A stretch of 64,000 bases of DNA from NCBI RefSeq assembly GCF_015550595.1, contig NZ_JADNBB010000010.1:62001-126000 (forward strand), read 5' to 3'. The stretch comes from Parabacteroides goldsteinii (GTDB taxonomy: Bacteria > Bacteroidota > Bacteroidia > Bacteroidales > Tannerellaceae). Shown here one piece after another: positions 1 through 64,000 of this stretch (position 1 is the stretch's first letter; every line of letters begins with the position of its first letter). Both the position numbers and the translations under genes were made by a program. Below the pieces are notes generated by a model, which was not told the origin of the DNA, did not search any database, and was given only the letters and a program-made list of their open reading frames with translations.

Positions 1-182
1 CGGACAGATTCTTCACCACGTAAATGGAAATTACAATGTAGTGCTATACAAGAATAATCCAGCTGCACAAGTAAACCCAGCAAGGCAACCGAATCGGCTC
101 CCCCGCTAAATCCAACCAAAACAGGCCTGTTATCGACCAGCAACTGCTGTTTTTCTATGTACGCACGAACAATATTCCTCAT
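1..182 (-). CDS. tilS: tRNA(Ile)-lysidine synthetase, N-terminal part (runs off the window)
   Basis: The reverse strand from an ATG at 182 reads an N-terminal helix, then VLVGFSGGADSVALL, which is the PP-loop ATP-pyrophosphatase signature (SGGxDS), and then LHCNFHLRGEES. The PP-loop followed by this HxNFxLRG-type segment is what TilS shows. The enzyme ligates lysine to C34 of the AUA-reading tRNA-Ile in the cytoplasm. Only about 60 residues are present, so the C-terminal domains cannot be checked. Another PP-loop enzyme is possible but less likely. Confidence 0.8.
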   Translation of the reverse strand, partial: MRNIVRAYIEKQQLLVDNRPVLVGFSGGADSVALLGLLVQLDYSCIALHCNFHLRGEESV

Positions 183-194
183 TTGATTACGCAA

Positions 195-238
195 TTATGG
201 CTTTAGCCAAACAATTTATATTTCAGCTAAAGCCATAA
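195..238 (-). terminator. Hairpin between the zinc-ribbon gene and tilS
   Basis: A perfect 13-bp inverted repeat (TTATGGCTTTAGC and its complement) with an 18-nt loop fills the gap between the zinc-ribbon gene stop (260) and the tilS start (182). No uridine run follows on the minus strand, so it may act as a weak terminator or an mRNA-processing or stabilising stem rather than a full intrinsic terminator. Confidence 0.45.
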
Positions 239-259
239 ACTATTATTTACTTATGTAAA

Positions 260-1024
260 TTATTCTTCTACACCAGCCAGTTCCGGGTCGATCATAATAC
301 GTCCGCAATATTCGCAAACGATTACTTTCTTACGCAACTTGATATCCATTTGTTTCTGGGGCGGGATCTTGTTGAAGCAACCACCACAGGCATCACGTTG
401 GATATAAACAACAGCCAAACCGTTACGAGCCCCCTTACGGATACGCTTGAATGCAGTAAGCAAACGTGGTTCAATTGTAGTTTCCAGCTTTTTAGCCTTT
501 TCGCGCAGTCTTTCTTCTTCCTGCTTTGTTTCAGAAATAATTTCATCCAGTTCGCTCTTCTTCTGAACCAGATCAGCCTTACGACCATCCAATCTTTCAG
601 TCAGCTGGGCAATTTCTTCTTTCTTATGACTAATCGACTCACCGAATTCGCGGATCTTCTTTTCAGAAAATTCTATCTCAAGTCCCTGGAATTCGATTTC
701 TTTTGACAAGTTATCAAATTCACGGTTATTACGTACGTTATCCAGTTGCGATTTATATCTCTCAATCAGACCGGTAGACTCAGTGATTCTGTGTTTCTGT
801 TCAACAACAGCATTCTCATAATCCTGGATCTCCGTCTGATAGTTCTGAAGACGGGTTTCCAATCCTACAATCTCATCTTCCAGGTCCTGAACTTCCAGGG
901 GAAGCTCTCCACGAAGCGTTTTGATCTTATCAATTTCAGTCATCATCGTCTGAAGTTGATACAGCGTAGAAAGCTTTTCTTCAACTGTATACTCTTTTTC
1001 AGCTGATTGTTTATCTGTAGCCAT
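260..1024 (-). CDS. C4-type zinc-ribbon coiled-coil protein (DUF164 / zf-RING_7 family)
   Basis: 254 residues. Residues 10-185 are almost continuous charged heptads (long antiparallel coiled coil). The C-terminus has two Cys pairs (CGGC near residue 213 and CEYC near residue 238) separated by the conserved NKIPPQ segment; together they form a zinc ribbon. This arrangement matches the CT398/Rv2229c family, whose molecular role is still unsettled (nucleic-acid binding or an export-related role has been proposed). It lies one base downstream of the Nif3-like gene, a pairing common across bacteria, so the two are probably co-transcribed. Confidence 0.85.
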   Translation of the reverse strand: MATDKQSAEKEYTVEEKLSTLYQLQTMMTEIDKIKTLRGELPLEVQDLEDEIVGLETRLQNYQTEIQDYENAVVEQKHRITESTGLIERYKSQLDNVRNNREFDNLSKEIEFQGLEIEFSEKKIREFGESISHKKEEIAQLTERLDGRKADLVQKKSELDEIISETKQEEERLREKAKKLETTIEPRLLTAFKRIRKGARNGLAVVYIQRDACGGCFNKIPPQKQMDIKLRKKVIVCEYCGRIMIDPELAGVEE

Positions 1025-1025
1025 T

Positions 1026-2123
1026 CTATAAATATTTTACCGGGTTTGAATTAACATTTGAAAAATGTACGGCAAAGGTAGGGAATTTTTTCGATATTAT
1101 GTTATAAAAGATGTCTTTTGTACATACTTCTGACTCATAATGGCCTATTACAGCCAACAGAATACTGTCTTCAACATCGTAAAAGTCATTGTATTTAGCT
1201 TCTCCGGTGATGAAGATATCCGCACCATATGCAATCGCATCCTTAATCAGAAATGCACCGGCTCCACCACACAAAGCTACTTCACGTATCGGTTTACCGG
1301 TAAAAGCAGAATGCTTCACGCACCCCACCTGAAACAGTCCTTTGATTCGTTCGAGAAAACTCAGTTCGTCTTCTTCCACAGGCAACTCTCCCACTACCCC
1401 AGAGCCGACCTGATCCCAGGTATTACTCAACGGATAGAAGTCGAATACCGGCTCTTCATACGGATGCACTGAAAGTAGAGCGCGTGTAATGGTTGCCTTG
1501 CGGAAAGCAGGAAGTATCGTTTCGATACGTATCTCCTTTTCCACATGCAGTTCACCTTGTTCACCACAGAAAGGATTGGTACCTTCACCTGCACGAAAAG
1601 TGCCACTACCTTGCAGATTAAAACTACAGGAGTCATAAGCTCCAACATTTCCGGCCCCGGCATTAAACAGGGTGGTTCGCACCAATTCGGCATATGCCTC
1701 GGGAACAAATGTAACCAGTTTCAACAATACACCTTTCTGCGGACTAAGGACACGTACATTTTCCAATCCGATCAGTTCAGCCAAGCGAAAGTTAACACCA
1801 CCGGCTGCATTATCGAGATTAGTATGCGCAGAATAGACCACCAGATCGTACTTACACGCTCGCATCATGCAACGCTCGATATAGGTGGAACCAGTCAGCG
1901 ACTTAAAAGCTTTAAAGGCTAAAGGATGGTGAGAAATAATCAGATTACACCCCAGTTCTACAGCCTCGTCAATCACTTCTTCCGTGACATCCAGGCAAAG
2001 TAGAGCCCCGGTAGCAGATTGATTTACATCACCTACCTGTACGCCGGCATTGTCAAAGCTTTCCTGCAATGGCAGCGGAGCGTATTGCTCTATTTCTTTC
2101 AAAACATCCTTTATCCGTAACAT
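1026..2123 (-). CDS. Nif3-like dinuclear metal-centre hexameric protein
   Basis: 365 residues. The N-terminal half has LQESFDNAGVQVGD and the ISHHPLAFKAFKSL metal-binding loop. The C-terminal half has AYGADIFITGEAKYND and AVIGHYESE. These are the His/Glu ligands of the bimetal site of the Nif3/YbgI/YqfO family. The length and the insert around residues 120-230 (ending ALLSVHPYEEPVFDF) indicate the long form with a PII/CutA1-like domain between the two halves. The family forms toroidal hexamers in the cytoplasm; GTP cyclohydrolase I type 2 is a frequent but doubtful database name. It sits between aspS (11-bp gap) and the zinc-ribbon gene. Confidence 0.88.
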   Translation of the reverse strand: MLRIKDVLKEIEQYAPLPLQESFDNAGVQVGDVNQSATGALLCLDVTEEVIDEAVELGCNLIISHHPLAFKAFKSLTGSTYIERCMMRACKYDLVVYSAHTNLDNAAGGVNFRLAELIGLENVRVLSPQKGVLLKLVTFVPEAYAELVRTTLFNAGAGNVGAYDSCSFNLQGSGTFRAGEGTNPFCGEQGELHVEKEIRIETILPAFRKATITRALLSVHPYEEPVFDFYPLSNTWDQVGSGVVGELPVEEDELSFLERIKGLFQVGCVKHSAFTGKPIREVALCGGAGAFLIKDAIAYGADIFITGEAKYNDFYDVEDSILLAVIGHYESEVCTKDIFYNIISKKFPTFAVHFSNVNSNPVKYL

Positions 2124-2134
2124 TATGATATATT

Positions 2135-3892
2135 TTATTCTTTCACGTCAACCTTCAAACATAACTCATCCAGCTGTACATCGTCGATCACAGAGGGAGC
2201 ATCAAGCATTACATCGCGGCCTGAGTTATTTTTGGGGAAAGCAATACAGTCGCGAATAGAATCGAGGCCGGCAAACAGAGACACCCAACGATCCAAACCA
2301 TAAGCCAGACCACCGTGAGGAGGAGCACCATATTTGAAGGCATTCATCAAGAAACCAAACTGAGACTGTGCTCTTTCTTCCGTGAAGCCCAGCAACTGGA
2401 ACATCTTATCCTGCAATTTGCTGTCGTGGATACGGATAGAACCTCCCCCCACTTCAACACCATTGATAACCATATCGTAGGCATTGGCACGAACAGCCCC
2501 CGTATCGGTATCCAGCAACGGAATATCTTCCGGTTTCGGAGAAGTAAACGGATGGTGCATTGCATAGAAACGCTGATCTTCTTCACTCCATTCAAACAGA
2601 GGAAAATCAATCACCCACAAGCATACGAATTTATTCTTGTCGCGCAATCCCAACTGACCAGCCACTTCCAGGCGCAGTTCGCAAAGTTGTTTACGGGTCT
2701 TCATCGCATTGTCACCGGAAAGAATCAGGATCAAGTCACCCGGTTTAGCGCCGAAAGCCTCCTTCATCTGTTGCAATGTTTCCTGTGTATAGAATTTATC
2801 CACACTCGATTTCACACTGCCGTCGGCTTCCACGCGGGCATATACCATACCTTTTGCACCTACCTGCGGACGTTTTACAAAGTCTGTTAAGGCATCCAGT
2901 TGTTTACGGGTGTAGTTTGCCGCCCCTTCCACACAGATACCACCTACATAAGCAGCATCATCAAATACAGAGAAACCATGACCTTTCATGATATCCATCA
3001 ACTCAACAAACTTCATTCCGAAACGCAAATCAGGTTTGTCGCTTCCATAATATTTCATTGCATCGTGCCAGGTCATACGTTGGAACGGCTCTTTAATCTC
3101 GATACCACGAATTACCTTGAAAAGGTGTTTCGCCATTCCTTCGAAGATATTAAGCACATCTTCCTGCTCGACGAAACTCATTTCACAGTCGATCTGTGTA
3201 AATTCCGGCTGACGGTCGGCACGCAGGTCTTCATCACGGAAACACTTTACGATCTGGAAATAACGGTCAAAACCGGAAACCATCAACAACTGTTTCAATG
3301 TTTGTGGAGATTGAGGCAGTGCATAGAACTGTCCCGGATTCATACGTGAAGGAACAACGAAGTCGCGTGCACCTTCCGGCGTAGAGTTTACAAGAACCGG
3401 TGTTTCTACTTCCAGGAAACCTTGTTTATCCAGATAGTTACGAACTTCAAACGCCATGCGGTGACGTAGTTCCAAATTTGCACGAACAGCATTACGACGC
3501 AAATCCAGATAACGATATTTCATACGCAGGTCATCGCCTCCGTCAGTATCATCTTCAATAGTAAAAGGAGGCGTTACGGCAGCATTCAGGATATTCAGTT
3601 CTGAAACAATCAGTTCAATTTCGCCTGTCGGGATATTGTTGTTCTTACTTGAACGTTCTCTTACTGTTCCTGTAACCTGAATCACATACTCACGCCCCAG
3701 CTTGTTTGCCTTTTCACAAAGTGCGGCATCTACTTCCTGGTTAAACACCAACTGGGTTATACCATAACGATCACGGAGGTCGACAAATGTCATACCGCCC
3801 ATCTTACGAGTCTTCTGCACCCATCCGGCCAAAGTAACCACCAGACCTTCGTCTGCCAGGCGCAAATTTCCACAAGTTCTTGTTCTATACAT
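2135..3892 (-). CDS. aspS: Aspartyl-tRNA synthetase
   Basis: 585 residues, the usual bacterial length. The N-terminal OB anticodon-binding domain includes [19 protein letters not shown]. The class II catalytic core shows motif 2 ([18 protein letters not shown], about residues 217-234), the GAD insertion typical of bacterial AspRS, and motif 3 ([16 protein letters not shown], about residue 530). It charges tRNA-Asp. Whether it is discriminating cannot be judged from the sequence alone. The start at 3892 is supported by the family beginning MYRTRTCG. It heads the leftward aspS-nif3-zinc ribbon group. Confidence 0.97.
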
Positions 3893-4096
3893 TTTAAATA
3901 AGATTTATCTGTTTTAATTTCATAATTCAAAAGTATAAACAAAGTGTATCTGTAAAATACAATGATGTACTTTACGCGCAGTCGGTCTGCAAAGATAATA
4001 CTATATTCATTAACTGTAATAATTTCATTGAAATTAAAAGGGAAGTGCAATAAAATATAAAAGAGAAGAGGAAGCACTAATTAAAACAAAACAAAA

Positions 4097-4124
4097 AGAG
4101 AACCAACAAACTCGTTGATTCTCT
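4097..4124 (-). terminator. Intrinsic terminator of tRNA-Pro
   Basis: On the minus strand, directly after the tRNA, there is a hairpin (AGAGAA.CAAC arms, one mismatch, 6-nt loop) followed by a T-rich tract (TTTTTGTTTTGTTTT). This is a classical rho-independent terminator. Confidence 0.8.
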
Positions 4125-4131
4125 TCTTTTG

Positions 4132-4206
4132 TCGGGGTACCAGGATTCGAACCTGGGACCCCCTGCTCCCAAAGCAGGTGCGCTAACCGGACTGCGCTAC
4201 ACCCCG
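4132..4206 (-). tRNA. tRNA-Pro (anticodon TGG)
   Basis: The reverse strand folds as a full cloverleaf. The acceptor is CGGGGTG with TACCCCG and discriminator A, the anticodon stem is CCTGC/GCAGG, and the loop TTTGGGA gives anticodon TGG. The T-arm is CCAGGTTCGAATCCTGG. The CCA end is not encoded. The tRNA-Pro call rests on the anticodon. Confidence 0.95.
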
Positions 4207-4237
4207 TTTTACAACCGCTTTATTGTCGATTGCGGTG

Positions 4238-4268
4238 CAAAGGTAAGCATTTATTTTTAACCACCAAA
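4238..4268 (-). promoter_or_regulatory. Bacteroidales consensus promoter for tRNA-Pro
   Basis: On the minus strand, TTTG (4265-4268), a 19-bp spacer and TACCTTTG (4238-4245) match the Bacteroidetes primary-sigma consensus TTTG / N19-21 / TAnnTTTG exactly. It lies about 32 bp upstream of the tRNA 5' end. Confidence 0.75.
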
Positions 4269-4371
4269 TATTTCGTGTTTTTTTTTAATTGATTACTTTC
4301 GCATCTGTTTTATTATCTCAACTAAAGGGAAAGGAGGAAAAGCAAAGGAAAGAAGAGATCATCAAACATGA

Positions 4372-4392
4372 ACATATTGCAAGACAATATGT
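4372..4392. promoter_or_regulatory. Palindrome upstream of the serine recombinase gene
   Basis: A perfect 8-bp inverted repeat (ACATATTG, 5-bp spacer, CAATATGT) lies 33 bp before the recombinase ATG. Part of it recurs immediately downstream as ACATATCAATATTG. It could be an autoregulatory operator or a recombination half-site pair; the sequence does not decide. Confidence 0.4.
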
Positions 4393-4424
4393 TATAATAT
4401 AAACATATCAATATTGAAAATAGT

Positions 4425-5069
4425 ATGATAATTGCCTATACACGAACATATTCAAACAAGCAACAAAGTGACAATCAAAAAAATGCGATTGAACAATTTG
4501 CAATGAACAACAATATAACTATAGACAAATGGCATAAAGATTCCCGTAGTACTTCTTCTCGTCATAAAAACAGGCTGGAAGAAATAATCAAAAGTATGGA
4601 CGCCGGCGATACGCTGATTGTAGCAGATGTTACCCGTTTAAGCCGAAAATTGATGGAAATTATGCATTTGATTTTGTTACGTATCGAAAAGAAAGTGACT
4701 CTTTACTGCCTTAAAGAAGGATACACTTTCGAAGATAATGTTGACAGCAAAACATTGGCATTTACTTTTGGGCTCGTTTCTGAAATTGAAAGTAAATTGA
4801 TCTCAACCCGGACAAGAGAATCTCTGGAGATCAGTAGAAACAAAGGAACAGCCCTCGGACGACCGAAAGGAACTCCTAAAATGGATCATCTACTTGCACA
4901 GAAAGAACAGATTGAAAAGGAACTCAATGAAGAGAAAGCGACTTATGCCGAACTGGCAGAATATTACCAGGTTTCATTAAGCAGTTTCAAAAATTTTGTA
5001 AGAAACAATATTAGTCCTACGCTTCCCGGAAGAAACAGAACCGGAAAGAAAAAGAAAAAAACTGACTAA
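4425..5069 (+). CDS. Serine recombinase of the resolvase/DNA-invertase family
   Basis: 214 residues. An N-terminal resolvase catalytic domain (residues 1-145) is followed by the LGRPKG linker and a basic C-terminal HTH-like region with a lysine-rich tail. The arginines of RLSRKL and of the E-x-x-L-I-S-x-R-T helix are conserved, as in Hin and Bacteroides Mpi-type invertases. Oddly, where the family has Y-x-R-V-S-T this protein has Y-T-R-T-Y-S: the position of the nucleophilic serine (R+2) is tyrosine and the only serine is at R+3. It may be inactive or use a shifted nucleophile. It stands alone between convergent or divergent neighbours, with no obvious invertible segment beside it. Confidence 0.85.
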   Translation: MIIAYTRTYSNKQQSDNQKNAIEQFAMNNNITIDKWHKDSRSTSSRHKNRLEEIIKSMDAGDTLIVADVTRLSRKLMEIMHLILLRIEKKVTLYCLKEGYTFEDNVDSKTLAFTFGLVSEIESKLISTRTRESLEISRNKGTALGRPKGTPKMDHLLAQKEQIEKELNEEKATYAELAEYYQVSLSSFKNFVRNNISPTLPGRNRTGKKKKKTD

Positions 5070-5075
5070 TTAATT

Positions 5076-5143
5076 GATAAATAAAAAGGGGAATTGAAAA
5101 TAATCGACAGGCTTATACATTTTCAATTCCCCTTTTATTTATC
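5076..5143. terminator. Bidirectional terminator shared by the recombinase and the CoA-synthetase gene
   Basis: A 25-bp almost perfect inverted repeat (one extra A), with a GGGGAATTG core and A-rich/T-rich flanks, lies exactly between two convergent stop codons. It ends one base before the stop of the minus-strand gene. The T tracts on both strands let it serve both transcripts. Confidence 0.85.
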
Positions 5144-7228
5144 TTACTTTTCTATCCTGATCCGCGCGTCAACAGCAAATAAACCTCTATCTGTTGCCAA
5201 TAACGGGTTTATATCCATCTCCTTTATTTCAGATGCAAAACGAAGAACAGTAGAAAGACGGACAATGATATCTGCATACTGTTGCTCATCGATACCTTTT
5301 TGTCCACGGGTTCCCTTTATTATCGGGTAACCCCGCAAAGAATGGATCATTGAATAAGTTTCATCATACGATAACGGAGCTAAACCGTATGATACATCTT
5401 TCAGTACTTCCACGAAGATACCTCCCAATCCGCAAAGTATAACATGACCGAAACCTTCCTCGTACTTCGCTCCCAAAAATAATTCCTGCCCCTTTAACAT
5501 AGGTTGAACCATTATTGCCGTTACATCCGGCAAACGCATCATGCGCTCGAATTCAAACAATAAATGTTCTTCACTACGGATATTTAAAGCAACTCCGCCA
5601 ATATCACTTTTATGTACAGGACCGACAACTTTAGCTACAACCGGGAATTTTACCCGTTTAGCAAAAGCAATCAATTCATCCTTATCGGTCGAAGTGAATT
5701 CTTCCACCAAAGGAATATTAGCCGCCCCTAACAAAGTACGAACCTGTTCAGGTGTAAGATAACCATTAGAAGGTAACTGATCGATAATACGACGCACTTC
5801 AGGTACATTCACCCCATATAATTGAATATCGGTACTCATTGGCTTAGGTGTATTGATCACCCGTGAAAGGGCTGTTCCCAATGTCACCTCATCAGAAAAG
5901 TTTACATGTCCCTTCTTTACAAAACTACGAACCTCCGGCCCTGCTGTCACTATGGAAGGTAATACAGGAAAGATCGGTTTCTTGCATTCTTCCATCTTCT
6001 TATGAAGCACTTCGTATGTTTCATACAGCTTTACCAGACCGGGACTACCGAAAATAACCATCATCAGATCAATCTCATCGAAATGATTCTCGCAATAATC
6101 GATTGCAGTAGCCAGATGTTCAGGCGTACCTGTTCCGATTATATCAATCGGATTACCGACTGCGGCACCCGGATATAATTTCGATTTCAATTCGGCTGCA
6201 ACCGGACCTTCCAGATTAGGAACATTTAAACGCCCTTTAGAAAGAGCATCGGCCAACATAACCGCAGGACCTCCGGCATGAGTAATGATAGCACAATTTT
6301 TTCCTTTCACTTCTTTTAGCGTAAAGATACTAGCTACCGTAGTCAGTTCCTCACGACTAAAGCAGCGTACAATACCGGCTTTACGGAACAAAGCCTCAAC
6401 GGCTGAATCCGAACTGGCTATCGCACCGGTATGTGATGAAGCGGCACGTTTTCCCGATTCCGTACTTCCTGCTTTGATCGCAGCGATATGACAACCTTTA
6501 CGAATCAGAGACGATGCATGATAAAGCAGTTTATCCGGATTCTTGATCTGTTCGATATAAAGCATCTTAATCTTCGAGTCGAGTACAGGATCAAAATTCC
6601 GATCCATATATTCAAGGACTTCTTCCACCCCGATCTGTTTGGAATTGCCAACAGACCATACAGATGAGAAACGTAATCCTTTCGTTAATGCAGACTCGAT
6701 AATAAAGAGCGCCGTACCTCCCGAACTGGAAATAAAGTCTACCCCGTCCGGATGAAACTCAGGTATAGGTTGTGTGAAGACACCATGAAACTTCGTATTC
6801 ATCAGTCCGATGCAATTAGGACCGATCATGGAAGCACCGGCTTCATTTACAGTCGCCAGCATCTGATCTTCCAAAAGGGCTCCCTCGTGAGTCTCTTCGC
6901 CAAAACCGGCTGAAACAACGATAAAAGCTTTTACATTCTTCTGATTGGCCAGTATATCTATAGCCTCAGGACAAGAAGGACCGGGAATTGAAATAATAGC
7001 CATTTCCGTATCTGGTATATCATGTACGGAGTGATATGATTTCAGACCTTGCACATCGTCCTCTCTGGCATTGACAACATACAGTTCTCCTTTATACTTA
7101 CCATCCAGAAGATTTCGCACCAAGCGTCCACCGGGCTTGTGCACATTATTTGAGCCACCTACTACAACGATGCTCTTAGGGTCGATTAATTCTCGGTTAA
7201 TCATAACATTTTGATTAATTAAGTTCAA
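5144..7228 (-). CDS. ADP-forming acetate/acyl-CoA synthetase, fused alpha and beta subunits
   Basis: 694 residues. Residues 10-140 form a CoA-binding Rossmann domain (SIVVVGGSNNVHKPGG). Residues 150-430 are the succinyl-CoA-ligase-like domains, with the phosphohistidine loop ASSHTGAIAS (His266). Residues about 480-690 form an ATP-grasp domain (FPVVAKVVGPVHKSDIGGV). The order alpha-then-beta in one chain is that of single-gene ADP-forming acetyl-CoA synthetases. They turn acyl-CoA, ADP and phosphate into acid, CoA and ATP, giving substrate-level ATP in fermenters. Protein acyltransferases (Pat) share parts of this fold, but no GNAT domain is present here. The substrate cannot be fixed from sequence. 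Confidence 0.9.
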   Translation of the reverse strand: MNLINQNVMINRELIDPKSIVVVGGSNNVHKPGGRLVRNLLDGKYKGELYVVNAREDDVQGLKSYHSVHDIPDTEMAIISIPGPSCPEAIDILANQKNVKAFIVVSAGFGEETHEGALLEDQMLATVNEAGASMIGPNCIGLMNTKFHGVFTQPIPEFHPDGVDFISSSGGTALFIIESALTKGLRFSSVWSVGNSKQIGVEEVLEYMDRNFDPVLDSKIKMLYIEQIKNPDKLLYHASSLIRKGCHIAAIKAGSTESGKRAASSHTGAIASSDSAVEALFRKAGIVRCFSREELTTVASIFTLKEVKGKNCAIITHAGGPAVMLADALSKGRLNVPNLEGPVAAELKSKLYPGAAVGNPIDIIGTGTPEHLATAIDYCENHFDEIDLMMVIFGSPGLVKLYETYEVLHKKMEECKKPIFPVLPSIVTAGPEVRSFVKKGHVNFSDEVTLGTALSRVINTPKPMSTDIQLYGVNVPEVRRIIDQLPSNGYLTPEQVRTLLGAANIPLVEEFTSTDKDELIAFAKRVKFPVVAKVVGPVHKSDIGGVALNIRSEEHLLFEFERMMRLPDVTAIMVQPMLKGQELFLGAKYEEGFGHVILCGLGGIFVEVLKDVSYGLAPLSYDETYSMIHSLRGYPIIKGTRGQKGIDEQQYADIIVRLSTVLRFASEIKEMDINPLLATDRGLFAVDARIRIEK

Positions 7229-7283
7229 TGAATTGGAACAAATATAGTTTTTTTATCTATTCATTCATCGAATCTACGGTAAT

Positions 7284-8054
7284 TTATTTACATTTTGTAC
7301 ACTCTGAGACCAGCCAATCACACCAGGCATCCATTCCGGTACCTTTTGTGGCCGACACTTCAAACACCTGCAAATGATGATTCACCTTCAGGGCATTACT
7401 TTTCAATGTTTCCACATTTGTATCTAAATAAGGAACAAGATCTATCTTATTTATCACACAAACATCGGCTTCGGCAAAAATATGCGGATACTTCAAAGGC
7501 TTATCATCACCCTCTGTGGTACTCACGATCACAACCTTCTTTGCTTCTCCAAGATCAAACATAGCAGGACAAACCAGATTGCCGACATTCTCCACAAAAA
7601 GTATCGATCCGTTTACCGGCGCTAAGTGCTTGACGGCATGATTTACCATATCAGCTTCCAAATGACACCCCGTACCGGTATTCACCTGGAAAACAGGGAT
7701 ATTTAGAGCAGCGATACGGTCAGCGTCATTGGAGGTTTGTTGATCTCCTTCAATTACATATATATGTATTGGGGATAAAGGTGCTTCAGGAACAGTCCCA
7801 ACAAGACGACGGACAGTTTCTTCAAGTAAGGTTGTTTTTCCGGAGCCCGGCGAACTCATCAGGTTCAGGCAAAATATTTCTTTTGCTTCAAAATAACCGC
7901 GATTGCGTTCAGCCAGTAGATTATTGCGCTGAAGAATATCTTGTTCAAGTGTTATAACCTTACCTTCATCGTGATGATGATGGTGGTGTTCATGGCCATG
8001 ACCATGGTCGTGTTCGTGATGATGATGCTCTCCGCATCCGCAAGTTCCACACAT
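7284..8054 (-). CDS. hypB: Hydrogenase nickel-insertion GTPase HypB
   Basis: 256 residues from the ATG that gives the conserved MCGTCGCG start; an upstream ATG at 8084 would overlap hypA and spoil this N-terminal CxxCGC nickel site. Next comes a histidine-rich metal-storage stretch (about 15 His within residues 9-27). The SIMIBI GTPase domain follows, with Walker A SSPGSGKTTLLEE, EGDQQTSNDADR, and the NKID guanine-specificity motif. HypB hydrolyses GTP to hand nickel, together with HypA, to the hydrogenase large-subunit precursor. It is last in hypF-hypA-hypB, 16 bp after hypA. Confidence 0.95.
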   Translation of the reverse strand: MCGTCGCGEHHHHEHDHGHGHEHHHHHHDEGKVITLEQDILQRNNLLAERNRGYFEAKEIFCLNLMSSPGSGKTTLLEETVRRLVGTVPEAPLSPIHIYVIEGDQQTSNDADRIAALNIPVFQVNTGTGCHLEADMVNHAVKHLAPVNGSILFVENVGNLVCPAMFDLGEAKKVVIVSTTEGDDKPLKYPHIFAEADVCVINKIDLVPYLDTNVETLKSNALKVNHHLQVFEVSATKGTGMDAWCDWLVSECTKCK

Positions 8055-8070
8055 AAGCGTTTTGTATTTA

Positions 8071-8412
8071 TTATTTAATAACAATCGATTTCACACGAAG
8101 TTCTTTTCCTTTAATGATTTTAACACAGAAAGAGCCACATTCCGGACAAGAGGCAAATAAAGCGTCCATAGGAAATACACATCCACAGTCGGCACATTGC
8201 CCTTCACCATCGATAATATGCCGTACAATCGTCGCATGTTCAAGCATAGACCCTTTCACAGCACTCTCCAAAGCGAAATCGAGTGTTTGCAGTTCTACAC
8301 CGGCAAGACGACCGATCTCCAATTCCAATTCTTCAACTGCTAACGCCCCACGATCGCGCGCCTGCTCTTCGGCAAGTTCGACGATACTTTGAGCAATAGA
8401 CATTTCGTGCAT
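8071..8412 (-). CDS. hypA: Hydrogenase nickel-insertion chaperone HypA
   Basis: 113 residues starting MHEMSIAQSI, where the amino-terminal Met-His is the nickel ligand of the family. This fixes the start at 8412 rather than an upstream ATG. A C-terminal zinc site is seen in two Cys pairs (CADC and CPEC). HypA delivers Ni2+ with HypB during [NiFe] site assembly in the cytoplasm. Its start lies one base after the hypF stop, so translation is probably coupled. Confidence 0.95.
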   Translation of the reverse strand: MHEMSIAQSIVELAEEQARDRGALAVEELELEIGRLAGVELQTLDFALESAVKGSMLEHATIVRHIIDGEGQCADCGCVFPMDALFASCPECGSFCVKIIKGKELRVKSIVIK

Positions 8413-8413
8413 A

Positions 8414-10681
8414 TCATTCTTTTTTATTCCGGGAGGCGGCAATTGTCAATTGACCCAATGCTACTCCCCCATCGTTACAAAGTATACGGCCAGGAACATA
8501 CAACGGTATACCGGCTTCGGCAAAAAGACGTTGTAGTTGTTCCGTCAACCTTTTATTTTGAAAACAGCCACCGGAAATAACTACACGGCTGGCTTCATTT
8601 TGCTTTAGAAGAAATTTGACTTCCTCCAGCAAGACTTTAGCGATTGTATTATGAAAGCGAGCAGAAATATCACAAACAGATATTCCCGAGGCCAGATCAT
8701 TCAATACTCCCTCAAACAACGGGAGGAAAGATATAATACCTTCTTTTATTATAACCGGATAACGGTCGTCGGGTTCAATCGATGCTATTTGTTCAAGCCG
8801 CACCGGAGCTTCAGCCTGATGAGACGATACATCACAAAGACCAAGTAAAGAAGCAACAGCATCAAAAAGTCGACCGGCACTAGAAGTATATGGAGTATTT
8901 ATTCCTTTCTCCATCATAACCATCAATATCCGAATCTTCTGCTCTCCTATCCGTTCAACAAACCCATCCGGAAAACGAACGGCATCCCTGAAATAATGCC
9001 ATAAGAAAGCTACCGCCATTCTCCAGGGTTCGACAGAAGCTTTATCACCACCAGGCAACGGAATATATTCGAAATGTGACAAACGATGATACGACTTACG
9101 GTCACAAAGAAAGAACTCGCCTCCCCATATTTTTCCATCATCACCCAATCCGGTTCCATCGAGTACTATGGCTATTACCGGTTCATGCAATCCGTACTCC
9201 AACATGCAGGCAACAGCATGGGCATGATGATGCTGCACTCTTATCAAAGGTAATCCAGTCCGCAATGCTAAACGTTCTGCTTCCTGTGATGATAAATAAT
9301 CAGGGTGCAAATCACACACTAAAGAGGTGGGCATAAAACGGAAAAGATGTTGCAACCGTTCTAACGATTCCTTATAAAAACTAAATGTTTCCCAGTTCTT
9401 CAAATCACCGATATACTGGCTTTGCAAGATCGTATCACCTTTCCCTAATGCGAATGTATTCACTTTCTCCGCACCGAAAGCCAGGATTCCTTCCACCTCC
9501 ATGTCTGCAAAGAATGGCTCCGGGACATAACCGCGCGAACGGCGGATCAGGCAAGGTTGTCCACCGCAAACTTGCAGGACCGAGTCGTCGACCCGATTAT
9601 GGATATCGCGATTGTGATGAAGTAACAACGATACTTTTCCTGATAACTGTTCGTCAGCCTCTTCAGGAGTAATGGCAATCGGGTAATCGCTCAGATTGCC
9701 ACTGGTAATAACCAATGCAGATATGCCAAGTGTCGCAAACCAGTCATAATGCAAAGGCATATACGGCAACATACAACCCAAGGTTTTCATATCCCTATTG
9801 ATCTCCGTAGCAAGGGCTTTCTTCTGTTTTAATAAAACGATAGGACGCCGCCAGGACATCAAACAGGCCTCTTCCACCGGATCGGCCTCGACATACTCTT
9901 TCAGTTGCTCGACAGTACGAAACATCACGGCAAAAGGCTTACCATCACGCTGTTTTATTTCACGCAGGCGAGTTACCGCATATTTATTTGCAGCATCACA
10001 TATCAGATGATAACCTCCGATACCTTTCGCCGCAATTACTTTCCCTTCACGAAGCAGTCGACAAGAAAGATGAAGAAGTTCCCGATAATCGGTTATCCTT
10101 ACATTATTATATATAGCATAATAGAATGGTCCGCAATGATTGCAAGCAACGGGTTGCGCATGAAAACGCCTGTCGTCGACAGTTGTGTATTCTCCCCTGC
10201 AATCAGGACACATGGTAAAAGCAGACATCGTAGTCTGCTTCCGGTCGTACGGAAGATCGCGGATAATAGAGAAACGCGGTCCGCAATGCGTACAATTTAT
10301 AAAAGGATATTGCAAACGATGGGGTTGTTCCTCCCTGTCAAACAGGCATTCCCGACAAACGGCAATATCCGGAGCCACCTGCGTAACCTCATCCGATTCC
10401 GAATGACTGGGGGTAATGGAAAAACCGGCATAGTCGGCAACCGCAACCTCTGTTTCTGTCACCTCGATAGAATGGATCACTGCAACAACAGGATGTTCCT
10501 TTTTTATACGGGAAATAAACCGATCACATTGCTCCGAAGTCAGGACAGCACGTATACAAACACCGTTATTCCGGTTATCGACCTCCCCTTTTATCCCCAT
10601 CTCGTTTGCGATACGATAGATAAAAGGACGAAAGCCAACGCCTTGCACTAATCCACGGATTGTCAATATCGAAATCTTCAC
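8414..10681 (-). CDS. hypF: Carbamoyltransferase HypF
   Basis: 755 residues with the full HypF architecture. An acylphosphatase domain comes first (VQGVGFRPF, residues 13-21). Two zinc-finger blocks follow (CRECLFD...CTHCGPRFS and CPDCRGEY...CNHCGP, about residues 108-185). Then come a YrdC-like domain (IAAKGIGGYHLICDA) and a Kae1/TobZ-like carbamoyltransferase domain with the VQHHHAHAVA metal motif (near residue 480). It uses carbamoyl phosphate and ATP to make the carbamoyl group that becomes the cyanide ligands of the [NiFe] site, handing it to HypE. It heads the leftward hyp operon, divergent from hypC. Confidence 0.97.
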   Translation of the reverse strand: MKISILTIRGLVQGVGFRPFIYRIANEMGIKGEVDNRNNGVCIRAVLTSEQCDRFISRIKKEHPVVAVIHSIEVTETEVAVADYAGFSITPSHSESDEVTQVAPDIAVCRECLFDREEQPHRLQYPFINCTHCGPRFSIIRDLPYDRKQTTMSAFTMCPDCRGEYTTVDDRRFHAQPVACNHCGPFYYAIYNNVRITDYRELLHLSCRLLREGKVIAAKGIGGYHLICDAANKYAVTRLREIKQRDGKPFAVMFRTVEQLKEYVEADPVEEACLMSWRRPIVLLKQKKALATEINRDMKTLGCMLPYMPLHYDWFATLGISALVITSGNLSDYPIAITPEEADEQLSGKVSLLLHHNRDIHNRVDDSVLQVCGGQPCLIRRSRGYVPEPFFADMEVEGILAFGAEKVNTFALGKGDTILQSQYIGDLKNWETFSFYKESLERLQHLFRFMPTSLVCDLHPDYLSSQEAERLALRTGLPLIRVQHHHAHAVACMLEYGLHEPVIAIVLDGTGLGDDGKIWGGEFFLCDRKSYHRLSHFEYIPLPGGDKASVEPWRMAVAFLWHYFRDAVRFPDGFVERIGEQKIRILMVMMEKGINTPYTSSAGRLFDAVASLLGLCDVSSHQAEAPVRLEQIASIEPDDRYPVIIKEGIISFLPLFEGVLNDLASGISVCDISARFHNTIAKVLLEEVKFLLKQNEASRVVISGGCFQNKRLTEQLQRLFAEAGIPLYVPGRILCNDGGVALGQLTIAASRNKKE

Positions 10682-10705
10682 CCTTTATGATTTTAACTGT
10701 CCGAA

Positions 10706-10776
10706 CAAATATAGAAGGTTTACCCATAATATGTATCATTTCACACACCTTTTCTAAAACATATTACCTACTTTTG
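10706..10776. promoter_or_regulatory. Divergent promoter region of the hydrogenase locus
   Basis: The 123-bp gap between hypF and hypC has a perfect -7 box on each strand: TATATTTG on the minus strand (10706-10713, 25 bp before hypF) and TACTTTTG on the plus strand (10769-10776, 28 bp before hypC). Neither has a clean TTTG at the expected -33 distance, so an activator may be needed. No regulator gene lies in the locus. Confidence 0.45.
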
Positions 10777-10804
10777 AAGTTGTTAATAAAAAACAAATAA
10801 GTTT

Positions 10805-11032
10805 ATGTGTCTGGCAATACCTGGCAAAATAGTAAATATAGACCGCTCCGAACCTGAGCTGACAATGGCTAAGGTCGATTTCAGCGGTATCATGAAGGAT
10901 ATATGTATCCAATGGGTGGATGTATCGGAAGGTGACTATATCCTGGCTCATGCCGGTATGGCGATCTCCGTAGTGGACGCCCGGGAAGCAGAAGAAACAC
11001 TGGAAGACCTCAAGAAGCTGGAACGCTTATGA
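10805..11032 (+). CDS. hypC: Hydrogenase assembly chaperone HypC
   Basis: 75 residues beginning MCLAIPGKIV. The essential Cys2 is in place, and ends in the usual helical DAREAEETLEDL tail. HypC binds HypD, where the Fe(CN)2CO unit is built, and escorts it to the large subunit. First gene of the rightward operon; its TGA overlaps the hypD ATG (ATGA), so translation is coupled. Confidence 0.96.
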   Translation: MCLAIPGKIVNIDRSEPELTMAKVDFSGIMKDICIQWVDVSEGDYILAHAGMAISVVDAREAEETLEDLKKLERL

Positions 11033-12108
11033 AATACGTTGACGAATACAGAGACAACGAACAAGTACAATCGCTACTCCGGGCTATCCGGAAAGTGACT
11101 ACCCGATCATGGCATATTATGGAGATATGCGGTGGACAGACACATGCCATTGCCCGTCACCGACTGGAGGAATTATTACCGGAAGAGATCCGACTGCTTC
11201 ATGGCCCCGGATGTCCGGTTTGCGTAACCCCGATTTCCCTGATCGACCAGGCATTGAACCTAGCCAAACAAACCTCTGTCATACTGGCTTCATTCGGAGA
11301 TATGATGCGTGTACCGGGAACAAAAGAAGACCTGCTGCAAGCCAAAGCACATGGAGCCGATGTCCGTATGCTTTATTCCCCGCTCGATGCCGTCGGACTG
11401 GCAGATGCAAATCCGGATAAGGAAATTATCTTCTTTGCCATCGGTTTCGAGACAACAGCTCCTGTCCACATGATGGCCCTGAAAGAAGCACAGCGTAGAA
11501 AACTATCGAACTTTTCGCTCCTCACCTCTCTGTTTACAGTTCCTCCGGCTATGGAAGCGATTCTTTCCGATCCGGAATGTAAAGTAGACGGATTCCTGAC
11601 AGCCGGCCATGTTTGTGCCATTACCGGGAATACAGCCTATCATCGATTAGCAGAAAAATATAAGACACCGATGGTCGTTACCGGCTTCGAACCGGTCGAT
11701 TTATTATACGGAATCTACCGTTGCCTCCTACAACTGGAAAACGGAAGCTTTTTTGTAGAGAATGCCTACAAGCGTGTCGTCCCAGAAGAAGGGAATCCGG
11801 TTGCCCGCGCCTTAATGGATGAAACACTCGAACCATGTGACCAGGAATGGCGTGGTATCGGTATTATTCCCAACAGCGGTTTACAGTTAAAGAAAAAGTA
11901 CGCCAGATATTCCTCCCGGGAGAAATTTCCATTCCATTCGAAAGAAAATGAAATTACACCCGGATGTATAGCCGGAGACATCATGCGCGGCATAAAGCAA
12001 TCGTCCGATTGTCCTTTCTTCGGAAAAGCCTGTTCGCCGGAACATCCGATAGGGGCCCCGATGGTTTCGTCCGAAGGAGTTTGTGCGGCATACTATAAAT
12101 ATATGTAA
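11029..12108 (+). CDS. hypD: Hydrogenase iron-cofactor scaffold HypD
   Basis: 359 residues, the family length. Conserved blocks: EICGGQTHAIARH (near residue 32), HGPGCPVCVTP (near residue 65), AIGFETTAP, and the C-terminal CIAGDIMRG plus the Cys-rich region around DCPFFGKAC...EGVCAAYY that holds the [4Fe-4S] cluster. It holds the iron while CN and CO ligands are attached, in complex with HypC. Overlaps hypC by 4 bp. Confidence 0.97.
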   Translation: MKYVDEYRDNEQVQSLLRAIRKVTTRSWHIMEICGGQTHAIARHRLEELLPEEIRLLHGPGCPVCVTPISLIDQALNLAKQTSVILASFGDMMRVPGTKEDLLQAKAHGADVRMLYSPLDAVGLADANPDKEIIFFAIGFETTAPVHMMALKEAQRRKLSNFSLLTSLFTVPPAMEAILSDPECKVDGFLTAGHVCAITGNTAYHRLAEKYKTPMVVTGFEPVDLLYGIYRCLLQLENGSFFVENAYKRVVPEEGNPVARALMDETLEPCDQEWRGIGIIPNSGLQLKKKYARYSSREKFPFHSKENEITPGCIAGDIMRGIKQSSDCPFFGKACSPEHPIGAPMVSSEGVCAAYYKYM

Positions 12109-12109
12109 G

Positions 12110-13156
12110 ATGAAGAATGAAGGTTTTAGTTGTCCGATTCCATTTAACGACTCCGATTGTGTACTGATGGCACACGGTGGCGGAGGACGGATGACGCATC
12201 AGTTGATCAGCAACATATTCTATCCTGCTTTCCGCAACCCGTTGTTGGAGCAGGATCATGACGGTTGTGTCTTTCCTGTCCGGGAAGGGCGGATGGCCTG
12301 TTCGACCGATTCGTTCGTTGTCGATCCGATCTTCTTTCCCGGTGGCGACATCGGCGACCTGGCGGTGAACGGGACGGTGAACGATCTGGCCTGTTGCGGT
12401 GCCCGTCCACTCTATCTGACTGCCGGATTTATACTGGAAGAAGGATTACCGCTGGCCGACCTGCAACGCATCGTACAATCCATGCGTCGTGCTGCCGATA
12501 AAGCCGGTATACAAATCGTTGCAGGCGATACCAAAGTAGTCGAACGAGGTAAATGCGATAAACTCTTTATCAATACCAGTGGCATCGGAGTCGTGCCCGA
12601 GGGGATCCGTATCGCTTCCGATCGTGTTCAACCGGGTGATGTAGTCATTTGTAGCGGAGCAATCGGAGCACATGGCATCACCATTCTTTCCGCTCGCGAA
12701 AGCCTCGGATTCGAAACAAACCTGAAAAGTGATACAGTTTCGTTAAACAATATGCTTTCTCAGTTGTTAAAAATTATAGAGGAAGTCCATGTCCTGCGTG
12801 ATCCGACACGAGGAGGAGTAAGCGGAACTTTGAACGAGATAGCAAAAACAGCCAACGTGGAAATCATACTGGATGAAGCTGCCCTTCCAATTCCCGATGC
12901 CGTGAAAGGAGCTTCGGAGATGCTGGGACTCGATCCGCTTTACGTAGCCAACGAAGGACTGGTATTAGTTATCCTGCCGGAAGCCCGGGCACAGGAAGCA
13001 CTTGCGATCATGAACAGCTTCCCGGAAGGAAAGGATGCAACGATTATCGGTCGTGTAACCGTAAAAGGAAACGCGATCGTAAAGATGCAAACACTATACG
13101 GTAATTATCGCATTGTCGATATGCTGAGTGGCGAACAATTACCACGTATTTGCTAA
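12110..13156 (+). CDS. hypE: Carbamoyl-dehydratase HypE
   Basis: 348 residues from the ATG one base after the hypD stop (MKNEGFSC); an earlier in-frame ATG at 12083 would overlap hypD by 26 bp. PurM/AIR-synthase fold: MAHGGGGRMTHQLI (ATP site), DSFVVDPIFFPGGDIG, NDLACCGARP and RDPTRGGVSGTLNE. The last residue is cysteine in the conserved PRIC tail, which accepts the carbamoyl group from HypF and is dehydrated to thiocyanate. Cytoplasmic; works with HypC/HypD. Confidence 0.96.
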   Translation: MKNEGFSCPIPFNDSDCVLMAHGGGGRMTHQLISNIFYPAFRNPLLEQDHDGCVFPVREGRMACSTDSFVVDPIFFPGGDIGDLAVNGTVNDLACCGARPLYLTAGFILEEGLPLADLQRIVQSMRRAADKAGIQIVAGDTKVVERGKCDKLFINTSGIGVVPEGIRIASDRVQPGDVVICSGAIGAHGITILSARESLGFETNLKSDTVSLNNMLSQLLKIIEEVHVLRDPTRGGVSGTLNEIAKTANVEIILDEAALPIPDAVKGASEMLGLDPLYVANEGLVLVILPEARAQEALAIMNSFPEGKDATIIGRVTVKGNAIVKMQTLYGNYRIVDMLSGEQLPRIC

Positions 13157-13180
13157 AGCAAACCAATAAATGACTAAGAT

Positions 13181-14278
13181 ATGGAAGAAAAAAGACCGAC
13201 CGTCTACGAGGAGTGCCGACAGAAAGGTATCTCCCGAAGGGATTTCCTGAAATTCTGCACTACCATGGCCGCCCTTATGGGATTGGAAGCATCCGGCGTT
13301 GCACAGGTTGTTAACGCACTGGAGACAAAGCCACGTCTGCCGGTTATCTGGCTCCACCTGCAGGAATGTACCTGCTGTACAGAATCATTCATCCGCGCCG
13401 CTCATCCGATCGTGGCAACTCTCCTACTCGATAAGATCTCACTCGATTATACAGAAACACTGATGGCTGCCGCCGGCGAACAAGCCGAAGCGGCCAAGGA
13501 GGAAACCATGAAGAAATATCATGGCGAATACCTGCTTATGATTGAAGGATCGATCCCGACAAAAGACGAAGGTTATTGTTGTGTAGGCGGTAAAAGTGCC
13601 TTGCAGATCACGCAGGAGGCAGCAGAAGGTGCCAAGGCGATTATTGCCTGGGGAAACTGTGCCTGTGCCGGCTGCGTACAGGCTGCCAACCCGAATCCGA
13701 CAGGAGCCAAAGCGATCCATAAAGTAATAAAAGGGAAACCTATTATTAATGTACAAGGCTGTCCTCCTATCGCCGATGTGATGGCCGGCGTCATTATCTA
13801 TATGCTTACATTCGAACGCATGCCGCAACTCGACGGTCTGGGACGTCCGAAGATGTTCTATTCACGCCGCGTTCACGACACCTGTTATCGCCGTGCCAAC
13901 TTCGATGCCGGTCTGTTCGTTGAAAGTTTCGACGATGAGAATGCCAAGAAAGGTTATTGTCTCTACAAAGTGGGGTGTAAAGGGCCGAGTACCTACAACT
14001 CGTGCGGTATCATCAAATGGAACGAAGGGACAAGTTACCCGATCCAAAGCGGTCACCCCTGCCTGGGATGCAGCGAAGAGAATTTCTGGGATAACAGCCC
14101 GTTCTATAAACGGATGCCCGACGTTCACGGCTTCGGCATCGAAGCGACGGCCGACCAGATCGGCCTTGCCTTAGGGACTGCAACAGCTGCCGGTATCGCC
14201 GTCCATGCCGTTGCCACCAATATCCGGAAGAAGGAATTGATCGATAATGAAGAACCGGAAAGTAAATCTAACATCTAA
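13181..14278 (+). CDS. hyaA: [NiFe]-hydrogenase small subunit (Tat-exported, membrane-bound uptake type)
   Basis: 365 residues. The twin-arginine signal ISRRDFLKF (Arg19-Arg20) directs folded export. Fe-S cluster ligands: a proximal site with ECTCCTES (Cys63, Cys65, Cys66) and GNCACAGCVQAA (Cys160, Cys165), then GCPP. Medial and distal ligands follow in the second half (GCKGPSTYNSC, HPCLGCSEENFWD). A hydrophobic helix near the C-terminus anchors it in the membrane. Cys65 and Cys165 match the two supernumerary cysteines of the 4Fe-3S cluster in oxygen-tolerant enzymes such as E. coli Hyd-1. It passes electrons from H2 to the cytochrome b subunit encoded downstream. Confidence 0.95.
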   Translation: MEEKRPTVYEECRQKGISRRDFLKFCTTMAALMGLEASGVAQVVNALETKPRLPVIWLHLQECTCCTESFIRAAHPIVATLLLDKISLDYTETLMAAAGEQAEAAKEETMKKYHGEYLLMIEGSIPTKDEGYCCVGGKSALQITQEAAEGAKAIIAWGNCACAGCVQAANPNPTGAKAIHKVIKGKPIINVQGCPPIADVMAGVIIYMLTFERMPQLDGLGRPKMFYSRRVHDTCYRRANFDAGLFVESFDDENAKKGYCLYKVGCKGPSTYNSCGIIKWNEGTSYPIQSGHPCLGCSEENFWDNSPFYKRMPDVHGFGIEATADQIGLALGTATAAGIAVHAVATNIRKKELIDNEEPESKSNI

Positions 14279-14290
14279 ATTCGTATTACC

Positions 14291-16012
14291 ATGTCTGAAA
14301 GAATCGTTATAGACCCTATCACCCGTATCGAAGGCCATCTGCGGGTAGAAGCAGCCATCGAAGGCGGCAAGATTAAAGATGCTTACAGTTCCGGTACGAT
14401 GGTACGCGGAATAGAAAATATAGTACGCGACCGTGACCCGCGTGATGCTTGGGTATTCGTGGGACGTGTCTGTGGTGTATGTACCTCTATCCATTCTCTC
14501 TGCTCCGTCCGTGCAGTAGAAAATGCACTGGATATCACCATTCCCCCCAATGCCGAAATGGTACGCAATATAATGGAAGCGGTACTTTACATGCACGACC
14601 ATACAGTACACTTCTACCAATTGCATGCGCTGGACTGGGTGGATATCGTGTCCGGCCTGAAAGCCGACCCGAAGAAAGCCGCCCTCCTTGCCCAGCAACT
14701 CTCGCCGTGGGCCAAGAATACGGAAGGCTATTTCAAAGCGACACAAGACCGCCTGAAAAAGTTCGTTGCCAGCGGACAACTGGGTATCTTCGCCAACGGT
14801 TACTGGGGACATCCTGCCTACAAACTGACACCTGAGCAGAATCTGATAGCCACGGTTCATTATCTCGAAGCCCTGGAATGGCAGAAGGAGATCGTCAAGG
14901 TACATGCAGTCTTTGGCGGAAAGAACCCGCATCCGAACTTCCTTGTCGGCGGTATGCCATGCAGCATCGACCTGAATGAGGCCAACTCGATCAATGCGGA
15001 ACGCCTGGCACTGGTAAAACAGAAATTACAGGAAGGAAAAGACTTTATCGACCAGGTGTATATTCCTGACCTGCTGATGATCGCTGAAGTCTACAAAGAC
15101 GAATGGAGCAAGATAGGCGGCGGCGTTAGCAACTACCTGTCGTACGGAGACTTTCCCCTCCATGGATATGCCGGCATCGAAGACTTCATGAGTCCTCGCG
15201 GTATCGTTCTGGATCGCGACCTCAGCAAAGTACATCCGGTAGATGCCAATTCATCCGAAGAAATAAAAGAATACATCTATCATTCCTGGTATAAATACAC
15301 GGAAGGTGATAAAGCCGGCCTGCACCCTTACGATGGAGAAACCAATCTGGACTATACCGGCCCGAAACCTCCCTACAAACACCTGGATGTAGAAGATAAA
15401 TACAGCTGGATCAAAACCCCGCGCTGGAAAGGACATGCTATGGAAGTAGGTCCGTTAGCCCGTCTGATCGTATCCTATGCCGCAGGCAAAGAACCTCAGA
15501 AATCGGCTGTCGACAATGTGCTGAAAGCACTCAACCTACCGCCCGAAGCCCTCTTCTCCACCCTAGGACGCACGGCTGCCCGTGGTATCGAAACGCAACT
15601 GGTAGCCGGATGGGCACTCGAATTTTTCGACCAACTGATGAGGAATCTGGAAAACGGGGACTCACGCATGGCAAACCCTGTGATGTGGGAAAACGAGAAC
15701 TGGCCGAAGAAAGCACAAGGCGTCGGACTGACCGAAGCCCCTCGCGGAGCCCTCGCCCACTTCATCGTGATCGAAAACAACCGGGTGAAAAACTACCAGA
15801 TGGTAGTTCCTACCACCTGGAACGCCTCGCCAAGGGATGAAAACGGTAACCTCTCCCCCTACGAATCGGCCTTGATCGGCACACCGATACACGATGCCAA
15901 TCAGCCGCTCGAAATTCTACGGACGATCCATTCTTTCGACCCCTGCCTGGCTTGTGCCGTGCACCTGTATGACGAAGAAGGGAAGTATGTACATCAAATG
16001 GATACGTTTTAA
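14291..16012 (+). CDS. hyaB: [NiFe]-hydrogenase large (catalytic) subunit
   Basis: 573 residues. N-terminal L1 motif GRVCGVCTSIHS (Cys61, Cys64) and C-terminal L2 motif DPCLACAVH (Cys552, Cys555) supply the four cysteines of the Ni-Fe site. The 15 residues after His558 are the extension removed by the maturation protease once nickel is in place. It oxidises H2 on the periplasmic face and is co-exported with the small subunit, having no signal of its own. It starts 12 bp after hyaA. Confidence 0.97.
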   Translation: MSERIVIDPITRIEGHLRVEAAIEGGKIKDAYSSGTMVRGIENIVRDRDPRDAWVFVGRVCGVCTSIHSLCSVRAVENALDITIPPNAEMVRNIMEAVLYMHDHTVHFYQLHALDWVDIVSGLKADPKKAALLAQQLSPWAKNTEGYFKATQDRLKKFVASGQLGIFANGYWGHPAYKLTPEQNLIATVHYLEALEWQKEIVKVHAVFGGKNPHPNFLVGGMPCSIDLNEANSINAERLALVKQKLQEGKDFIDQVYIPDLLMIAEVYKDEWSKIGGGVSNYLSYGDFPLHGYAGIEDFMSPRGIVLDRDLSKVHPVDANSSEEIKEYIYHSWYKYTEGDKAGLHPYDGETNLDYTGPKPPYKHLDVEDKYSWIKTPRWKGHAMEVGPLARLIVSYAAGKEPQKSAVDNVLKALNLPPEALFSTLGRTAARGIETQLVAGWALEFFDQLMRNLENGDSRMANPVMWENENWPKKAQGVGLTEAPRGALAHFIVIENNRVKNYQMVVPTTWNASPRDENGNLSPYESALIGTPIHDANQPLEILRTIHSFDPCLACAVHLYDEEGKYVHQMDTF

Positions 16013-16023
16013 ATGGTATTGCT

Positions 16024-16764
16024 ATGAAAAGTCGCAAGAAACGTCTTACTGAAGTATATGTATGGGAACTTCCTGTACGTATCTACCATTGGGTGAATGC
16101 CTTGTGTATCGTCATACTGTGCATCACCGGATTTATTATTGCTGATCCGCCAGCCATACTGAATGCATCGGAAGCCTATTTCAGCTATTGGTTTGGCATA
16201 GTCCGTTTCATCCATTTTATAGCGGCATTCGTATTTTTCTTCAACTTTGTATTCCGCCTCTACTGGGGATTTGTAGGAAACCGCTTTGCCCGGTGGACAA
16301 ACTTCATTCCACTAAAGAAGTCACAGTGGCAGGAAGTGCTGGAAGTAATAAAGGTGGACATTCTGATGATAAAGAACAAACCGGTCGAAAGTATCGGACA
16401 TAATGCATTGGCCAGCCTGATCTATTTCGGTACGTTCTGGGCTTTCCTGTTGCAAAGTATTACAGGTTTCGGACTATATGCCAAAATGAGCCAGTCCTTC
16501 TTCCCGCAATTGTTCGCCTGGACAATTCCGTTGATGGGTGGCGACCTGATGGCCCGGCAGATCCATCACTTCCTGATGTGGTTCTTTATCCTCTTCGCTA
16601 TCGTGCATATCTATCTGGTATTCTACCACGATTATATCGAACAGCGCGGTGAAACCTCCTCCATCATTGGAGGTTGGAAGTTTATCGAAGAAGATATCGC
16701 CGACAAGGAAGAGATTACGGAGACAGCCGAAACCATTACAAAGATTGCGAAGAAACATGAATAG
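16024..16764 (+). CDS. hyaC: Ni/Fe-hydrogenase b-type cytochrome subunit
   Basis: 246 residues with four hydrophobic helices. Haem-ligand histidines lie in IYHWVNALCIVIL, VRFIHFIAAF and IHHFLMWFF...AIVHIYLVFYHDY. Membrane-integral; takes electrons from the small subunit to the menaquinone pool, coupling H2 oxidation to a quinone-dependent reductase such as fumarate reductase (the acceptor is inferred). Residues after about 210 are a cytoplasmic, Glu/Lys-rich tail. Eleven bases after hyaB. Confidence 0.95.
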   Translation: MKSRKKRLTEVYVWELPVRIYHWVNALCIVILCITGFIIADPPAILNASEAYFSYWFGIVRFIHFIAAFVFFFNFVFRLYWGFVGNRFARWTNFIPLKKSQWQEVLEVIKVDILMIKNKPVESIGHNALASLIYFGTFWAFLLQSITGFGLYAKMSQSFFPQLFAWTIPLMGGDLMARQIHHFLMWFFILFAIVHIYLVFYHDYIEQRGETSSIIGGWKFIEEDIADKEEITETAETITKIAKKHE

Positions 16765-16788
16765 CTCAGCACTATAAAGTAACTCCAA

Positions 16789-16880
16789 TAACACTACTGT
16801 GTTGCCAATAGTAGTACAGTAGTGTTACTTATATCAGCACAATAGTGCTACTTACAATGACATAGTAGTGCTATTAACAA
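16789..16880 (+). repeat. Stem-loop and AGTAGTG-type repeats between hyaC and hyaD
   Basis: A perfect 12-bp stem (TAACACTACTGT and its complement, 15-nt loop) at 16789-16827 is followed by two more degenerate copies of a tAGTAGTGcTA-like unit at 16841-16875. No U-run follows, so this is not a terminator. An mRNA-processing or stability element that adjusts hyaD level relative to hyaABC is a plausible role, but inferred. Confidence 0.5.
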
Positions 16881-16887
16881 CGACAGA

Positions 16888-17334
16888 ATGGAAAAGAAAA
16901 CTCTTATATTAGGTGTCGGCAACTTGTTGCTGAAAGACGAAGGAGTCGGTATCCACGTGATACAGGCCCTGGAAAAAGAAACGCTTCCCGCCCACGTCAC
17001 CCTAATGGATGGCGGAACGGGAGGCCTTCATCTGATCAGTTGGTTGACGGGCTACGATCATATCATCATGGTAGATGCCACCCTCGACAGTAACCCGCCG
17101 GGAACCGTCCGCCTGATCCGTCCCCAATACGCCAGTGACTACCCTCCCTTGATGAGTGCTCACGAAATCGGCCTGCGTGACATGATCGAAACCATGATCC
17201 TGACCGATGACCTTCCCGAAGTACACTTGATCGTGGTCTCCGCAGCCAACCTGAATGAGGTAAATATGGAACTGACTCCGAAAGTAGAGGCTTCCATTCC
17301 GGAGGTGATAAGAGTTATACGGGAGTTGATTTAA
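16888..17334 (+). CDS. hyaD: Hydrogenase maturation endopeptidase (HyaD/HybD family)
   Basis: 148 residues. The start LILGVGNLLLKDEGVGIHV holds the first acidic nickel ligand (Glu18). VDATLDSNPPGTV and SAHEIGLRDMI supply the other acidic and His ligands of the family. It clips the C-terminal peptide from the large subunit after the nickel is loaded. Last gene of the rightward operon; no clear terminator is visible in the 131-bp gap before the convergent glpK. Confidence 0.95.
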   Translation: MEKKTLILGVGNLLLKDEGVGIHVIQALEKETLPAHVTLMDGGTGGLHLISWLTGYDHIIMVDATLDSNPPGTVRLIRPQYASDYPPLMSAHEIGLRDMIETMILTDDLPEVHLIVVSAANLNEVNMELTPKVEASIPEVIRVIRELI

Positions 17335-17465
17335 TTTATTGATGTCAGGGATCAAAGATATTCATTAATTCATTCTTTAAATTGATAATGAGCAAATATA
17401 AGGATTTATACAGAAACTATATTATTCAAGCGCAAAATTAACGCAAGAACCAATTAAATATAATA

Positions 17466-18977
17466 TCAGATTTCACTATCCATAGCCCAATTCATTGTAC
17501 GGCCCACTGCCTTATGCCAGTCAGTAAGCAATGCCAGCGCTGTCTCCGGTTTCATCTTAGCCGTGAATATGGTATCCAGCGACCATTGTTCTTTCAGCTC
17601 ATCCATATCTTTCCAGTAATTCACAGCCAGACCGGCCAGATAAGCAGCTCCCAGTGCCGTCGTCTCGAGTATTCTGGGACGAACCACCGGACACCGGCAG
17701 ATATCGGACTGGAACTGCATCAGGAAATTATTGGCAATAGCCCCACCGTCCACACGAATTTCCTTCGGTTTGGCGTGGATATCATTCTCCATAGCCATCA
17801 GGACATCGTACACCTGATAGCAGATCCCTTCCAGAGCAGCACGCGTCAGATGGGCAGCCGTCGTACCACGGGTAATACCGATAATGGCTCCGCGGGCATA
17901 CTGATCCCAGTAAGGAGCCCCCAGTCCTGTCAGGGCCGGCACAAAATAAACTCCGCCGTTATCCGGCACCGATTTCGCCATCTGTTCCGTCACCGGAGCA
18001 TTCGGGATCAACCCGATACCGTCACGCAACCATTGGATAACAGCACCCCCCACAAAGACACTGCCTTCAAGCGCATAAGTAACCCGGTCACCCAGCTTCC
18101 AGGCAATTGTTGTCAACAGGTTATTTTGTGAGAATACCGGTTTATCTCCGGTATTCACGATCATAAAGCAACCTGTTCCGTAGGTTGTCTTCATCATGCC
18201 CTCTTCCAGGCAGAGCTGTCCGAATAAGGCTGCCTGCTGATCTCCCGCCATCCCGGAAACAGGAATACCCGCCTTAAATATGGGAGTAGATGTTTCACAA
18301 TAAACTTCACTGCTACTCTTCACCTCCGGCATCATGGAAGCCGGAATAGTAAAAAGATCCAGTAACTCCTGATCCCACTGCAATGTATTTATATTAAAAA
18401 GCATCGTACGGGAAGCATTAGTAATATCGGTAATAAACTGACTACCGCGTGTCAGCTTCCAGATCAACCAGGAGTCGACGGTACCAAAACAAAGTTCCCC
18501 TCGTTCAGCGCGTTCACGGACACCTTTGACATGATCCAGTATCCATTTTACTTTGGTAGCGGAGAAATAAGCATCGATCACCAGTCCGGTCTTTTGCTGT
18601 ATGTAATCGGCATACCCTTCAGCCTTCAGTTCCTCGCAGTAATCGGCCGTACGTCGATCCTGCCATACGATAGCATTGTAAACGGGGAAACCTGTTTCGC
18701 GGTCCCATACGATCGTTGTCTCCCGCTGGTTGGCAATGCCGATACAAGCAATATGCGTATCCGTCACATCAGCCTTCGCCATCGCTTCCTTGATAGCGGT
18801 AGATTGCGTATACCATATCTCATTCGGATCGTGCTCTACCCAACCCGGTTTAGGAAAATACTGTTGGAACGGTTTTTGGGAGAAGGTAATAATCTCTCCC
18901 TGGCGATTAAACAGAACGGCCCGGGAAGTTGTTGTACCCTGGTCTATAGCCAGCACATATTTATGTCTGAAATTCAT
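17466..18977 (-). CDS. glpK: Glycerol kinase
   Basis: 503 residues, the standard FGGY-kinase length. Phosphate-1 motif [14 protein letters not shown] (residues 11-24), [32 protein letters not shown], and adenosine motif [19 protein letters not shown]. It phosphorylates glycerol to glycerol-3-phosphate in the cytoplasm. No glpF or glpD is next to it. Convergent with hyaD, and divergent from nothing: the penicillin-binding protein gene upstream reads in the same direction and is closed by its own terminator. Confidence 0.97.
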
Positions 18978-19044
18978 ATCATATCACTTTATTACTAATT
19001 AAACCACACAATCTGGAATAAGTTCAGTATTTTATAAAATAACA

Positions 19045-19084
19045 ACTCCCGCAAATCTAGTTATTTTCTTAGATTTGCGGGAGT
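19045..19084 (-). terminator. Intrinsic terminator after the penicillin-binding protein gene
   Basis: A perfect 15-bp stem (ACTCCCGCAAATCTA) with a 10-nt loop is followed on the minus strand by TTGTTATTTTAT. It lies 24 bp past the stop of the minus-strand PBP gene. Confidence 0.85.
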
Positions 19085-19107
19085 CGCGGGTATGTTAATT
19101 TAGTCTG

Positions 19108-21453
19108 TTATTCGAACATCTTGTCGATACCTCCGACATCGGTCGGTATATGCCTCCGCTCTTCCTCCGTCGTTGTCTTGCAAGGATTTGCATATTGTTC
19201 CGGAACATCGAAATCGTCATCCTCCGAATAGCCGAGGGTCTTGTCGGCATACACCTTCTGCATAAATAAGCCGTAGATAGGCAAAGCCATACTGGCTCCC
19301 TGCCCTTCCTGCAGACGGTCGAAGTGGATCGAACGATCCTCGCCTCCTACCCAACAACCTGACACCAGGCTCGGCGTGAATCCCATAAACCATCCGTCGG
19401 AGTTATTCTGGGTCGTACCTGTCTTACCTCCCATAGGCGCCTTTATACCATACCGGAAACGGACACGTCCACCAGTTCCACCGTCGATCACACTCCGCAG
19501 CATATACAGCATCTTATAGGAAGCATCTTCCGGCAAAACTTCGTTCATTTGCGAATTAAAGCTGGCTATCGTATTCCCATACGAGTCTTCGATACGGGTT
19601 ACATAAAGCGGCTCCACACGAATACCTTTATTAGCAAACACCGTATAAGCAGCCACCATTTCGCCCACCGACACATCCGGTGTACCGAGCGATACGGAAA
19701 TAACAGGATCGATATTCCCTTTCAGCCCGAACGAATGTAACAGGCGGACAAAGGTATAAGGAGAAAGTTGCTTCATCAGATAAGCAGTCACCCAGTTGGA
19801 CGAATTCTGCAATCCCCACTGGATAGTCACCATTTCACCCACCCGCTTGGCTCCGGCATTACGCGGCGACCAAAGGATGCCGTTCTCGTCGGTCAGTTGT
19901 TGCTGCACGTGAAGCATTTCCTCACAAGGACTGATACCTTCGATCATCGCCAATGAATAAAGGAAAGGCTTGATGGTAGACCCCACCTGGCGACGTCCGC
20001 CATTGATCATATCATACTGGAAATCATTATAATCGATACCTCCTACATAAGCCTTCACATGTCCCGTACGCGGGTCCATCGACATGAAGGCCGTACGCAG
20101 GAAACTCTTATGATAACGAATAGAATCCCACGGCGACATAATAGTGTCGATCGGCCCATTCCAACTGAATACACGCATTTCCACCGGTTTCTGGAACTCT
20201 TTACGCATATCGGCTTCGTTCATTCCACTACTCTTCATGCTACGGTAACGGTCAGTCTGGTGCATCGCACGCATGATCATCGTATCTACCTGTCCGACCG
20301 ACACATCACGGGAAAACGGAGCGTAACTGCGTCCTTTCTTCTCACGGAAAAAAGCAGGTTGTAATTCCTTTCCGATATGTTCGCGAACCGCATCTTCTGC
20401 ATACTTCTGCATACGCGAGTCGATAGTCGTATATATTTTCAGACCGTCGGTATAAAGGTTGTAGAACTCACCATCGGCTTTCTTATTCTTATTACACCAA
20501 CCGTACAGAGGATTGGTTTCCCAGGCCAGCGAATCTTCAGAGAACTTCTGACCTTGCCAGGAGGCATAACGTTTACGGTCCGGTTTCTTAGCCGTCAGCG
20601 TCAGGCGAAGATATTCACGGAAATAGGGAGCCAAGCCTTCCTTATGGTCCATACGGCTGAAACGGACAGTCAGCGGCAACGCTTTCAGCGAGTCGCAATC
20701 GGCACGGGAGATGTAACCGGCCTTCTGCATCTGTTCGAGCACCGTATTACGACGGCCACGGGTACGTTCATTCTGGCGTACCGGATTAAAGTAAGAAGGG
20801 TTCTTACACATTCCCACCAGCGTGGCAGCTTCTTCTATCTTCAGATTCTTGGGAGTCGTACCGAAATAAACACGGGCAGCCGACTGAATACCTACGGCAT
20901 TATACAGGAAGTCGAACTTATTCAGATACATGTTGATGATCTCTTCCTTCGTATAATAACGTTCCAACTGGGCGGCAATCACCCACTCGATCGGCTTCTG
21001 GAAAAGACGTTCCATAAAGTTATCGGCACTTGGCGAAAACAACTGTTTAGCCAACTGCTGGGTAATGGTACTACCACCACCTCCGCTCTTCTGCATCAGG
21101 ATACCACGCTTAACGACGGCACGGAACAATCCCTGCGCATCGATACCGCTATGCTCGGCGAAACGGATATCTTCGGTTGCGATCAGTGCCTTCACCAAAT
21201 CAGGTGAAAGGTCTTCGTAGTTCACAAATATACGGTTGTCCTTACTATGTGCATAACTCCCCAATGTCTTTCCATCAGCAGAAATGATTTGGGATGCATA
21301 TTTGTCAATAGGATTTTCGAGCTGTTCCACCGGCGGCATATATCCGATAGAGCCATTCGCTATTGCGGTAAATATCAGGAATACAGTCCCTACTGCTGCC
21401 GCAAACAGTACCCAGAATGTAATTATAATGCCTTTTGTTACTTTTGAAGCCAT
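19108..21453 (-). CDS. Class A penicillin-binding protein (PBP1A-type, bifunctional)
   Basis: 781 residues. One N-terminal membrane helix (residues 8-33) is followed by a GT51 transglycosylase domain with ATEDIRFAEHSG (catalytic Glu94) and GGGGSTITQQLAKQLF. The transpeptidase domain has S492TIK, SSN (551-553) and a KTGTTQ motif. It polymerises and cross-links peptidoglycan at the outer face of the inner membrane. A TATCTTTG -7 box at 21476-21483 on the minus strand probably marks its promoter. Single-gene transcript. Confidence 0.96.
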   Translation of the reverse strand: MASKVTKGIIITFWVLFAAAVGTVFLIFTAIANGSIGYMPPVEQLENPIDKYASQIISADGKTLGSYAHSKDNRIFVNYEDLSPDLVKALIATEDIRFAEHSGIDAQGLFRAVVKRGILMQKSGGGGSTITQQLAKQLFSPSADNFMERLFQKPIEWVIAAQLERYYTKEEIINMYLNKFDFLYNAVGIQSAARVYFGTTPKNLKIEEAATLVGMCKNPSYFNPVRQNERTRGRRNTVLEQMQKAGYISRADCDSLKALPLTVRFSRMDHKEGLAPYFREYLRLTLTAKKPDRKRYASWQGQKFSEDSLAWETNPLYGWCNKNKKADGEFYNLYTDGLKIYTTIDSRMQKYAEDAVREHIGKELQPAFFREKKGRSYAPFSRDVSVGQVDTMIMRAMHQTDRYRSMKSSGMNEADMRKEFQKPVEMRVFSWNGPIDTIMSPWDSIRYHKSFLRTAFMSMDPRTGHVKAYVGGIDYNDFQYDMINGGRRQVGSTIKPFLYSLAMIEGISPCEEMLHVQQQLTDENGILWSPRNAGAKRVGEMVTIQWGLQNSSNWVTAYLMKQLSPYTFVRLLHSFGLKGNIDPVISVSLGTPDVSVGEMVAAYTVFANKGIRVEPLYVTRIEDSYGNTIASFNSQMNEVLPEDASYKMLYMLRSVIDGGTGGRVRFRYGIKAPMGGKTGTTQNNSDGWFMGFTPSLVSGCWVGGEDRSIHFDRLQEGQGASMALPIYGLFMQKVYADKTLGYSEDDDFDVPEQYANPCKTTTEEERRHIPTDVGGIDKMFE

Positions 21454-21488
21454 CTTCTTATTCGCTTAGAAACCGCAAAGATAAGAAA

Positions 21489-22430
21489 TTAAACTAATAA
21501 TATAACTCCTAAGCTAATTAAACCAATGAAAACCCAGAGCACCACCCCTTGTACCATCGGACGGACACCCACCTGTTTGATTACTTTTCTTGATAATCCG
21601 GCTCCGATCAGGAAGAGAGTGACGGTCAATCCCTTCTTTGCCAACCAAACCAACGAACCTGTCACAGTTTCGGGAATCGTTAAAAAGGTGTTGGCAACCA
21701 TTGCCAGAATGAAAAAGAAGATGAACCAGGGGATAGCGATCTTACCACCTTTTTGCTTGAAAAGGAACATGGTGACGATCGTAATCGGAATAATCCACAA
21801 AGCACGTGTCAACTTAACCATCGTAGCGATTTCAAGCGCTTTCTCGCCATAAGCTGCACCGGCACCGACCACCGAACTTGTGTCGTGGATAGCAATAGCC
21901 GCCCACATGCCGAATTGCTCCTGCGTCATATTGAGTAAATGACCGATAGGGGGAAAAATAAACAGCGCAATTGCATTCAGGATAAAGATCGTACCCAGTG
22001 CCATCGACATTTCATTATCGTTAGCTTTCACTACCGGCCCCACGGCTGCAATGGCGCTACCGCCACAAATAGCTGTTCCGGCAGAGATCAGATAAGCGGT
22101 TTTCCTATCCATCATCAGGCGTTTGCCCAGATATATACCCAACACCAGTACAGCTGCCACCGATACAATGGTGAAAAGCATTCCTTCCTTCCCTGTCTTC
22201 AACGACTCATGCAGATTCATACCGAACCCGAGCCCAACGACCGAAAACTGTAACAGATATTTGGATGTCTTCTTACTAAACTTAGGAAAAGGCTGCCCGG
22301 CTGTCATCCCGAGTGCAAGCCCCAGAAACAGGGCTATTGCGGGCGAAATAAAAGGGAATAGACAAATAGCGAAAAGGAGAATAAAAAGGGGTTTGTTGTA
22401 CTTCGTTAAAACTTGCTCGATTGTATTCAT
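21489..22430 (-). CDS. YeiH/UPF0324 family membrane transporter (putative sulfate/sulfite exporter)
   Basis: 313 residues, strongly hydrophobic with about ten helices. Family signatures: GTAICGGSAIAAVGPVVKA and HDTSSVVGAGAAYGEKAL. The family is annotated as putative sulfate exporter; the substrate is not proven in general. A LysR-family gene lies immediately upstream in the same direction, echoing the YeiE-YeiH pairing in enterobacteria, where the regulator responds to sulfite. A minus-strand -7 box TACCTTTG at 22470-22477, with ATTG 21 bp upstream, is a likely own promoter. Confidence 0.85.
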   Translation of the reverse strand: MNTIEQVLTKYNKPLFILLFAICLFPFISPAIALFLGLALGMTAGQPFPKFSKKTSKYLLQFSVVGLGFGMNLHESLKTGKEGMLFTIVSVAAVLVLGIYLGKRLMMDRKTAYLISAGTAICGGSAIAAVGPVVKANDNEMSMALGTIFILNAIALFIFPPIGHLLNMTQEQFGMWAAIAIHDTSSVVGAGAAYGEKALEIATMVKLTRALWIIPITIVTMFLFKQKGGKIAIPWFIFFFILAMVANTFLTIPETVTGSLVWLAKKGLTVTLFLIGAGLSRKVIKQVGVRPMVQGVVLWVFIGLISLGVILLV

Positions 22431-22469
22431 TACTATAATTTCATTTAGTTATCTTCTCTTTTGACGGCG

Positions 22470-22502
22470 CAAAGGTAAAATTAAAAAGCAAGCGCTCCCA
22501 AT
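22470..22502 (-). promoter_or_regulatory. Probable promoter of the yeiH-like gene
   Basis: Minus-strand ATTG (22499-22502), 21-bp spacer, TACCTTTG (22470-22477), 40 bp upstream of the ATG. One mismatch to the TTTG element. Confidence 0.5.
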
Positions 22503-22538
22503 TACTATAAGGAATAGCAGATAACCTGAGGTTATGGG

Positions 22539-23423
22539 TTATTTATAAGCTTGCATATATCGTATAAAACTCTCTTCCAATCCCCCACTCTGCCCTTGCA
22601 GTTGCACAAAAGAAAACATTCGTTCAGCCGTAAAGTCGGATATATCGATCACCTTCAATATCCCCGATGTCAACTCGCGGGTAACGGCACGCACCGAAAC
22701 GATAGCCAAAGCATCCGAATTTTCCAGAAATAATTTGATACTCTCCGTACTTCCCAACTGCATCAACACTTTCAGTTGCGACAGTTTGATCTGATGTTCG
22801 GCCAATGCCGACTCGAGCACCTCCAATGTCCCCGAACCGTTTTCGCGCAGTATCAACGGAAGGGTACATAATTGTTCGAGCGTCAGTTCATCGTAATGGG
22901 CCAGCTTGCTACCGGTATGGGTCAACAATACCAGTTCATCCTTCATAAAAGGGGTGTAATGTAAGGAGCTCTAGCGGGCATTACCCTCTACTAGTCCGAG
23001 CGTGATCTTTCCTTCGCGCAGGGCTTTCTCGATATCGTGGCTGTTGCCGTTGAGCAGGGAGACGCGGATATCTGGAAACTTGGTAACAAAAGAAGAAAGG
23101 ATAGGCGGCAGGACATACTGCGCAATCGTCGTACTGGCACCGAGACGCAGTTCGCCACAGACGTTATCGGTCAGCAGGTTCATTTCGAAATCCAGTTGCC
23201 GGTAAGCCGTCAGCAGGTTATTGGTATGCGACAGGAGCAACTCTCCCGCAGTTGTCAGCACGATACGGCCGCCGGTACGGTCGAAAAGCGGTGTCTTATA
23301 CTGCACCTCCAGCTCATGAATATGCTTGCTGATAGCAGGCTGGCTGATAAACAACTCCTTTGAAGCCTTCGTAAAGCTTAGGTTCGTCGCTACACTGTAA
23401 AATACCTTCAGACGAAAATCCAT
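22539..23423 (-). pseudogene. LysR-family regulator interrupted by an in-frame amber codon
   Basis: Read through, this is one LysR protein of about 294 residues. An N-terminal wHTH (FTKASKELFISQPAISKHIHEL, here split at residue 20) is followed by a substrate-binding domain running to 22539. A TAG at 22971-22973 cuts it after EGNAR. The downstream part continues in the same frame (SSLHYTPF then MKDELVLLTHTG) with normal family sequence, so a single CAG or AAG to TAG change is the simplest cause. Without suppression, a 150-residue HTH-containing fragment is made. Family: CysB/CysL/YeiE-like by its neighbour. Possible effect: loss of effector-controlled regulation of the yeiH-like gene. Confidence 0.85.
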
Positions 23424-23457
23424 ATTCCTTATTATTTAGAAATAAACTTATCGGGAA

Positions 23458-23487
23458 CAAAGATATGAGTTTATTTACATACTTTTG
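23458..23487. promoter_or_regulatory. Divergent -7 boxes between lysR and the AsmA-like gene
   Basis: In the 87-bp gap, TATCTTTG on the minus strand (23458-23465, toward lysR) and TACTTTTG on the plus strand (23480-23487, 24 bp before the AsmA-like ATG) both fit TAnnTTTG. No good -33 TTTG is seen for either. Their closeness means a LysR dimer bound here could affect both genes. Confidence 0.4.
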
Positions 23488-23510
23488 TATGACCGTAACA
23501 TGAAGACATT

Positions 23511-26500
23511 ATGAGGATCAATAAAAAAGTTATTACAATCATCGTATCCATTGCCGTAACCCTGTTCTTTATCCTACCGGGCATCGGTTTCAGTATTCTT
23601 AACTGGGGAGTACTACCTCCCGAAAAACTGACTCCACTCGTTATCGAGCAAACTAATAAATTCCTTGATGCGCACCTCGATTGCGAACGGATCGAATTGA
23701 CCTACTTCGAGACCTATCCGCATCTGGGGATCAAACTGGTCAACGGGCGCCTGATATCACACGCCGCCGAAGACTCGACGGTACATGCCGAAGAACTGGC
23801 TATCCCGTCCGACTCGCTACTGGCATTCAAACAGGCAGTGATCTCGTTCCGTCCAACCGACTACCTGTTCGGTGGTAAGATTACGATCGGTGAAGTAAAT
23901 ATAGAAGAACCCCGTTTTTACGGCTACGTCAACAAGAAAGGTTCCGCCAACTGGGATATCTATTCAAGCGAACCCGACTCTGCCGCAACCGACAAGAAAC
24001 CCTTGCCTCCCATCGACTTGCAGAAAGTACGCATTACCAACGGCCGCTTCACTTACGACGACCGCCAGGGCGACCTGTTTGCCGAGATAAACGGTTTCTT
24101 CCTCAGTCTCGATGGCTCACTGACTACCGGAGGTAATAAGCTGGATGTCGAAACAGGCTGTACCTCCATTCTCTTCAGCAGCCCGACTTATACACTCGCA
24201 AACAAGCTGGCCCTGAAACTGAAAAGCCAACTCCTGCTCTCGGATAACTACAACACCGTGACACTGAACAATGCTGAATTACTGGTAAACAACCTTCCTT
24301 TCACCGCCGACGGTTCCGTCAGCAGCCTGCCTTTCCTGAAACAGACACGTATCGATATGGAAGTCGGGCTTAAGATATCCGACATGAATGACCTGCTTCA
24401 TTTCATACCGGACGCTTATTTCCAGAACCGGGATAAGACTGTTGCGAAAGGTTCTATTATCATGGAAGGGAATATACATGGTTTCCTGGGCGACAGTATC
24501 GTGCCGTCCGTCAACCTGTGTTGCAAGATAGAGAACGGTTCTTATCATATGAAGGGGGTCAAACAAGGAATCGATACCCTGCAAATGGATATGGACCTGC
24601 ATCTGAACGGCATGTATCCCGACTCCTCATTCCTATCCCTCGAACAACTGACCCTGAAAGGAATGACCACCTCCCTCGATATGCAGGGCAAAGTCACCAA
24701 TCTGCTAACCTCACCGAATGTGGATACAAACATAAAAGGGAAAATAGACTTTACCCGTCTGGCAAAAGAGTTCATTAATCCGGATACCTTGTTCCTGCAG
24801 GGGGTGATGGACGCTGATCTCTCCGCCTCTTTTAATATAGACGACCTGCTAAATAGCCAGTACGGAAAGGTTCATGCCTCCGGCCTCTTGAATATCGACA
24901 CGCTGAAAGCTTACAGCTTGCCGCTTGGGATGGATGTATTTATTACCAAAGCACATTTCTCTGTGGACTCGACAGGATTGAGCAGTTCGTATCTGGACAA
25001 CAAAGATTTATTGAGTATGTCGATGTCAGTAGATAGTCTGAACATGAAATATCAAGACGCCATAAACACCAACATAAGTAAGCTGGCTATACAGGCAAAA
25101 ACGTCTCCTGTAATAGATACAACAGCCGTTATCCCGATGACAGGCCAAATCAGATTCGACTACCTGCGTACCCGCCTGCCGGACTCCGTATTACTGGTAG
25201 CCGGAAAAACTGTACTGAAAGGGGGGATCAAATCGTCGGTTTCCGACAAACGGATACCGACGCTCGGGGCTACGATCTCCGTCGACACGCTACGTTATTT
25301 TATTATCCCCATGCGTACCGGGATGATACTCTCGGAAAATACATTTAATCTGGAAGCCCTGCCTTACCGTGATGCGATGCGTCAGCGATGGCTTGCCCGG
25401 ACAGACACAGTCCGTACCAACTCAGCAAAACGGCCACGTCGCACAAGGACAACAGGCAATCAGGTTCAAATAGACTCCACCGACGTCACCTCCCAACTAT
25501 TACGACAGTGGGAAGTGCGGGGCAGCCTCTCGTTCAAACAGATGCGTGGGTTCAGCCGGATAATGCCTATCCCGATGAAAATCGATCAGACAACATTGAA
25601 ATTTAACACAAACGATATCACCCTCACCGATGCTCGCCTGCATCTGGGTAAAAGCGACTTCATGCTGAACGGAGAAATCAAAAGCATCCGTCAGGCTATG
25701 TTGCGGGGAGGCAAGTTGAGAGGAAACTTCTCCCTTACCTCCGATTATATCGATTGCAACCAATTGATAAAAGCAATAAACTCAGGCATGCAATATGCCG
25801 AATTACAAGAGTCCGCAGGCCATACCGGTATAGATACGGAAAGCCTGGCAACCCTGGATACCCATACCTTACAGGACGCTATTTCCGTCGCCTCACTCGA
25901 CACGACCGATCAGGTATTCGTTATCCCGGCCAATCTGGATATGACACTTCATACCAATGCGAAAAAGATAGACTTCAAAGATGCCGAACTGAGTAATGTA
26001 GAAGGTGAAATTATTATCCGCAACCAAAGCGTCAACCTGAGCAACCTCGCGATGAACTCAAACATCGGCCGTGGAAATATGACGATGTTCTATACGGCAA
26101 AAGATAGCCGAGGGGCATCTGCCGGCTTCGATCTCGATATGGAAGATGTAATGGTAGAGAAACTAATCAGCCTGTATCCTGCGATCGACACTCTGGTACC
26201 TATGTTACGTTCATTTGAAGGAGTAGTGGATTGCCAGATCACGGCAACTTGTAAGATGGACTCCACGATGTCGCTCGAACTCCCGTCTCTGCATTCGGCC
26301 TGTTACCTGCATGGTGAAAACATGGTATTGCTGGATGGCGAGACTTTTACCGAAATATCGAAAACGCTTATGTTCAAGAATAAAAAACGGAATGTGATAG
26401 ATAGCATTTCGGTCGACCTGGCCATCAAGGACAATAAAATAGAGGTATTCCCCTTCCTTGTCGAAATGGACCGTTATAAAGTGGCTGTCGGAGGTACGCA

Positions 26501-26801
26501 CAATCTCGATATGACATTCAACTATCACCTCTCGGTATTGAAATCACCCGTTCCATTCAAGTTGGGGATAGATATTACCGGCAATCTGGATAATTTCAAA
26601 TACAAGATCGTGAAATGCCGCTATAAAGATATCTTCAAGCCGGCCAAAGAAGCCGAACTGGATAGCACGCGCACAAATATCCGGAAAGAGATACGGGAAT
26701 CAATACGTAAGCAAATAAAAGAGACTGCCCCCGAATTGGTGGGCAGTCTCTCTTCAAATCATATACCGACACCGGCTACGGAAGATACCGGTGTCTTATA
26801 A
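23511..26801 (+). CDS. Large AsmA-family / TamB-like envelope protein
   Basis: 1096 residues. A short basic N-terminus and one signal-anchor helix (residues 7-30) precede a long periplasmic beta-rich body. The N-terminal AsmA domain shows DCERIELTYFETYPHLGIKLVNG and later GEVNIEEPRFYGYVNKKGSANWDIY. The C-terminal AsmA-like domain is near residues 900-1040 (MLRSFEGVVDCQITA, then LDMTFNYHLSVLKSPVPFKLGIDITG). AsmA-clan proteins bridge inner and outer membranes and are linked to lipid transport and outer-membrane homeostasis. A low-complexity RPRRTRTTG insert is at about residue 644. The stop abuts the rfbB stop with no gap. Confidence 0.85.
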   Translation: MRINKKVITIIVSIAVTLFFILPGIGFSILNWGVLPPEKLTPLVIEQTNKFLDAHLDCERIELTYFETYPHLGIKLVNGRLISHAAEDSTVHAEELAIPSDSLLAFKQAVISFRPTDYLFGGKITIGEVNIEEPRFYGYVNKKGSANWDIYSSEPDSAATDKKPLPPIDLQKVRITNGRFTYDDRQGDLFAEINGFFLSLDGSLTTGGNKLDVETGCTSILFSSPTYTLANKLALKLKSQLLLSDNYNTVTLNNAELLVNNLPFTADGSVSSLPFLKQTRIDMEVGLKISDMNDLLHFIPDAYFQNRDKTVAKGSIIMEGNIHGFLGDSIVPSVNLCCKIENGSYHMKGVKQGIDTLQMDMDLHLNGMYPDSSFLSLEQLTLKGMTTSLDMQGKVTNLLTSPNVDTNIKGKIDFTRLAKEFINPDTLFLQGVMDADLSASFNIDDLLNSQYGKVHASGLLNIDTLKAYSLPLGMDVFITKAHFSVDSTGLSSSYLDNKDLLSMSMSVDSLNMKYQDAINTNISKLAIQAKTSPVIDTTAVIPMTGQIRFDYLRTRLPDSVLLVAGKTVLKGGIKSSVSDKRIPTLGATISVDTLRYFIIPMRTGMILSENTFNLEALPYRDAMRQRWLARTDTVRTNSAKRPRRTRTTGNQVQIDSTDVTSQLLRQWEVRGSLSFKQMRGFSRIMPIPMKIDQTTLKFNTNDITLTDARLHLGKSDFMLNGEIKSIRQAMLRGGKLRGNFSLTSDYIDCNQLIKAINSGMQYAELQESAGHTGIDTESLATLDTHTLQDAISVASLDTTDQVFVIPANLDMTLHTNAKKIDFKDAELSNVEGEIIIRNQSVNLSNLAMNSNIGRGNMTMFYTAKDSRGASAGFDLDMEDVMVEKLISLYPAIDTLVPMLRSFEGVVDCQITATCKMDSTMSLELPSLHSACYLHGENMVLLDGETFTEISKTLMFKNKKRNVIDSISVDLAIKDNKIEVFPFLVEMDRYKVAVGGTHNLDMTFNYHLSVLKSPVPFKLGIDITGNLDNFKYKIVKCRYKDIFKPAKEAELDSTRTNIRKEIRESIRKQIKETAPELVGSLSSNHIPTPATEDTGVL
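26720..26751 (-). terminator. Terminator for rfbB embedded in the AsmA-like coding sequence
   Basis: A perfect 11-bp stem (AGAGACTGCCC, 10-nt loop) is followed on the minus strand by TCTCTTTTATTTG. It lies 50-80 bp past the rfbB stop but inside the last 30 codons of the convergent plus-strand gene, so the codons there also encode the terminator. Confidence 0.65.
26768..26795 (+). terminator. Hairpin at the 3' end of the AsmA-like gene
   Basis: A perfect 8-bp stem (GACACCGG / CCGGTGTC, 12-nt loop) ends 6 bp before the gene end. Only TTATAATC follows, so termination strength is doubtful. Confidence 0.35.
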
Positions 26802-27941
26802 TCAACGGCCGGAATACATCCGGTCGTAATATTTCATATAGTCGCCACCTGTGATATCTTCCACCCACTGTTGATTTTCCAAATACCAGCGGATCGTTTT
26901 TACGATACCTACCTCAAAGCTGGTTTCAGGTGTCCATCCCAGTTCCTCGGATATTTTTGTCGGGTCGATGGCATAGCGCTGGTCGTGTCCGAGACGGTCT
27001 TTCACGAAAGTGATCAGGCTGTCGTTAATCCAGTCGATCGAAATCTGTCCATCCGGACCAATCTCCTTCTTCTTGAGCATCTGGCGGTACTCGGGTTGCT
27101 CGGTCATTAACCGGTGGATTGTATTGATGGTCAGTTTAACGATTTCAATATTCTGTTTTTCGTTATGACCGCCTACATTATATACCTCGCCTACCCGTCC
27201 ACGATGAATAACGGCATCGATAGCCTTGCAATGGTCTTCTACATACAGCCAATCTCTAACATTCGTTCCGTCACCATACACCGGCAGGGATTTACCCTCC
27301 AGGATATTCTTGATGATCAGTGGGATCAGCTTCTCCGGAAAATGATAAGGGCCATAATTATTTGAACAACGGGTGATACTTACGGGCATTTTATAGGTAT
27401 CGGAATAGGCTTTCACAAACAAGTCGGCACTGGTCTTGGAAGCACTATACGGACTTCTCGGGTCCAACGGGGTTGTTTCGTGGAAATACCCCTCTGCTCC
27501 CAGACTGCCGTACACCTCATCGGTCGATACCTGATGGAAACGGACACCTTCCCGCCATTGAGGATAGCCGGTTTCGTCTTTTCCTGTCACCCAGGCTCTG
27601 CGGGCAGCATCGAGCAAATTCTGTGTACCCAATATGTTTGTTACGAGGAACAACTGCGGATTTTCAATACTACGGTCCACATGGCTCTCTGCGGCAAAGT
27701 TAACCACATAATCGAAGTTATACTTTGCAAAAAGTTCATCAGCCAGTACACGGTCACAGATATCTCCTTTTACAAATTCGCAACGTTTGCCATCGATATC
27801 TTCCGCAATCGTACCCAGATTACCTGCATAAGTCAACAGGTCGAGAACCACGATTTTTATATCCTGATGTTCCGCTAGCATATATTTGATAAAGTTAGCG
27901 CCAATAAAACCGGCTGCACCGGTAACCAGATAAGTCTTCAT
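26802..27941 (-). CDS. rfbB: dTDP-glucose 4,6-dehydratase
   Basis: 379 residues. Extended SDR fold with the NAD motif GAAGFIG (residues 8-14), STDEVYG (139-145) and the catalytic Tyr165-x3-Lys169 in YSASK. It makes dTDP-4-keto-6-deoxyglucose, the second step of dTDP-L-rhamnose supply for surface polysaccharide. It lies 8 bp after rfbC in one leftward transcript; rfbA and rfbD are not in the window. Confidence 0.95.
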   Translation of the reverse strand: MKTYLVTGAAGFIGANFIKYMLAEHQDIKIVVLDLLTYAGNLGTIAEDIDGKRCEFVKGDICDRVLADELFAKYNFDYVVNFAAESHVDRSIENPQLFLVTNILGTQNLLDAARRAWVTGKDETGYPQWREGVRFHQVSTDEVYGSLGAEGYFHETTPLDPRSPYSASKTSADLFVKAYSDTYKMPVSITRCSNNYGPYHFPEKLIPLIIKNILEGKSLPVYGDGTNVRDWLYVEDHCKAIDAVIHRGRVGEVYNVGGHNEKQNIEIVKLTINTIHRLMTEQPEYRQMLKKKEIGPDGQISIDWINDSLITFVKDRLGHDQRYAIDPTKISEELGWTPETSFEVGIVKTIRWYLENQQWVEDITGGDYMKYYDRMYSGR

Positions 27942-27949
27942 CGTCCGTA

Positions 27950-28510
27950 TTATTTAAATGTAAAATTATATTCCGCCTCACTCAATAGTGGGGCTTTTGT
28001 ATCTTTCTCTGATAAATTCACAGCATCTATATTTGTGATCCCCCAGTCTACACCAATCCCAGGATCGTTAAATCGCAGGCCTCTTTCATGGGTAGGCATA
28101 TAAGGATTATCGACCTTATAGGTAAAGATTGCTTCTTCGCTCAACACATGAAATCCATGTGCAAATCCTTGTGGAATAAAAAACTGGCGTTTGTTCTCTG
28201 CTGAAAGTTCCACAGCTACATACTTACCGAATGTCGGAGAACCGGCACGAAGATCGACAGCCACATCCAGTACTCGTCCTGTTATCACCCTTACCAGTTT
28301 CGATTGCGAATAAGGGGCCAGTTGGTAGTGTAAACCTCTAAGTACTCCCTTGGAAGAACAGGATTCATTGTCCTGTATAAAATTTATCTTACCAATGTGT
28401 TGTTCAAACTCAGCCTGCTTATAAGCTTCCATAAAATATCCCCTCGCATCATTAAACACTTTTGGTTCAATGATCCAGACACCGGGTATTTCCGTTTCTA
28501 TATAATTCAT
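27950..28510 (-). CDS. rfbC: dTDP-4-dehydrorhamnose 3,5-epimerase
   Basis: 186 residues, typical RmlC cupin. Conserved FNDARGYFMEAY, GVLRGLHYQ with catalytic His61, and IPQGFAHGF. It epimerises C3 and C5 of the rfbB product. First gene of the rfbC-rfbB pair. Confidence 0.95.
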   Translation of the reverse strand: MNYIETEIPGVWIIEPKVFNDARGYFMEAYKQAEFEQHIGKINFIQDNESCSSKGVLRGLHYQLAPYSQSKLVRVITGRVLDVAVDLRAGSPTFGKYVAVELSAENKRQFFIPQGFAHGFHVLSEEAIFTYKVDNPYMPTHERGLRFNDPGIGVDWGITNIDAVNLSEKDTKAPLLSEAEYNFTFK

Positions 28511-28667
28511 TCCTTTATATTTATACTAACAGGAGACAAAGTAACTTCTTTTTCCTTAGTTCTGCAACTATCAACGCCTGCAAAAAGAATGAAAAAGATT
28601 TGCATATTCCAAACATAATGCCTTTCTTTGCACTCGCAAAAACGATAATACGTCATTTGAGACAAAC

Positions 28668-28742
28668 GGTTCCTTGGATGAGTGGCTTAGTCAGCGGTCT
28701 GCAAAACCGTGTACGGCGGTTCGAATCCGCCAGGAACCTCCA
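28668..28742 (+). tRNA. tRNA-Cys (anticodon GCA), copy 1
   Basis: Complete cloverleaf: acceptor GGTTCCT/AGGAACC, discriminator T, encoded CCA. The anticodon stem is GCGGT/ACCGT with loop CTGCAAA giving GCA. The T-arm is GGCGGTTCGAATCCGCC. Confidence 0.95.
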
Positions 28743-28777
28743 AAGAGATACTTATCAATATTTGCAAAACAAAGTCC

Positions 28778-28852
28778 GGTTCCTTGGATGAGTGGCTTAG
28801 TCAGTGGTCTGCAAAACCATGTACGGCGGTTCGAATCCGCCAGGAACCTCCA
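28778..28852 (+). tRNA. tRNA-Cys (anticodon GCA), copy 2
   Basis: Same as copy 1 except for a compensatory pair in the anticodon stem (GTGGT/ACCAT). CCA is encoded. The 3' end (from 28834) is repeated at 32370, marking it as the attachment site of the island that follows. Confidence 0.95.
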
Positions 28853-28855
28853 ATA
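28834..28855 (+). repeat. Left attachment repeat (tRNA-Cys 3' end)
   Basis: 22 bp, from AATCCGCC through AACCTCCAATA, identical to 32370-32391. The copy here is part of an intact tRNA; the far copy is not. This is the arrangement left by tyrosine-integrase insertion at a tRNA 3' end. Confidence 0.75.
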
Positions 28856-28862
28856 GCAAGAA

Positions 28863-28901
28863 AGGATTAGAAAGAAAATTTCTAATCCTTCTGTTTTTTT
28901 T
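28863..28901 (+). terminator. Intrinsic terminator of the tRNA-Cys pair
   Basis: An 11-bp stem (AGGATTAGAAA with a 5-nt loop) followed by CTG and a run of T. A sister terminator with the same stem follows the displaced tRNA end at 32395-32430. Confidence 0.85.
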
Positions 28902-28960
28902 AAGTACTTACATCCTCTGTGATGGAAGGATTGGAAGAAGAAATTTCATAGTTTTCAGCT

Positions 28961-28985
28961 TTTGTTTTACAATTGTTTTACAGTA
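28961..28985 (+). repeat. Inner direct repeat, left copy
   Basis: 25 bp starting TTTGTTTTACAATTG and ending TTTTACAGTA, identical to 32288-32312. It contains GTTTTACA twice, 3 bp apart, and sits in the leader of the integrase remnant. Confidence 0.7.
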
Positions 28986-29003
28986 AAACAGCCCAGAATT
29001 GTA

Positions 29004-29243
29004 ATGAAAGCTACGATTTAGATTGAGTTGCGCAAGGATTATGCAACCAAAGAAGGCAAACAAATGGTTTGTCTGCGTTACACTGCTTATCGTCGTTCTA
29101 CTCTAATCAGTATGAACATAGCAGTTTACCCCAAACATTGGAACAAGGTATCGAATACGGTACGTGGTTCTGAACCTCGTTGTTATTACTACAACAAAGC
29201 CATCAGTGAAGTTTATCAGAAGGCAGACACGATAGATAGTTAG
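29004..29243 (+). pseudogene. Tyrosine-integrase N-terminal remnant
   Basis: From the ATG at 29004 the frame reads MKATI, a TAG at 29019-29021, then IELRKDYATKEGKQMVC and LNxxVxPKHW-like sequence (NIAVYPKHWNKVS). This is the arm-DNA-binding N-terminus of Bacteroidetes phage-type integrases. The frame ends after about 80 codons, so the core-binding and catalytic domains (R-H-R-H-Y) are absent. It has both a premature stop and a 3' truncation, so it is dead. Confidence 0.7.
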
Positions 29244-29341
29244 AACTAAATTTTATTTCTTATCTTCGTGGTTGCAAATATAGAAAGAATACAGTTGAAG
29301 CTAAACTATTTATTTAGCATTTAACTTTTAAATACAATCTT

Positions 29342-30004
29342 ATGGTTCATCTTGAAAGAATAAAAGAGTTGTGCGAAAAGAAAAACGTAACAATGAAACA
29401 GGCAGCCGTTGAACTGGGTATGACAGAGCAGAGTTTGCACAAAATCATCAAAGCGAACTCTACCAAGACAGACACGCTGCTAACTATGGCTCAATACTTT
29501 AATATAGAACCTGCCTATTTCTTCGATAACTACTCTGCCGATACCTCTAATTGTATTTCTATCAACAAGGAAGAGTTAGAAGGACTCATTAAAAAGGTAA
29601 TTGCCTATTCAATTCATGGCTTTGCGATGGTAAAGCTCGAATGGGATGCTGAAGAACAAATGTTTAATTCATACTTTGATGTACTAAAGAAACAGTATAG
29701 TCCTGATGCGTCAGATTTAAAATACATTTCTTCTCTATTGGAATCAGAGATTGAAGTTACTGATAAAACTACCTCTAAAGATGTCGCAAGATTATTAATG
29801 ACAAAAGACGAGTTCGACTTTACATCTACCTACTACTATGGCATCCGAAAGATGGAAGTACAGGAAGAATTACAGAAACTTATGTCTTTTTTGGATAAGC
29901 ACAATATTCCTGTTACTGATTCTATTAAGAAGGATATTGATGAACTGAAAGGCAGGGTTAAGCATTATGAGGCTAAGAGCATTATAGGGAACAATAAAAT
30001 CTAA
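29342..30004 (+). CDS. XRE-type HTH regulator
   Basis: 220 residues. Residues 5-60 are a Cro/C1 helix-turn-helix (NVTMKQAAVELGMTEQSLHKII, here split after residue 20 of the motif) with the usual ILxxLAxxFN-like MAQYFNIEPAYFF end. The rest is helical without a recognised domain. It is the first gene of a tight four-gene set (5-bp gap to the DUF3990 gene) and most likely represses or tunes that set. Confidence 0.8.
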   Translation: MVHLERIKELCEKKNVTMKQAAVELGMTEQSLHKIIKANSTKTDTLLTMAQYFNIEPAYFFDNYSADTSNCISINKEELEGLIKKVIAYSIHGFAMVKLEWDAEEQMFNSYFDVLKKQYSPDASDLKYISSLLESEIEVTDKTTSKDVARLLMTKDEFDFTSTYYYGIRKMEVQEELQKLMSFLDKHNIPVTDSIKKDIDELKGRVKHYEAKSIIGNNKI

Positions 30005-30009
30005 CCATT

Positions 30010-30480
30010 ATGACAATATATCACGGAGGATACCAATCTGTAGAAACTCCTCGAATAATAGAAGGAGAATTTGCCAAAGACTTCGGCAATGGTTTTTATT
30101 GTACAGAAATCAAGGAACAAGCTGCCCGATGGTCAAAACGCTATCCTACTCCTATAATCAGTACTTATGACTATAAAGAAAATCCAGCCTTAAAGGTTCT
30201 TTATTTTAAGGAAATGACAGAGGAATGGTTGGATTTTATCGTGAATTGTCGGAATGGCATAAAGCATGACTATGATATAGTTATTGGCGCAATGGCAGAC
30301 GACCAAATCTACAACTACATTTCCGACTATATAAATGGAGTATTGACAAAAGAACAATTTTGGGTACTGGCAAAATTCAAATATCCTACTCATCAGATTA
30401 ACTTTTGTACTCAGCAAGCGTTAGAGTGTTTAACTTTTAAAAGAAGCGAGGAGGTAAAGAATGAACGGACGGGAAGATAA
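30010..30480 (+). CDS. DUF3990 protein (ADP-ribosyltransferase-like, probable toxin or effector)
   Basis: 156 residues. The start MTIYHGGYQSVETP, followed by DFGNGFYCTEIKEQAARWSKR, is the DUF3990 signature. It resembles the H-Y-E type ADP-ribosyltransferase core (YHG; FGxGFYxT; QA). No experimental role is known to me for this family in Bacteroides. Its 3' end overlaps the next start by 20 bp, so the products are probably made together. An NAD-dependent modifying toxin with partner proteins is the working inference. Confidence 0.75.
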   Translation: MTIYHGGYQSVETPRIIEGEFAKDFGNGFYCTEIKEQAARWSKRYPTPIISTYDYKENPALKVLYFKEMTEEWLDFIVNCRNGIKHDYDIVIGAMADDQIYNYISDYINGVLTKEQFWVLAKFKYPTHQINFCTQQALECLTFKRSEEVKNERTGR

Positions 30481-30916
30481 AAAGCAAAACGACCTTTTCT
30501 TTGTTTGCAGCCTGATTGATTATATTGCCCGCCAAACAAAGAATGAACGCAAGGTTGTAGTCAATACTCTTGGTAAAGACGAACTGGAACATCTTTATGA
30601 CTTGGCAGATGTTTATCATAGTGAGAATATAGATAAGATAACACATGAGTTAATCAATAAACACTCTATTGAAACAGGATGTTTTGATAACGTAGCAGCT
30701 TGCCAATATCGGATTCCTACTCATTGGGATATGGGAAAAGTTTATCATAGATTGATTGCAGATATTTGTAATACCGATAACAAACCTGCAATTGATGTAC
30801 TGATTGAGGTGTACAATTCTTGGATTTCTGATAGCATAGATAACTATAACAGCAGTATGTATTATGAAAATCCGAGCTATTTGTTGGCATCTTATAAAGC
30901 TGGGCGACCGTTATGA
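30461..30916 (+). CDS. DUF3791-like protein, partner of DUF3990
   Basis: 151 residues, all-helical. LFFVCSLIDYIARQTKN and ELEHLYDLADVYHSENIDKI resemble the DUF3791 helical domain that commonly neighbours DUF3990 genes. The second half (residues 75-151; PTHWDMGKVYHRLIADI) is less familiar. Start overlaps DUF3990 by 20 bp; stop overlaps the next gene by 4 bp (ATGA). An antitoxin or adaptor role is inferred from the neighbourhood only. Confidence 0.65.
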   Translation: MNGREDKKQNDLFFVCSLIDYIARQTKNERKVVVNTLGKDELEHLYDLADVYHSENIDKITHELINKHSIETGCFDNVAACQYRIPTHWDMGKVYHRLIADICNTDNKPAIDVLIEVYNSWISDSIDNYNSSMYYENPSYLLASYKAGRPL

Positions 30917-31395
30917 TACAGATATTCAATGAAGTACAACAAAAGAAAGTGGATTTCATATTGAATCATCCTTTGGCAAAGTTGTCAGATTTACGTTCAC
31001 ATGAAATCCAAAAATTGGCTGTAGTGTGGAGTTATTATTCTGCTAAAATAGCAAGTAATGCCTATACTTATGTAGAGGTTGAAGCACTGCTTAAAGATGG
31101 TATTACTTCCGAAAAAAGATATGAGGATGCCAGTATATTAAAGTGCCTCTATAATATGTTTATCTCGAAAGTGGAATGTGTTTGTAAAAAGAAAAGGCAA
31201 GTGATAATTGACGGATGTATTTTATTAGGAGTGCATAAGGCTCTACAAGAAGCGGCTATATTAAATGATGCTAAAGTCTGCTACTACAAAGCATTGGAAA
31301 AGTCGCACACAGAGCATTTGACAGAAGACTTTCAGAAGCTGGTTGTTGAAGCGGAGATAACTGCCTTGCAGAAGTACTTGTCTATCATGGCTTAG
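30913..31395 (+). CDS. Unknown helical protein, fourth gene of the DUF3990 set
   Basis: 160 residues, soluble, helical, not recognised. It has LRSHEIQKLAVVWSYYSAKIASN and a short Cys/Lys cluster (ECVCKKKRQ). Coupled to the DUF3791 gene by a 4-bp ATGA overlap, so it belongs to the same functional set. Middle residues LKCLYNMFIS are typical of DUF3791-associated proteins only by loose resemblance. No function is proposed. Confidence 0.6.
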   Translation: MIQIFNEVQQKKVDFILNHPLAKLSDLRSHEIQKLAVVWSYYSAKIASNAYTYVEVEALLKDGITSEKRYEDASILKCLYNMFISKVECVCKKKRQVIIDGCILLGVHKALQEAAILNDAKVCYYKALEKSHTEHLTEDFQKLVVEAEITALQKYLSIMA

Positions 31396-31497
31396 GCTAG
31401 AATGAAATCTTAAAACATATGCAGTTGATGAACAAAGTATGCTAAGATAAAAGTTTGATGTTTTTTATAATATACTAATTCACATAATATAAGCAAA

Positions 31498-32100
31498 ATG
31501 AAAATATCTGTTATATTAGGTCATCCCTATGAGAATAGTTTTAATGCAGCTATTGCCCAAACTGCAATAGATACCCTTAAAAAAAGTGGTCATACAGTAA
31601 TGTTCCATGACTTGTGTAGTGAGAACTTTAACCCTGTAATAACTAGCAAGGAGTTGGTTAGTGACAAAGCCGATGATATTTTATTGGAATTGCACCAACG
31701 AGAAATAAGAGAAGCGGATGGGATAATAATAGTGCACCCAAATTGGTGGGGACAACCACCTGCTATTTTGAAAGGTTGGGTTGATAGAGTTTTACGTGAA
31801 AATGTGGCATATACATTTCCAGTTGGAGATAATGGTGGAGGATTGCCAATTGGCTTATTGAAAGCAAAGACAGGTATTGTTTTTAACACATCTAATACTC
31901 CTGAAAAAAGAGAGAATGAAGTGTTTAGTGACCCTTTGCAGCGTATTTGGAAAGACTGTATTTTTGATTTTTGCGGGGTTACCACATTTGACCGTATTAT
32001 GTTCCGTATCATAGCAGACAGTTCGCTTGAACAGCGTAAAATATGGCTCAAGGAAGTTGGGCAGATGGTAAATAAGTATTTTCCAAGCACAAACTTGTAA
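31498..32100 (+). CDS. NAD(P)H-dependent flavodoxin-fold oxidoreductase (KefF/YheR-like)
   Basis: 200 residues. The start MKISVILGHPYENSFNAAIA is the FMN-binding first loop of the Flavodoxin_2 family. IIIVHPNWWGQPPAILKGWVDRV is the conserved second FMN-contact segment, and GLLKAKTGIVFNTSNTP the third. These are quinone/NAD(P)H oxidoreductases. It is 102 bp after the DUF3990 set and is probably transcribed separately. It lacks obvious link to the rest of the island. Confidence 0.85.
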   Translation: MKISVILGHPYENSFNAAIAQTAIDTLKKSGHTVMFHDLCSENFNPVITSKELVSDKADDILLELHQREIREADGIIIVHPNWWGQPPAILKGWVDRVLRENVAYTFPVGDNGGGLPIGLLKAKTGIVFNTSNTPEKRENEVFSDPLQRIWKDCIFDFCGVTTFDRIMFRIIADSSLEQRKIWLKEVGQMVNKYFPSTNL

Positions 32101-32226
32101 GATTTTGAAGGGATTTTCTAATGCAGATTGTTGAAGCGAAGTTAGCTGTTTAACAGAAACATTTGTTTATCATGGTTTAGAGGCACTCTTAAAGAAGAAA
32201 TAGAATAAATCTTTCCATTTTTTTTC

Positions 32227-32257
32227 TTTGCAAATTAAAATTATCAGTTTATCTTTG
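32227..32257 (+). promoter_or_regulatory. Orphan consensus promoter at the island right end
   Basis: TTTG (32227-32230), 19-bp spacer, TATCTTTG (32250-32257): an exact match to the Bacteroidetes consensus. It is followed 30 bp later by the inner direct repeat, as an integrase promoter would be, but the gene is missing. Confidence 0.55.
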
Positions 32258-32287
32258 TGACTATTAATAAACGATTTAAACAGAATA

Positions 32288-32312
32288 TTTGTTTTACAAT
32301 TGTTTTACAGTA
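32288..32312 (+). repeat. Inner direct repeat, right copy
   Basis: Identical 25 bp to 28961-28985. Confidence 0.7.
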
Positions 32313-32369
32313 GTGAAGCCAAGAGAGCTCTAATCAATTGGAAATAAAGAGATTATATTGGTGGTTTAA

Positions 32370-32430
32370 AATCCGCCAGGAACCTCCAATAAAAAAGGAT
32401 TAGAAACTGTTTTCTAATCCTTTTGTTTTT
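32370..32430 (+). repeat. Right attachment repeat (tRNA-Cys remnant) with terminator
   Basis: 32370-32391 repeats the tRNA-Cys end exactly. The T-arm before it is mutated (GGTGGTTTAAAATCC instead of GGCGGTTCGAATCC). A 12-bp stem (AAGGATTAGAAA) and TTGTTTTT follow at 32395-32430, matching the terminator after the intact tRNA. It could instead be the tail of a lost third tRNA-Cys gene. Confidence 0.65.
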
Positions 32431-32658
32431 ATAAACACTTACAACTTATATCACTTATTTCAGTCTATTCCAACCTACTTTAAAGATATTTACATATCTG
32501 CTTAAACTTAATATTTAAGGCACATCCCCTGTCACTGTATATTGCAAATAGATATTTCCGCATCCTACAAACTGTTTATTAATGACCGAACCGGCTCCAA
32601 TTTGTATGGGATGATTTAGACAAAGTTGATTTATATTGTATGCGTTCTATACTAATTA

Positions 32659-33540
32659 TTATTTATTAAAATTATAGGAAGAAGCAATATTCCACCAAAC
32701 ATAACCTCCGGCAAATAGGACACCGAAAATTATCCAGATTCTTATAGATGAAGACTTATTATATTCCTTATTTTCAGAGAAAGCGGACTGGTTTGTTTGT
32801 TGATGGGTTATTTCCAATAATGAATTATTCGTATAACTGACCGTGTCAATCATGTTACGATGTTTGTTGCCTTGTAGTAAAGTCATTTCTGTAGGATATT
32901 GATGGCCGATGCTGTCGGGTGGCGAAAAGAGCATTCGGGTTATATTCCAGTTTATGGAATCTACGGTAAATATTTTATGGTTCAAGAGGGACGAGCCTTT
33001 ACCGGAGACAATCAAAGAGTCAGCGCGGAAAGTATATTCTTCCCTTGCACTATTCCGCCGTATCCGGCAAGAGGGTAATAGAAATATCAGACACATTATA
33101 TATAATAACACCTGCATCCTGTTGCATCCCTTCTTTTTTAAAGAAAGATGAAGGAACCGGCGTTTTTTGTATAAGATAGCCTGATCGAAAACTAATCCTG
33201 ATTTTATCAGCAAATTGAGTAAATAACCCGGCCCTTTTGGGATATAACAATCGGCAGCCTCCCCTTTCCGGTGCTGACTGGCAGCGATGCCACCGGCCAA
33301 ACGGTTTACGGTTTCGTTGCGGTAACCGCTCAGGATAGCGATCGGGGCATTGTATACTTGCCTCAACGGTTCCAGCAGATGGAGAGCCAGGTAACCGAGA
33401 GCATGAAGCGCCGCAGGCGGAGGCTCATTATCTAGTCCGTTCTCTACAGCGATACGGCTGTAACTCATTTCTTCTTTGCTGAAATGTTCGCTCAACATGG
33501 CTTTGTGTGTTGTAATCGTCTTGTGTGTCGTGTCAGTCAT
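32659..33540 (-). CDS. M15-family peptidoglycan peptidase with a C-terminal lipoprotein-like part
   Basis: 293 residues. Residues 14-135 form a peptidase M15A-like domain, with SGYRNETVNRL, SQHRKGEAADCYI (zinc His and Asp) and FLHLSL (zinc His); it cleaves peptide cross-links in peptidoglycan. From residue 142 the same frame continues as MQVLLYIMCLIFLLPSC, an apparent lipoprotein signal peptide with lipobox. A 120-residue domain and a C-terminal membrane helix (IWIIFGVLFAGGYVWWNIA) follow. Either two genes have fused, or the second is made from the internal ATG. Overlaps the small membrane-protein gene by 8 bp. Confidence 0.8.
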   Translation of the reverse strand: MTDTTHKTITTHKAMLSEHFSKEEMSYSRIAVENGLDNEPPPAALHALGYLALHLLEPLRQVYNAPIAILSGYRNETVNRLAGGIAASQHRKGEAADCYIPKGPGYLLNLLIKSGLVFDQAILYKKRRFLHLSLKKKGCNRMQVLLYIMCLIFLLPSCRIRRNSAREEYTFRADSLIVSGKGSSLLNHKIFTVDSINWNITRMLFSPPDSIGHQYPTEMTLLQGNKHRNMIDTVSYTNNSLLEITHQQTNQSAFSENKEYNKSSSIRIWIIFGVLFAGGYVWWNIASSYNFNK

Positions 33541-33739
33541 GATTGTTCATTTTAAATTTATATGTATAATCCACTCCGAAAAGTGCTCCGGCAAACGTGC
33601 TGATCTCCCCGAAAGCCACCAGCACACTACTGTCTATCAATCCGTCAGGGTCTACCCAGAAACCGCTGAAGAGAAGAACAATCCCGCTCAATGTGAGCAG
33701 GACTGCAATAATCAACTGAACCGTTACCCGTTTCATCAT
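33533..33739 (-). CDS. Small membrane protein (two helices, holin-like)
   Basis: 68 residues. Two hydrophobic helices (MKRVTVQLIIAVLLTLSGIV; VLVAFGEISTFAGALFGVDY) with a short loop. It stands directly before the M15 peptidase and overlaps it, the arrangement of holin-endolysin cassettes. A holin role is inferred from position only. Confidence 0.7.
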   Translation of the reverse strand: MMKRVTVQLIIAVLLTLSGIVLLFSGFWVDPDGLIDSSVLVAFGEISTFAGALFGVDYTYKFKMNNHD

Positions 33740-33763
33740 TCCCTGTCTATTTCACCTGTCAAC

Positions 33764-34207
33764 TTACTCGATTACCGGTCTGTCGTCCTCATTCTCCTTA
33801 TTTTCTTCCTCCTTCTTCTCCGTCAGGCGTTCAAAACTAGTCTGGCTCTTGATCGTCCGGAGCGCCTTCCCCGGATAGAACCTCACACGGGGTTCCTTTA
33901 TCAGATTCGTATCGAATTTAGTGGCTTCGGCCACCCCCACCGAGCCTAGCGTAAAACGGAAAGTACCCAACTCCCCTACCGCTACACGGCGGCCATGCTG
34001 TAGATGGCGCACCAGTACTACATTCACACGATCCAGTACCGCCTTTACTCCGGCGCTTCCCACACCGCTGCTGTCTGCCACTTCCTCTACAAATTCTTCA
34101 AACGGGACATAATCGCCCGACACAATCTGTGCATAAATCTTTTCCGGAGTTTCTTCCTTGTCATTCCCCAAATTTCTTTTTGATACCAATTTAAACTTTA
34201 CACCCAT
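33764..34207 (-). CDS. HU-like DNA-binding protein with acidic tail
   Basis: 147 residues. A divergent HU fold: an N-terminal helical segment (ETPEKIYAQIVSGDYVPFEEF), then GRRVAVGELGTFRFTLGS (the beta-strand hairpin start seen in HU/IHF) and RVRFYPGKALR. A Glu/Lys-rich, disordered tail follows from residue 128. This variant type is common in Bacteroidetes near cell-wall amidase genes. Nucleoid-like DNA binding is expected. Confidence 0.8.
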   Translation of the reverse strand: MGVKFKLVSKRNLGNDKEETPEKIYAQIVSGDYVPFEEFVEEVADSSGVGSAGVKAVLDRVNVVLVRHLQHGRRVAVGELGTFRFTLGSVGVAEATKFDTNLIKEPRVRFYPGKALRTIKSQTSFERLTEKKEEENKENEDDRPVIE

Positions 34208-34406
34208 AATAATTAATGTTTAGTAGTTAATAATCAAACTGCCGTTAGTCAGGCACAAAACAAAGATAATAGGATAGAAAAATGGAATGTTCCGAAATAT
34301 GCAACCCGGAAAGGTCAGTAAGACAGGTAGCCTGTATACGGGCAGGTAGTAACGAAATACCCACAGCATATTTCGGAAGGTTAGAAAGTTGTTCTTTTAT
34401 GTTTTG

Positions 34407-34898
34407 TTAATCATCACAAGGTTGTTCTGGCTCATTTCCATGCCTGATACGTTCGAGTAAATGCCAGAAGTCTTCTTCCAGCAACTTATTCTCACGGAGC
34501 TGTTTACTGAAATACTTCACACTGTAATCCTCTTTGAAAGCCAGCATAAAAACAAAAGCCAGATGCGGAAACGAAGGCGTATACCCATCCTCCTGCTTCC
34601 CTTCAAGCAAGGTGATCACCTGTTGAAGCAATTTCGGATCCAGCAACTCGAAACGAAGAGAGCCCATCACAGTAGAATGCAACAGGTAATCCAATGTCAT
34701 TTGCCAGTTATGAGTAAACAAATGAGTAACAAAGAGACGGTAACGATCGGACATGATCCTCCAATCAAAAAAGGCAGCATGTAAGGCTGCCTGATAGTAG
34801 AAGGTTTGTTCTTCTTCGGAGAGTTCCTTCAATTTAATTTTAAACAATCTGACAGATGGCGTGTCTGTCCCGAACAATTTTTTCAGTTCTTCATACAT
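34407..34898 (-). CDS. Unknown helical protein between two HU genes
   Basis: 163 residues, soluble, helical, rich in Leu, Phe and aromatic residues; no domain recognised. LKELSEEEQTFYYQAALHAAFFDWRIMS (28 residues, split here as two overlapping helices at 28-55) is its most striking segment. It lies in the same direction as the flanking HU-like genes with gaps of 62 and 199 bp. No function is assigned. Confidence 0.6.
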   Translation of the reverse strand: MYEELKKLFGTDTPSVRLFKIKLKELSEEEQTFYYQAALHAAFFDWRIMSDRYRLFVTHLFTHNWQMTLDYLLHSTVMGSLRFELLDPKLLQQVITLLEGKQEDGYTPSFPHLAFVFMLAFKEDYSVKYFSKQLRENKLLEEDFWHLLERIRHGNEPEQPCDD

Positions 34899-34960
34899 AC
34901 TGCATTCCGGAAGGGGGAATAGTTTGTCCCTCCCGGAGCGCAGTATTTACCCTTTCGGGA

Positions 34961-35320
34961 TTAACTGTCTTTTTCATTTAATGCGCTCAGCAAAAACTTT
35001 CCGGGTTTGAACTTCACGCTTTTGCGTGCATGGATCAGACATTCGTTGCCGGTTCGCGGATTACGGCCCGGACGAGCAGATTGTTTCCACAAGGTAAAAG
35101 TACCGAACCCCTGCAGCATAATCCCGCTATCATCCTTTAACAACGTTTCTCCCACTACTTCCTGAAGGCTGTTGACAAATTCCCTTACTTTATACTGCGG
35201 AGTATTCATCCGTTTTGCCAGTATTTCCACTAATTCCGGATAACGTAGCAAGGCTCTGGAAATATCCTGTCCGGCATTACTCAATGAGAAGAAGATATCT
35301 TTATTCATCGAAGAAGGCAT
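34961..35320 (-). CDS. HU/IHF-family DNA-binding protein
   Basis: 119 residues. Helices (SRALLRYPELVEILAKRMN) precede the HU signature GFGTFTLWKQSARPGRNPRTG, and the C-terminal ARKSVKFKPGKFLLSAL closes the DNA-binding arm. It bends or wraps DNA as a dimer. Together with the HU-like protein 0.8 kb away it forms the 5' part of a minus-strand set ending in the M15 peptidase. Confidence 0.88.
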   Translation of the reverse strand: MPSSMNKDIFFSLSNAGQDISRALLRYPELVEILAKRMNTPQYKVREFVNSLQEVVGETLLKDDSGIMLQGFGTFTLWKQSARPGRNPRTGNECLIHARKSVKFKPGKFLLSALNEKDS

Positions 35321-35491
35321 CGACTGCCGGATCAGGGTTACATGTACCTGGTCCGGCGCTTTCTTGTCGCGGTTGAAACAAGATGCTTGAAAGAAGAATT
35401 AGAGAAAAGCAAGGTAATTGATTGGTTAATAGAAATGTATGTCTTTTAGTGTCTTTGGATACCGAGTAGCGAAATAGCAGGAAAAAGCGGA

Positions 35492-35525
35492 TTAGAGCAG
35501 GCTTTCCGTTTCTAAACCGTTACCC
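35492..35525 (-). pseudogene. Displaced 3' end of the interrupted small secreted-protein gene
   Basis: The minus strand reads G-N-G-L-E-T-E-S-L-L-stop. At the other end of the element the gene body runs G-N-D-I-E-T-S-E-L-H-stop, so the two ends match in frame and in residues at the attachment core. Before insertion the gene would have ended ETESLL. Confidence 0.65.
35507..35525 (+). repeat. Left attachment core (attL) of the mobilizable element
   Basis: CGTTTCTAAACCGTTACCC; the right copy at 45801-45819 is CGTTTCTATATCGTTACCC. 16 of 19 bases agree and the differences sit together in the middle, as expected for the coupling (overlap) sequence of tyrosine-recombinase conjugative elements. Confidence 0.7.
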
Positions 35526-35655
35526 GTTCCAATAGACGAAAAGCAGAGCAAAACAATGACGTTAAACGTCTGGTTATAACGTTGTCTGTCTGTGGTTTGC
35601 ATTGTTCAGATAACTCATATTGAAAGTAATTTTACGAACTTAAAATGTGAGCGTT

Positions 35656-36891
35656 ATGAACAACGAACTAAAGGTGTACTTTTACCTTAAACGAGAGGGG
35701 AACACAGAAAGAACAGAAACAAATCCCGATGCCCTTTACCCGATTGTAGGTAAAATCATCATCGGTAACTCTATCGCACAATTTGGCTCAAAACTGAAAA
35801 TAGAAGAACGGCTTTGGAATGTAAAATCAGGTCGGGCAATTGGAAAAAGTCGTGTTGCCGTTGAACTCAACAGAGAGATTAATAAAATTAATCTCTCCAT
35901 ACACACGCACTACAGGGACATTTTAAAGCGGATAGGAAAAGTAACCGCTATTGAAGTGAAGAATGCTTTTCAAGGAATTGCCACCGCACAGAAAACGCTA
36001 CTTATCCTGTTCGGTGAAATGATGGAAGACTTCAAAGGAAGAATAGGTATTGACCGGGCACAATCCACCTACAAGCAATACGAAGTCCTTTATAAACAGC
36101 TTAAACAATTTCTTCGGGAAGAATACCATGTAGAGGATATTCCACTGACCGAGCTGGATTTACCTTTCATCGAAGCATTGAATTTCTTTTTCCGTATAAA
36201 ACGTAAGATGAAGCCGAGAACCGTTAAGGCTCGGATTGTCTTGTTAAACAAGGTCATACGTTTGGCGTTGCATCGAAGAATTATCACCCGTCCGCCTTTT
36301 GACGGTTTTGAATTGGAAAAGACCGAGCTTAAAAACAAATCACTCACCAATGATGAATTGGATTTGTTAATGAAAACTCCCCTTAAATCAGGTACACAAC
36401 GTTTTATCCGTGATATGTTTCTGTTCTCGGTGTTTACTGGCTTAGCTTATGCAGACCTGCATAAACTCTCTTGGAAAGATATTATTACCGAAGACGATGG
36501 TAGCCTATGGATTTCTGCAAATAGGCAAAAATCACATACGGAGTTTAATGTAAAACTATTGAATATCCCTATTCAAATCATGGAGTGCTACAAGGGGCTT
36601 GCTCCCGATGGAAAAGTATTTCCGCACATGAGTTTAGGACAGGTGAATGTCGGTTTAAAACGAATTGCGAGAAACTGTGGTATTAATCGGTGCTTATCCT
36701 ACCATATGGCAAGATACACTTTTGCTTCTCAAATTTGCCTTTCACAAGGCGTTCCGATTGAGAGTGTCAGCCGAATGTTAGGACATAAGCATATTCAGAC
36801 AACCCAACGCTATGCATGTCTTAACAATGAAAAGATAGGCAACGATATGCAGCAGCTATCTGCACGTCTTGCCACTAAATTCAACTTTTAA
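35656..36891 (+). CDS. Tyrosine-type site-specific integrase, first of tandem pair
   Basis: 411 residues from the ATG at 35656; a GTG three codons earlier is possible. An arm-binding N-terminus (WNVKSGRAIGKS), a SAM-like core-binding domain (SIETHYRD-like region to about residue 210) and a catalytic domain follow. Catalytic residues: Arg in FTGLAYADL context, H-x-x-R in YHMARYTFAS, LGHKHIQTTQRYA with the nucleophilic Tyr. Typical of Bacteroidetes element integrases. Twenty bases before the second integrase. The pair probably acts jointly in integration. Confidence 0.93.
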   Translation: MNNELKVYFYLKREGNTERTETNPDALYPIVGKIIIGNSIAQFGSKLKIEERLWNVKSGRAIGKSRVAVELNREINKINLSIHTHYRDILKRIGKVTAIEVKNAFQGIATAQKTLLILFGEMMEDFKGRIGIDRAQSTYKQYEVLYKQLKQFLREEYHVEDIPLTELDLPFIEALNFFFRIKRKMKPRTVKARIVLLNKVIRLALHRRIITRPPFDGFELEKTELKNKSLTNDELDLLMKTPLKSGTQRFIRDMFLFSVFTGLAYADLHKLSWKDIITEDDGSLWISANRQKSHTEFNVKLLNIPIQIMECYKGLAPDGKVFPHMSLGQVNVGLKRIARNCGINRCLSYHMARYTFASQICLSQGVPIESVSRMLGHKHIQTTQRYACLNNEKIGNDMQQLSARLATKFNF

Positions 36892-36911
36892 TAATCCAAA
36901 ATACAGGTATT

Positions 36912-38150
36912 ATGCAAAGCAATAGAAGCACTTTCGCTATACTCTTTTACTTAAATACCAGCAAAAAGAAAAAATCTGGCAACTGCCCCATCATGGGGCG
37001 TATCAGTGTGGATGGTAAAAGCTCAGCTTTCAGTACGGGTTTAGAGTTATCTCCCGAAAAATGGGATGCCAAACAGGGAGTAGCCACAGGCAAATCAAAG
37101 GAAGAAACAAACATTAACAAACAGATAGAAAACTATCGGGCTGAACTTATCCGCTACTATAAAACCTTACTGGAAAACAAAAGCTACATTACGGCTGAAA
37201 TCCTGAAAAACGCTATCAAGGGAATAGGTATAAAGCAGAACAGTTTGATACAAGAGTTTGCAGCCTTAATTGAGGAAAAACGGCAGTCTGTCGGTATTTT
37301 GATAGTGAGAACCACCTATGTACATCTTTGTCGTAGCTATTATCATTTGAAAGAGTTTTTACAATATAAATATGGGGTAACCGATATTCCGTTTACCCAA
37401 GTTGATTTCGATTTTATAGAATCGTATGTTTACTATCTAAAAGTCAATTTGCAATTAAGCGCAAGCACAACCAACAATACAATAAAACCATTACGTCGGG
37501 TTGTAATGCGAGCCTTAAACAGAGGTTGGATGTATCAAGACCCGTTCTTTGGTTATCGTCCGCAGCGGATAACAATTACACGGAAATGGTTATCTATGGA
37601 TGAAATAGAACGATTGATGCAAGTAGACATGAAGCATGAGAGTGCCAATTTTATTCGTGATATGTTTATATTTTCGACATTTACGGGGCTTGCCTATGTG
37701 GATTTAAAGAACTTACGACATGATAATATTGTACGGAAAGAAGATGGTAAACAATGGATTGTCCTGAACCGTCAAAAGACTGGAAGTACATCTTATATTC
37801 CACTACTTGATATTCCGTTACGGCTTATCGAAAAATACTGGGACACTGCTTTTGCTGGTTTTGGTGGAAGGGTGTTCAGGTTATGCACAATAGAAAATGC
37901 TGATATTCAGTTGAAAAAGATAGCAAAAGCAGCCAAGATTGATAAACGACTGACCTACCACATGGCAAGACATAGCTATGCAACCCTTTGTCTTTCAATG
38001 GGTGTTCCGATAGAAACGATTAGCCAGACATTAGGACATCGAAGCATTTCCACTACTCAAATATATGCGGAGATAACCCGTACCAAAATCAATGAGGATA
38101 TGACGAGTCTTGCAGAACGGATTGAAGGAAAATATGAATTGGTAAAGTAA
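36912..38150 (+). CDS. Tyrosine-type site-specific integrase, second of tandem pair
   Basis: 412 residues. Same layout as its neighbour: N-terminal arm domain (GRISVDGKSSAFSTGLELSPEKW begins near residue 31), core-binding domain, then FTGLAYVDLKNL, YHMARHSYATLCLSMGVP, LGHRSISTTQIYAEI with the catalytic Tyr. It is clearly a paralogue of the first integrase but diverged. Co-transcribed with it. Confidence 0.93.
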   Translation: MQSNRSTFAILFYLNTSKKKKSGNCPIMGRISVDGKSSAFSTGLELSPEKWDAKQGVATGKSKEETNINKQIENYRAELIRYYKTLLENKSYITAEILKNAIKGIGIKQNSLIQEFAALIEEKRQSVGILIVRTTYVHLCRSYYHLKEFLQYKYGVTDIPFTQVDFDFIESYVYYLKVNLQLSASTTNNTIKPLRRVVMRALNRGWMYQDPFFGYRPQRITITRKWLSMDEIERLMQVDMKHESANFIRDMFIFSTFTGLAYVDLKNLRHDNIVRKEDGKQWIVLNRQKTGSTSYIPLLDIPLRLIEKYWDTAFAGFGGRVFRLCTIENADIQLKKIAKAAKIDKRLTYHMARHSYATLCLSMGVPIETISQTLGHRSISTTQIYAEITRTKINEDMTSLAERIEGKYELVK

Positions 38151-38162
38151 GCACATCACAAC

Positions 38163-38447
38163 CAACATGTTTTTTTCCTTTTTTTCTCTGATAAACATCT
38201 CCTATATGGAAAGAATAAATAAGGCAACACTTTTTGGAAATTTACTCTTTTGAGGAACGAAAAAGGAAGAAATTTTCAAAAACCGCTTGCGGCTCGGTGT
38301 TGCCGTTTTATTCTTGGAATATACTTTTGTGTTCAGAGAAAGAAAGGATTTATTAAATTATTCCATTAAAAAATAAGATATTAGATTGGTTACTGTTATT
38401 GCGTAATTCTCACCATCTATGGAATAAAAGCTTAACTTTTTGAGGAA
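38163..38447. repeat. Long direct repeat, left copy, flanking the TIR cargo
   Basis: About 280 bp, clearly similar to 40953-41220. It contains an inner inverted repeat (GAATAAATAAGGCAACAC...GTGTTGCCGTTTTATTC), the block GAATATACTTTTGTGTTCAG, and on the minus strand the last 30 or so codons of an acetyltransferase-like gene (KKLSFYSIDGENYAITVTN). That remnant differs from the intact gene at the right copy by a 4-residue insertion, so the copies come from diverged relatives. It fills most of the 408-bp gap 38151-38558; nothing else is recognised there. Confidence 0.75.
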
Positions 38448-38558
38448 GAACATAAGTACTTAATACCCCAATGATAAAGCCACTCTTTAGGGGATGAACT
38501 TGTTGTTAATTTGTTAATTATTACTTACTAAACCCAATTATATGTTGCTATCAGGAGG

Positions 38559-39251
38559 TTATATTTCATCTAATTCTTTTCTCATTAGTTCAATAATTTC
38601 ATCTTTAATTTCTTTTATTACTAAGGCTGAGATTTCAATTTCATTTTGATTCTTTTTCATCCCATATTGGTCATTAGACATTATTTGTTTTGGCAAATCA
38701 TTCATCATTTTGGTTGCTTGCTCCATACTTTTGTCATATGCAAGCTCTAATAAATTCAACTTTTGTATAATTCTATCACTTGCTATTAAGCGGATTGTAT
38801 TCGTCTCTTGCTTAATTCTTATTAGACTTTCATTTGCTTCAAATGTCAATTTTTGTATTCTCTTTGACATTACAGATGCCGCATTATTTTCACCTTTTTT
38901 ATCATTTTTGCTAGAAGCATTTAGGAAATTTCTATTAAATTCATCTAAAATAGGCAATAGTTTTGCTTGAGTACTTTTGTTTGCTTCATTGCTAAATTGG
39001 TCTAAGAGTTTAAAAAATAATATATACTGTTCTTTTTTACTCTCATATTGATATTTCCGTTTAGATATTTCTAATTGAAAATCTTTTTTAATTCTTTCTG
39101 TTTCTTCTATTAATTTCTTATTCTCGCTTTTTAGGACTTTTATTTTAGCTTTTTCAGTTATATATGTTTTAATATACAGAATAAGCAATCCTAGAAATGC
39201 AAAAATAATATAAATTAAATATGGCTCTAAAAAACTCAAGTCAATATTCAT
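38559..39251 (-). CDS. Membrane-anchored coiled-coil protein, partner of the TIR protein
   Basis: 230 residues. One N-terminal membrane helix (residues 11-30: YLIYIIFAFLGLLILYIKTY) is followed by long coiled coil (residues 30-90 and 130-225), with no enzymatic motif. It lies 93 bp after the TIR gene in the same direction, between the same direct repeats, so the two form one cargo unit. Membrane location plus a TIR partner suggests a membrane effector or anchor in a defence pathway; this is inference. Low G+C relative to the host genes. Confidence 0.65.
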   Translation of the reverse strand: MNIDLSFLEPYLIYIIFAFLGLLILYIKTYITEKAKIKVLKSENKKLIEETERIKKDFQLEISKRKYQYESKKEQYILFFKLLDQFSNEANKSTQAKLLPILDEFNRNFLNASSKNDKKGENNAASVMSKRIQKLTFEANESLIRIKQETNTIRLIASDRIIQKLNLLELAYDKSMEQATKMMNDLPKQIMSNDQYGMKKNQNEIEISALVIKEIKDEIIELMRKELDEI

Positions 39252-39344
39252 TTTATTACTTTTTATATACTACTATTATATTTCCTCACTGTTAATGTCT
39301 AAACCGTACTTGATATTAAGATATTTATTAATAGGTGCTTTAGT

Positions 39345-40727
39345 TTATTTTTGTCCTTTTTCAAACTCTTCAAATGTTGAGTAATTTTTATGTTCTTTCC
39401 CTTTGATTTTTGCAAGTTTTGTTCCATCTATTCTCATTTGAATATAACTTACCAATTCATCAAATTTATTAATATGTAGATTATACAAGGTTCTTGTAGA
39501 TGCAATTTTGTAACGTTTCTTTAATTGACTTGCAAATACAGCATATTTTACTTGACCTTTTCCGACTTCATACTCTTTATACTCATTATAACGGCTAATT
39601 AGGTGTCCAATATAATTTGCTTTGACTGTATCTGCACCAATGCACCCTTCAGGATATTTCTGAATTACTTTTTTCTTCGTTTGGTTAATAATAATTTTAT
39701 TATTATCTCCAATAACTGCATTATCAATAGTATTATTGAAGTTAACTTTTATTTCTTTGGATTGACTATCAATCCCAGTACCTTTTAATAGTGCTAATTT
39801 GATTGAAGTAATATTTTTACACCAGTTCTTTTTATCTGAAAAATCTAAATAATTCAATCGCCTGATTAAATTATCTATAGGTTCTGAGAATTTCTGTCCC
39901 TTTGATAAAATAATTGGAATTATTCTATTGTTTTCAGCAAAACCCATAAACTGTGAGACTTCAAAATTGACCCAAGGTGATTTTGTGGAATGTTCAGAAA
40001 TAACAAGCAATAAATAATCCATTTCTTTTAATGACTCAGAAATTGTTTTTTGAATATCATCTCCTGCTAGTATTTCATTTTCATCAATCCAAAACTTTAA
40101 TGAATTATCTTTGGAAAGCTCTTCTTTCAATTCATGAACAAATGGCTTGTCTATACTGGAGTGGCTTATGAATACTTTTGCTTGAGGTAATTGTCGACTT
40201 ATGGTTTCTTTCAATATATTATTTACCTTATCAATTGGGATAATGTTTTTGCTAAGAAAAACGTCAGAAAGTTTGTTTACCAATCGTTTTGTATCCTTAG
40301 TTTCAATACTTTTATCTATGGCATTTTTGAGCTTTCTCGGAAATTCATTAAATGTCTTGCACTCAAAACCTGCAAAAAATGTTGGTTCATATTTATCTTG
40401 TTTTGATTTTAAGAGATTAAAGAAAATGAATGTAGGTTCTGTACCAATAGGAATTCCAAAAGATTTAAATTCATTTCTCATCTTTCGCCATTCTTCATCT
40501 GGAATAACTTTATCTTCATATATAAGAGGGGTGAATATATGAAAATTACGTCCGCTAAAAGATGAAATTTGCGTTTTATTCTTCTGAAAATATTCTACGA
40601 ATTCAGAATCCATAGAGGAAAAGAACGCCATCATGAATTTTGAGTTTTCAGGATTTAATTGATTTTCGTTAATAACATTCACAACTTCGTCAATCCATTG
40701 CTCTGTTGGTTGCTGTATCTGAAACAT
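39345..40727 (-). CDS. TIR-domain protein, probable NAD-cleaving defence protein
   Basis: 460 residues. Residues 1-175 form an unrecognised N-terminal domain (FMMAFFSSMDSEFVEYFQ; GRNFHIFTPLIY), perhaps a sensor. Residues 183-315 are a TIR domain: KVFISHSSIDKPFVHELKEEL, DENEILAGDDI, LLLVISEHSTKSPWVNFEV. Glu256 falls where the catalytic Glu of NADase TIRs lies. Residues 333-350 have a GDNNKI motif, and 360-435 carry a YPEGCIGAD...HLISRYNEYK C-terminal module seen in other predicted effectors. Bacterial TIRs of this kind cleave NAD or make signal nucleotides in anti-phage systems. Confidence 0.8.
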   Translation of the reverse strand: MFQIQQPTEQWIDEVVNVINENQLNPENSKFMMAFFSSMDSEFVEYFQKNKTQISSFSGRNFHIFTPLIYEDKVIPDEEWRKMRNEFKSFGIPIGTEPTFIFFNLLKSKQDKYEPTFFAGFECKTFNEFPRKLKNAIDKSIETKDTKRLVNKLSDVFLSKNIIPIDKVNNILKETISRQLPQAKVFISHSSIDKPFVHELKEELSKDNSLKFWIDENEILAGDDIQKTISESLKEMDYLLLVISEHSTKSPWVNFEVSQFMGFAENNRIIPIILSKGQKFSEPIDNLIRRLNYLDFSDKKNWCKNITSIKLALLKGTGIDSQSKEIKVNFNNTIDNAVIGDNNKIIINQTKKKVIQKYPEGCIGADTVKANYIGHLISRYNEYKEYEVGKGQVKYAVFASQLKKRYKIASTRTLYNLHINKFDELVSYIQMRIDGTKLAKIKGKEHKNYSTFEEFEKGQK

Positions 40728-41133
40728 CTTTATTTATTTTTTATATCAAACTTTATTTTTCATATGTGTGTTACTGATAACTCTTAAATTGTACATTTTA
40801 TTAAAAGTGTACAATGAACAAAAGTAACAATCAAAAATTTGATGAGCACTTTATTGGTGACAAATTTAGCAAATATTTGTGATACAGCTAGATTTACAGC
40901 CGAAAAACAGTTCTTCATATCCAATTTAAAATACAAAATTTCAATCTATAGCAGGTTTTTCTTTTTTTCCTCTGTTAAACATTTCACATTTGAAAACAAT
41001 AAATAAGGCAATACTTTTTGGAATTTATTTTTTTAGGACTGAAAGAGAAAGAAATTTATTAAAACCCGTAGGGCTTGATGTTGCCGTTTTATTCTTGGAA
41101 TATACCTTTGTGTTCAGAGAAAGAAAGGATTAA
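40728..41133. other. Gene-free leader of the TIR gene and right long direct repeat
   Basis: 40728-40950 is the AT-rich leader of the TIR gene, with a palindrome (40789-40814) and a minus-strand -7 box TACTTTTG (40819-40826). 40953-41133 is the non-coding part of the right long direct repeat. No gene. Confidence 0.6.
40789..40814. promoter_or_regulatory. Palindrome in front of the TIR gene
   Basis: TTGTACA and TGTACAA flank a 12-bp AT-rich centre that is itself partly symmetric (TTTATTAAA). It lies just downstream of a minus-strand -7 box TACTTTTG (40819-40826), so a repressor bound here would block transcription of the TIR gene. Confidence 0.45.
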
Positions 41134-41220
41134 TTAAGATTGTTCCATTGAAAAATAAGATATTAGATTGGTTACTGAATTCTCGCCATCTATGGAATAA
41201 AAGCCTAATTTCTTGGCAAA
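40953..41220. repeat. Long direct repeat, right copy
   Basis: Matches 38163-38447. Here its right part is the intact 3' end of the acetyltransferase-like gene (41134 onward, minus strand). Confidence 0.75.
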
Positions 41221-41535
41221 TACTCCGCTTTTGTCGTTGGCACACTCAATGCCGATATAATTGAAACCATATTTCTGGGCTACTGCGGTCAAAAAACTAA
41301 GAAAGTGCGTTCCGTGCCCTATCCGTTCTTTGCTAAAACTCAATCGGGCTATAATCAAACAATCAGGTGGAAAACAGCTTTCAACCTTTCTAATACGCAA
41401 ATATAAATCTACCCGGCTATTTCTTCGGGTGGCTATTATATTATCCACTGTCAGCCATACAAGCGATTTACGATACTTGAAACGTTCCATCAGATAGCGG
41501 TCTATATCGGCTATTAGTTCTTCATATTCAGTCAT
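41134..41535 (-). CDS. GNAT-like acetyltransferase of the mobilization module
   Basis: 133 residues. DCLIIARLSFSKERIGHGTHFLSFL resembles the acetyl-CoA-binding V/I-x-x-x-x-R/Q-x-x-G-x-G/A loop (SKERIGHGTHF). GFNYIGIECANDKSGVFAKKLGFY is the GNAT C-terminal pattern (family x-N-x-x-x-x-x-F/Y-x-K-x-G-F). The substrate is unknown. Its start overlaps the mobB stop by 4 bp (ATGA). A diverged copy of its 3' end lies in the left long repeat. Confidence 0.65.
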   Translation of the reverse strand: MTEYEELIADIDRYLMERFKYRKSLVWLTVDNIIATRRNSRVDLYLRIRKVESCFPPDCLIIARLSFSKERIGHGTHFLSFLTAVAQKYGFNYIGIECANDKSGVFAKKLGFYSIDGENSVTNLISYFSMEQS

Positions 41536-42473
41536 CGTCTAATCTCTTTCTTCTTTTTCTTTTTACGTTTCTGTACTTGTAATTCTTCTGTCGGTGTAGC
41601 ATTGTTATTGTTGCCATTTCCCAATGAGAAAATAGACAAAAGAGAATCATCACTACTATTGTGCTGCTGATTGTTCGAGTGTCTATTTTCTTCCTTGTTG
41701 TCAAAATTGTAAGAAATATTGTTTTCTTTTTCATTGGATTGGAATACATCTTTTTTCTTTTCGTCAGTAAAATATTGTTTTGGCTCTTTCAACTCCTGCT
41801 CCTGCATTCTCAGTTTATCGTCCATGCTTCCGTTCTTCATCGTGTTGGAATACTCAAAGGATTCGGATAATTGGCGGTTGTAACTGAATAGTTTATCAAA
41901 GCCTTGTTCCGCTTGTCGAAAGAGATTCACACGGTCAAACCCACCTTTTATTACTCCGTTTTTGGTATTTTTGTGCTTGGTAAGCGGTGATAGCTTCTTT
42001 TCGTTGGTTTGGTCTTTACGGCTGACAATCAAATGGCAGTGCATATTCAGTTCGTTATTGGAACGGCTACGGTCAAAATGTATCTTTCCGTAAAACTTTA
42101 TATCCGTTTCGGATAGTCCTTTGTTGAAGTTCTTGGCATATTCAGGAATAAACACTTCCCGAACATACCGTTTCATGGCTTCGGCTTTCTCCTGTTCGGT
42201 GTTCCCCATTGCCCGAAGCTCGCTTTCCGACGGGCTGACGTGGATAGCGAAAAACTTAGCATCTGTTTTCAACAATTGTCCGATATTGGTGTCTATATCT
42301 TTAACAACCTTTGATTTGTAGATATTATCCTCCGTCAAATTGAAAAAGCCATCGGTATAGATTCCTTTCTCTATACGTTCTAAATCCTCGTGCTCCATGT
42401 ATGAGGTTAGTTGTCGGCTACTTCCTGCATTGTTATATGTTCCGCCCGATGGTGGGGCAAAATCTATGTGCAT
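41532..42473 (-). CDS. MobB-type relaxase (DUF5712 family)
   Basis: 313 residues. The start MHIDFAPPSGGTYNNAGSSRQL is the family hallmark (shown to residue 20 only: MHIDFAPPSGGTYNNAGSSR). HFDRSRSNNELNMHCHLIVSR contains the His-x-His pair expected of a metal-dependent nicking enzyme. The C-terminal 80 residues are Asn/Lys-rich and ends in KRKKKKKKEIRR. It should nick at oriT, 0.7 kb upstream, with BfmA. Four bases after bfmA. Confidence 0.85.
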   Translation of the reverse strand: MHIDFAPPSGGTYNNAGSSRQLTSYMEHEDLERIEKGIYTDGFFNLTEDNIYKSKVVKDIDTNIGQLLKTDAKFFAIHVSPSESELRAMGNTEQEKAEAMKRYVREVFIPEYAKNFNKGLSETDIKFYGKIHFDRSRSNNELNMHCHLIVSRKDQTNEKKLSPLTKHKNTKNGVIKGGFDRVNLFRQAEQGFDKLFSYNRQLSESFEYSNTMKNGSMDDKLRMQEQELKEPKQYFTDEKKKDVFQSNEKENNISYNFDNKEENRHSNNQQHNSSDDSLLSIFSLGNGNNNNATPTEELQVQKRKKKKKKEIRR

Positions 42474-42477
42474 GGCT

Positions 42478-43062
42478 CTATGTGTTTATTAGGTTGGTAA
42501 TTTCAGCCTTTAGGCTCTCTTTTCGTTTACTATCCATCACACCGCAAGCGGAAAGTTCAGAATAGAGCTGTATCAGTTGAAGCAGCTTCTTATAGTCCCG
42601 TTGATGTATTTGATAGAGTGCCGAGAGTTGTTTTCCCTGCTGATTTATTACATCGGCGTGCTTGCCGAATTGTTCACTTACTTTTTGCAGTACGGCTGTT
42701 TGTTTCCCCTGACTGGATTCCAATTGAGAAAGAATAAGTGTTTCCAATGTCTTGCCAATACCCTCAAACCGAACTGCAATAGAATTGGCGGTTCGTATCA
42801 TGGGATTTAGTTGTTCTTCCTCGTAGTGGCGGATGAAGCGGATAATATTATCCTGCCGTTTGTTTATCTTCGCCAACTCCGATTTTACGGATTCCGGTGC
42901 TTCCGATGGGTTGATACACGCTTTATCAATATAGACAAATGCCAACCGGACTATTTCACCCTTTTTCAGCGAATAGCGTTTGCAGAGTTTATCTATCAAC
43001 TTTCCCGTCTGTCGGTCTATCCCAATGGTGGTAAGCGTGGATATATTACTGGTCTTATCCAT
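42478..43062 (-). CDS. BfmA/BtgA-family mobilization protein
   Basis: 194 residues from MDKTSNIS; an ATG 20 codons upstream lies in the leader. The N-terminal part (LTTIGIDRQTGKLIDKLCKR; SLKKGEIVRLAFVYI) is the ribbon-helix-helix-like DNA-binding region of Bacteroides MobA-type proteins. The rest is coiled coil (residues 70-175). It binds oriT as an accessory to MobB. Confidence 0.85.
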   Translation of the reverse strand: MDKTSNISTLTTIGIDRQTGKLIDKLCKRYSLKKGEIVRLAFVYIDKACINPSEAPESVKSELAKINKRQDNIIRFIRHYEEEQLNPMIRTANSIAVRFEGIGKTLETLILSQLESSQGKQTAVLQKVSEQFGKHADVINQQGKQLSALYQIHQRDYKKLLQLIQLYSELSACGVMDSKRKESLKAEITNLINT

Positions 43063-43129
43063 GATTATAAGTTTTTTATAAGGGAAATGAGATTTATTCA
43101 ATTGATTATAAGTAAAATACATTTCTGAC

Positions 43130-43300
43130 TTATAATCACTGTTATAAACGGTTACGAATGTAACCTGTTAAAGCCGAAGGCTTTGCCCCGCAGGGCAAGA
43201 GGGAAGAACAGGACTTGTCCAGTTCCCTCTTGCTTCATTTAGCGAAACGAGCCGAGCCACAGGGCGAGGCGGTTTCTGCTAAATGGGGAGTGGTGGCACT
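43130..43300. other. Probable origin of transfer (oriT)
   Basis: A stack of inverted repeats lies immediately upstream of bfmA-mobB: GGTTAC/GTAACC (43150-43165), AAGCC/GGCTT, TTGCCC/GGGCAA, GCAAGAGGGAA with TTCCCTCTTGC, and CATTTAGC.GAAAC with GTTTCtGCTAAATG (43236-43285). The position and structure fit oriT; the nic site cannot be named. Confidence 0.6.
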
Positions 43301-43316
43301 TCATCAGGCGGTAACA

Positions 43317-43667
43317 TTACCCACCCTGTTTTGCTTCGGCTTGCGTATCAAGCTGATTTTCCTTTTTGAACCGTTCATAGGTCTTACTATCGGCATTTTC
43401 TTGAATAAATGCCCGGATGTCGGCTGCCCGATAATAGGTCTTATGGCTAATCATAAAGTAAGGAAGTTTGCCACTTGCCCGATACCGTTGCAGGGTTCGG
43501 AAAGAAACTTTCAGCAGAAACGCTAAATCCTGATTGTCTAACAACTTGTCGGTAGGGTCTAATACGTTGTCGGTATTGATTAGCGATTTCAGGTCTTGCC
43601 CGATTTCAGAGAGTTTTTTCGACAGTCGTTCCATCCACTTATCGAAGTTTTCGTTATCTATATACAT
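43317..43667 (-). CDS. Excisionase-like HTH protein
   Basis: 116 residues. LLDNQDLAFLLKVSFRTLQRYR is a MerR/HTH_17-type helix-turn-helix (about residues 42-63) followed by GKLPYFMISHKTYYRAADI, the wing. It is the small HTH protein that accompanies Bacteroides mobile-element integrases. It may work as a recombination directionality factor or regulator. Confidence 0.8.
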   Translation of the reverse strand: MYIDNENFDKWMERLSKKLSEIGQDLKSLINTDNVLDPTDKLLDNQDLAFLLKVSFRTLQRYRASGKLPYFMISHKTYYRAADIRAFIQENADSKTYERFKKENQLDTQAEAKQGG

Positions 43668-43815
43668 TTTGCTTCACTTTTTTAGTTCAACATTATTATT
43701 TTCAATCGATTGATGAAGCAAAATTCGGCAGAATAGAGAAATAAAAATAGAGGAGTCCGGTGTTGACCCCTCTATATCATAAATGCAAACAGTTATTTAT
43801 CAAGCCATTACAAAA

Positions 43816-44217
43816 TTATCTTTTTTCATCTTTGTTTTTCAGTGCTTCTGCTTGTCGTTTCTTATGTTCTTTAATAAGAACTGCTTTTAAAGCATCCAGT
43901 GTCTTGGTGAGATTGTATGGCTTGCGTTTGAAAAGTTCGCTCTGACGGTCATAGATACCGTTAAAACTAAATCCAAAAGCCCGTTCAAAGACTTCTGAAA
44001 TTGCAATGATAGATGGTTTCTTTCCTGCATTATCAACAATACCACCTAATAACATTAGGGCTGAAAGAATTTCGGTCATACCCATAATTCCAAGATATTG
44101 GAACTTAGGTATGACCGATAAAGACGATTCAAATGTGGGTAAGGTTTCCAAATGAAACAGTTCAGAATGTTGAATTTTAAGTTTCAATAGTTCCAGTTCT
44201 GCATTGATAATTGCCAA
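43816..44217 (-). CDS. RteC-like protein, C-terminal domain only
   Basis: 133 residues. TEILSALMLLGGIVDNAGKKPSI and ISEVFERAFGFSF...YDRQSELFKRK...LDALKAVLI follow the pattern of the RteC C-terminal winged-helix domain, which activates excision genes in CTnDOT-type elements. Full RteC is about twice this long, so this is a short form or a remnant. Stop 149 bp upstream of the HTH gene. Confidence 0.55.
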   Translation of the reverse strand: MAIINAELELLKLKIQHSELFHLETLPTFESSLSVIPKFQYLGIMGMTEILSALMLLGGIVDNAGKKPSIIAISEVFERAFGFSFNGIYDRQSELFKRKPYNLTKTLDALKAVLIKEHKKRQAEALKNKDEKR

Positions 44218-44239
44218 TGCCTTTTGTGAAAACAGTTTT

Positions 44240-44473
44240 TTAAGCGCATTTTTCCCCCTGCCCGTAAAGAGGTATTGTTCTAAGTGAAGCTATCTCGATA
44301 CGGGTAGCTGTCAACGTGCGGTAGATAACAGAATAGTCTGTACCATTGCTCACATTTTCGATATATTCAAGAAATTCCTCATAAGCATTTTGCATTTCTT
44401 CATTAGTTACTTCTTGCGATGTTTCAGACAATAGTCTTAAAAACCTCATACCTAATAATTCATTCATACACAT
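44240..44473 (-). CDS. Small unknown protein upstream of the rteC-like gene
   Basis: 77 residues, acidic, helical (SETSQEVTNEEMQNAYEEFLEYI). No domain recognised. Followed after 22 bp by the rteC-like gene in the same direction. It may be the N-terminal part of a split rteC-type gene or an independent small protein. Confidence 0.5.
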   Translation of the reverse strand: MCMNELLGMRFLRLLSETSQEVTNEEMQNAYEEFLEYIENVSNGTDYSVIYRTLTATRIEIASLRTIPLYGQGEKCA

Positions 44474-44559
44474 AAAATTTTAATGTTGATATTAATTATC
44501 TGATTAAATAATTTGTTTTATGCAGAATGATTTTGCTATATTGAGCTTATTTTAGAACT

Positions 44560-45084
44560 CTATTTTTCTAACCATACTGTTGGATAGTTTAAAGCTACTT
44601 TGATAGCTTCCATCTCAGCGCTATGCCACATTTCATGCTTAAAACACCATGATAAAGCTTCATACTTATTATTAGCTACTGGATGTTTAAATGGGATAGG
44701 CTCTAATTGCTCGAATAATATATCATCATTTAATTGTGTTAAATTATGTATACATATTTCATTAATAGCATCGAACTGTTCTTTTAACTTATATGCTGGA
44801 ATCAAGTCCTTTTCTACTGACCTATGCAAAGTTCCCATACCGTTGAATATCTTTACATAATCAACAATAGGTATTAATTCAGTGATTTTAGTATTTCTTC
44901 CAGTGATACATGTAATAGCATGGAAGTTTTGACTAATCATCAAGTGCCCAATTTGCCAAGCAAAGTTAGAATCTGTACTTTGAGGAATTGTGTACCATAA
45001 ATCTTGCGGAATTTCTGAAATCAAGCGATTTACAAAATTCCGCGATTCAATAATCTGCTCTTTTAAAAAATCAATCTTTCTCAT
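44560..45084 (-). CDS. DinB-family protein
   Basis: 174 residues, four-helix-bundle DinB/YfiT fold. The metal-site histidines are in FAWQIGHLM (near residue 47) and in KHEMWHSAEMEAI (near residue 152). Members are thiol-S-transferase-like metalloproteins often under stress or drug regulators. An operator palindrome shared with tetR lies 16 bp upstream of its ATG, so it is the target of that regulator. Its own terminator was not identified. Confidence 0.85.
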   Translation of the reverse strand: MRKIDFLKEQIIESRNFVNRLISEIPQDLWYTIPQSTDSNFAWQIGHLMISQNFHAITCITGRNTKITELIPIVDYVKIFNGMGTLHRSVEKDLIPAYKLKEQFDAINEICIHNLTQLNDDILFEQLEPIPFKHPVANNKYEALSWCFKHEMWHSAEMEAIKVALNYPTVWLEK

Positions 45085-45099
45085 CTTTATAAATTTATA

Positions 45100-45115
45100 T
45101 ACTTATTAGTAAGTA
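45100..45115. promoter_or_regulatory. TetR operator in front of dinB
   Basis: TACTTATTAGTAAGTA: two 6-bp arms around TTAG. 15 of 16 bases equal the copy at 45703-45718 in front of tetR. Two such sites at both target promoters make this a confident operator assignment. Confidence 0.75.
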
Positions 45116-45136
45116 AGTTTTTTAGCTAAAAAAATA

Positions 45137-45682
45137 TTAGATATTCAATAGTCCTTCTTGTATGGACTTATATACGTCATTTTTTAATACTTTATTCATT
45201 TGCAAGGAAGATAATAATGCAGAATGAACCATGTATGCCTTTGTTCTTGGTGTTTCTGTAAATGAAAAAACATTAGTTTTTAGTCCATTGTCTAATAATG
45301 TTGTAAGCCATTTTAGAATTGTAGTTACCAATCCCTTCAACTCTTTCTGCATGTTTTCAGGTAAAGTGTCATAAGATGGAGAAAGTGAACCGACTATGCA
45401 AACCCAATGATTATCAATAAAACTATCGTGCATATGGATGTAATTAGAAAACTGCAATTTGTAATCTAAGCTTTCCCAAGTTTTAGTTAACTCGTTGAAA
45501 GCATTAAGATTCCTCCTTATTATCTCCACTCCCAAATCCGACTTTGAAGGGAAATAATAATGGATAGCTGCATTCTTTATATTCAATGCTTTAGATATGT
45601 CAGCGTAGCTAAAAGAATTGTAGCCTATAGAGCGAATTAATTCACTTCCTAACCGTATTATTTCACTTCTTGTATCATTCAT
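45137..45682 (-). CDS. TetR-family repressor
   Basis: 181 residues from MNDTRSEI; an upstream in-frame ATG would place the operator inside the gene. The N-terminal HTH reads YNSFSYADISKALNIKNAAI followed by HYYFPSKSDL, as in the AcrR/YcdC type. The C-terminal ligand domain is unassigned. It should repress itself and dinB through the palindromes at 45703 and 45100. Gap to dinB 52 bp. Confidence 0.88.
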   Translation of the reverse strand: MNDTRSEIIRLGSELIRSIGYNSFSYADISKALNIKNAAIHYYFPSKSDLGVEIIRRNLNAFNELTKTWESLDYKLQFSNYIHMHDSFIDNHWVCIVGSLSPSYDTLPENMQKELKGLVTTILKWLTTLLDNGLKTNVFSFTETPRTKAYMVHSALLSSLQMNKVLKNDVYKSIQEGLLNI

Positions 45683-45686
45683 GATG

Positions 45687-45718
45687 CAAATATAATCAAA
45701 TTTACTTAGTAGTAAGTA
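45687..45718 (-). promoter_or_regulatory. tetR promoter region with operator
   Basis: Minus-strand -7 box TATATTTG (45687-45694), 4 bp before the tetR ATG region, and the palindrome TACTTAGTAGTAAGTA (45703-45718) just upstream in the expected spacer. Binding would cover the promoter. Confidence 0.65.
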
Positions 45719-45785
45719 TATTCTATAAAAAAGATGCATTATCTTTGTGCGAAAGTTATTTGAAGCAATGGCAAAGTACAGCAGA

Positions 45786-46173
45786 CTAATGAAGTTCGCT
45801 CGTTTCTATATCGTTACCCATTGTTTTACTATTCTTCTTCAAAAATCTATTATTCAATAGATTACAATCACATTTCTTGTTACGCAGAATACAAAAGGCT
45901 ATCTGTTCCGAGGAAACTCCCAAACGCATTTTCAGTTGCGAACGGATGATACTGCCACGAAAAGTGGCCCTGTTCAGATCGGTAAGATCCGGCTCTTTTA
46001 CATTTGTATATATAAAAGATTCTATCAGAAAATAATAATCGCCCTTATCGTCCCCCTTCATCAAATGCAAAACGAAAAACGTTTTTCACCGCATTTCCAG
46101 TGTCGGAACCAATGGCATACAAATATGACATTCCGGTCCACAGCAGAGCCAATATTAATACTAGTTTCCTCAT
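45786..46173 (-). pseudogene. Small secreted protein gene, frameshifted and cut at its 3' end by the element
   Basis: From an ATG at 46173 the minus strand encodes a signal peptide (MRKLVLILALLWTGMSYLYA) and runs to a TAA at 46045. A second frame starting before this at a GGGGG run (46052-46056) continues as GDDKGDYYFLIESFIYTNVK and on to a stop at 45786. Removing one G joins them into a protein of about 128 residues with a Cys-containing C-terminus. The last four codons come from the element. Family not recognised. Its only upstream promoter is in the invertible segment next to it. Confidence 0.6.
45801..45819 (+). repeat. Right attachment core (attR) of the mobilizable element
   Basis: CGTTTCTATATCGTTACCC, partner of 35507-35525. 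It lies in the last codons of the interrupted small gene. Confidence 0.7.
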
Positions 46174-46202
46174 TTTCAAACAAATAATCGCTTCCGCTTT
46201 AG

Positions 46203-46247
46203 TTTACTTCATGGCTCTTTTATAGGATAAAAGAGCCATGAAGTAAA
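46203..46247. repeat. Invertible-segment repeat, left (palindromic)
   Basis: A 21-bp perfect palindrome around AGG: TTTACTTCATGGCTCTTTTAT, AGG, and its complement. The central AGG gives the site a direction. The other site has CCT at its centre on the same strand, so the two sites are inverted. Confidence 0.75.
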
Positions 46248-46576
46248 TCACAGAATGCAACTACTTGATAATATTAGATATAAGTATCATTTTATCAACT
46301 GATTATGTTTCTGCAATATGAATTTATTATGTAATAATATTTTACATAGTATATACAAAATGATTTACAATGCTTCATTAATATTATTTGCCGAAACTTG
46401 TGTAGAAACAATGGCAGTTTGAATGAGATTCATTGTTTTTATATCATAAGTTATCTGTTGATTATTAGAATAATACAGTTTTAGGATATTGTTAGAGCCG
46501 TTATACTACCTGCTGAAACATCAAATTATGCAGAAACATTTCCTGAAAAGCTTGAATATTATATTTAGCGAAAATA

Positions 46577-46608
46577 TTTGAGTATATGAAAATAATAACT
46601 TATATTTG
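46577..46608 (+). promoter_or_regulatory. Promoter inside the invertible segment (now facing right)
   Basis: TTTG (46577-46580), 20-bp spacer, TATATTTG (46601-46608), an exact Bacteroidetes consensus match. It points right, toward the 3' end of the recombinase gene, away from the small-gene ATG at 46173. No perfect TAnnTTTG is found on the other strand of the segment, so the present state is read as OFF. Confidence 0.7.
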
Positions 46609-46674
46609 CCATTGATTTCGAGAACAAAAAACAATATTTTATATTTTGAAATCAGAATTAAAAATTGAAAGGTA

Positions 46675-46708
46675 TTTACTTCCGGCTCTTTTATCCTATA
46701 AAAGCCCC
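46675..46708. repeat. Invertible-segment repeat, right
   Basis: TTTACTTCC then GGCTCTTTTATCCTATAAAAG then CCCC. It matches the reverse complement of the left repeat over nearly the whole length, differing mainly at the AT/C and AG/- positions. Imperfect on its own right side. Confidence 0.75.
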
Positions 46709-46757
46709 TTTTTAAACATCTCATTTTCCTGTTATTTGTATTATTAAATTTCTGCAC

Positions 46758-47993
46758 TTACAAGCGTCGCCCGTTGATTCTCTTTTTGTAGCTTTTTATT
46801 ACACGGCTGTTGGCTTCGTCCAGTACATCGTGATTTATCTGGCGCAAATAAACGCGTGTCGTACTTTCCGAACCATGCCCCATGCAGGTGCTGATTACAG
46901 ATATCGGTATTCCTTCTTCCTGTGCCAGGCTGGCCCACGTATGCCTGGCGGCATAAAAGGTCAATGGAAAAGGGAATTGCAGGATCTCACCGACCTGCAG
47001 GATCCGTTTATTCAATTTTCGCTGGATAAGACGATAGGCCTGATAGCTGTCGCCCTCACGCAACATAGGAAGCAGATAAGGCGAAGCTGGGTCGGCATAT
47101 TTATCTATCAACAGACTAAGGGGTTGCTCCACTTTCATTTCCAATAATTGCCCGGTCTTTTTACGCCGATAGGAAAGAATGTTGATCCGCAAATTCTCCT
47201 TTTTCAGATAACACATGTCCACAAAAGCCATCCCACGCGCATAGAAACTGAACATAAAAACATCACGGGCCAGTTGTATCAGTTCACTCTCTCCGGACAG
47301 ATCCACCTGCTCGATCATCAATATCCGTTTGGCAGAAACAGCGCGCTTGGCTGTTTTCTCCTTTTTAAAAGTCACCTCGCTAAAGGGTTCGAGCTCCGAA
47401 AGAACCACACCCATCATTTTTGCCTTATTATAAATTGCACGTAACTGATACAGATACGCCCATATCGTATTGGGTTTACACCCCTTTTGCCTGAGATAAT
47501 TACGGTACAGCGCAACCAGACGGGGAGTTAAATTACCAAAAGTAAATAAAGGATCGTTCAGAAACTCATCGAAAGCACGGATCGCGTTCTTATAATTAGA
47601 CGAAGTCCCGTCCTTACCCTCTTCTTTAAGTTCGGTAGTCAGATAGTCGGTAAAAACAAAGATATTGCTCAGGTCGTTGTAGCGCGTATACATCAATATG
47701 ATATCATCGACGGAATAGTCTTTTTTACCGGCATTCAATGTATTGCATATATTAGTTACAATTTCTCTCAGCTTTGCTACATACTCCGTGGCTTCGCGGA
47801 TATATGCTACCCGCTCCTTTTTGCGGCTTCCGGCACGCAAAGTTTCTTTTTCCGGATTAAATTCTCCTTTATGCAGACGGTACGGCGTATAAATATCCCG
47901 CTTCCGCCGGTAACGGATCACCTGAATAATTAACGGATATCTGCCGTCTTTATATTCTCTCGATGTATTCATCCTGATTTTGATAGATGTCAT
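46758..47993 (-). CDS. Tyrosine recombinase beside the invertible segment (Tsr-type)
   Basis: 411 residues. N-terminal arm region (DGRYPLIIQVIRYRRKRDIY), core-binding domain (residues 110-210), catalytic domain with FYARGMAFVDMCYLKKEN, TFYAARHTWASLAQEEG and MGHGSESTTRVYLRQI (Tyr nucleophile). Orphan Bacteroides recombinases of this kind invert promoters next to their gene. It is not part of the 10.3-kb element, which ends at 45819, and it has no transfer genes beside it. Its stop lies 50 bp from the right inverted repeat. Confidence 0.9.
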   Translation of the reverse strand: MTSIKIRMNTSREYKDGRYPLIIQVIRYRRKRDIYTPYRLHKGEFNPEKETLRAGSRKKERVAYIREATEYVAKLREIVTNICNTLNAGKKDYSVDDIILMYTRYNDLSNIFVFTDYLTTELKEEGKDGTSSNYKNAIRAFDEFLNDPLFTFGNLTPRLVALYRNYLRQKGCKPNTIWAYLYQLRAIYNKAKMMGVVLSELEPFSEVTFKKEKTAKRAVSAKRILMIEQVDLSGESELIQLARDVFMFSFYARGMAFVDMCYLKKENLRINILSYRRKKTGQLLEMKVEQPLSLLIDKYADPASPYLLPMLREGDSYQAYRLIQRKLNKRILQVGEILQFPFPLTFYAARHTWASLAQEEGIPISVISTCMGHGSESTTRVYLRQINHDVLDEANSRVIKSYKKRINGRRL

Positions 47994-48247
47994 TTTCCCT
48001 CCATTTATTTATAAACTCAAAATAATAGATGAAGATACAACGGGAAAAAGAGGAGAATTGTTGACTGTCCGATCCAGACATAGGGTAATTTAACCGGGAG
48101 AACAAAAAGGGGATCTAATAAATTGAATAAAGATAACTCTTTGCAACTAAAAACCACAAACAGTTGGCAAAATATTCAATATTATTCATTTTTTATAACA
48201 ACCCATTCTATCCGAATCGCTCGGATAAAAGACTTTTTCGGCATTAT

Positions 48248-48374
48248 CTGCCGGGTAATGGGAATTAAGTCCTAGATAATGGCCATCAGGTCGGGGATAA
48301 TCGGCAGTGAAGTCCGGGATAATTGAAACTAAGTCCGCGACAGCCGGCATTAGGTCCGAGGTAATGGAAGCCGG
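48248..48374. repeat. Six tandem 21-bp imperfect repeats
   Basis: Units start near 48248, 48269, 48290, 48312, 48333 and 48354 (one spacing is 22, the others 21). Core: GTCCgGGATAATgg with variable ends. The 21-bp period keeps a frame, but the 22-bp step breaks it, so a coding role is unlikely. Function unknown. Confidence 0.7.
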
Positions 48375-48811
48375 CCGCCGAAAAAAGACGATCGGGCACC
48401 GGAAAAGCACTTTTCATAGTCGTTATTTAAGGTAAAACAGACTTTTCTGCCACTAACCTCTTCCTGCATCCATCTCTTTTTCAACTAACATTCTGCCACA
48501 TAAAAATCACCGGCACTATCTCCCTGTCCCATTAACTCAGGGAACTTGCTGCCCCGCATATCAAAACAAACACATTCCCCCCTCTCACCCCACCAAAATG
48601 ACAACCCCCAACTCCCGCACAGCCGCATATTTCAGAAGCCATCCGGATATAGGCACATACAGAGCAAGGAAATGAAGGGTGAAATGACAATTTGATAAAA
48701 GATTTACTCCAGCAAATTGAGATTAAAACTCATCGCTTAGAAAAAGGTGAGCTATTCACAAATGATACACAATGGCACATCGGCATATTCTTAAAAATAA
48801 AAGCCCCGGGA

Positions 48812-48843
48812 TTCGTTCTGTTATTTAATAATTCATATCTTTG
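48812..48843 (+). promoter_or_regulatory. Promoter of the Rpn-family gene
   Basis: TTCG (48812-48815), 20-bp spacer, TATCTTTG (48836-48843), 25 bp before the ATG. One mismatch to the consensus. Confidence 0.6.
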
Positions 48844-48868
48844 CCCCTAACATGTAAAAGAATTAACT

Positions 48869-49741
48869 ATGAAGTATTTAAATCCTAAAGCAGACCTTAC
48901 GTTTAAACGTATTTTCGGCGAACATCCCGACCTGGTGATTAGTTTGCTGAATGCCTTGTTGCCCTTGAAGAGTAGCGAAGAAATCACAGAGATCGAATAT
49001 CTCCCTGCCGAGATCGTGCCCGACAATCCTTTGCGCAAATACAGTATAGTCGATGTGCGTTGCTGTGACAAAAAAGGGCGTCAGTTCCTGGTTGAGATGC
49101 AGATGCTGTGGTCGCCTGAGTTTCGCGAACGCGTCCTGTTCAATGCCTCCAAAGCGTATGTGCGTCAGTTGAATGCCGGGGATGGCTATGAGTTATTGCA
49201 GCCGGTTTATTCACTCAACCTGGTCAATGAAGTGTTCGAGCCGGCCTTGGAGGGCTATTACCATCATTATGCAATGGTGCACCTGGAGCACACCGAACGT
49301 CTCATCGACGGCCTGCAGCTGATCTTTGTGGAGCTGCCCAAATTCATTCCGCATACCTATAATGAGAAACGTATGCATATTCTTTGGCTGCGTTTCCTGA
49401 CGGAAATAGATGAATCCACCCGTGTAGTCCCCAGCGAACTGCTCGAAAACCCTGAAATCTCCAAAGCACTGACCGTACTTGAAGAGTCTGCCTTCAGCGA
49501 TGAAGAGCTTGCGGGCTACGAACATTTCTGGGATGGCATCAGCGTAGAAAAGACACTCTACAACAGCGGAAAACGGGAAGGGAAAGCAGAAGGACTTGCC
49601 GAAGGAGAAGCCAAAGGGAAAGCAGAAGGACTTGCCGAAGGACAACGTACGATAGCCAAAAATTTAAAGCAACAAGGGATTGCCCCTCTTATTATTGCCC
49701 AATGTACCGGTTTATCGGTAGAAGAGATAAATGCGCTATAA
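48869..49741 (+). CDS. Rpn-family PD-(D/E)XK nuclease / putative transposase
   Basis: 290 residues. NPKADLTFKRIFGEHPDLVISLLNALLP is the family start (residues 4-31, quoted in part). YSIVDVRCCDKKGRQFLVEMQ supplies the D...E-x-Q nuclease motif. The C-terminus has duplicated GKAEGLAEG segments from a 36-bp DNA repeat (49580 and 49616) and an ELLSVEEI-like helical end. Members include RpnA-type DNA nucleases tied to RecA-independent recombination and to phage defence. Single gene with its own promoter. Confidence 0.88.
   Translation: MKYLNPKADLTFKRIFGEHPDLVISLLNALLPLKSSEEITEIEYLPAEIVPDNPLRKYSIVDVRCCDKKGRQFLVEMQMLWSPEFRERVLFNASKAYVRQLNAGDGYELLQPVYSLNLVNEVFEPALEGYYHHYAMVHLEHTERLIDGLQLIFVELPKFIPHTYNEKRMHILWLRFLTEIDESTRVVPSELLENPEISKALTVLEESAFSDEELAGYEHFWDGISVEKTLYNSGKREGKAEGLAEGEAKGKAEGLAEGQRTIAKNLKQQGIAPLIIAQCTGLSVEEINAL
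49580..49651 (+). repeat. 36-bp tandem duplication inside the rpn gene
   Basis: GGGAAAGCAGAAGGACTTG starts at 49580 and again at 49616. It encodes the repeated Gly-Lys-Ala-Glu-Gly stretch and could expand or contract without breaking the frame. Confidence 0.8.
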
Positions 49742-50294
49742 AGAAAGAATATGAACTATTAATAAATGGAACACGGACAACACGGAACACGCGGATGATC
49801 GCGGATAAGGATTAATTCTCAATGTTTGTTCCGTGAAATTCCGTGTGTTCCGCGTCATCCGTGTTCCATTCTTTTGACTCACATCTGCCAATAATTGAAA
49901 CAACTTATTTTAATAGGTTTACCCTATAATATCTATTTGATTTATTCTATAAAATTGATATCTTTACAACTGTCTCCTCTTTCTTTACTACAGTAAAATT
50001 TACCAACATAATAAAACGGCTAATCTCAACAAATGTATTCTATTATTGACAGTTTGTATAACAGCCCTCACAAATAGTCTGCCTACTTTTATCCCGGTCT
50101 ATTGCGGTAGCTATTTGCGGAGTCGGTCTGATTTCTAACAGAATTCTAATCACCGGTGGCATGCGTTGTTTATTAAGAAGTGCCATATCGCAAATTTTAC
50201 GTACCCCATCAAAAACAGGCTTCAGCCGTTTCCGGGCTACAACTATTCAGATCAGCCGTATGTTTTACTTATGATTATATAATGCATAAACAGT
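49742..50294. other. Gene-free region with intergenic inverted repeat
   Basis: No gene called. 49765-49870 holds a composite inverted repeat (AATGGAACACGGA/TCCGTGTTCCATT outer arms, with inner GGAACAC units), a palindromic intergenic element and possible terminator of rpn. 49900-50294 shows a few short minus-strand frames of under 40 codons and no clear promoter. Confidence 0.5.
49765..49870. repeat. Composite intergenic inverted repeat
   Basis: Outer arms of 13 bp (AATGGAACACGGA) are perfect. Inner GGAACACgcGGATGA-like units are repeated in both directions. REP-like elements of this sort occur in many Bacteroides intergenic regions. Confidence 0.65.
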
Positions 50295-51920
50295 ATGAAT
50301 ATGAAAAACTCTGTAATTCTCTTAACTGTAATTCTTGCATTATACTCCTGCACAGATGAAGGTATAGTACAAGAATTATCTCCCCCCGGACGACCCGACG
50401 AGGGAGTTGTAGTCCCCCGCAAAAGCAGCCTTGTCTGGCTCAATGGCACCGGTAGTGAAGCCAAAGAGCTGGCAGACGAGATGCAACGCGTAAACAATTA
50501 CGACCAGGTTCTTTCATTCAACGACTTGCCGGGAACGGACAAAAGTGCCACGCTGACCACCTGGGCGGCAGACAGCCTGAAAGATATCACCGTTATTGCT
50601 AATGTAGCCGATTTCATGAAAGGAACATACACCAATGAAATGCTACAGGATATCCGCCACGATAATCAGGGAGTGATACTGATTGCCAAAGACGGTAACA
50701 GCAATGATGTGAAAAGTGAAATGCTGACCCTTTTCGGTATCTACGTAGACAAAGGGTATTACCGCGTCAGTTTCCCCAAAGAACAATACTTCGACTTCTA
50801 CTGGAAGGACGATCCCGACGCAAAGAAAAAGCTATGCGGCATCAAAACCGTGAACAGTTCTTTCACCCGCGGCGGTACAAGCGATCCTTCCGATCCGGAA
50901 GTAACCAACCGGGCGTATCACACACTGAAAAGACTCCGGATCAACAACCACATGCACATCTACACGAATCATTACGATTACCGGATGACCGGTTACGAAT
51001 CGTTGGACCCCTATGAGGCACAAACAGAATACTTTAAACCCAGAAGCGATAAATCCTATGATGCCGTAGTAGACAGGGAATGGATTGTGGATGCCTACAA
51101 CCTCCGCGTCTATTCCCCGACAAGCGGCGACAACCTTCTGGCTGTATACAACGGCGGAGGAGCAGGCTTCCTAAACCGGATGGACAGCCGCTACTTCATG
51201 ATTGAAAACCCACCTAAGAACGATGTAATCGGTCTTATATGGGGATTACGCAACAATGCTTACAGCAAAGTAAGCATACGGGAAGAATCAACATCGGCCC
51301 TAAACCTGAACCTCGTGCATTTTGCACCGGGACTCCCGCAATCGGAGACAGGTATCACACATGGCTTCACCCGCAGCATCGGCTTCGAGTTGGGCTTTAA
51401 GCCTGAACTAAAAGGCGATTTCCGCTGGACGAAATCCATCACCTACCAGTTAATGGAAATGACCCGGGAAGTATCCCGGAATATCGGAGATACGCAAATG
51501 GATTATAAATGGGTATGGTATCCCGAAACCCTTTTCCAGGGGAGCAAAGCGATGAAAGACGATGGCATGATCAACGGCGAGGCGATGGTTTCTCCCATGT
51601 GGAGCGAAATACTCTGGGACCAGGTAGGGAAACCTCCGGTAAAGAACGTTTTCTGTGATTTCAACAATGATCCCGGTTTCAACCAGAACCTGCTGAACTA
51701 CCAGCAGGAATGTGCTGTCATCACAAAAACGGAAGGAGCATCGGCCGGACTCGTTGCAATAGATATCACCGACGGCGTAGTACTGCAATTAGGGGGAGCT
51801 TCGTTTTGCGGCTGGGGTTCCGAACAGAAATATCCATTCCCCTACAGCTCGACAATGCATGACCTGACAGTAGATGTAAACAGAAAAACAACTGTCTGGA
51901 TAGATTATAATAACTGGTAA
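50295..51920 (+). CDS. Lipoprotein of unknown function, first of a paralogous pair
   Basis: 541 residues from the ATG at 50295 (or 50301). MKNSVILLTVILALYSC is a signal peptide with lipobox. Residues 45-165 form an alpha/beta domain (VWLNGTGSEAKELADEM; ITVIANVADFMKGTY; GVILIAKDG), shared with its neighbour. The second half is beta-rich, with Trp/Tyr-rich stretches (FTRSIGFELGFKPELKGDFRW, YKWVWYPETLFQ). Loosely these recall membrane-attacking beta-barrel proteins, but this is only a resemblance. A Gly-Thr-Ser-Asp-Pro linker is at residue 195. Outer-membrane anchored; the next gene is 29 bp downstream. Confidence 0.7.
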   Translation: MNMKNSVILLTVILALYSCTDEGIVQELSPPGRPDEGVVVPRKSSLVWLNGTGSEAKELADEMQRVNNYDQVLSFNDLPGTDKSATLTTWAADSLKDITVIANVADFMKGTYTNEMLQDIRHDNQGVILIAKDGNSNDVKSEMLTLFGIYVDKGYYRVSFPKEQYFDFYWKDDPDAKKKLCGIKTVNSSFTRGGTSDPSDPEVTNRAYHTLKRLRINNHMHIYTNHYDYRMTGYESLDPYEAQTEYFKPRSDKSYDAVVDREWIVDAYNLRVYSPTSGDNLLAVYNGGGAGFLNRMDSRYFMIENPPKNDVIGLIWGLRNNAYSKVSIREESTSALNLNLVHFAPGLPQSETGITHGFTRSIGFELGFKPELKGDFRWTKSITYQLMEMTREVSRNIGDTQMDYKWVWYPETLFQGSKAMKDDGMINGEAMVSPMWSEILWDQVGKPPVKNVFCDFNNDPGFNQNLLNYQQECAVITKTEGASAGLVAIDITDGVVLQLGGASFCGWGSEQKYPFPYSSTMHDLTVDVNRKTTVWIDYNNW

Positions 51921-51949
51921 TAAGTACGATCACCCTAAAAAAAAATAAT

Positions 51950-53539
51950 ATGAAAACGAACATATATATATTATTTCTGCTCTTGTGGGCTATGTTGGCC
52001 GCATGTTCGCAGGATACCGGCGATGATGCAGGCGGCAGCCCGGAAGACGGACCTCCCCCCAAAGACGTAATACTCGTCAGAATGGGCGACGGCAGCGAAG
52101 CTACGGACGTGGCAAACCGTTTGTATAAAAATATACCCAGTACCTGGCATATAGGTAAAAAAAGCATTTTGCCTTACGATCAGATACAGGGCGACAAAGA
52201 AGCCAGACTGAACGAACTGGTAAAGGACAACAGCATCTATCTGACGGTCATAGTAGATATTGACGACATTCAGTCGGGCAAATACCAGATATCCCTGTTT
52301 GAAAATCTGAAATATTACAAACGCGATTTCTACGTTATTGCCACTAACGAGAATCCCGGTCTTCAAAAGGCAATGCTGGGTCTGATAGGCGTTTATCAGG
52401 CTCCCGGATATTATGGGATCAATTACGACAACCTGCAACGTTACCGTATTTTCCCGGCTGCCGATCCGGCAGCCAAAGATCATATGATAGGTGCGGGAAT
52501 GATCTCTTTTGCCCATAACATGCTGGCATCGTCTACCGGCAAAGACAACGGAACCGACCCCGACGATCCCGACGAGATGTACAACGCCCAGATGGCCGAT
52601 AAGGAAGCACTGAAACATATCGAGATATACGATCGCATGTATGGTTATGCCAAAGGCGATGGCATGGATTATTCCGTCGAAACGGCCGAATACATGATGA
52701 AGGAAGGAAAGTCTCCGGATATAACCATCGACAACCACTGGACGATAGATGCTTATAATTTCCAGATATACAGTAAAAACAACAACTGTATAGTCAGTGT
52801 CTACAACTCGGCCGGCAGCGGATTTTCGTGTAACGTAAAAGACTATACAACCCCTAAATCCGCAAACGTATATGCCTATATATGGAACCTGATGACAGAA
52901 GCATCCAGTGAAGTGACGGTACATGCGGACGGGAATGTATTCCGTGAGATCTCATACCAGCCGCAAACGGTAAATCACGGAACGACCTATTCGGAATCGT
53001 CCTCATGGCAGGTATCCGTAGGTGTTTCCCCCTTCAAGATGGATAAACCCTGGGAAGCCTTCAAGGCCAGCTTTGCCAAAGAGTCGAGTACTTCGATTTC
53101 GTATAAGACGGCAACAATGGATCTGGCCAGCAAAGGGCAGATGGGCGACGGACTCTACAGTAAACAATGGCAGTTCGTTCCGGGCCAGTTCTACGACAAA
53201 CAGCCGGCCTTCGTTTACGAAACTTCCGACAACCTGCGGGTGATCGATGCCGTACAGGCCATGACCCCCAACTATGTAACATGGGGCGGATGGACACTCA
53301 GGCAGGACTATCAAAAGCATATAAATAACAGCATGTCATTATTTCAACAGCAATGTATCTATACGCTCAGTTCCGACAGCAATCCGGGAGTTATCAGCGT
53401 AGCCATCAAAGACGGGGTCAAACTACAAAAGACGGAAGTTCACTATAATTGCGGAATACGATACGGACACCAGTCCTCAAATGCCGGAATGAATGTAACC
53501 AAAATGGTCCTGATAGATTTCGGCCAGTGGGACCGCTGA
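51950..53539 (+). CDS. Lipoprotein of unknown function, second of a paralogous pair
   Basis: 529 residues. The lipoprotein signal ends MLAACSQ. Shared with its neighbour: the ATDVANRL domain, ITVIVDIDDIQSGKY and VYQAPGYYGINYDN. The distal half has SSSWQVSVGVSP, TSISYKTATMDLASKG and YSKQWQFVPGQF, an alternating polar/hydrophobic pattern like amphipathic beta hairpins. The two proteins could form a hetero-oligomer, as bicomponent toxins do; this is a guess from the pairing. Convergent with the FISUMP gene (17-bp gap). Confidence 0.7.
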   Translation: MKTNIYILFLLLWAMLAACSQDTGDDAGGSPEDGPPPKDVILVRMGDGSEATDVANRLYKNIPSTWHIGKKSILPYDQIQGDKEARLNELVKDNSIYLTVIVDIDDIQSGKYQISLFENLKYYKRDFYVIATNENPGLQKAMLGLIGVYQAPGYYGINYDNLQRYRIFPAADPAAKDHMIGAGMISFAHNMLASSTGKDNGTDPDDPDEMYNAQMADKEALKHIEIYDRMYGYAKGDGMDYSVETAEYMMKEGKSPDITIDNHWTIDAYNFQIYSKNNNCIVSVYNSAGSGFSCNVKDYTTPKSANVYAYIWNLMTEASSEVTVHADGNVFREISYQPQTVNHGTTYSESSSWQVSVGVSPFKMDKPWEAFKASFAKESSTSISYKTATMDLASKGQMGDGLYSKQWQFVPGQFYDKQPAFVYETSDNLRVIDAVQAMTPNYVTWGGWTLRQDYQKHINNSMSLFQQQCIYTLSSDSNPGVISVAIKDGVKLQKTEVHYNCGIRYGHQSSNAGMNVTKMVLIDFGQWDR

Positions 53540-53556
53540 CCGAAATTTATCATCGC

Positions 53557-55554
53557 TTATTCGCGAATGCAACGGATACTGAAGCCGTTTACACGGGAAA
53601 ATAAAGCGTTGTTGAGAGACCCGGAGTCTGGAGTATCATCGGGATAATCTACCTGCTCCGGGTCTATATAAAGAGCCCAGCAATTTGAGCCGTCGATACT
53701 GTTGAACCACCAGTATGCCAACTTGTCTTTTTCTTTAAAAACAGCCTGGTCATCCCTTCTGCCTCCGGGACTTCCGATAAAGCCGGCTATTTTCAGTGCC
53801 CTGGCTACTTTGGTATTTCCCAGATAGTTTCTTAATTTATCCCAGTCGGCCAGATGATCAGGTACTTTCCAGCCGGAGACGGGAGATTCTGATGATGCTA
53901 AAAAATGACGGCCATTATATAATACGCCATACTGTTCGCGCACATATTTGTTTGCAGCATCGGCACCATCCGGGAAGCCATAGATTGCACAACCGGCTCT
54001 TCCGTTTTTCCATTGGTCTTCTGTCAGATCAGAGGCTATTGCCTGCCCCTGTCCATCCGTCAGCGTTCGCAGATTTTCGGCCATCCAGTACTGGGAGCCT
54101 ATTTTCATTATCTTGTAGGCATTCCCTTCGTAGTCGGTAATACGGCAAGGAACACACCCCAGGCTGTTGTCTCCGGTATAACCTAAATAATTGCCGGTGA
54201 AGAAGTCTGTGCCGTTTTCCGTGAACAGGCTGGTAGCGGCAGGATCGCTGCCGGCGGTATATTGCAGGGTTTCATAGTCTATCGAGCCGCCGTTATCCAA
54301 CACCAGGCCTTTCCCGGTACTTTGGTTGTAGATGTTATGCGGGTAGAAAACAATAGCCGGTTTTCCGGCATCGAAAGAGTATCCGGGGATAAATTCGTGG
54401 CAGAGTTCACCTACTTTCACACCTTCAAACAAAACCTCGAAAACAAAGGAGGCAGTGGTTGAGGGAGCCTTCAGTTCGTATAGCATAGTCACTTCCAGGG
54501 GTAGGGTTATGGGTTGGTTACCCGCTGTAGGCAAACTTAGCGTGGATGTTCCGGACAATACAGGATCGGAAGCTCCGGCAAGAGGGGCAGTAATAGTAAT
54601 TGTTCCTCCTGTTTTCGATTGATTATACAATGCGGATATAGCCCAGCCATTCAGGGGAGTACAAACCGGAGACTGGTTATTGTCTGTTCCGTCGCATGTA
54701 AAGGCGATTTCCTTTGTTTCGCCACGGCGGAAAAAAAATACTCCTTCGACTTCCAGTTTTGCCCCTGCAGCTCCGGTCCACTCCGGAACTTCGAATGTAG
54801 TCCCGTCAGCCAGATTGAATAAAATGTATCCATTACTTTTTTTTACGCTCTCAAATAACGGGTCTCCATCCTCTCCTTTTGCCTGGAAAGAATTACCAGA
54901 ATCGTCCGTTATTTCGACAGGGCCGGTTCCCGTATCTATTGTCCAGTTGCCGGCGGCATTGACTCCAACTACCGGTGTTATGCCGTCTTTACCCTTTGCC
55001 GTCACCTTTTGTCCGTTATCATCGAGGATAAAGTTTTTCTCCTGTGACCCGACGGATACTGCCCAGTACCATTCACCGTCTGTATCCTGCTTCACGGAAA
55101 CCAATGGAACAACGCCATTCTCACCTTTATCGCCCGGCTGACCGGGTTGTCCCGGATTACCCGGCTCTCCCGGAGCACCATCGTTTCCGGGAGTACCATC
55201 GCTTCCATTTTCACCGTCATTTCCGGGAGTACCGTCGGCACCGTCTTCCCCTTTTACGCCATCGTCCCCTTTGGCACCGTGGCGGATCGTAATGGTTCCC
55301 GCTTTAGCGAAAGTAATCGTGTAGCCGCTACCGTCGGTAAGCTCTTTGAAGCCGGTTACATAGTCGCCGCTCTCCCCGACGTCTATCAGTATTTTTAATG
55401 CGGTGATACTTTCGTTCATCTCCCCGCACATTTTTTCGAGACCGGCTGCCTGTTCTTCCATCTCAGCCTGATATTTGTACACCTCGTTCATCTCCTTCTG
55501 AACGCAGGAGGAAACGAACAGGCAAAGCAGTAATACTTTTATGATCTTGTTCAT
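53557..55554 (-). CDS. Collagen-like FISUMP lipoprotein 1
   Basis: 665 residues from MNKIIKVLLLCLFVSSC; two upstream ATGs overlap the previous gene. After the lipobox come a coiled coil (residues 10-45), a PL29 N-terminal/DUF4988-type domain ending GSGYTITFAKAGTITIRHG, and 18 Gly-X-Y triplets (GAKGDD to GDKGENG). Repeats of the xGEWYWxV/I type follow, then beta-sandwich domains. The C-terminal FISUMP domain (about residues 510-665) has IGSQYWMAENLRTLTDGQG and SIRCIRE. Surface-anchored; adhesin-like role inferred. Co-transcribed with the two paralogues. Confidence 0.8.
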   Translation of the reverse strand: MNKIIKVLLLCLFVSSCVQKEMNEVYKYQAEMEEQAAGLEKMCGEMNESITALKILIDVGESGDYVTGFKELTDGSGYTITFAKAGTITIRHGAKGDDGVKGEDGADGTPGNDGENGSDGTPGNDGAPGEPGNPGQPGQPGDKGENGVVPLVSVKQDTDGEWYWAVSVGSQEKNFILDDNGQKVTAKGKDGITPVVGVNAAGNWTIDTGTGPVEITDDSGNSFQAKGEDGDPLFESVKKSNGYILFNLADGTTFEVPEWTGAAGAKLEVEGVFFFRRGETKEIAFTCDGTDNNQSPVCTPLNGWAISALYNQSKTGGTITITAPLAGASDPVLSGTSTLSLPTAGNQPITLPLEVTMLYELKAPSTTASFVFEVLFEGVKVGELCHEFIPGYSFDAGKPAIVFYPHNIYNQSTGKGLVLDNGGSIDYETLQYTAGSDPAATSLFTENGTDFFTGNYLGYTGDNSLGCVPCRITDYEGNAYKIMKIGSQYWMAENLRTLTDGQGQAIASDLTEDQWKNGRAGCAIYGFPDGADAANKYVREQYGVLYNGRHFLASSESPVSGWKVPDHLADWDKLRNYLGNTKVARALKIAGFIGSPGGRRDDQAVFKEKDKLAYWWFNSIDGSNCWALYIDPEQVDYPDDTPDSGSLNNALFSRVNGFSIRCIRE

Positions 55555-55573
55555 GTCTTTGCTTTTCATATTC

Positions 55574-57628
55574 TTAATTATCATTTCTTATGCAACGGAT
55601 GCTACAGGCTTCGCCCAAAATCTGGTTTATGATCGCATTATAAGCTACAGAACCGGATTTATAGGTTATCAGCATGCGATATTTCACATCGGTAGTCCAC
55701 CACTCTCCGTTTGTCTCCGATGCCCCTGAGCTACCATTACCGCCATCCACATAATTACCCGGCAAAGCGGTAAAGCCGGTGATGTTATTGCCTGCAACAC
55801 CGGGAGCATCGGGTAACCAACTACCCGGCTCATTGCCCGTCGCCACCGACTTTAATTTGCCGGCATCATTATTCACGAAACTAATCAGAACATCCATTTC
55901 ATCTTTGGAGGGTATATGCCAGCCTTTGGGCGTCACATCGGCAGACAGTACGAACTGATTATAGAGAACTCCATATAAATTACGGTATTTCAATGCTCCG
56001 GGTGCGTTTGCATCTGTTGCACGATCGACCTGGCAAGCCATGAGTGAATTTCCGCATTGAACCATCCAGTCCAGGGAGGTCGTAAATCCGGTAGGTATCG
56101 GAGTGCCGTCGTTGAGCGCCGTCGACTTCAGGTTTTCGCCCATCCAATATTGAGAGCCTATCTTAACAGTGCGATAACTGTAGCCCTGTACATCGGTTAC
56201 CAGCGAGGCGCGTATACCGCTTGTTCCTCCGGCTGGTTCTCCGTCTTTTCCCGGTTGCCGGAATGTAAAGTTGCTACCGTCTTCCGTCAGTATGGAGTTT
56301 GAAACAACAACAGGAGTCACAGGAGCCATATATCCCGTCCCGTCATGCCGGATTGTGGCACCGTTCTCTATTACTAATCCGGGGCCGTAACTGTTTGTAC
56401 GGGTATCGTAAGGATAGACTACCGTTGCAGGATTCCGGTCCGAATAGTCCGGCAGATACTCCCGGCATACTTCTCCCACTTTCAGGCCATGCAACAGCAG
56501 GTCGTAGACATAGGAAACAGAAAAAACCGGTATTTCAAACTTATAATATAAGGTTACAATGATCTCTGCACGTATCTCCTCACCTGCCGGGCTTTCTCCC
56601 TTTATTACAATAGTTTCCGAAGCGGGAAGAAATCTGTCTCCGGCTGCCGGAGCTTCTACAGTTAAAATACCCCGGCTAGTATTTTCGGTATAATGAACCG
56701 TTGACTGCCATTGCCCCGAAACATGTGAAACTGTCCGTATATTCTGACAACTGAACGATAGATCAAGTATCTTGCCTCGTTGAAAAAAGACCGGGCCAGA
56801 TTCCAGAAATGCAAGGCTCATCTGTACCTTTTTAGCCACTTTGTAGGTTGTGAAGTCTGTCATCGTGAATACTACATAGTCCGGATTGCTGTTGTCAATG
56901 GACAAGAAGATGGAGTCCTTGCCATCCACGGCTTTTGCCGGAAGTTTATTTCCGTCATGATCGTAGACCCAGTCTGTCTTATCATTCATGGTTTGTTGCC
57001 AGTAGTACTCTCCGTCCGTATCTTTGGCAATACTCATTTTAGGAGTGATGCCGGGGGTTGGTGAAACCGGCAGGCGATTTCCTTCCGGATCGAGCAGCCA
57101 GTCAGCGGGAGTATTTCCAATACTGACAGTCCAGTAATAAACACCATCCGCAGGATCTTTGGCAGCGCCCATTAACGGAGTATCGCCCGGAGGTCCTTTC
57201 TCGCCATCGGGACCGTCAGGACCTCCGGGACCATCCGGCCCCTGGGAACCGCCGGATCCGTTTTGCCCGTTATTTCCATTCTGACCGTTCTGTCCGTCTT
57301 GCCCGTCATCGCCATCGGCTCCGTTGTCTCCTTTCTCTCCGTGTTTAATAGTGATAGTTCCGCCTTTATGGAAAGAGATGGTATAGCCGCTGCCATCCGC
57401 CAAGTCGGAAATACTTTCTATGTAATCGGAAGTACTTTCGGCATTGACGATAGAGTGTAGTAAAATCAGCTCATTGTTTGCATTCGTACACCATTTGCGG
57501 ATATTTCCGATCCGCACATTCAGCTCCGCTTCACGGCGCAATGCTTCATTCATGTCTTCTTTCATACAGCCGCTAACGAGGGTAGTCAACAATGTACACA
57601 GTATAATATAGATTCGGTATCTTTTCAT
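55574..57628 (-). CDS. Collagen-like FISUMP lipoprotein 2
   Basis: 684 residues. Signal peptide ends TLVSGCMKED. The same order as its neighbours: coiled coil, DUF4988-type domain, 18 Gly-X-Y triplets rich in Asp and Asn (GEKGDN to GPPGDT), DGVYYWTVSIG-type repeats, immunoglobulin-like middle (DLSFSCQNI), and FISUMP end (IGSQYWMGENLKSTALNDG, and SIRCIRNDN). Gap to the third paralogue 12 bp; the next gene starts 20 bp after its stop. Confidence 0.8.
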   Translation of the reverse strand: MKRYRIYIILCTLLTTLVSGCMKEDMNEALRREAELNVRIGNIRKWCTNANNELILLHSIVNAESTSDYIESISDLADGSGYTISFHKGGTITIKHGEKGDNGADGDDGQDGQNGQNGNNGQNGSGGSQGPDGPGGPDGPDGEKGPPGDTPLMGAAKDPADGVYYWTVSIGNTPADWLLDPEGNRLPVSPTPGITPKMSIAKDTDGEYYWQQTMNDKTDWVYDHDGNKLPAKAVDGKDSIFLSIDNSNPDYVVFTMTDFTTYKVAKKVQMSLAFLESGPVFFQRGKILDLSFSCQNIRTVSHVSGQWQSTVHYTENTSRGILTVEAPAAGDRFLPASETIVIKGESPAGEEIRAEIIVTLYYKFEIPVFSVSYVYDLLLHGLKVGEVCREYLPDYSDRNPATVVYPYDTRTNSYGPGLVIENGATIRHDGTGYMAPVTPVVVSNSILTEDGSNFTFRQPGKDGEPAGGTSGIRASLVTDVQGYSYRTVKIGSQYWMGENLKSTALNDGTPIPTGFTTSLDWMVQCGNSLMACQVDRATDANAPGALKYRNLYGVLYNQFVLSADVTPKGWHIPSKDEMDVLISFVNNDAGKLKSVATGNEPGSWLPDAPGVAGNNITGFTALPGNYVDGGNGSSGASETNGEWWTTDVKYRMLITYKSGSVAYNAIINQILGEACSIRCIRNDN

Positions 57629-57640
57629 GTTGTTGTCATT

Positions 57641-59692
57641 TTATTTTTTCAGAAGGCGGATATGGTATCCGCGAGCGTTATTCTCACCGCTGACTAACTT
57701 CAGCTCAATATTTGTCGCACTCAGCATCATTACAGAGTAGACATCTTCCTGCGATGAGCCCGTCCACCAGTAACCCTGGTTGAGCAAAGCAGCAAAAGTT
57801 CCGTTTGCATCGCGATAACCGCCCCCCCGTGCAGTAAAACCGGTGAGGTTGGAAACATCCGGGGTAGTGCTTGTCCAATGTTGGGTGCCGGATTCTTTCA
57901 ACACGAAAGCTTCCCGGCTTGAGAGAAAGTTCTTCAAAACGGAGACATCTTCGCTCCTGGGAAGTTTCCACCCCGGTAGAATTACTTTTTGTACGGCATT
58001 ATAATTATAAAGCACCCCATAAGTCATTTTATCATTCCGGGCAGCCGGGTCTTTCGCATTCGGATAACCGTAAACAGCACAGGCTCCGTCTCCATCTATA
58101 CCTCCGCCGCCAGCACCGCTACTTGTCCAGTTGCTACCCGACAAATTTGTGTCGATAGGCTTACCATCGGCATAAGTTAAGGTCCTAATATTTTCCGATG
58201 TCCAGTATTGGGTGCCGATCTTTACAACCGAATAGGTATTCTTGTCCGTATCAGTAAGAAATTCAGGTTTGAAGCCGTCTCCCAGATCCGGTTTGGTTCC
58301 GGTGCGGGTTTGTTCCGTGTAATAGCCCGTACCGTCTTCCGTATAAATACTGACGGAGGCCGGAGACTTATTACCCGAAGTATAAGTTACGCCATCATGA
58401 CTAATCCGGCCACTATTCTCCAGAATCAATCCTGTTGCGTATTGTCCACCGGAATACGGATAAATAACAGTTGCCTGGCTATTAGTCGAATAGGCGGGGA
58501 TATATTCGCGGCATATCTCTCCAACCTTAACGCCTGCCAGAAGAAGATTATAGACAAAAGAACCTTTAAAGTCGGGTATCTGCAACTTATACAGCATGGT
58601 AACAGGAAGAAAAGCCTCAATAGTTTCGCCGGTACGACTGACTCCGCTAAGCTGTACGACCCCGTCGGGATCGGCAAGCCTGTCGGTTATGGGAGGGGCG
58701 GTCAGGCTGAGCGAACCGGTTGCCGGATCGCCTGTTGCATTCCATCCCCCGGGTGTGCTGATATTCAGTTTACTTTCATCTATCCCCGTACAGGTGAAGT
58801 CTACAGTCTGTCTTTCATTCCTTCTGAAGAAAAGAAAATCGGAAGTCAGGGTAAAAACGATACTCCCTCCTCCTCTGGGTACTTTGATTTTTGTAATACC
58901 GTCTATCAGGGTGAATTCAACGAAATCCGGATTACTATAATCTACAGATTCGAATTTTGAAGGGATTACAGCATTTTCCGCATGTGCTTTCACCTTTTCT
59001 CCATCCACCAGCAACCATTCCTTCGGTCCAGAACCTATTTGTTGCATCCAATAGAAACCGCCTCCATCACCTCTTAGCTCTTCAATGCTAAGCCGGGGAG
59101 TCGAGCCATCGGCAACTGTTGATTTTGCTTTTACTCTGTTTCCATCGCTGTCTTTCAAATATTCTACCGGAGCGGAACCTATCTGTATAGTCCAGTAAAG
59201 TTCATTATCGTCGGGGTCTTGTATGATCCCGACGACGGGACTTTGCCCCGGATCGCCCTGTTCGCCTTTATTACCACTGCTCCCATCCGGCCCCTGGTTT
59301 CCAGATTCACCGTCTTTTCCGGGTTCACCGTCAGAACCGTTCGTACCGTCCGATCCATTCTGACCATCGTTACCCGGCTTACCCGGATCACCGGCAGGTC
59401 CTTTATTTCCGTGTCGGATCGTAATCGGATCGCTTTTTGAGAATGACACAACATATCCGCTGTTATCCGGTAGCTCTTTTACTGAGGTTATGTAGTTTTT
59501 ATCTTTACCAGCGTTTACGAGAACTTCCAGATCACGTATGTCTTTGTTTATTTTATTACACAATTCAGTCAATGCCTGCAACTGTTCTCCCTGTTCCTGT
59601 TGTCGGTTCAGCAGATCGTTCAGATCGACTTCTTTGCAACAGAAGAAAAGAGGCAACATCAACAGAAAGAGATATAATCTATTTAGAGTCAT
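57641..59692 (-). CDS. Collagen-like FISUMP lipoprotein 3
   Basis: 683 residues. Signal peptide MTLNRLYLFLLMLPLFFCC with lipobox Cys. Coiled coil RQQEQGEQLQALTELCNKI, DUF4988-type domain, 19 Gly-X-Y triplets (GNKGPA to GDPGQS), NELYWTIQIG and GGFYWMQQIG repeats, beta-sandwich and FISUMP domain (IGTQYWTSENIRTLTYADG; GYHIRLLKK). The collagen part is short and glycine-perfect, enough for a trimer stalk. First of three; 11 bp after the outer-membrane protein gene. Confidence 0.8.
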   Translation of the reverse strand: MTLNRLYLFLLMLPLFFCCKEVDLNDLLNRQQEQGEQLQALTELCNKINKDIRDLEVLVNAGKDKNYITSVKELPDNSGYVVSFSKSDPITIRHGNKGPAGDPGKPGNDGQNGSDGTNGSDGEPGKDGESGNQGPDGSSGNKGEQGDPGQSPVVGIIQDPDDNELYWTIQIGSAPVEYLKDSDGNRVKAKSTVADGSTPRLSIEELRGDGGGFYWMQQIGSGPKEWLLVDGEKVKAHAENAVIPSKFESVDYSNPDFVEFTLIDGITKIKVPRGGGSIVFTLTSDFLFFRRNERQTVDFTCTGIDESKLNISTPGGWNATGDPATGSLSLTAPPITDRLADPDGVVQLSGVSRTGETIEAFLPVTMLYKLQIPDFKGSFVYNLLLAGVKVGEICREYIPAYSTNSQATVIYPYSGGQYATGLILENSGRISHDGVTYTSGNKSPASVSIYTEDGTGYYTEQTRTGTKPDLGDGFKPEFLTDTDKNTYSVVKIGTQYWTSENIRTLTYADGKPIDTNLSGSNWTSSGAGGGGIDGDGACAVYGYPNAKDPAARNDKMTYGVLYNYNAVQKVILPGWKLPRSEDVSVLKNFLSSREAFVLKESGTQHWTSTTPDVSNLTGFTARGGGYRDANGTFAALLNQGYWWTGSSQEDVYSVMMLSATNIELKLVSGENNARGYHIRLLKK

Positions 59693-59703
59693 AACCGTAA
59701 CGT

Positions 59704-60498
59704 TTATTTATGAGTGAAAGAGGTTCTTCCTGTTTTCCAGATCAATGCTATGCCTGTACTTATCATGAAATGGTCTTTCGATTTAATGAGAGTATATATA
59801 CCATCCATCTTGTTGTTGTTTACCCAGATTATCCCCGTACGCAGTTGCAGGTCGAAAAGACGGGATGCACTATAGCGAAGGGCCAGATTACCTCCCAAAC
59901 CGATATTCAATTTATCTGTAGATACACCTTTCAAGCGGCTTTTATCCGCTTTTACATACAGATCCGGCGAGAAGTGCTGCATATAAATTGCCGGACTTAG
60001 CAGAACCGTCCAACGGCGTTCCCTGGGAACGGTCGAAAAGAGGTTGCTGAGATTAATATTTGCCTGCAAACCTATATTTATATACTGCACCTTAGAATAA
60101 ATATCTTTGTATGCCCAGGTTGGAAAAGCCTGCCCTACATAATAAGTCATCCCTCCCTCATCCACCAGGTAATCTGTGGCATACGACTTTGAGCCGAGTT
60201 TCGTACCTCCTGTCCCAACAGCGAATTCCAAACCTATTTTGTGATTGAAGCGATAGCCAGCAAAACCTCCGACCTGATAACCCAAGTAGGTTTTGTCGAC
60301 TGAAAAGGTAGTCAGGTCACCGAAGAGAAACGGTATCCCGTATTCTACCCCGAAATACCAACGAGCCGGTTTGTTATCTATACTATTAGTCTCTTGCCAA
60401 CCTGCACTTTGAGCATATCCGGTTGCAGACAAACAACAAATTAAAAGCGATAGTATTTTTTTATACCAGGCTTTCATAACATAATTCACTTTCATCAT
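59704..60498 (-). CDS. Outer-membrane beta-barrel protein (PorT/OmpA-barrel type)
   Basis: 264 residues; MKAWYKKILSLLICCL at M8 is a better signal-peptide start than the first ATG. The mature part is a run of amphipathic strands (WYFGVEYGIPFLFGD, GGFAGYRFNHKIGLEFAVG, YINIGLQANINL, MISTGIALIWKTGR) as in 8- to 10-stranded barrels, with no OmpA peptidoglycan domain. Lies between the regulator and the collagen-like lipoproteins in one transcript, so it may help surface display of them. Confidence 0.8.
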   Translation of the reverse strand: MMKVNYVMKAWYKKILSLLICCLSATGYAQSAGWQETNSIDNKPARWYFGVEYGIPFLFGDLTTFSVDKTYLGYQVGGFAGYRFNHKIGLEFAVGTGGTKLGSKSYATDYLVDEGGMTYYVGQAFPTWAYKDIYSKVQYINIGLQANINLSNLFSTVPRERRWTVLLSPAIYMQHFSPDLYVKADKSRLKGVSTDKLNIGLGGNLALRYSASRLFDLQLRTGIIWVNNNKMDGIYTLIKSKDHFMISTGIALIWKTGRTSFTHK

Positions 60499-60537
60499 AT
60501 TATTTGATTTAAGTATTAATAATTGAGATATCTGTGT

Positions 60538-61386
60538 TTAATCCATTATATTTAGCCTCTTACGCAATTCACCCGGGGTATATCCATATTGGCTTTTACA
60601 GAATTTATTGAAATGCGAGTAAGAAGAAAAGTCAAAATCATCGATGATTTTTGCAAACCCGTCACCTTCAACTGTCATATTATAGATAATCTGCTTTGAT
60701 TTCTGATTAAGTATCCAGCGATAAGCCGAGACTCCGAACTGCTCTTTAAATTTTACCCGGAACGTGGTTACCCCATAACCCAGAAGCGAGGCCAGTTCAT
60801 TTATGGTTTTCACCTTCATATAGTTATTAAAAATCTGTGCTTTGAAAACGGAAGTAGCATCGGTAAGCATACCGAAAAAACCGGCCATTTCATCCTTTCT
60901 ATAAAATGTTTTCAGAATATGAAATAATTCTTTCTGCTTTGTTTCGAAAAGGATATAATCGTATATCTCTTTCTTTAAATACTGGGAGATCAATTGTAAA
61001 AAAGAGTATAGAGGTTCAACAATACTCAATACCTGTATATTAGAGTTCTGTTCTATTCCAAAACGACAAATGGTTTGGAACATGGCAAGCTCCTGAACCA
61101 ATACGCTTTCAAATGAAAATACGAGAATATTCGCATCTGTCTCTATTTCGAAGATATAGTCCTCTTGCTTCTTCAGATAAAACATGTGTAATTCGTTTAT
61201 CGTTTTCAGTTCTTTCTTCCTGAAATAGATTTTTACAGATCCGCTCATAATAAAAAAAATAAGGTTATTGTACAATGCAGATTGGGTTATAGTCTCTCCT
61301 TTAGGTATTTCGAAAATACTAAACCCTGTTTTCAAACCTTGATGCCTTAATTTATCGTCCTCTTTTTTTGCCGTATAACTTCTCAT
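60538..61386 (-). CDS. AraC-family regulator of the collagen-like lipoprotein genes
   Basis: 282 residues. N-terminal cupin-like region (residues 20-110; VKIYFRKKELKTINELHMF), then the AraC double HTH: INELASLLGYGVTTFRVKFKEQFG and DFDFSSYSHFNKFCKSQYGYTP. The conserved GYTPGELRKR tail ends the fold. It is the first gene of the minus-strand set (40-bp gap to the barrel gene), so it likely controls it; the ligand is unknown. Confidence 0.88.
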   Translation of the reverse strand: MRSYTAKKEDDKLRHQGLKTGFSIFEIPKGETITQSALYNNLIFFIMSGSVKIYFRKKELKTINELHMFYLKKQEDYIFEIETDANILVFSFESVLVQELAMFQTICRFGIEQNSNIQVLSIVEPLYSFLQLISQYLKKEIYDYILFETKQKELFHILKTFYRKDEMAGFFGMLTDATSVFKAQIFNNYMKVKTINELASLLGYGVTTFRVKFKEQFGVSAYRWILNQKSKQIIYNMTVEGDGFAKIIDDFDFSSYSHFNKFCKSQYGYTPGELRKRLNIMD

Positions 61387-61734
61387 TTTGTCGTTATCCT
61401 GTTTTGTTGTTTAATAAAATTCAATGGGTGTATCCTTTTATATATACAAAAAAAGAGCTTTGAAGGCAATTCGTTTGTACACTTTTCATCTTTTTATTTA
61501 TACAAAATATCAAAAATGATATTGATGGAAGATCTTGTATAAAAAAAGCTACAAGTAATACTACCTGTAGTTTTCATTTACGCAAACTGTTATCTTATTA
61601 CGACCTTCTTTTATTCCCTAAATGAGGGTAGAGGGTATTTACAAACAATTTTATATTCCCCAGATTATAAAAGGATTTATTAGTATTACAGATTGATTTA
61701 TTTAGCTATTTTTGCGCACTTATTTATATTCATC
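61387..61734. other. Divergent region with an orphan hairpin
   Basis: No gene. 61549-61570 holds a 9-bp stem (one G-T mismatch), flanked by seven A (T on the minus strand) at 61541-61547, an apparent terminator with no annotated transcript. A plus-strand -7 box TATTTTTG (61707-61714) lies 20 bp before the RimK start. Confidence 0.5.
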
Positions 61735-63207
61735 ATGAATAATGTACTAATTCTGTTAGACAGCCTGAATGATTGGAAACCTTATTATAAAACCAGTAGC
61801 ATACTGGCTGTTTCCGATTATTTGAAGAACAAATCTCTCCAGAAAGAAAAGGGGAGTAAGTTTGTAATTAACCTTAGCAATGACTACAGTTATAACTCGG
61901 AAGGGTATTACTGCTCATTACTAGCTCAAACCAGGGGACACAAAGTGATCCCCGGAGTAGATATCATCAACAAACTGGAAGCCGGAGCAGGTGTCCGGAT
62001 GGATCGGAATTTACAGAAACTCTGTTATCAATGGATACAGAAGAACAACATTACCGACGAGATCTGGAACCTGAACATCTATTTCGGCACTTGTAAGGAA
62101 AAAGGACTGGAAAAAATAGCCCGGTTCATTTTCGAGAACTATCCGGCTCCCCTGTTAAAAATCAGTCTGAATACCCGTCCGAAGAACCAGATCGAGAGCA
62201 TTCAGTTCCTATCACTGGAACAATTGGATGATGAAGAGCAGAACTTCTTTGCTGAAGCGCTCGACCGTTTTAATAAGAAAGTATGGCGTGCCCCGCAAAC
62301 CGTGAAATCAGCCCGCTACAGCCTGGCCGTATTATACGACCCGGAAGAGAAATTCCCTCCCAGCAACAAGCAGGCGTTGAATAAGCTGCTGGAAGTGGCA
62401 AAAAAAATGGATATACATGCCGAACTAATCACCGAAGAAGATGCTACCCGCCTGATGGAATTCGATGCATTGTTTATCCGTACAACGACTTCGTTGAACC
62501 ACTACACTTTCCGTCTGTCGCAACTGGCGAAGCAAAACGGGATGGTAGTGATCGACGATCCATTATCTATCATCCGGTGTACCAACAAGGTCTACCTGAA
62601 CGAATTATTTGAGAAAGAAAAGATACCGGCTCCGCTGTCTATGTTGATCTTTAAATCGAATGAAAATACATTCGAACAGATCAGCGAACAACTAGGTTCG
62701 CCTTTCATCCTGAAAATCCCGGACGGCTCGTTCTCTTTCGGGATGAAGAAAGTAACCAATGAGATAGAGCTGAAAGCGGCACTCGATCTGCTTTTCGATA
62801 AATCGTCGATCCTTCTGGCACAGGAATTTACGCCGACCGAATTCGACTGGCGAATCGGTATCCTGAACGGAGAACCGTTGTTTGCCTGTAAATATTATAT
62901 GGCAAAAGGGCATTGGCAGATCTATTGCCATTATGATTCGGGAAGAAGTCGGTGCGGACTGGTCGATACGCTTCCGATTTATCAAGTTCCACGTAAAGTA
63001 CTTGACACAGCAGTCAAGGCAGCTTCGCTGATAGGCAAAGGATTATATGGAGTCGATATGAAGATGGTCAACGACCGGGCTATGGTTATCGAGATCAACG
63101 ATAATCCGAGTATCGACCACGGGATTGAAGATGCTGTACTGGGAGATGATTTATATTATCGTATACTGAATCATTTCGGTCGTACACTGGATATGAAACA
63201 CTTCTAA
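61735..63207 (+). CDS. RimK-type ATP-grasp ligase with RLAN N-terminal domain
   Basis: 490 residues from MNNVLILLD; an ATG 14 codons upstream would put the -7 box inside the gene. Residues 1-170 form the RLAN domain that precedes ATP-grasp in this family. Residues 195-490 are the ATP-grasp ligase (ADVFIRTT-like FDALFIRTTTSLNHYT; DDPLSIIRCTNKVYL; PFILKIPDGSFSFGMKK; IEINDNPSIDHGIED). It joins an amine to a carboxylate, as in RimK/amino-acid ligases. Substrate unknown; peptide tagging is an option. The GNAT gene follows after 4 bp. Confidence 0.85.
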   Translation: MNNVLILLDSLNDWKPYYKTSSILAVSDYLKNKSLQKEKGSKFVINLSNDYSYNSEGYYCSLLAQTRGHKVIPGVDIINKLEAGAGVRMDRNLQKLCYQWIQKNNITDEIWNLNIYFGTCKEKGLEKIARFIFENYPAPLLKISLNTRPKNQIESIQFLSLEQLDDEEQNFFAEALDRFNKKVWRAPQTVKSARYSLAVLYDPEEKFPPSNKQALNKLLEVAKKMDIHAELITEEDATRLMEFDALFIRTTTSLNHYTFRLSQLAKQNGMVVIDDPLSIIRCTNKVYLNELFEKEKIPAPLSMLIFKSNENTFEQISEQLGSPFILKIPDGSFSFGMKKVTNEIELKAALDLLFDKSSILLAQEFTPTEFDWRIGILNGEPLFACKYYMAKGHWQIYCHYDSGRSRCGLVDTLPIYQVPRKVLDTAVKAASLIGKGLYGVDMKMVNDRAMVIEINDNPSIDHGIEDAVLGDDLYYRILNHFGRTLDMKHF

Positions 63208-63211
63208 GGAG

Positions 63212-63670
63212 ATGGAGAAAGAGTTGGAAATCAGGCAGGCAGTCCGTTCGGATCTCGATTCTATACTGGAAATAGAAACAATTTGTTTCGGTGCGGACAG
63301 TTTTTCAAGGAGACAGTTCTTATACCTTATTACCCAGGCAAAAGGGATCTTTTATGTTGTTACGGATAAGGGGAAAGTGATTGCATACAGTTCGTTGATA
63401 TCGAATGCCCGTACTCATAACCTACGTATTTATTCCATAGCCGTTCATCCGGATGCCAGAGGCAGGAAGTTAGGACAATTACTGATGGAAAAGGCGATCG
63501 GGTTTGCCCGGTCGCATCAACTCAAAAAGATCACACTGGAGGTTAATGTGACCAACGAAGCCGCTATCAGTCTTTATCTAACAAACGGATTCGAGCCCGT
63601 CCACATAATTTATAACTATTATGCGGACGGTTCGAATGCTTATTATATGCAGAAGATGGTTCAGACCTGA
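63212..63670 (+). CDS. GNAT-family N-acetyltransferase (RimI-like)
   Basis: 152 residues. Acetyl-CoA site IAVHPDARGRKLGQLLM (R/Q-x-x-G-x-G/A) and VNVTNEAAISLYLTNGF, the RimI-type C-terminus. Acceptor unknown. The 4-bp spacing to the RimK-like gene shows co-transcription; ATP-grasp plus GNAT pairs are known for small-molecule or peptide modification, so a two-step modification is the inference. Confidence 0.9.
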   Translation: MEKELEIRQAVRSDLDSILEIETICFGADSFSRRQFLYLITQAKGIFYVVTDKGKVIAYSSLISNARTHNLRIYSIAVHPDARGRKLGQLLMEKAIGFARSHQLKKITLEVNVTNEAAISLYLTNGFEPVHIIYNYYADGSNAYYMQKMVQT

Positions 63671-63693
63671 CCTTTCTTCCAATCTATAATTGA

Positions 63694-64000
63694 TTATTTA
63701 CAGATTTTGGCAGCATACCCTCCGCCCGGAGCCATCTTGATTTTCAGCTTACGATCAGCCGGGACGGGGATGATCTCTTTTTTGTAATCGCTGGCAGCAC
63801 GGTCGGCATTGATGCCATCTTTAAACAGTTCCAGCTTGTAATCGCCGTCACCCAGGAAAGAAAGATCCAGCTCCAGTTCACGTGGTTCCCAGTTGGTGAG
63901 GACACCCACATACCAGTTGTCGCCATGTTTGCGAGCCATTGCTATATATTCGGACACTTTTGCATCGAGCACCTGGGTTTCTTCCCATACGGTGGGGATA
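63694..64000 (-). CDS. GH97-family glycoside hydrolase, C-terminal part (runs off the window)
   Basis: The last 102 residues: VWEETQVLDAKVSEYI (continuing past the window edge), then ARKHGDNWYVGVLTNWEPRE and FKDGINADRAASDYKK, which is the C-terminal beta-sandwich signature of GH97 (SusB-like alpha-glucosidase or alpha-galactosidase). The catalytic barrel is outside the window, so retaining or inverting type cannot be told. Confidence 0.85.
   Translation of the reverse strand, partial: IPTVWEETQVLDAKVSEYIAMARKHGDNWYVGVLTNWEPRELELDLSFLGDGDYKLELFKDGINADRAASDYKKEIIPVPADRKLKIKMAPGGGYAAKICK

Follow-up and report, generated by a model that had tools for sequence, protein, structure and literature searches.

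The window, by which we mean the whole 64,000-nucleotide stretch of Parabacteroides goldsteinii DNA under analysis, very likely contains a recombinase-linked local invertible promoter, which is drawn in the OFF orientation, has a broken target gene and is now probably an orphan. The identification as a recombinase-linked invertible promoter follows from an exact pair of oppositely centred sites, the anatomy shared with related loci and the inverted alignments among the latter. The first-pass annotation had proposed a recombinase-driven invertible promoter in the OFF state that controls the gene starting at 46173. The anatomy, the relatives and the inverted alignments uphold the switch itself, but not its control of 46173, which is the start of a split remnant with internal loss and a change of frame. 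The features of the switch are as follows.

46203-46247: left recombination site, a perfect 45-nt palindrome with arms at 46203-46223 and 46227-46247 and the asymmetric centre AGG (46224-46226)
46238-46683: candidate invertible segment, the 446 bp separating the matched arms
46577-46608, plus strand: promoter-like TTTG-N20-TATATTTG, directed at the 3′ end of the recombinase gene (OFF)
46684-46708: right recombination site, centre CCT (46695-46697), of which 46684-46704 is an inverted match to the left site (21/21)
46758-47993, minus strand: tyrosine recombinase, 411 aa, open throughout; Pfam PF13102, PF00589 and PF17293

The sequences at 46217-46237 and 46684-46704 constitute an exact 21-bp inverted repeat, with no mismatches and with opposite centres (AGG/CCT). 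The inverted palindromic repeats with these centres, earlier described as bounding about 0.45 kb, are thus borne out, and a short segment bounded by inverted repeats is what is expected of a local invertible promoter. In its outer half, the right site is degenerate and matches the left site less well than at 46684-46704. Among 300 first-order Markov resamplings of positions 45001-48500, exact inverted repeats of at least 15 nt with starts less than 800 bp apart arose in 7/300, the longest reaching 17 nt, while a length of 21 nt was attained in 0/300; the 21-bp inverted pair exceeds chance expectation. When the 6.5-Mb genome (85 contigs) was searched with the site pattern GGCTCTTTTATNNNATAAAAG, zero-mismatch matches were restricted to these two sites, with no second exact pair, and the site pair is unique in the genome. 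A further 18 genomic places match with two or three mismatches, against ten for a backwards control pattern. Mpi exemplifies a global arrangement, in which one recombinase inverts promoters at many sites across the genome. Global promoter inversion is also named in the available text of PMC4747536. The present genome does not show this pattern, as no other site with fewer than two mismatches occurs in its 6.5 Mb. In the one assembly of the source genome examined, the segment is present as a single copy in the OFF orientation and no inverted copy was found. A search of 59 genomes, the source genome included, for the switch DNA returned off-locus matches of only 31-45 bases, in five other genomes.

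The tyrosine recombinase gene ends 50 bp from the right repeat, as had been noted (46758-47993 on the minus strand, relative to 46708), and thus a full-length, open tyrosine recombinase adjoins the segment, as in local invertible promoters. The protein carries the arm-binding, SAM-like and catalytic domains of phage-type integrases. Residues R253, K279, R350, H351, H373 and Y382, a set which we take to include the catalytic residues, are invariant in 29/29 sequences of an alignment comprising the recombinase and 28 relatives. No curated NCBIfam cut-off was reached by this protein. Its nearest relative among 393 genomes searched is found in another family of the order (locus L047; about 48-49%), while the best identity within the genus is 39% (38 genomes, its own included), and single-protein scans of genome contigs and viral contigs confirmed no close relative. 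The L047 locus has the same layout, with repeat arms of 34 bp (two mismatches by score) located 19 bp beyond the matched portion of the recombinase and a 524-bp segment with a motif facing the recombinase.

The TATATTTG element at 46601-46608 is the only TAnnTTTG on either strand of 46007-46757, with TTTG located 20 nt upstream; a further plus-strand TAnnTTTG begins at 45999, outside the segment. The available text of PMC4747536 gives TAnnTTTG as the Bacteroides -7 consensus, and the promoter is predicted to be functional from its sequence. At the sequence level, the segment thus contains the outward promoter motif of a local invertible promoter, and its reported direction, away from 46173, is correct. 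Computed centre-to-centre inversion places the -7 box at 46313-46320, reading leftward. As such, the geometry of the earlier proposal that a flip would aim the promoter at 46173 holds, but the view of 46173 as a usable target is not supported, the gene being broken. In the mechanism we propose, the tyrosine recombinase encoded at 46758-47993 would recombine the inverted palindromic sites at ~46225 and ~46696, and in so doing would turn the intervening promoter between the OFF state, directed at the 3′ end of the recombinase gene, and the inverted state, directed leftward across the left site.

Evidence that this anatomy is a general one was obtained from the surroundings of related recombinases, where a pair was counted if inverted repeats of at least 15 bp occurred within 1.5 kb, 80-700 bp apart in the genus (Parabacteroides) set or 80-720 bp apart in the public-record set. 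The genus search yielded 39 recombinase places, 30 of them with loci used for the count. A repeat pair is located downstream of the recombinase in 22/30 loci, which include the present locus and one segment counted twice (shared by L023 and L039), and upstream in 1/30, while resampled downstream sequence gave a pair in 1/600. The public-record set derives from an alignment-based scan and comprises the best 80 of at least 591 stretches, from which 18 loci were dropped (12 with less than 600 bp downstream and six already in the genus set); here, a downstream pair is present in 45/62 loci and an upstream pair in 1/58, with 1/310 for resampled sequence. Downstream pairs are lacking in 8/30 of the genus relatives and, within the best 80 of at least 591 stretches, in 17/62 of the public-record relatives. 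The promoter motif is outward in 28 versus four instances over 28 genus-side switches, five of which stem from the DUF3575 search described below; these orientation counts cover 36 loci including L047 and L048, 28 of them with a pair, and leave out L039. For the 45 switches of the public-record set (from the best 80 of at least 591) the corresponding values are 40 versus five.

Both promoter orientations occur among related loci. Five loci in which the motif is ON-facing (L127, L135, L102, L110 and L032) were aligned to related loci, and inverted segment alignments were obtained for two of the five (28 loci aligned; pairs listed only with one of the five ON loci as query). The L127 segment is inverted relative to six loci (L134, L158, L168, L131, L109 and L125) and that of L135 relative to seven (L125, L149, L158, L131, L168, L134 and L115). 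In these 13 inverted pairs, the segment, or at least 65 nt of it, is reverse-aligned at 69-82%, while the recombinase-side flanks are direct in 13/13 and the distal flanks in 9/13. The L135/L125 pair is ambiguous in that a direct alignment at 69% likewise spans the segment. No inverted alignment to related loci was found for L102, L110 and L032, which are ON by motif. As the inverted alignments come from related loci of different genomes, they point to inversion since common descent and not to switching within a single strain.

Several additional observations were made on these relatives. The segments of L116, L140, L142, L150, L151 and L154 are at least 85% alike across hosts, including Bacteroides xylanisolvens, with an identical 19-bp repeat in 5/6 of these loci, and may be carried by a mobile element. 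In L025, L028 and L036, the region 3′ of the recombinase contains multiple inverted-repeat pairs or a third copy of the repeat. By eye, NusG/UpxY-like and polysaccharide-export ORFs could be recognized past the switch in L061, L064, L065, L066, L077 and L078, and large helicase/methyltransferase-like, DnaK-like and other defence-locus-like genes in L062, L067, L071, L076, L063 and L075.

The gene at which the inverted promoter would be aimed is represented by three pieces, distributed on both sides of an inserted element.

46045-46173, minus strand: target piece A, a 42-codon 5′ remnant with a signal-peptide-like start (by eye), then a stop
45888-46046, minus strand: target piece B, in a different frame, matching positions 72-122 of the DUF3575-family head-protein profile (4.5e-15; search of 3 sequences)
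45873-45880, plus strand: right 8-bp direct repeat TTTCTTGT, at the right end common to L050 and L051
35368-45880: integrated mobilizable element with two integrases, a TIR protein, a relaxase, a BfmA-type mobilization gene, an HTH gene and TetR
35360-35367, plus strand: left 8-bp direct repeat TTTCTTGT, one of two plus-strand copies in 34001-47000
35231-35374, minus strand: target piece C, at the element's left end, matching profile positions 124-170
34961-35335, minus strand: HU-type DNA-binding domain (Pfam PF00216; 8.3e-22)

The head-protein profile, 466 positions in length, was built from seven proteins, namely that of L082 and six others, with DUF3575 in every one. Pieces A, B and C fit this profile in order, with A a weak match (positions 4-40; 5.2 bits) and C recovered both by tblastn (9.8e-9) and by the profile (7.2e-13; search of 1 sequence). 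About 31 positions are absent between A and B, together with a frame change, and B is separated from C by the 10.5-kb mobilizable element. No intact DUF3575 head gene was found, profile positions 4-40, 72-122 and 124-170 of 466 being all that is represented, in pieces. The minus-strand secreted-protein gene previously called at 46173 is thus not complete, its 42-codon ORF being a remnant of a broken DUF3575-type head gene. Piece C reads stop-free into the HU-type domain, and this junction is taken as a deletion scar. A tblastn comparison of the L082 protein against the window gave no significant match for the DUF3575 part.

In genome G032, L082 codes for a 438-aa homologue with DUF3575, followed by a DUF5119 gene and, two genes on, by a fimbrillin-like Mfa_like_1 gene. 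When the next three L082 proteins were compared to the window by tblastn, DUF5119 and fimbrillin followers were not found, although diverged genes could escape such a search. The best matches were to DUF5119 (E 7.5e-4; 75 aa at 24%, positions 1221-1445, antisense to an unrelated ORF) and to the fimbrillin (E 0.93), with no match near piece C. Among nine head-gene loci, a repeat pair and recombinase ORF are located just upstream in five (L083, L084, L087, L089 and L090), L083 and L084 lying in the source genome itself, while L082, the closest intact relative of the target, and L085, L086 and L088 have no upstream repeat pair. DUF3575 was identified in 10/10 scanned head genes, a set drawn from the two types of switch locus and three switchless loci, as well as in L082, and recombinase relatives of the longer type likewise precede DUF3575 genes in L068 (an ON locus), L069, L074 and L080. 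Fimbrillin genes are mentioned among inverton neighbours in the available text of PMC11892184. The promoter, we infer, originally served the head gene of a DUF3575/DUF5119/fimbrillin (Mfa-like) operon. The ON orientation would once have driven this fimbrial operon, and today would drive a stub and possibly also the outermost genes of the inserted element. Any order of events at the locus is one that we infer.

The inserted element has the integrase, relaxase and direct-repeat ends of an integrative mobilizable element. Its relaxase gene scores above the cut-off of PF18976 and below that of the NCBIfam MobB model, and the BfmA-type mobilization gene is above its cut-off. The 8-bp TTTCTTGT repeat was recognized on inspection of the two junctions and verified over 34001-47000; direct repeats of at least 11 bp that could represent an attachment pair were not found between the element flanks. 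The end sequences are common to elements in G012 and G430, in which the left-end-like sequence starts at window position 35376, the right end is alike up to about TTTCTTGT, and the two ends are 9.5 kb (G012) and 7.8 kb (G430) apart. The shared ends and the TTTCTTGT repeats delimit an element of ~10.5 kb here, with boundaries backed by two other copies. One cargo protein (39345-40727) contains a TIR domain, with matches to Thoeris- and TIR-retron-type models that fall below the NCBIfam cut-off. The tetR gene is bracketed by an inverted repeat (45082-45120 and 45698-45736; 39 nt, 77%), which was set aside as a second switch because its arms, by eye, resemble operator-type palindromes. Elsewhere in the window, three tandem large ORFs occupy 53557-59692, the two scanned carrying collagen-repeat, DUF4988 and Fib_succ_major domains, and a 41-nt inverted repeat (80%; ACACGG/CCGTGT-rich) is located at 49765-49870, after a PD-(D/E)XK transposase-family gene.

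Two explanations that dispense with a switch were considered. Both palindromes can fold as RNA on the plus strand (left site -30.1, right site -5.0 kcal/mol) and a T-run follows the right site on this strand, so that they might be read as terminators or hairpins uninvolved in recombination. The left site has no T-run, however, and the terminator scan listed neither site; moreover, the asymmetric centres are opposite in the two sites, the paired layout recurs beside most of the related recombinases examined and almost never upstream of them, and inverted segments occur among the relatives, all of which make this explanation very improbable. It is extremely improbable that the recombinase is a mobile-element integrase and the palindromes its attachment sites, as might be suggested by its integrase-like domains and the mobile element adjoining it, since that element has two integrases and ends (35360 and 45873) of its own, while the palindromes are unique and lie in inverted orientation 0.45 kb from each other.

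An invertible promoter is accordingly the preferred reading, and two variants concern its present state. With the head gene cut down and split by a mobile element, the switch apparently no longer has a target, and the orphan reading is probably the correct one. The recombinase and sites look intact, and the segment may therefore still flip as an orphan, a prediction for the present copy that we draw from the sequence. A form of the orphan reading with OFF frozen by decayed sites or a silent recombinase is possible though rather unlikely. The right outer half-site is mismatched and, with the target broken, there is little reason to keep flipping; against this, the exact 21-bp match between the sites is retained and the recombinase is full-length with all conserved residues present. 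It is also conceivable, but improbable, that the switch has been captured by the element, a proposal compatible with the orphan reading, in which the flipped promoter would transcribe phase-variably through the stub into tetR and beyond. The tetR gene (45137-45739) and the next ORFs are located on the minus strand, and integrative and mobilizable elements are named downstream of invertible promoters in the available text of PMC8748976. Read-through of the stub toward tetR would be possible, as a consensus scan of the minus strand identified no intrinsic-terminator-like site between 46320 and 44000. The tetR gene, however, has its own promoter-like TATATTTG just upstream (45687-45694, minus strand), and an untranslated remnant of ~430 nt would invite early termination.

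Unexpectedly, the OFF orientation predominates in the family as a whole. For the 73 repeat-bearing loci (28 + 45, the latter from the best 80 of at least 591 stretches), the motif faces the recombinase in 57, while in the remaining 16 it faces away in six, both ways in two and neither way in eight. L048, one of the six away-facing loci, rests on a motif 231 bp from the site. With similar segments merged, 47 face the recombinase versus six away (part from the best 80 of at least 591; binomial p 6e-9, a value that is too small because the loci are related). One explanation, which we regard as doubtful, is that the OFF state is an active one, in which an antisense promoter directed into the 3′ end of the recombinase gene would lower recombinase output and stabilise OFF, while ON would lift this brake and favour return. 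Such a brake would explain the 57 facing versus six away among the 73 loci (45 from the best 80 of at least 591), as well as the persistence of a switch after loss of its target. A cost of client expression would also fit the OFF bias. According to the available text of PMC4747536, OFF is prevalent for the local Tsr19 promoter in the wild type and this prevalence disappears with plasmid-borne recombinase; suppression of the recombinase in the wild type, or some other control, is suggested as a reason. Within the literature searched, no paper combined an inverton with antisense. The family-wide OFF-facing bias represents a simple, testable pattern.

The predicted switch joins a large, recognisable family and its likely lost client could be identified. 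The locus suggests that a phase switch can persist beyond the operon under its control. If left with one site pair and nothing useful to drive, a recombinase would furthermore provide a clean natural test of how the ON/OFF ratio is set when there is no selection on the product.

Among the most similar arrangements are the DUF3575 loci, where the same order of recombinase, switch and DUF3575 head gene is observed in L083, L084, L087, L089, L090, L068, L069 and L074 (Parabacteroides) and in L080 (another family). The distance from motif to proximal site is 74 bp in L083 and L089 and 75 bp here. By contrast, the recombinases of L083-L090 are shorter (304-317 aa where whole, versus 411 aa), the site sequences differ, and the head gene, broken here, is open in the compared loci except in L084 (two ORFs, without Pfam scan). 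The genes following the head gene in the compared loci were named by eye, L082 excepted. In L084, only 117 aa of the recombinase are open, and in L089 it is in two ORFs; both look broken, which suggests that loci of this kind may frequently decay.

Invertible promoters beside tyrosine recombinases are already known in the Bacteroidales (PMC4747536, as far as its available text extends). Compared by description, the Tsr19/BF2766 and IVp-I system of Bacteroides fragilis in that text likewise consists of a tyrosine recombinase with an invertible promoter immediately downstream, a TAnnTTTG -7 element and a prevalent OFF state in the wild type, but serves an exopolysaccharide operon and a distant promoter, whereas a single exact site pair and a broken fimbrial-type client are found here. 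The entry of elements into invertible-promoter loci is likewise known from the available portion of PMC8748976, which describes resistance genes or elements inserted downstream of invertible promoters. In those switches, as here, the region that the promoter serves has been invaded by a mobile element, but their clients function in glycan synthesis, the switches are carried by conjugative elements and the promoter is taken to serve the new genes, in contrast to the fimbrial remnant of the present locus. What is new here is a further member of this family with a wrecked client.
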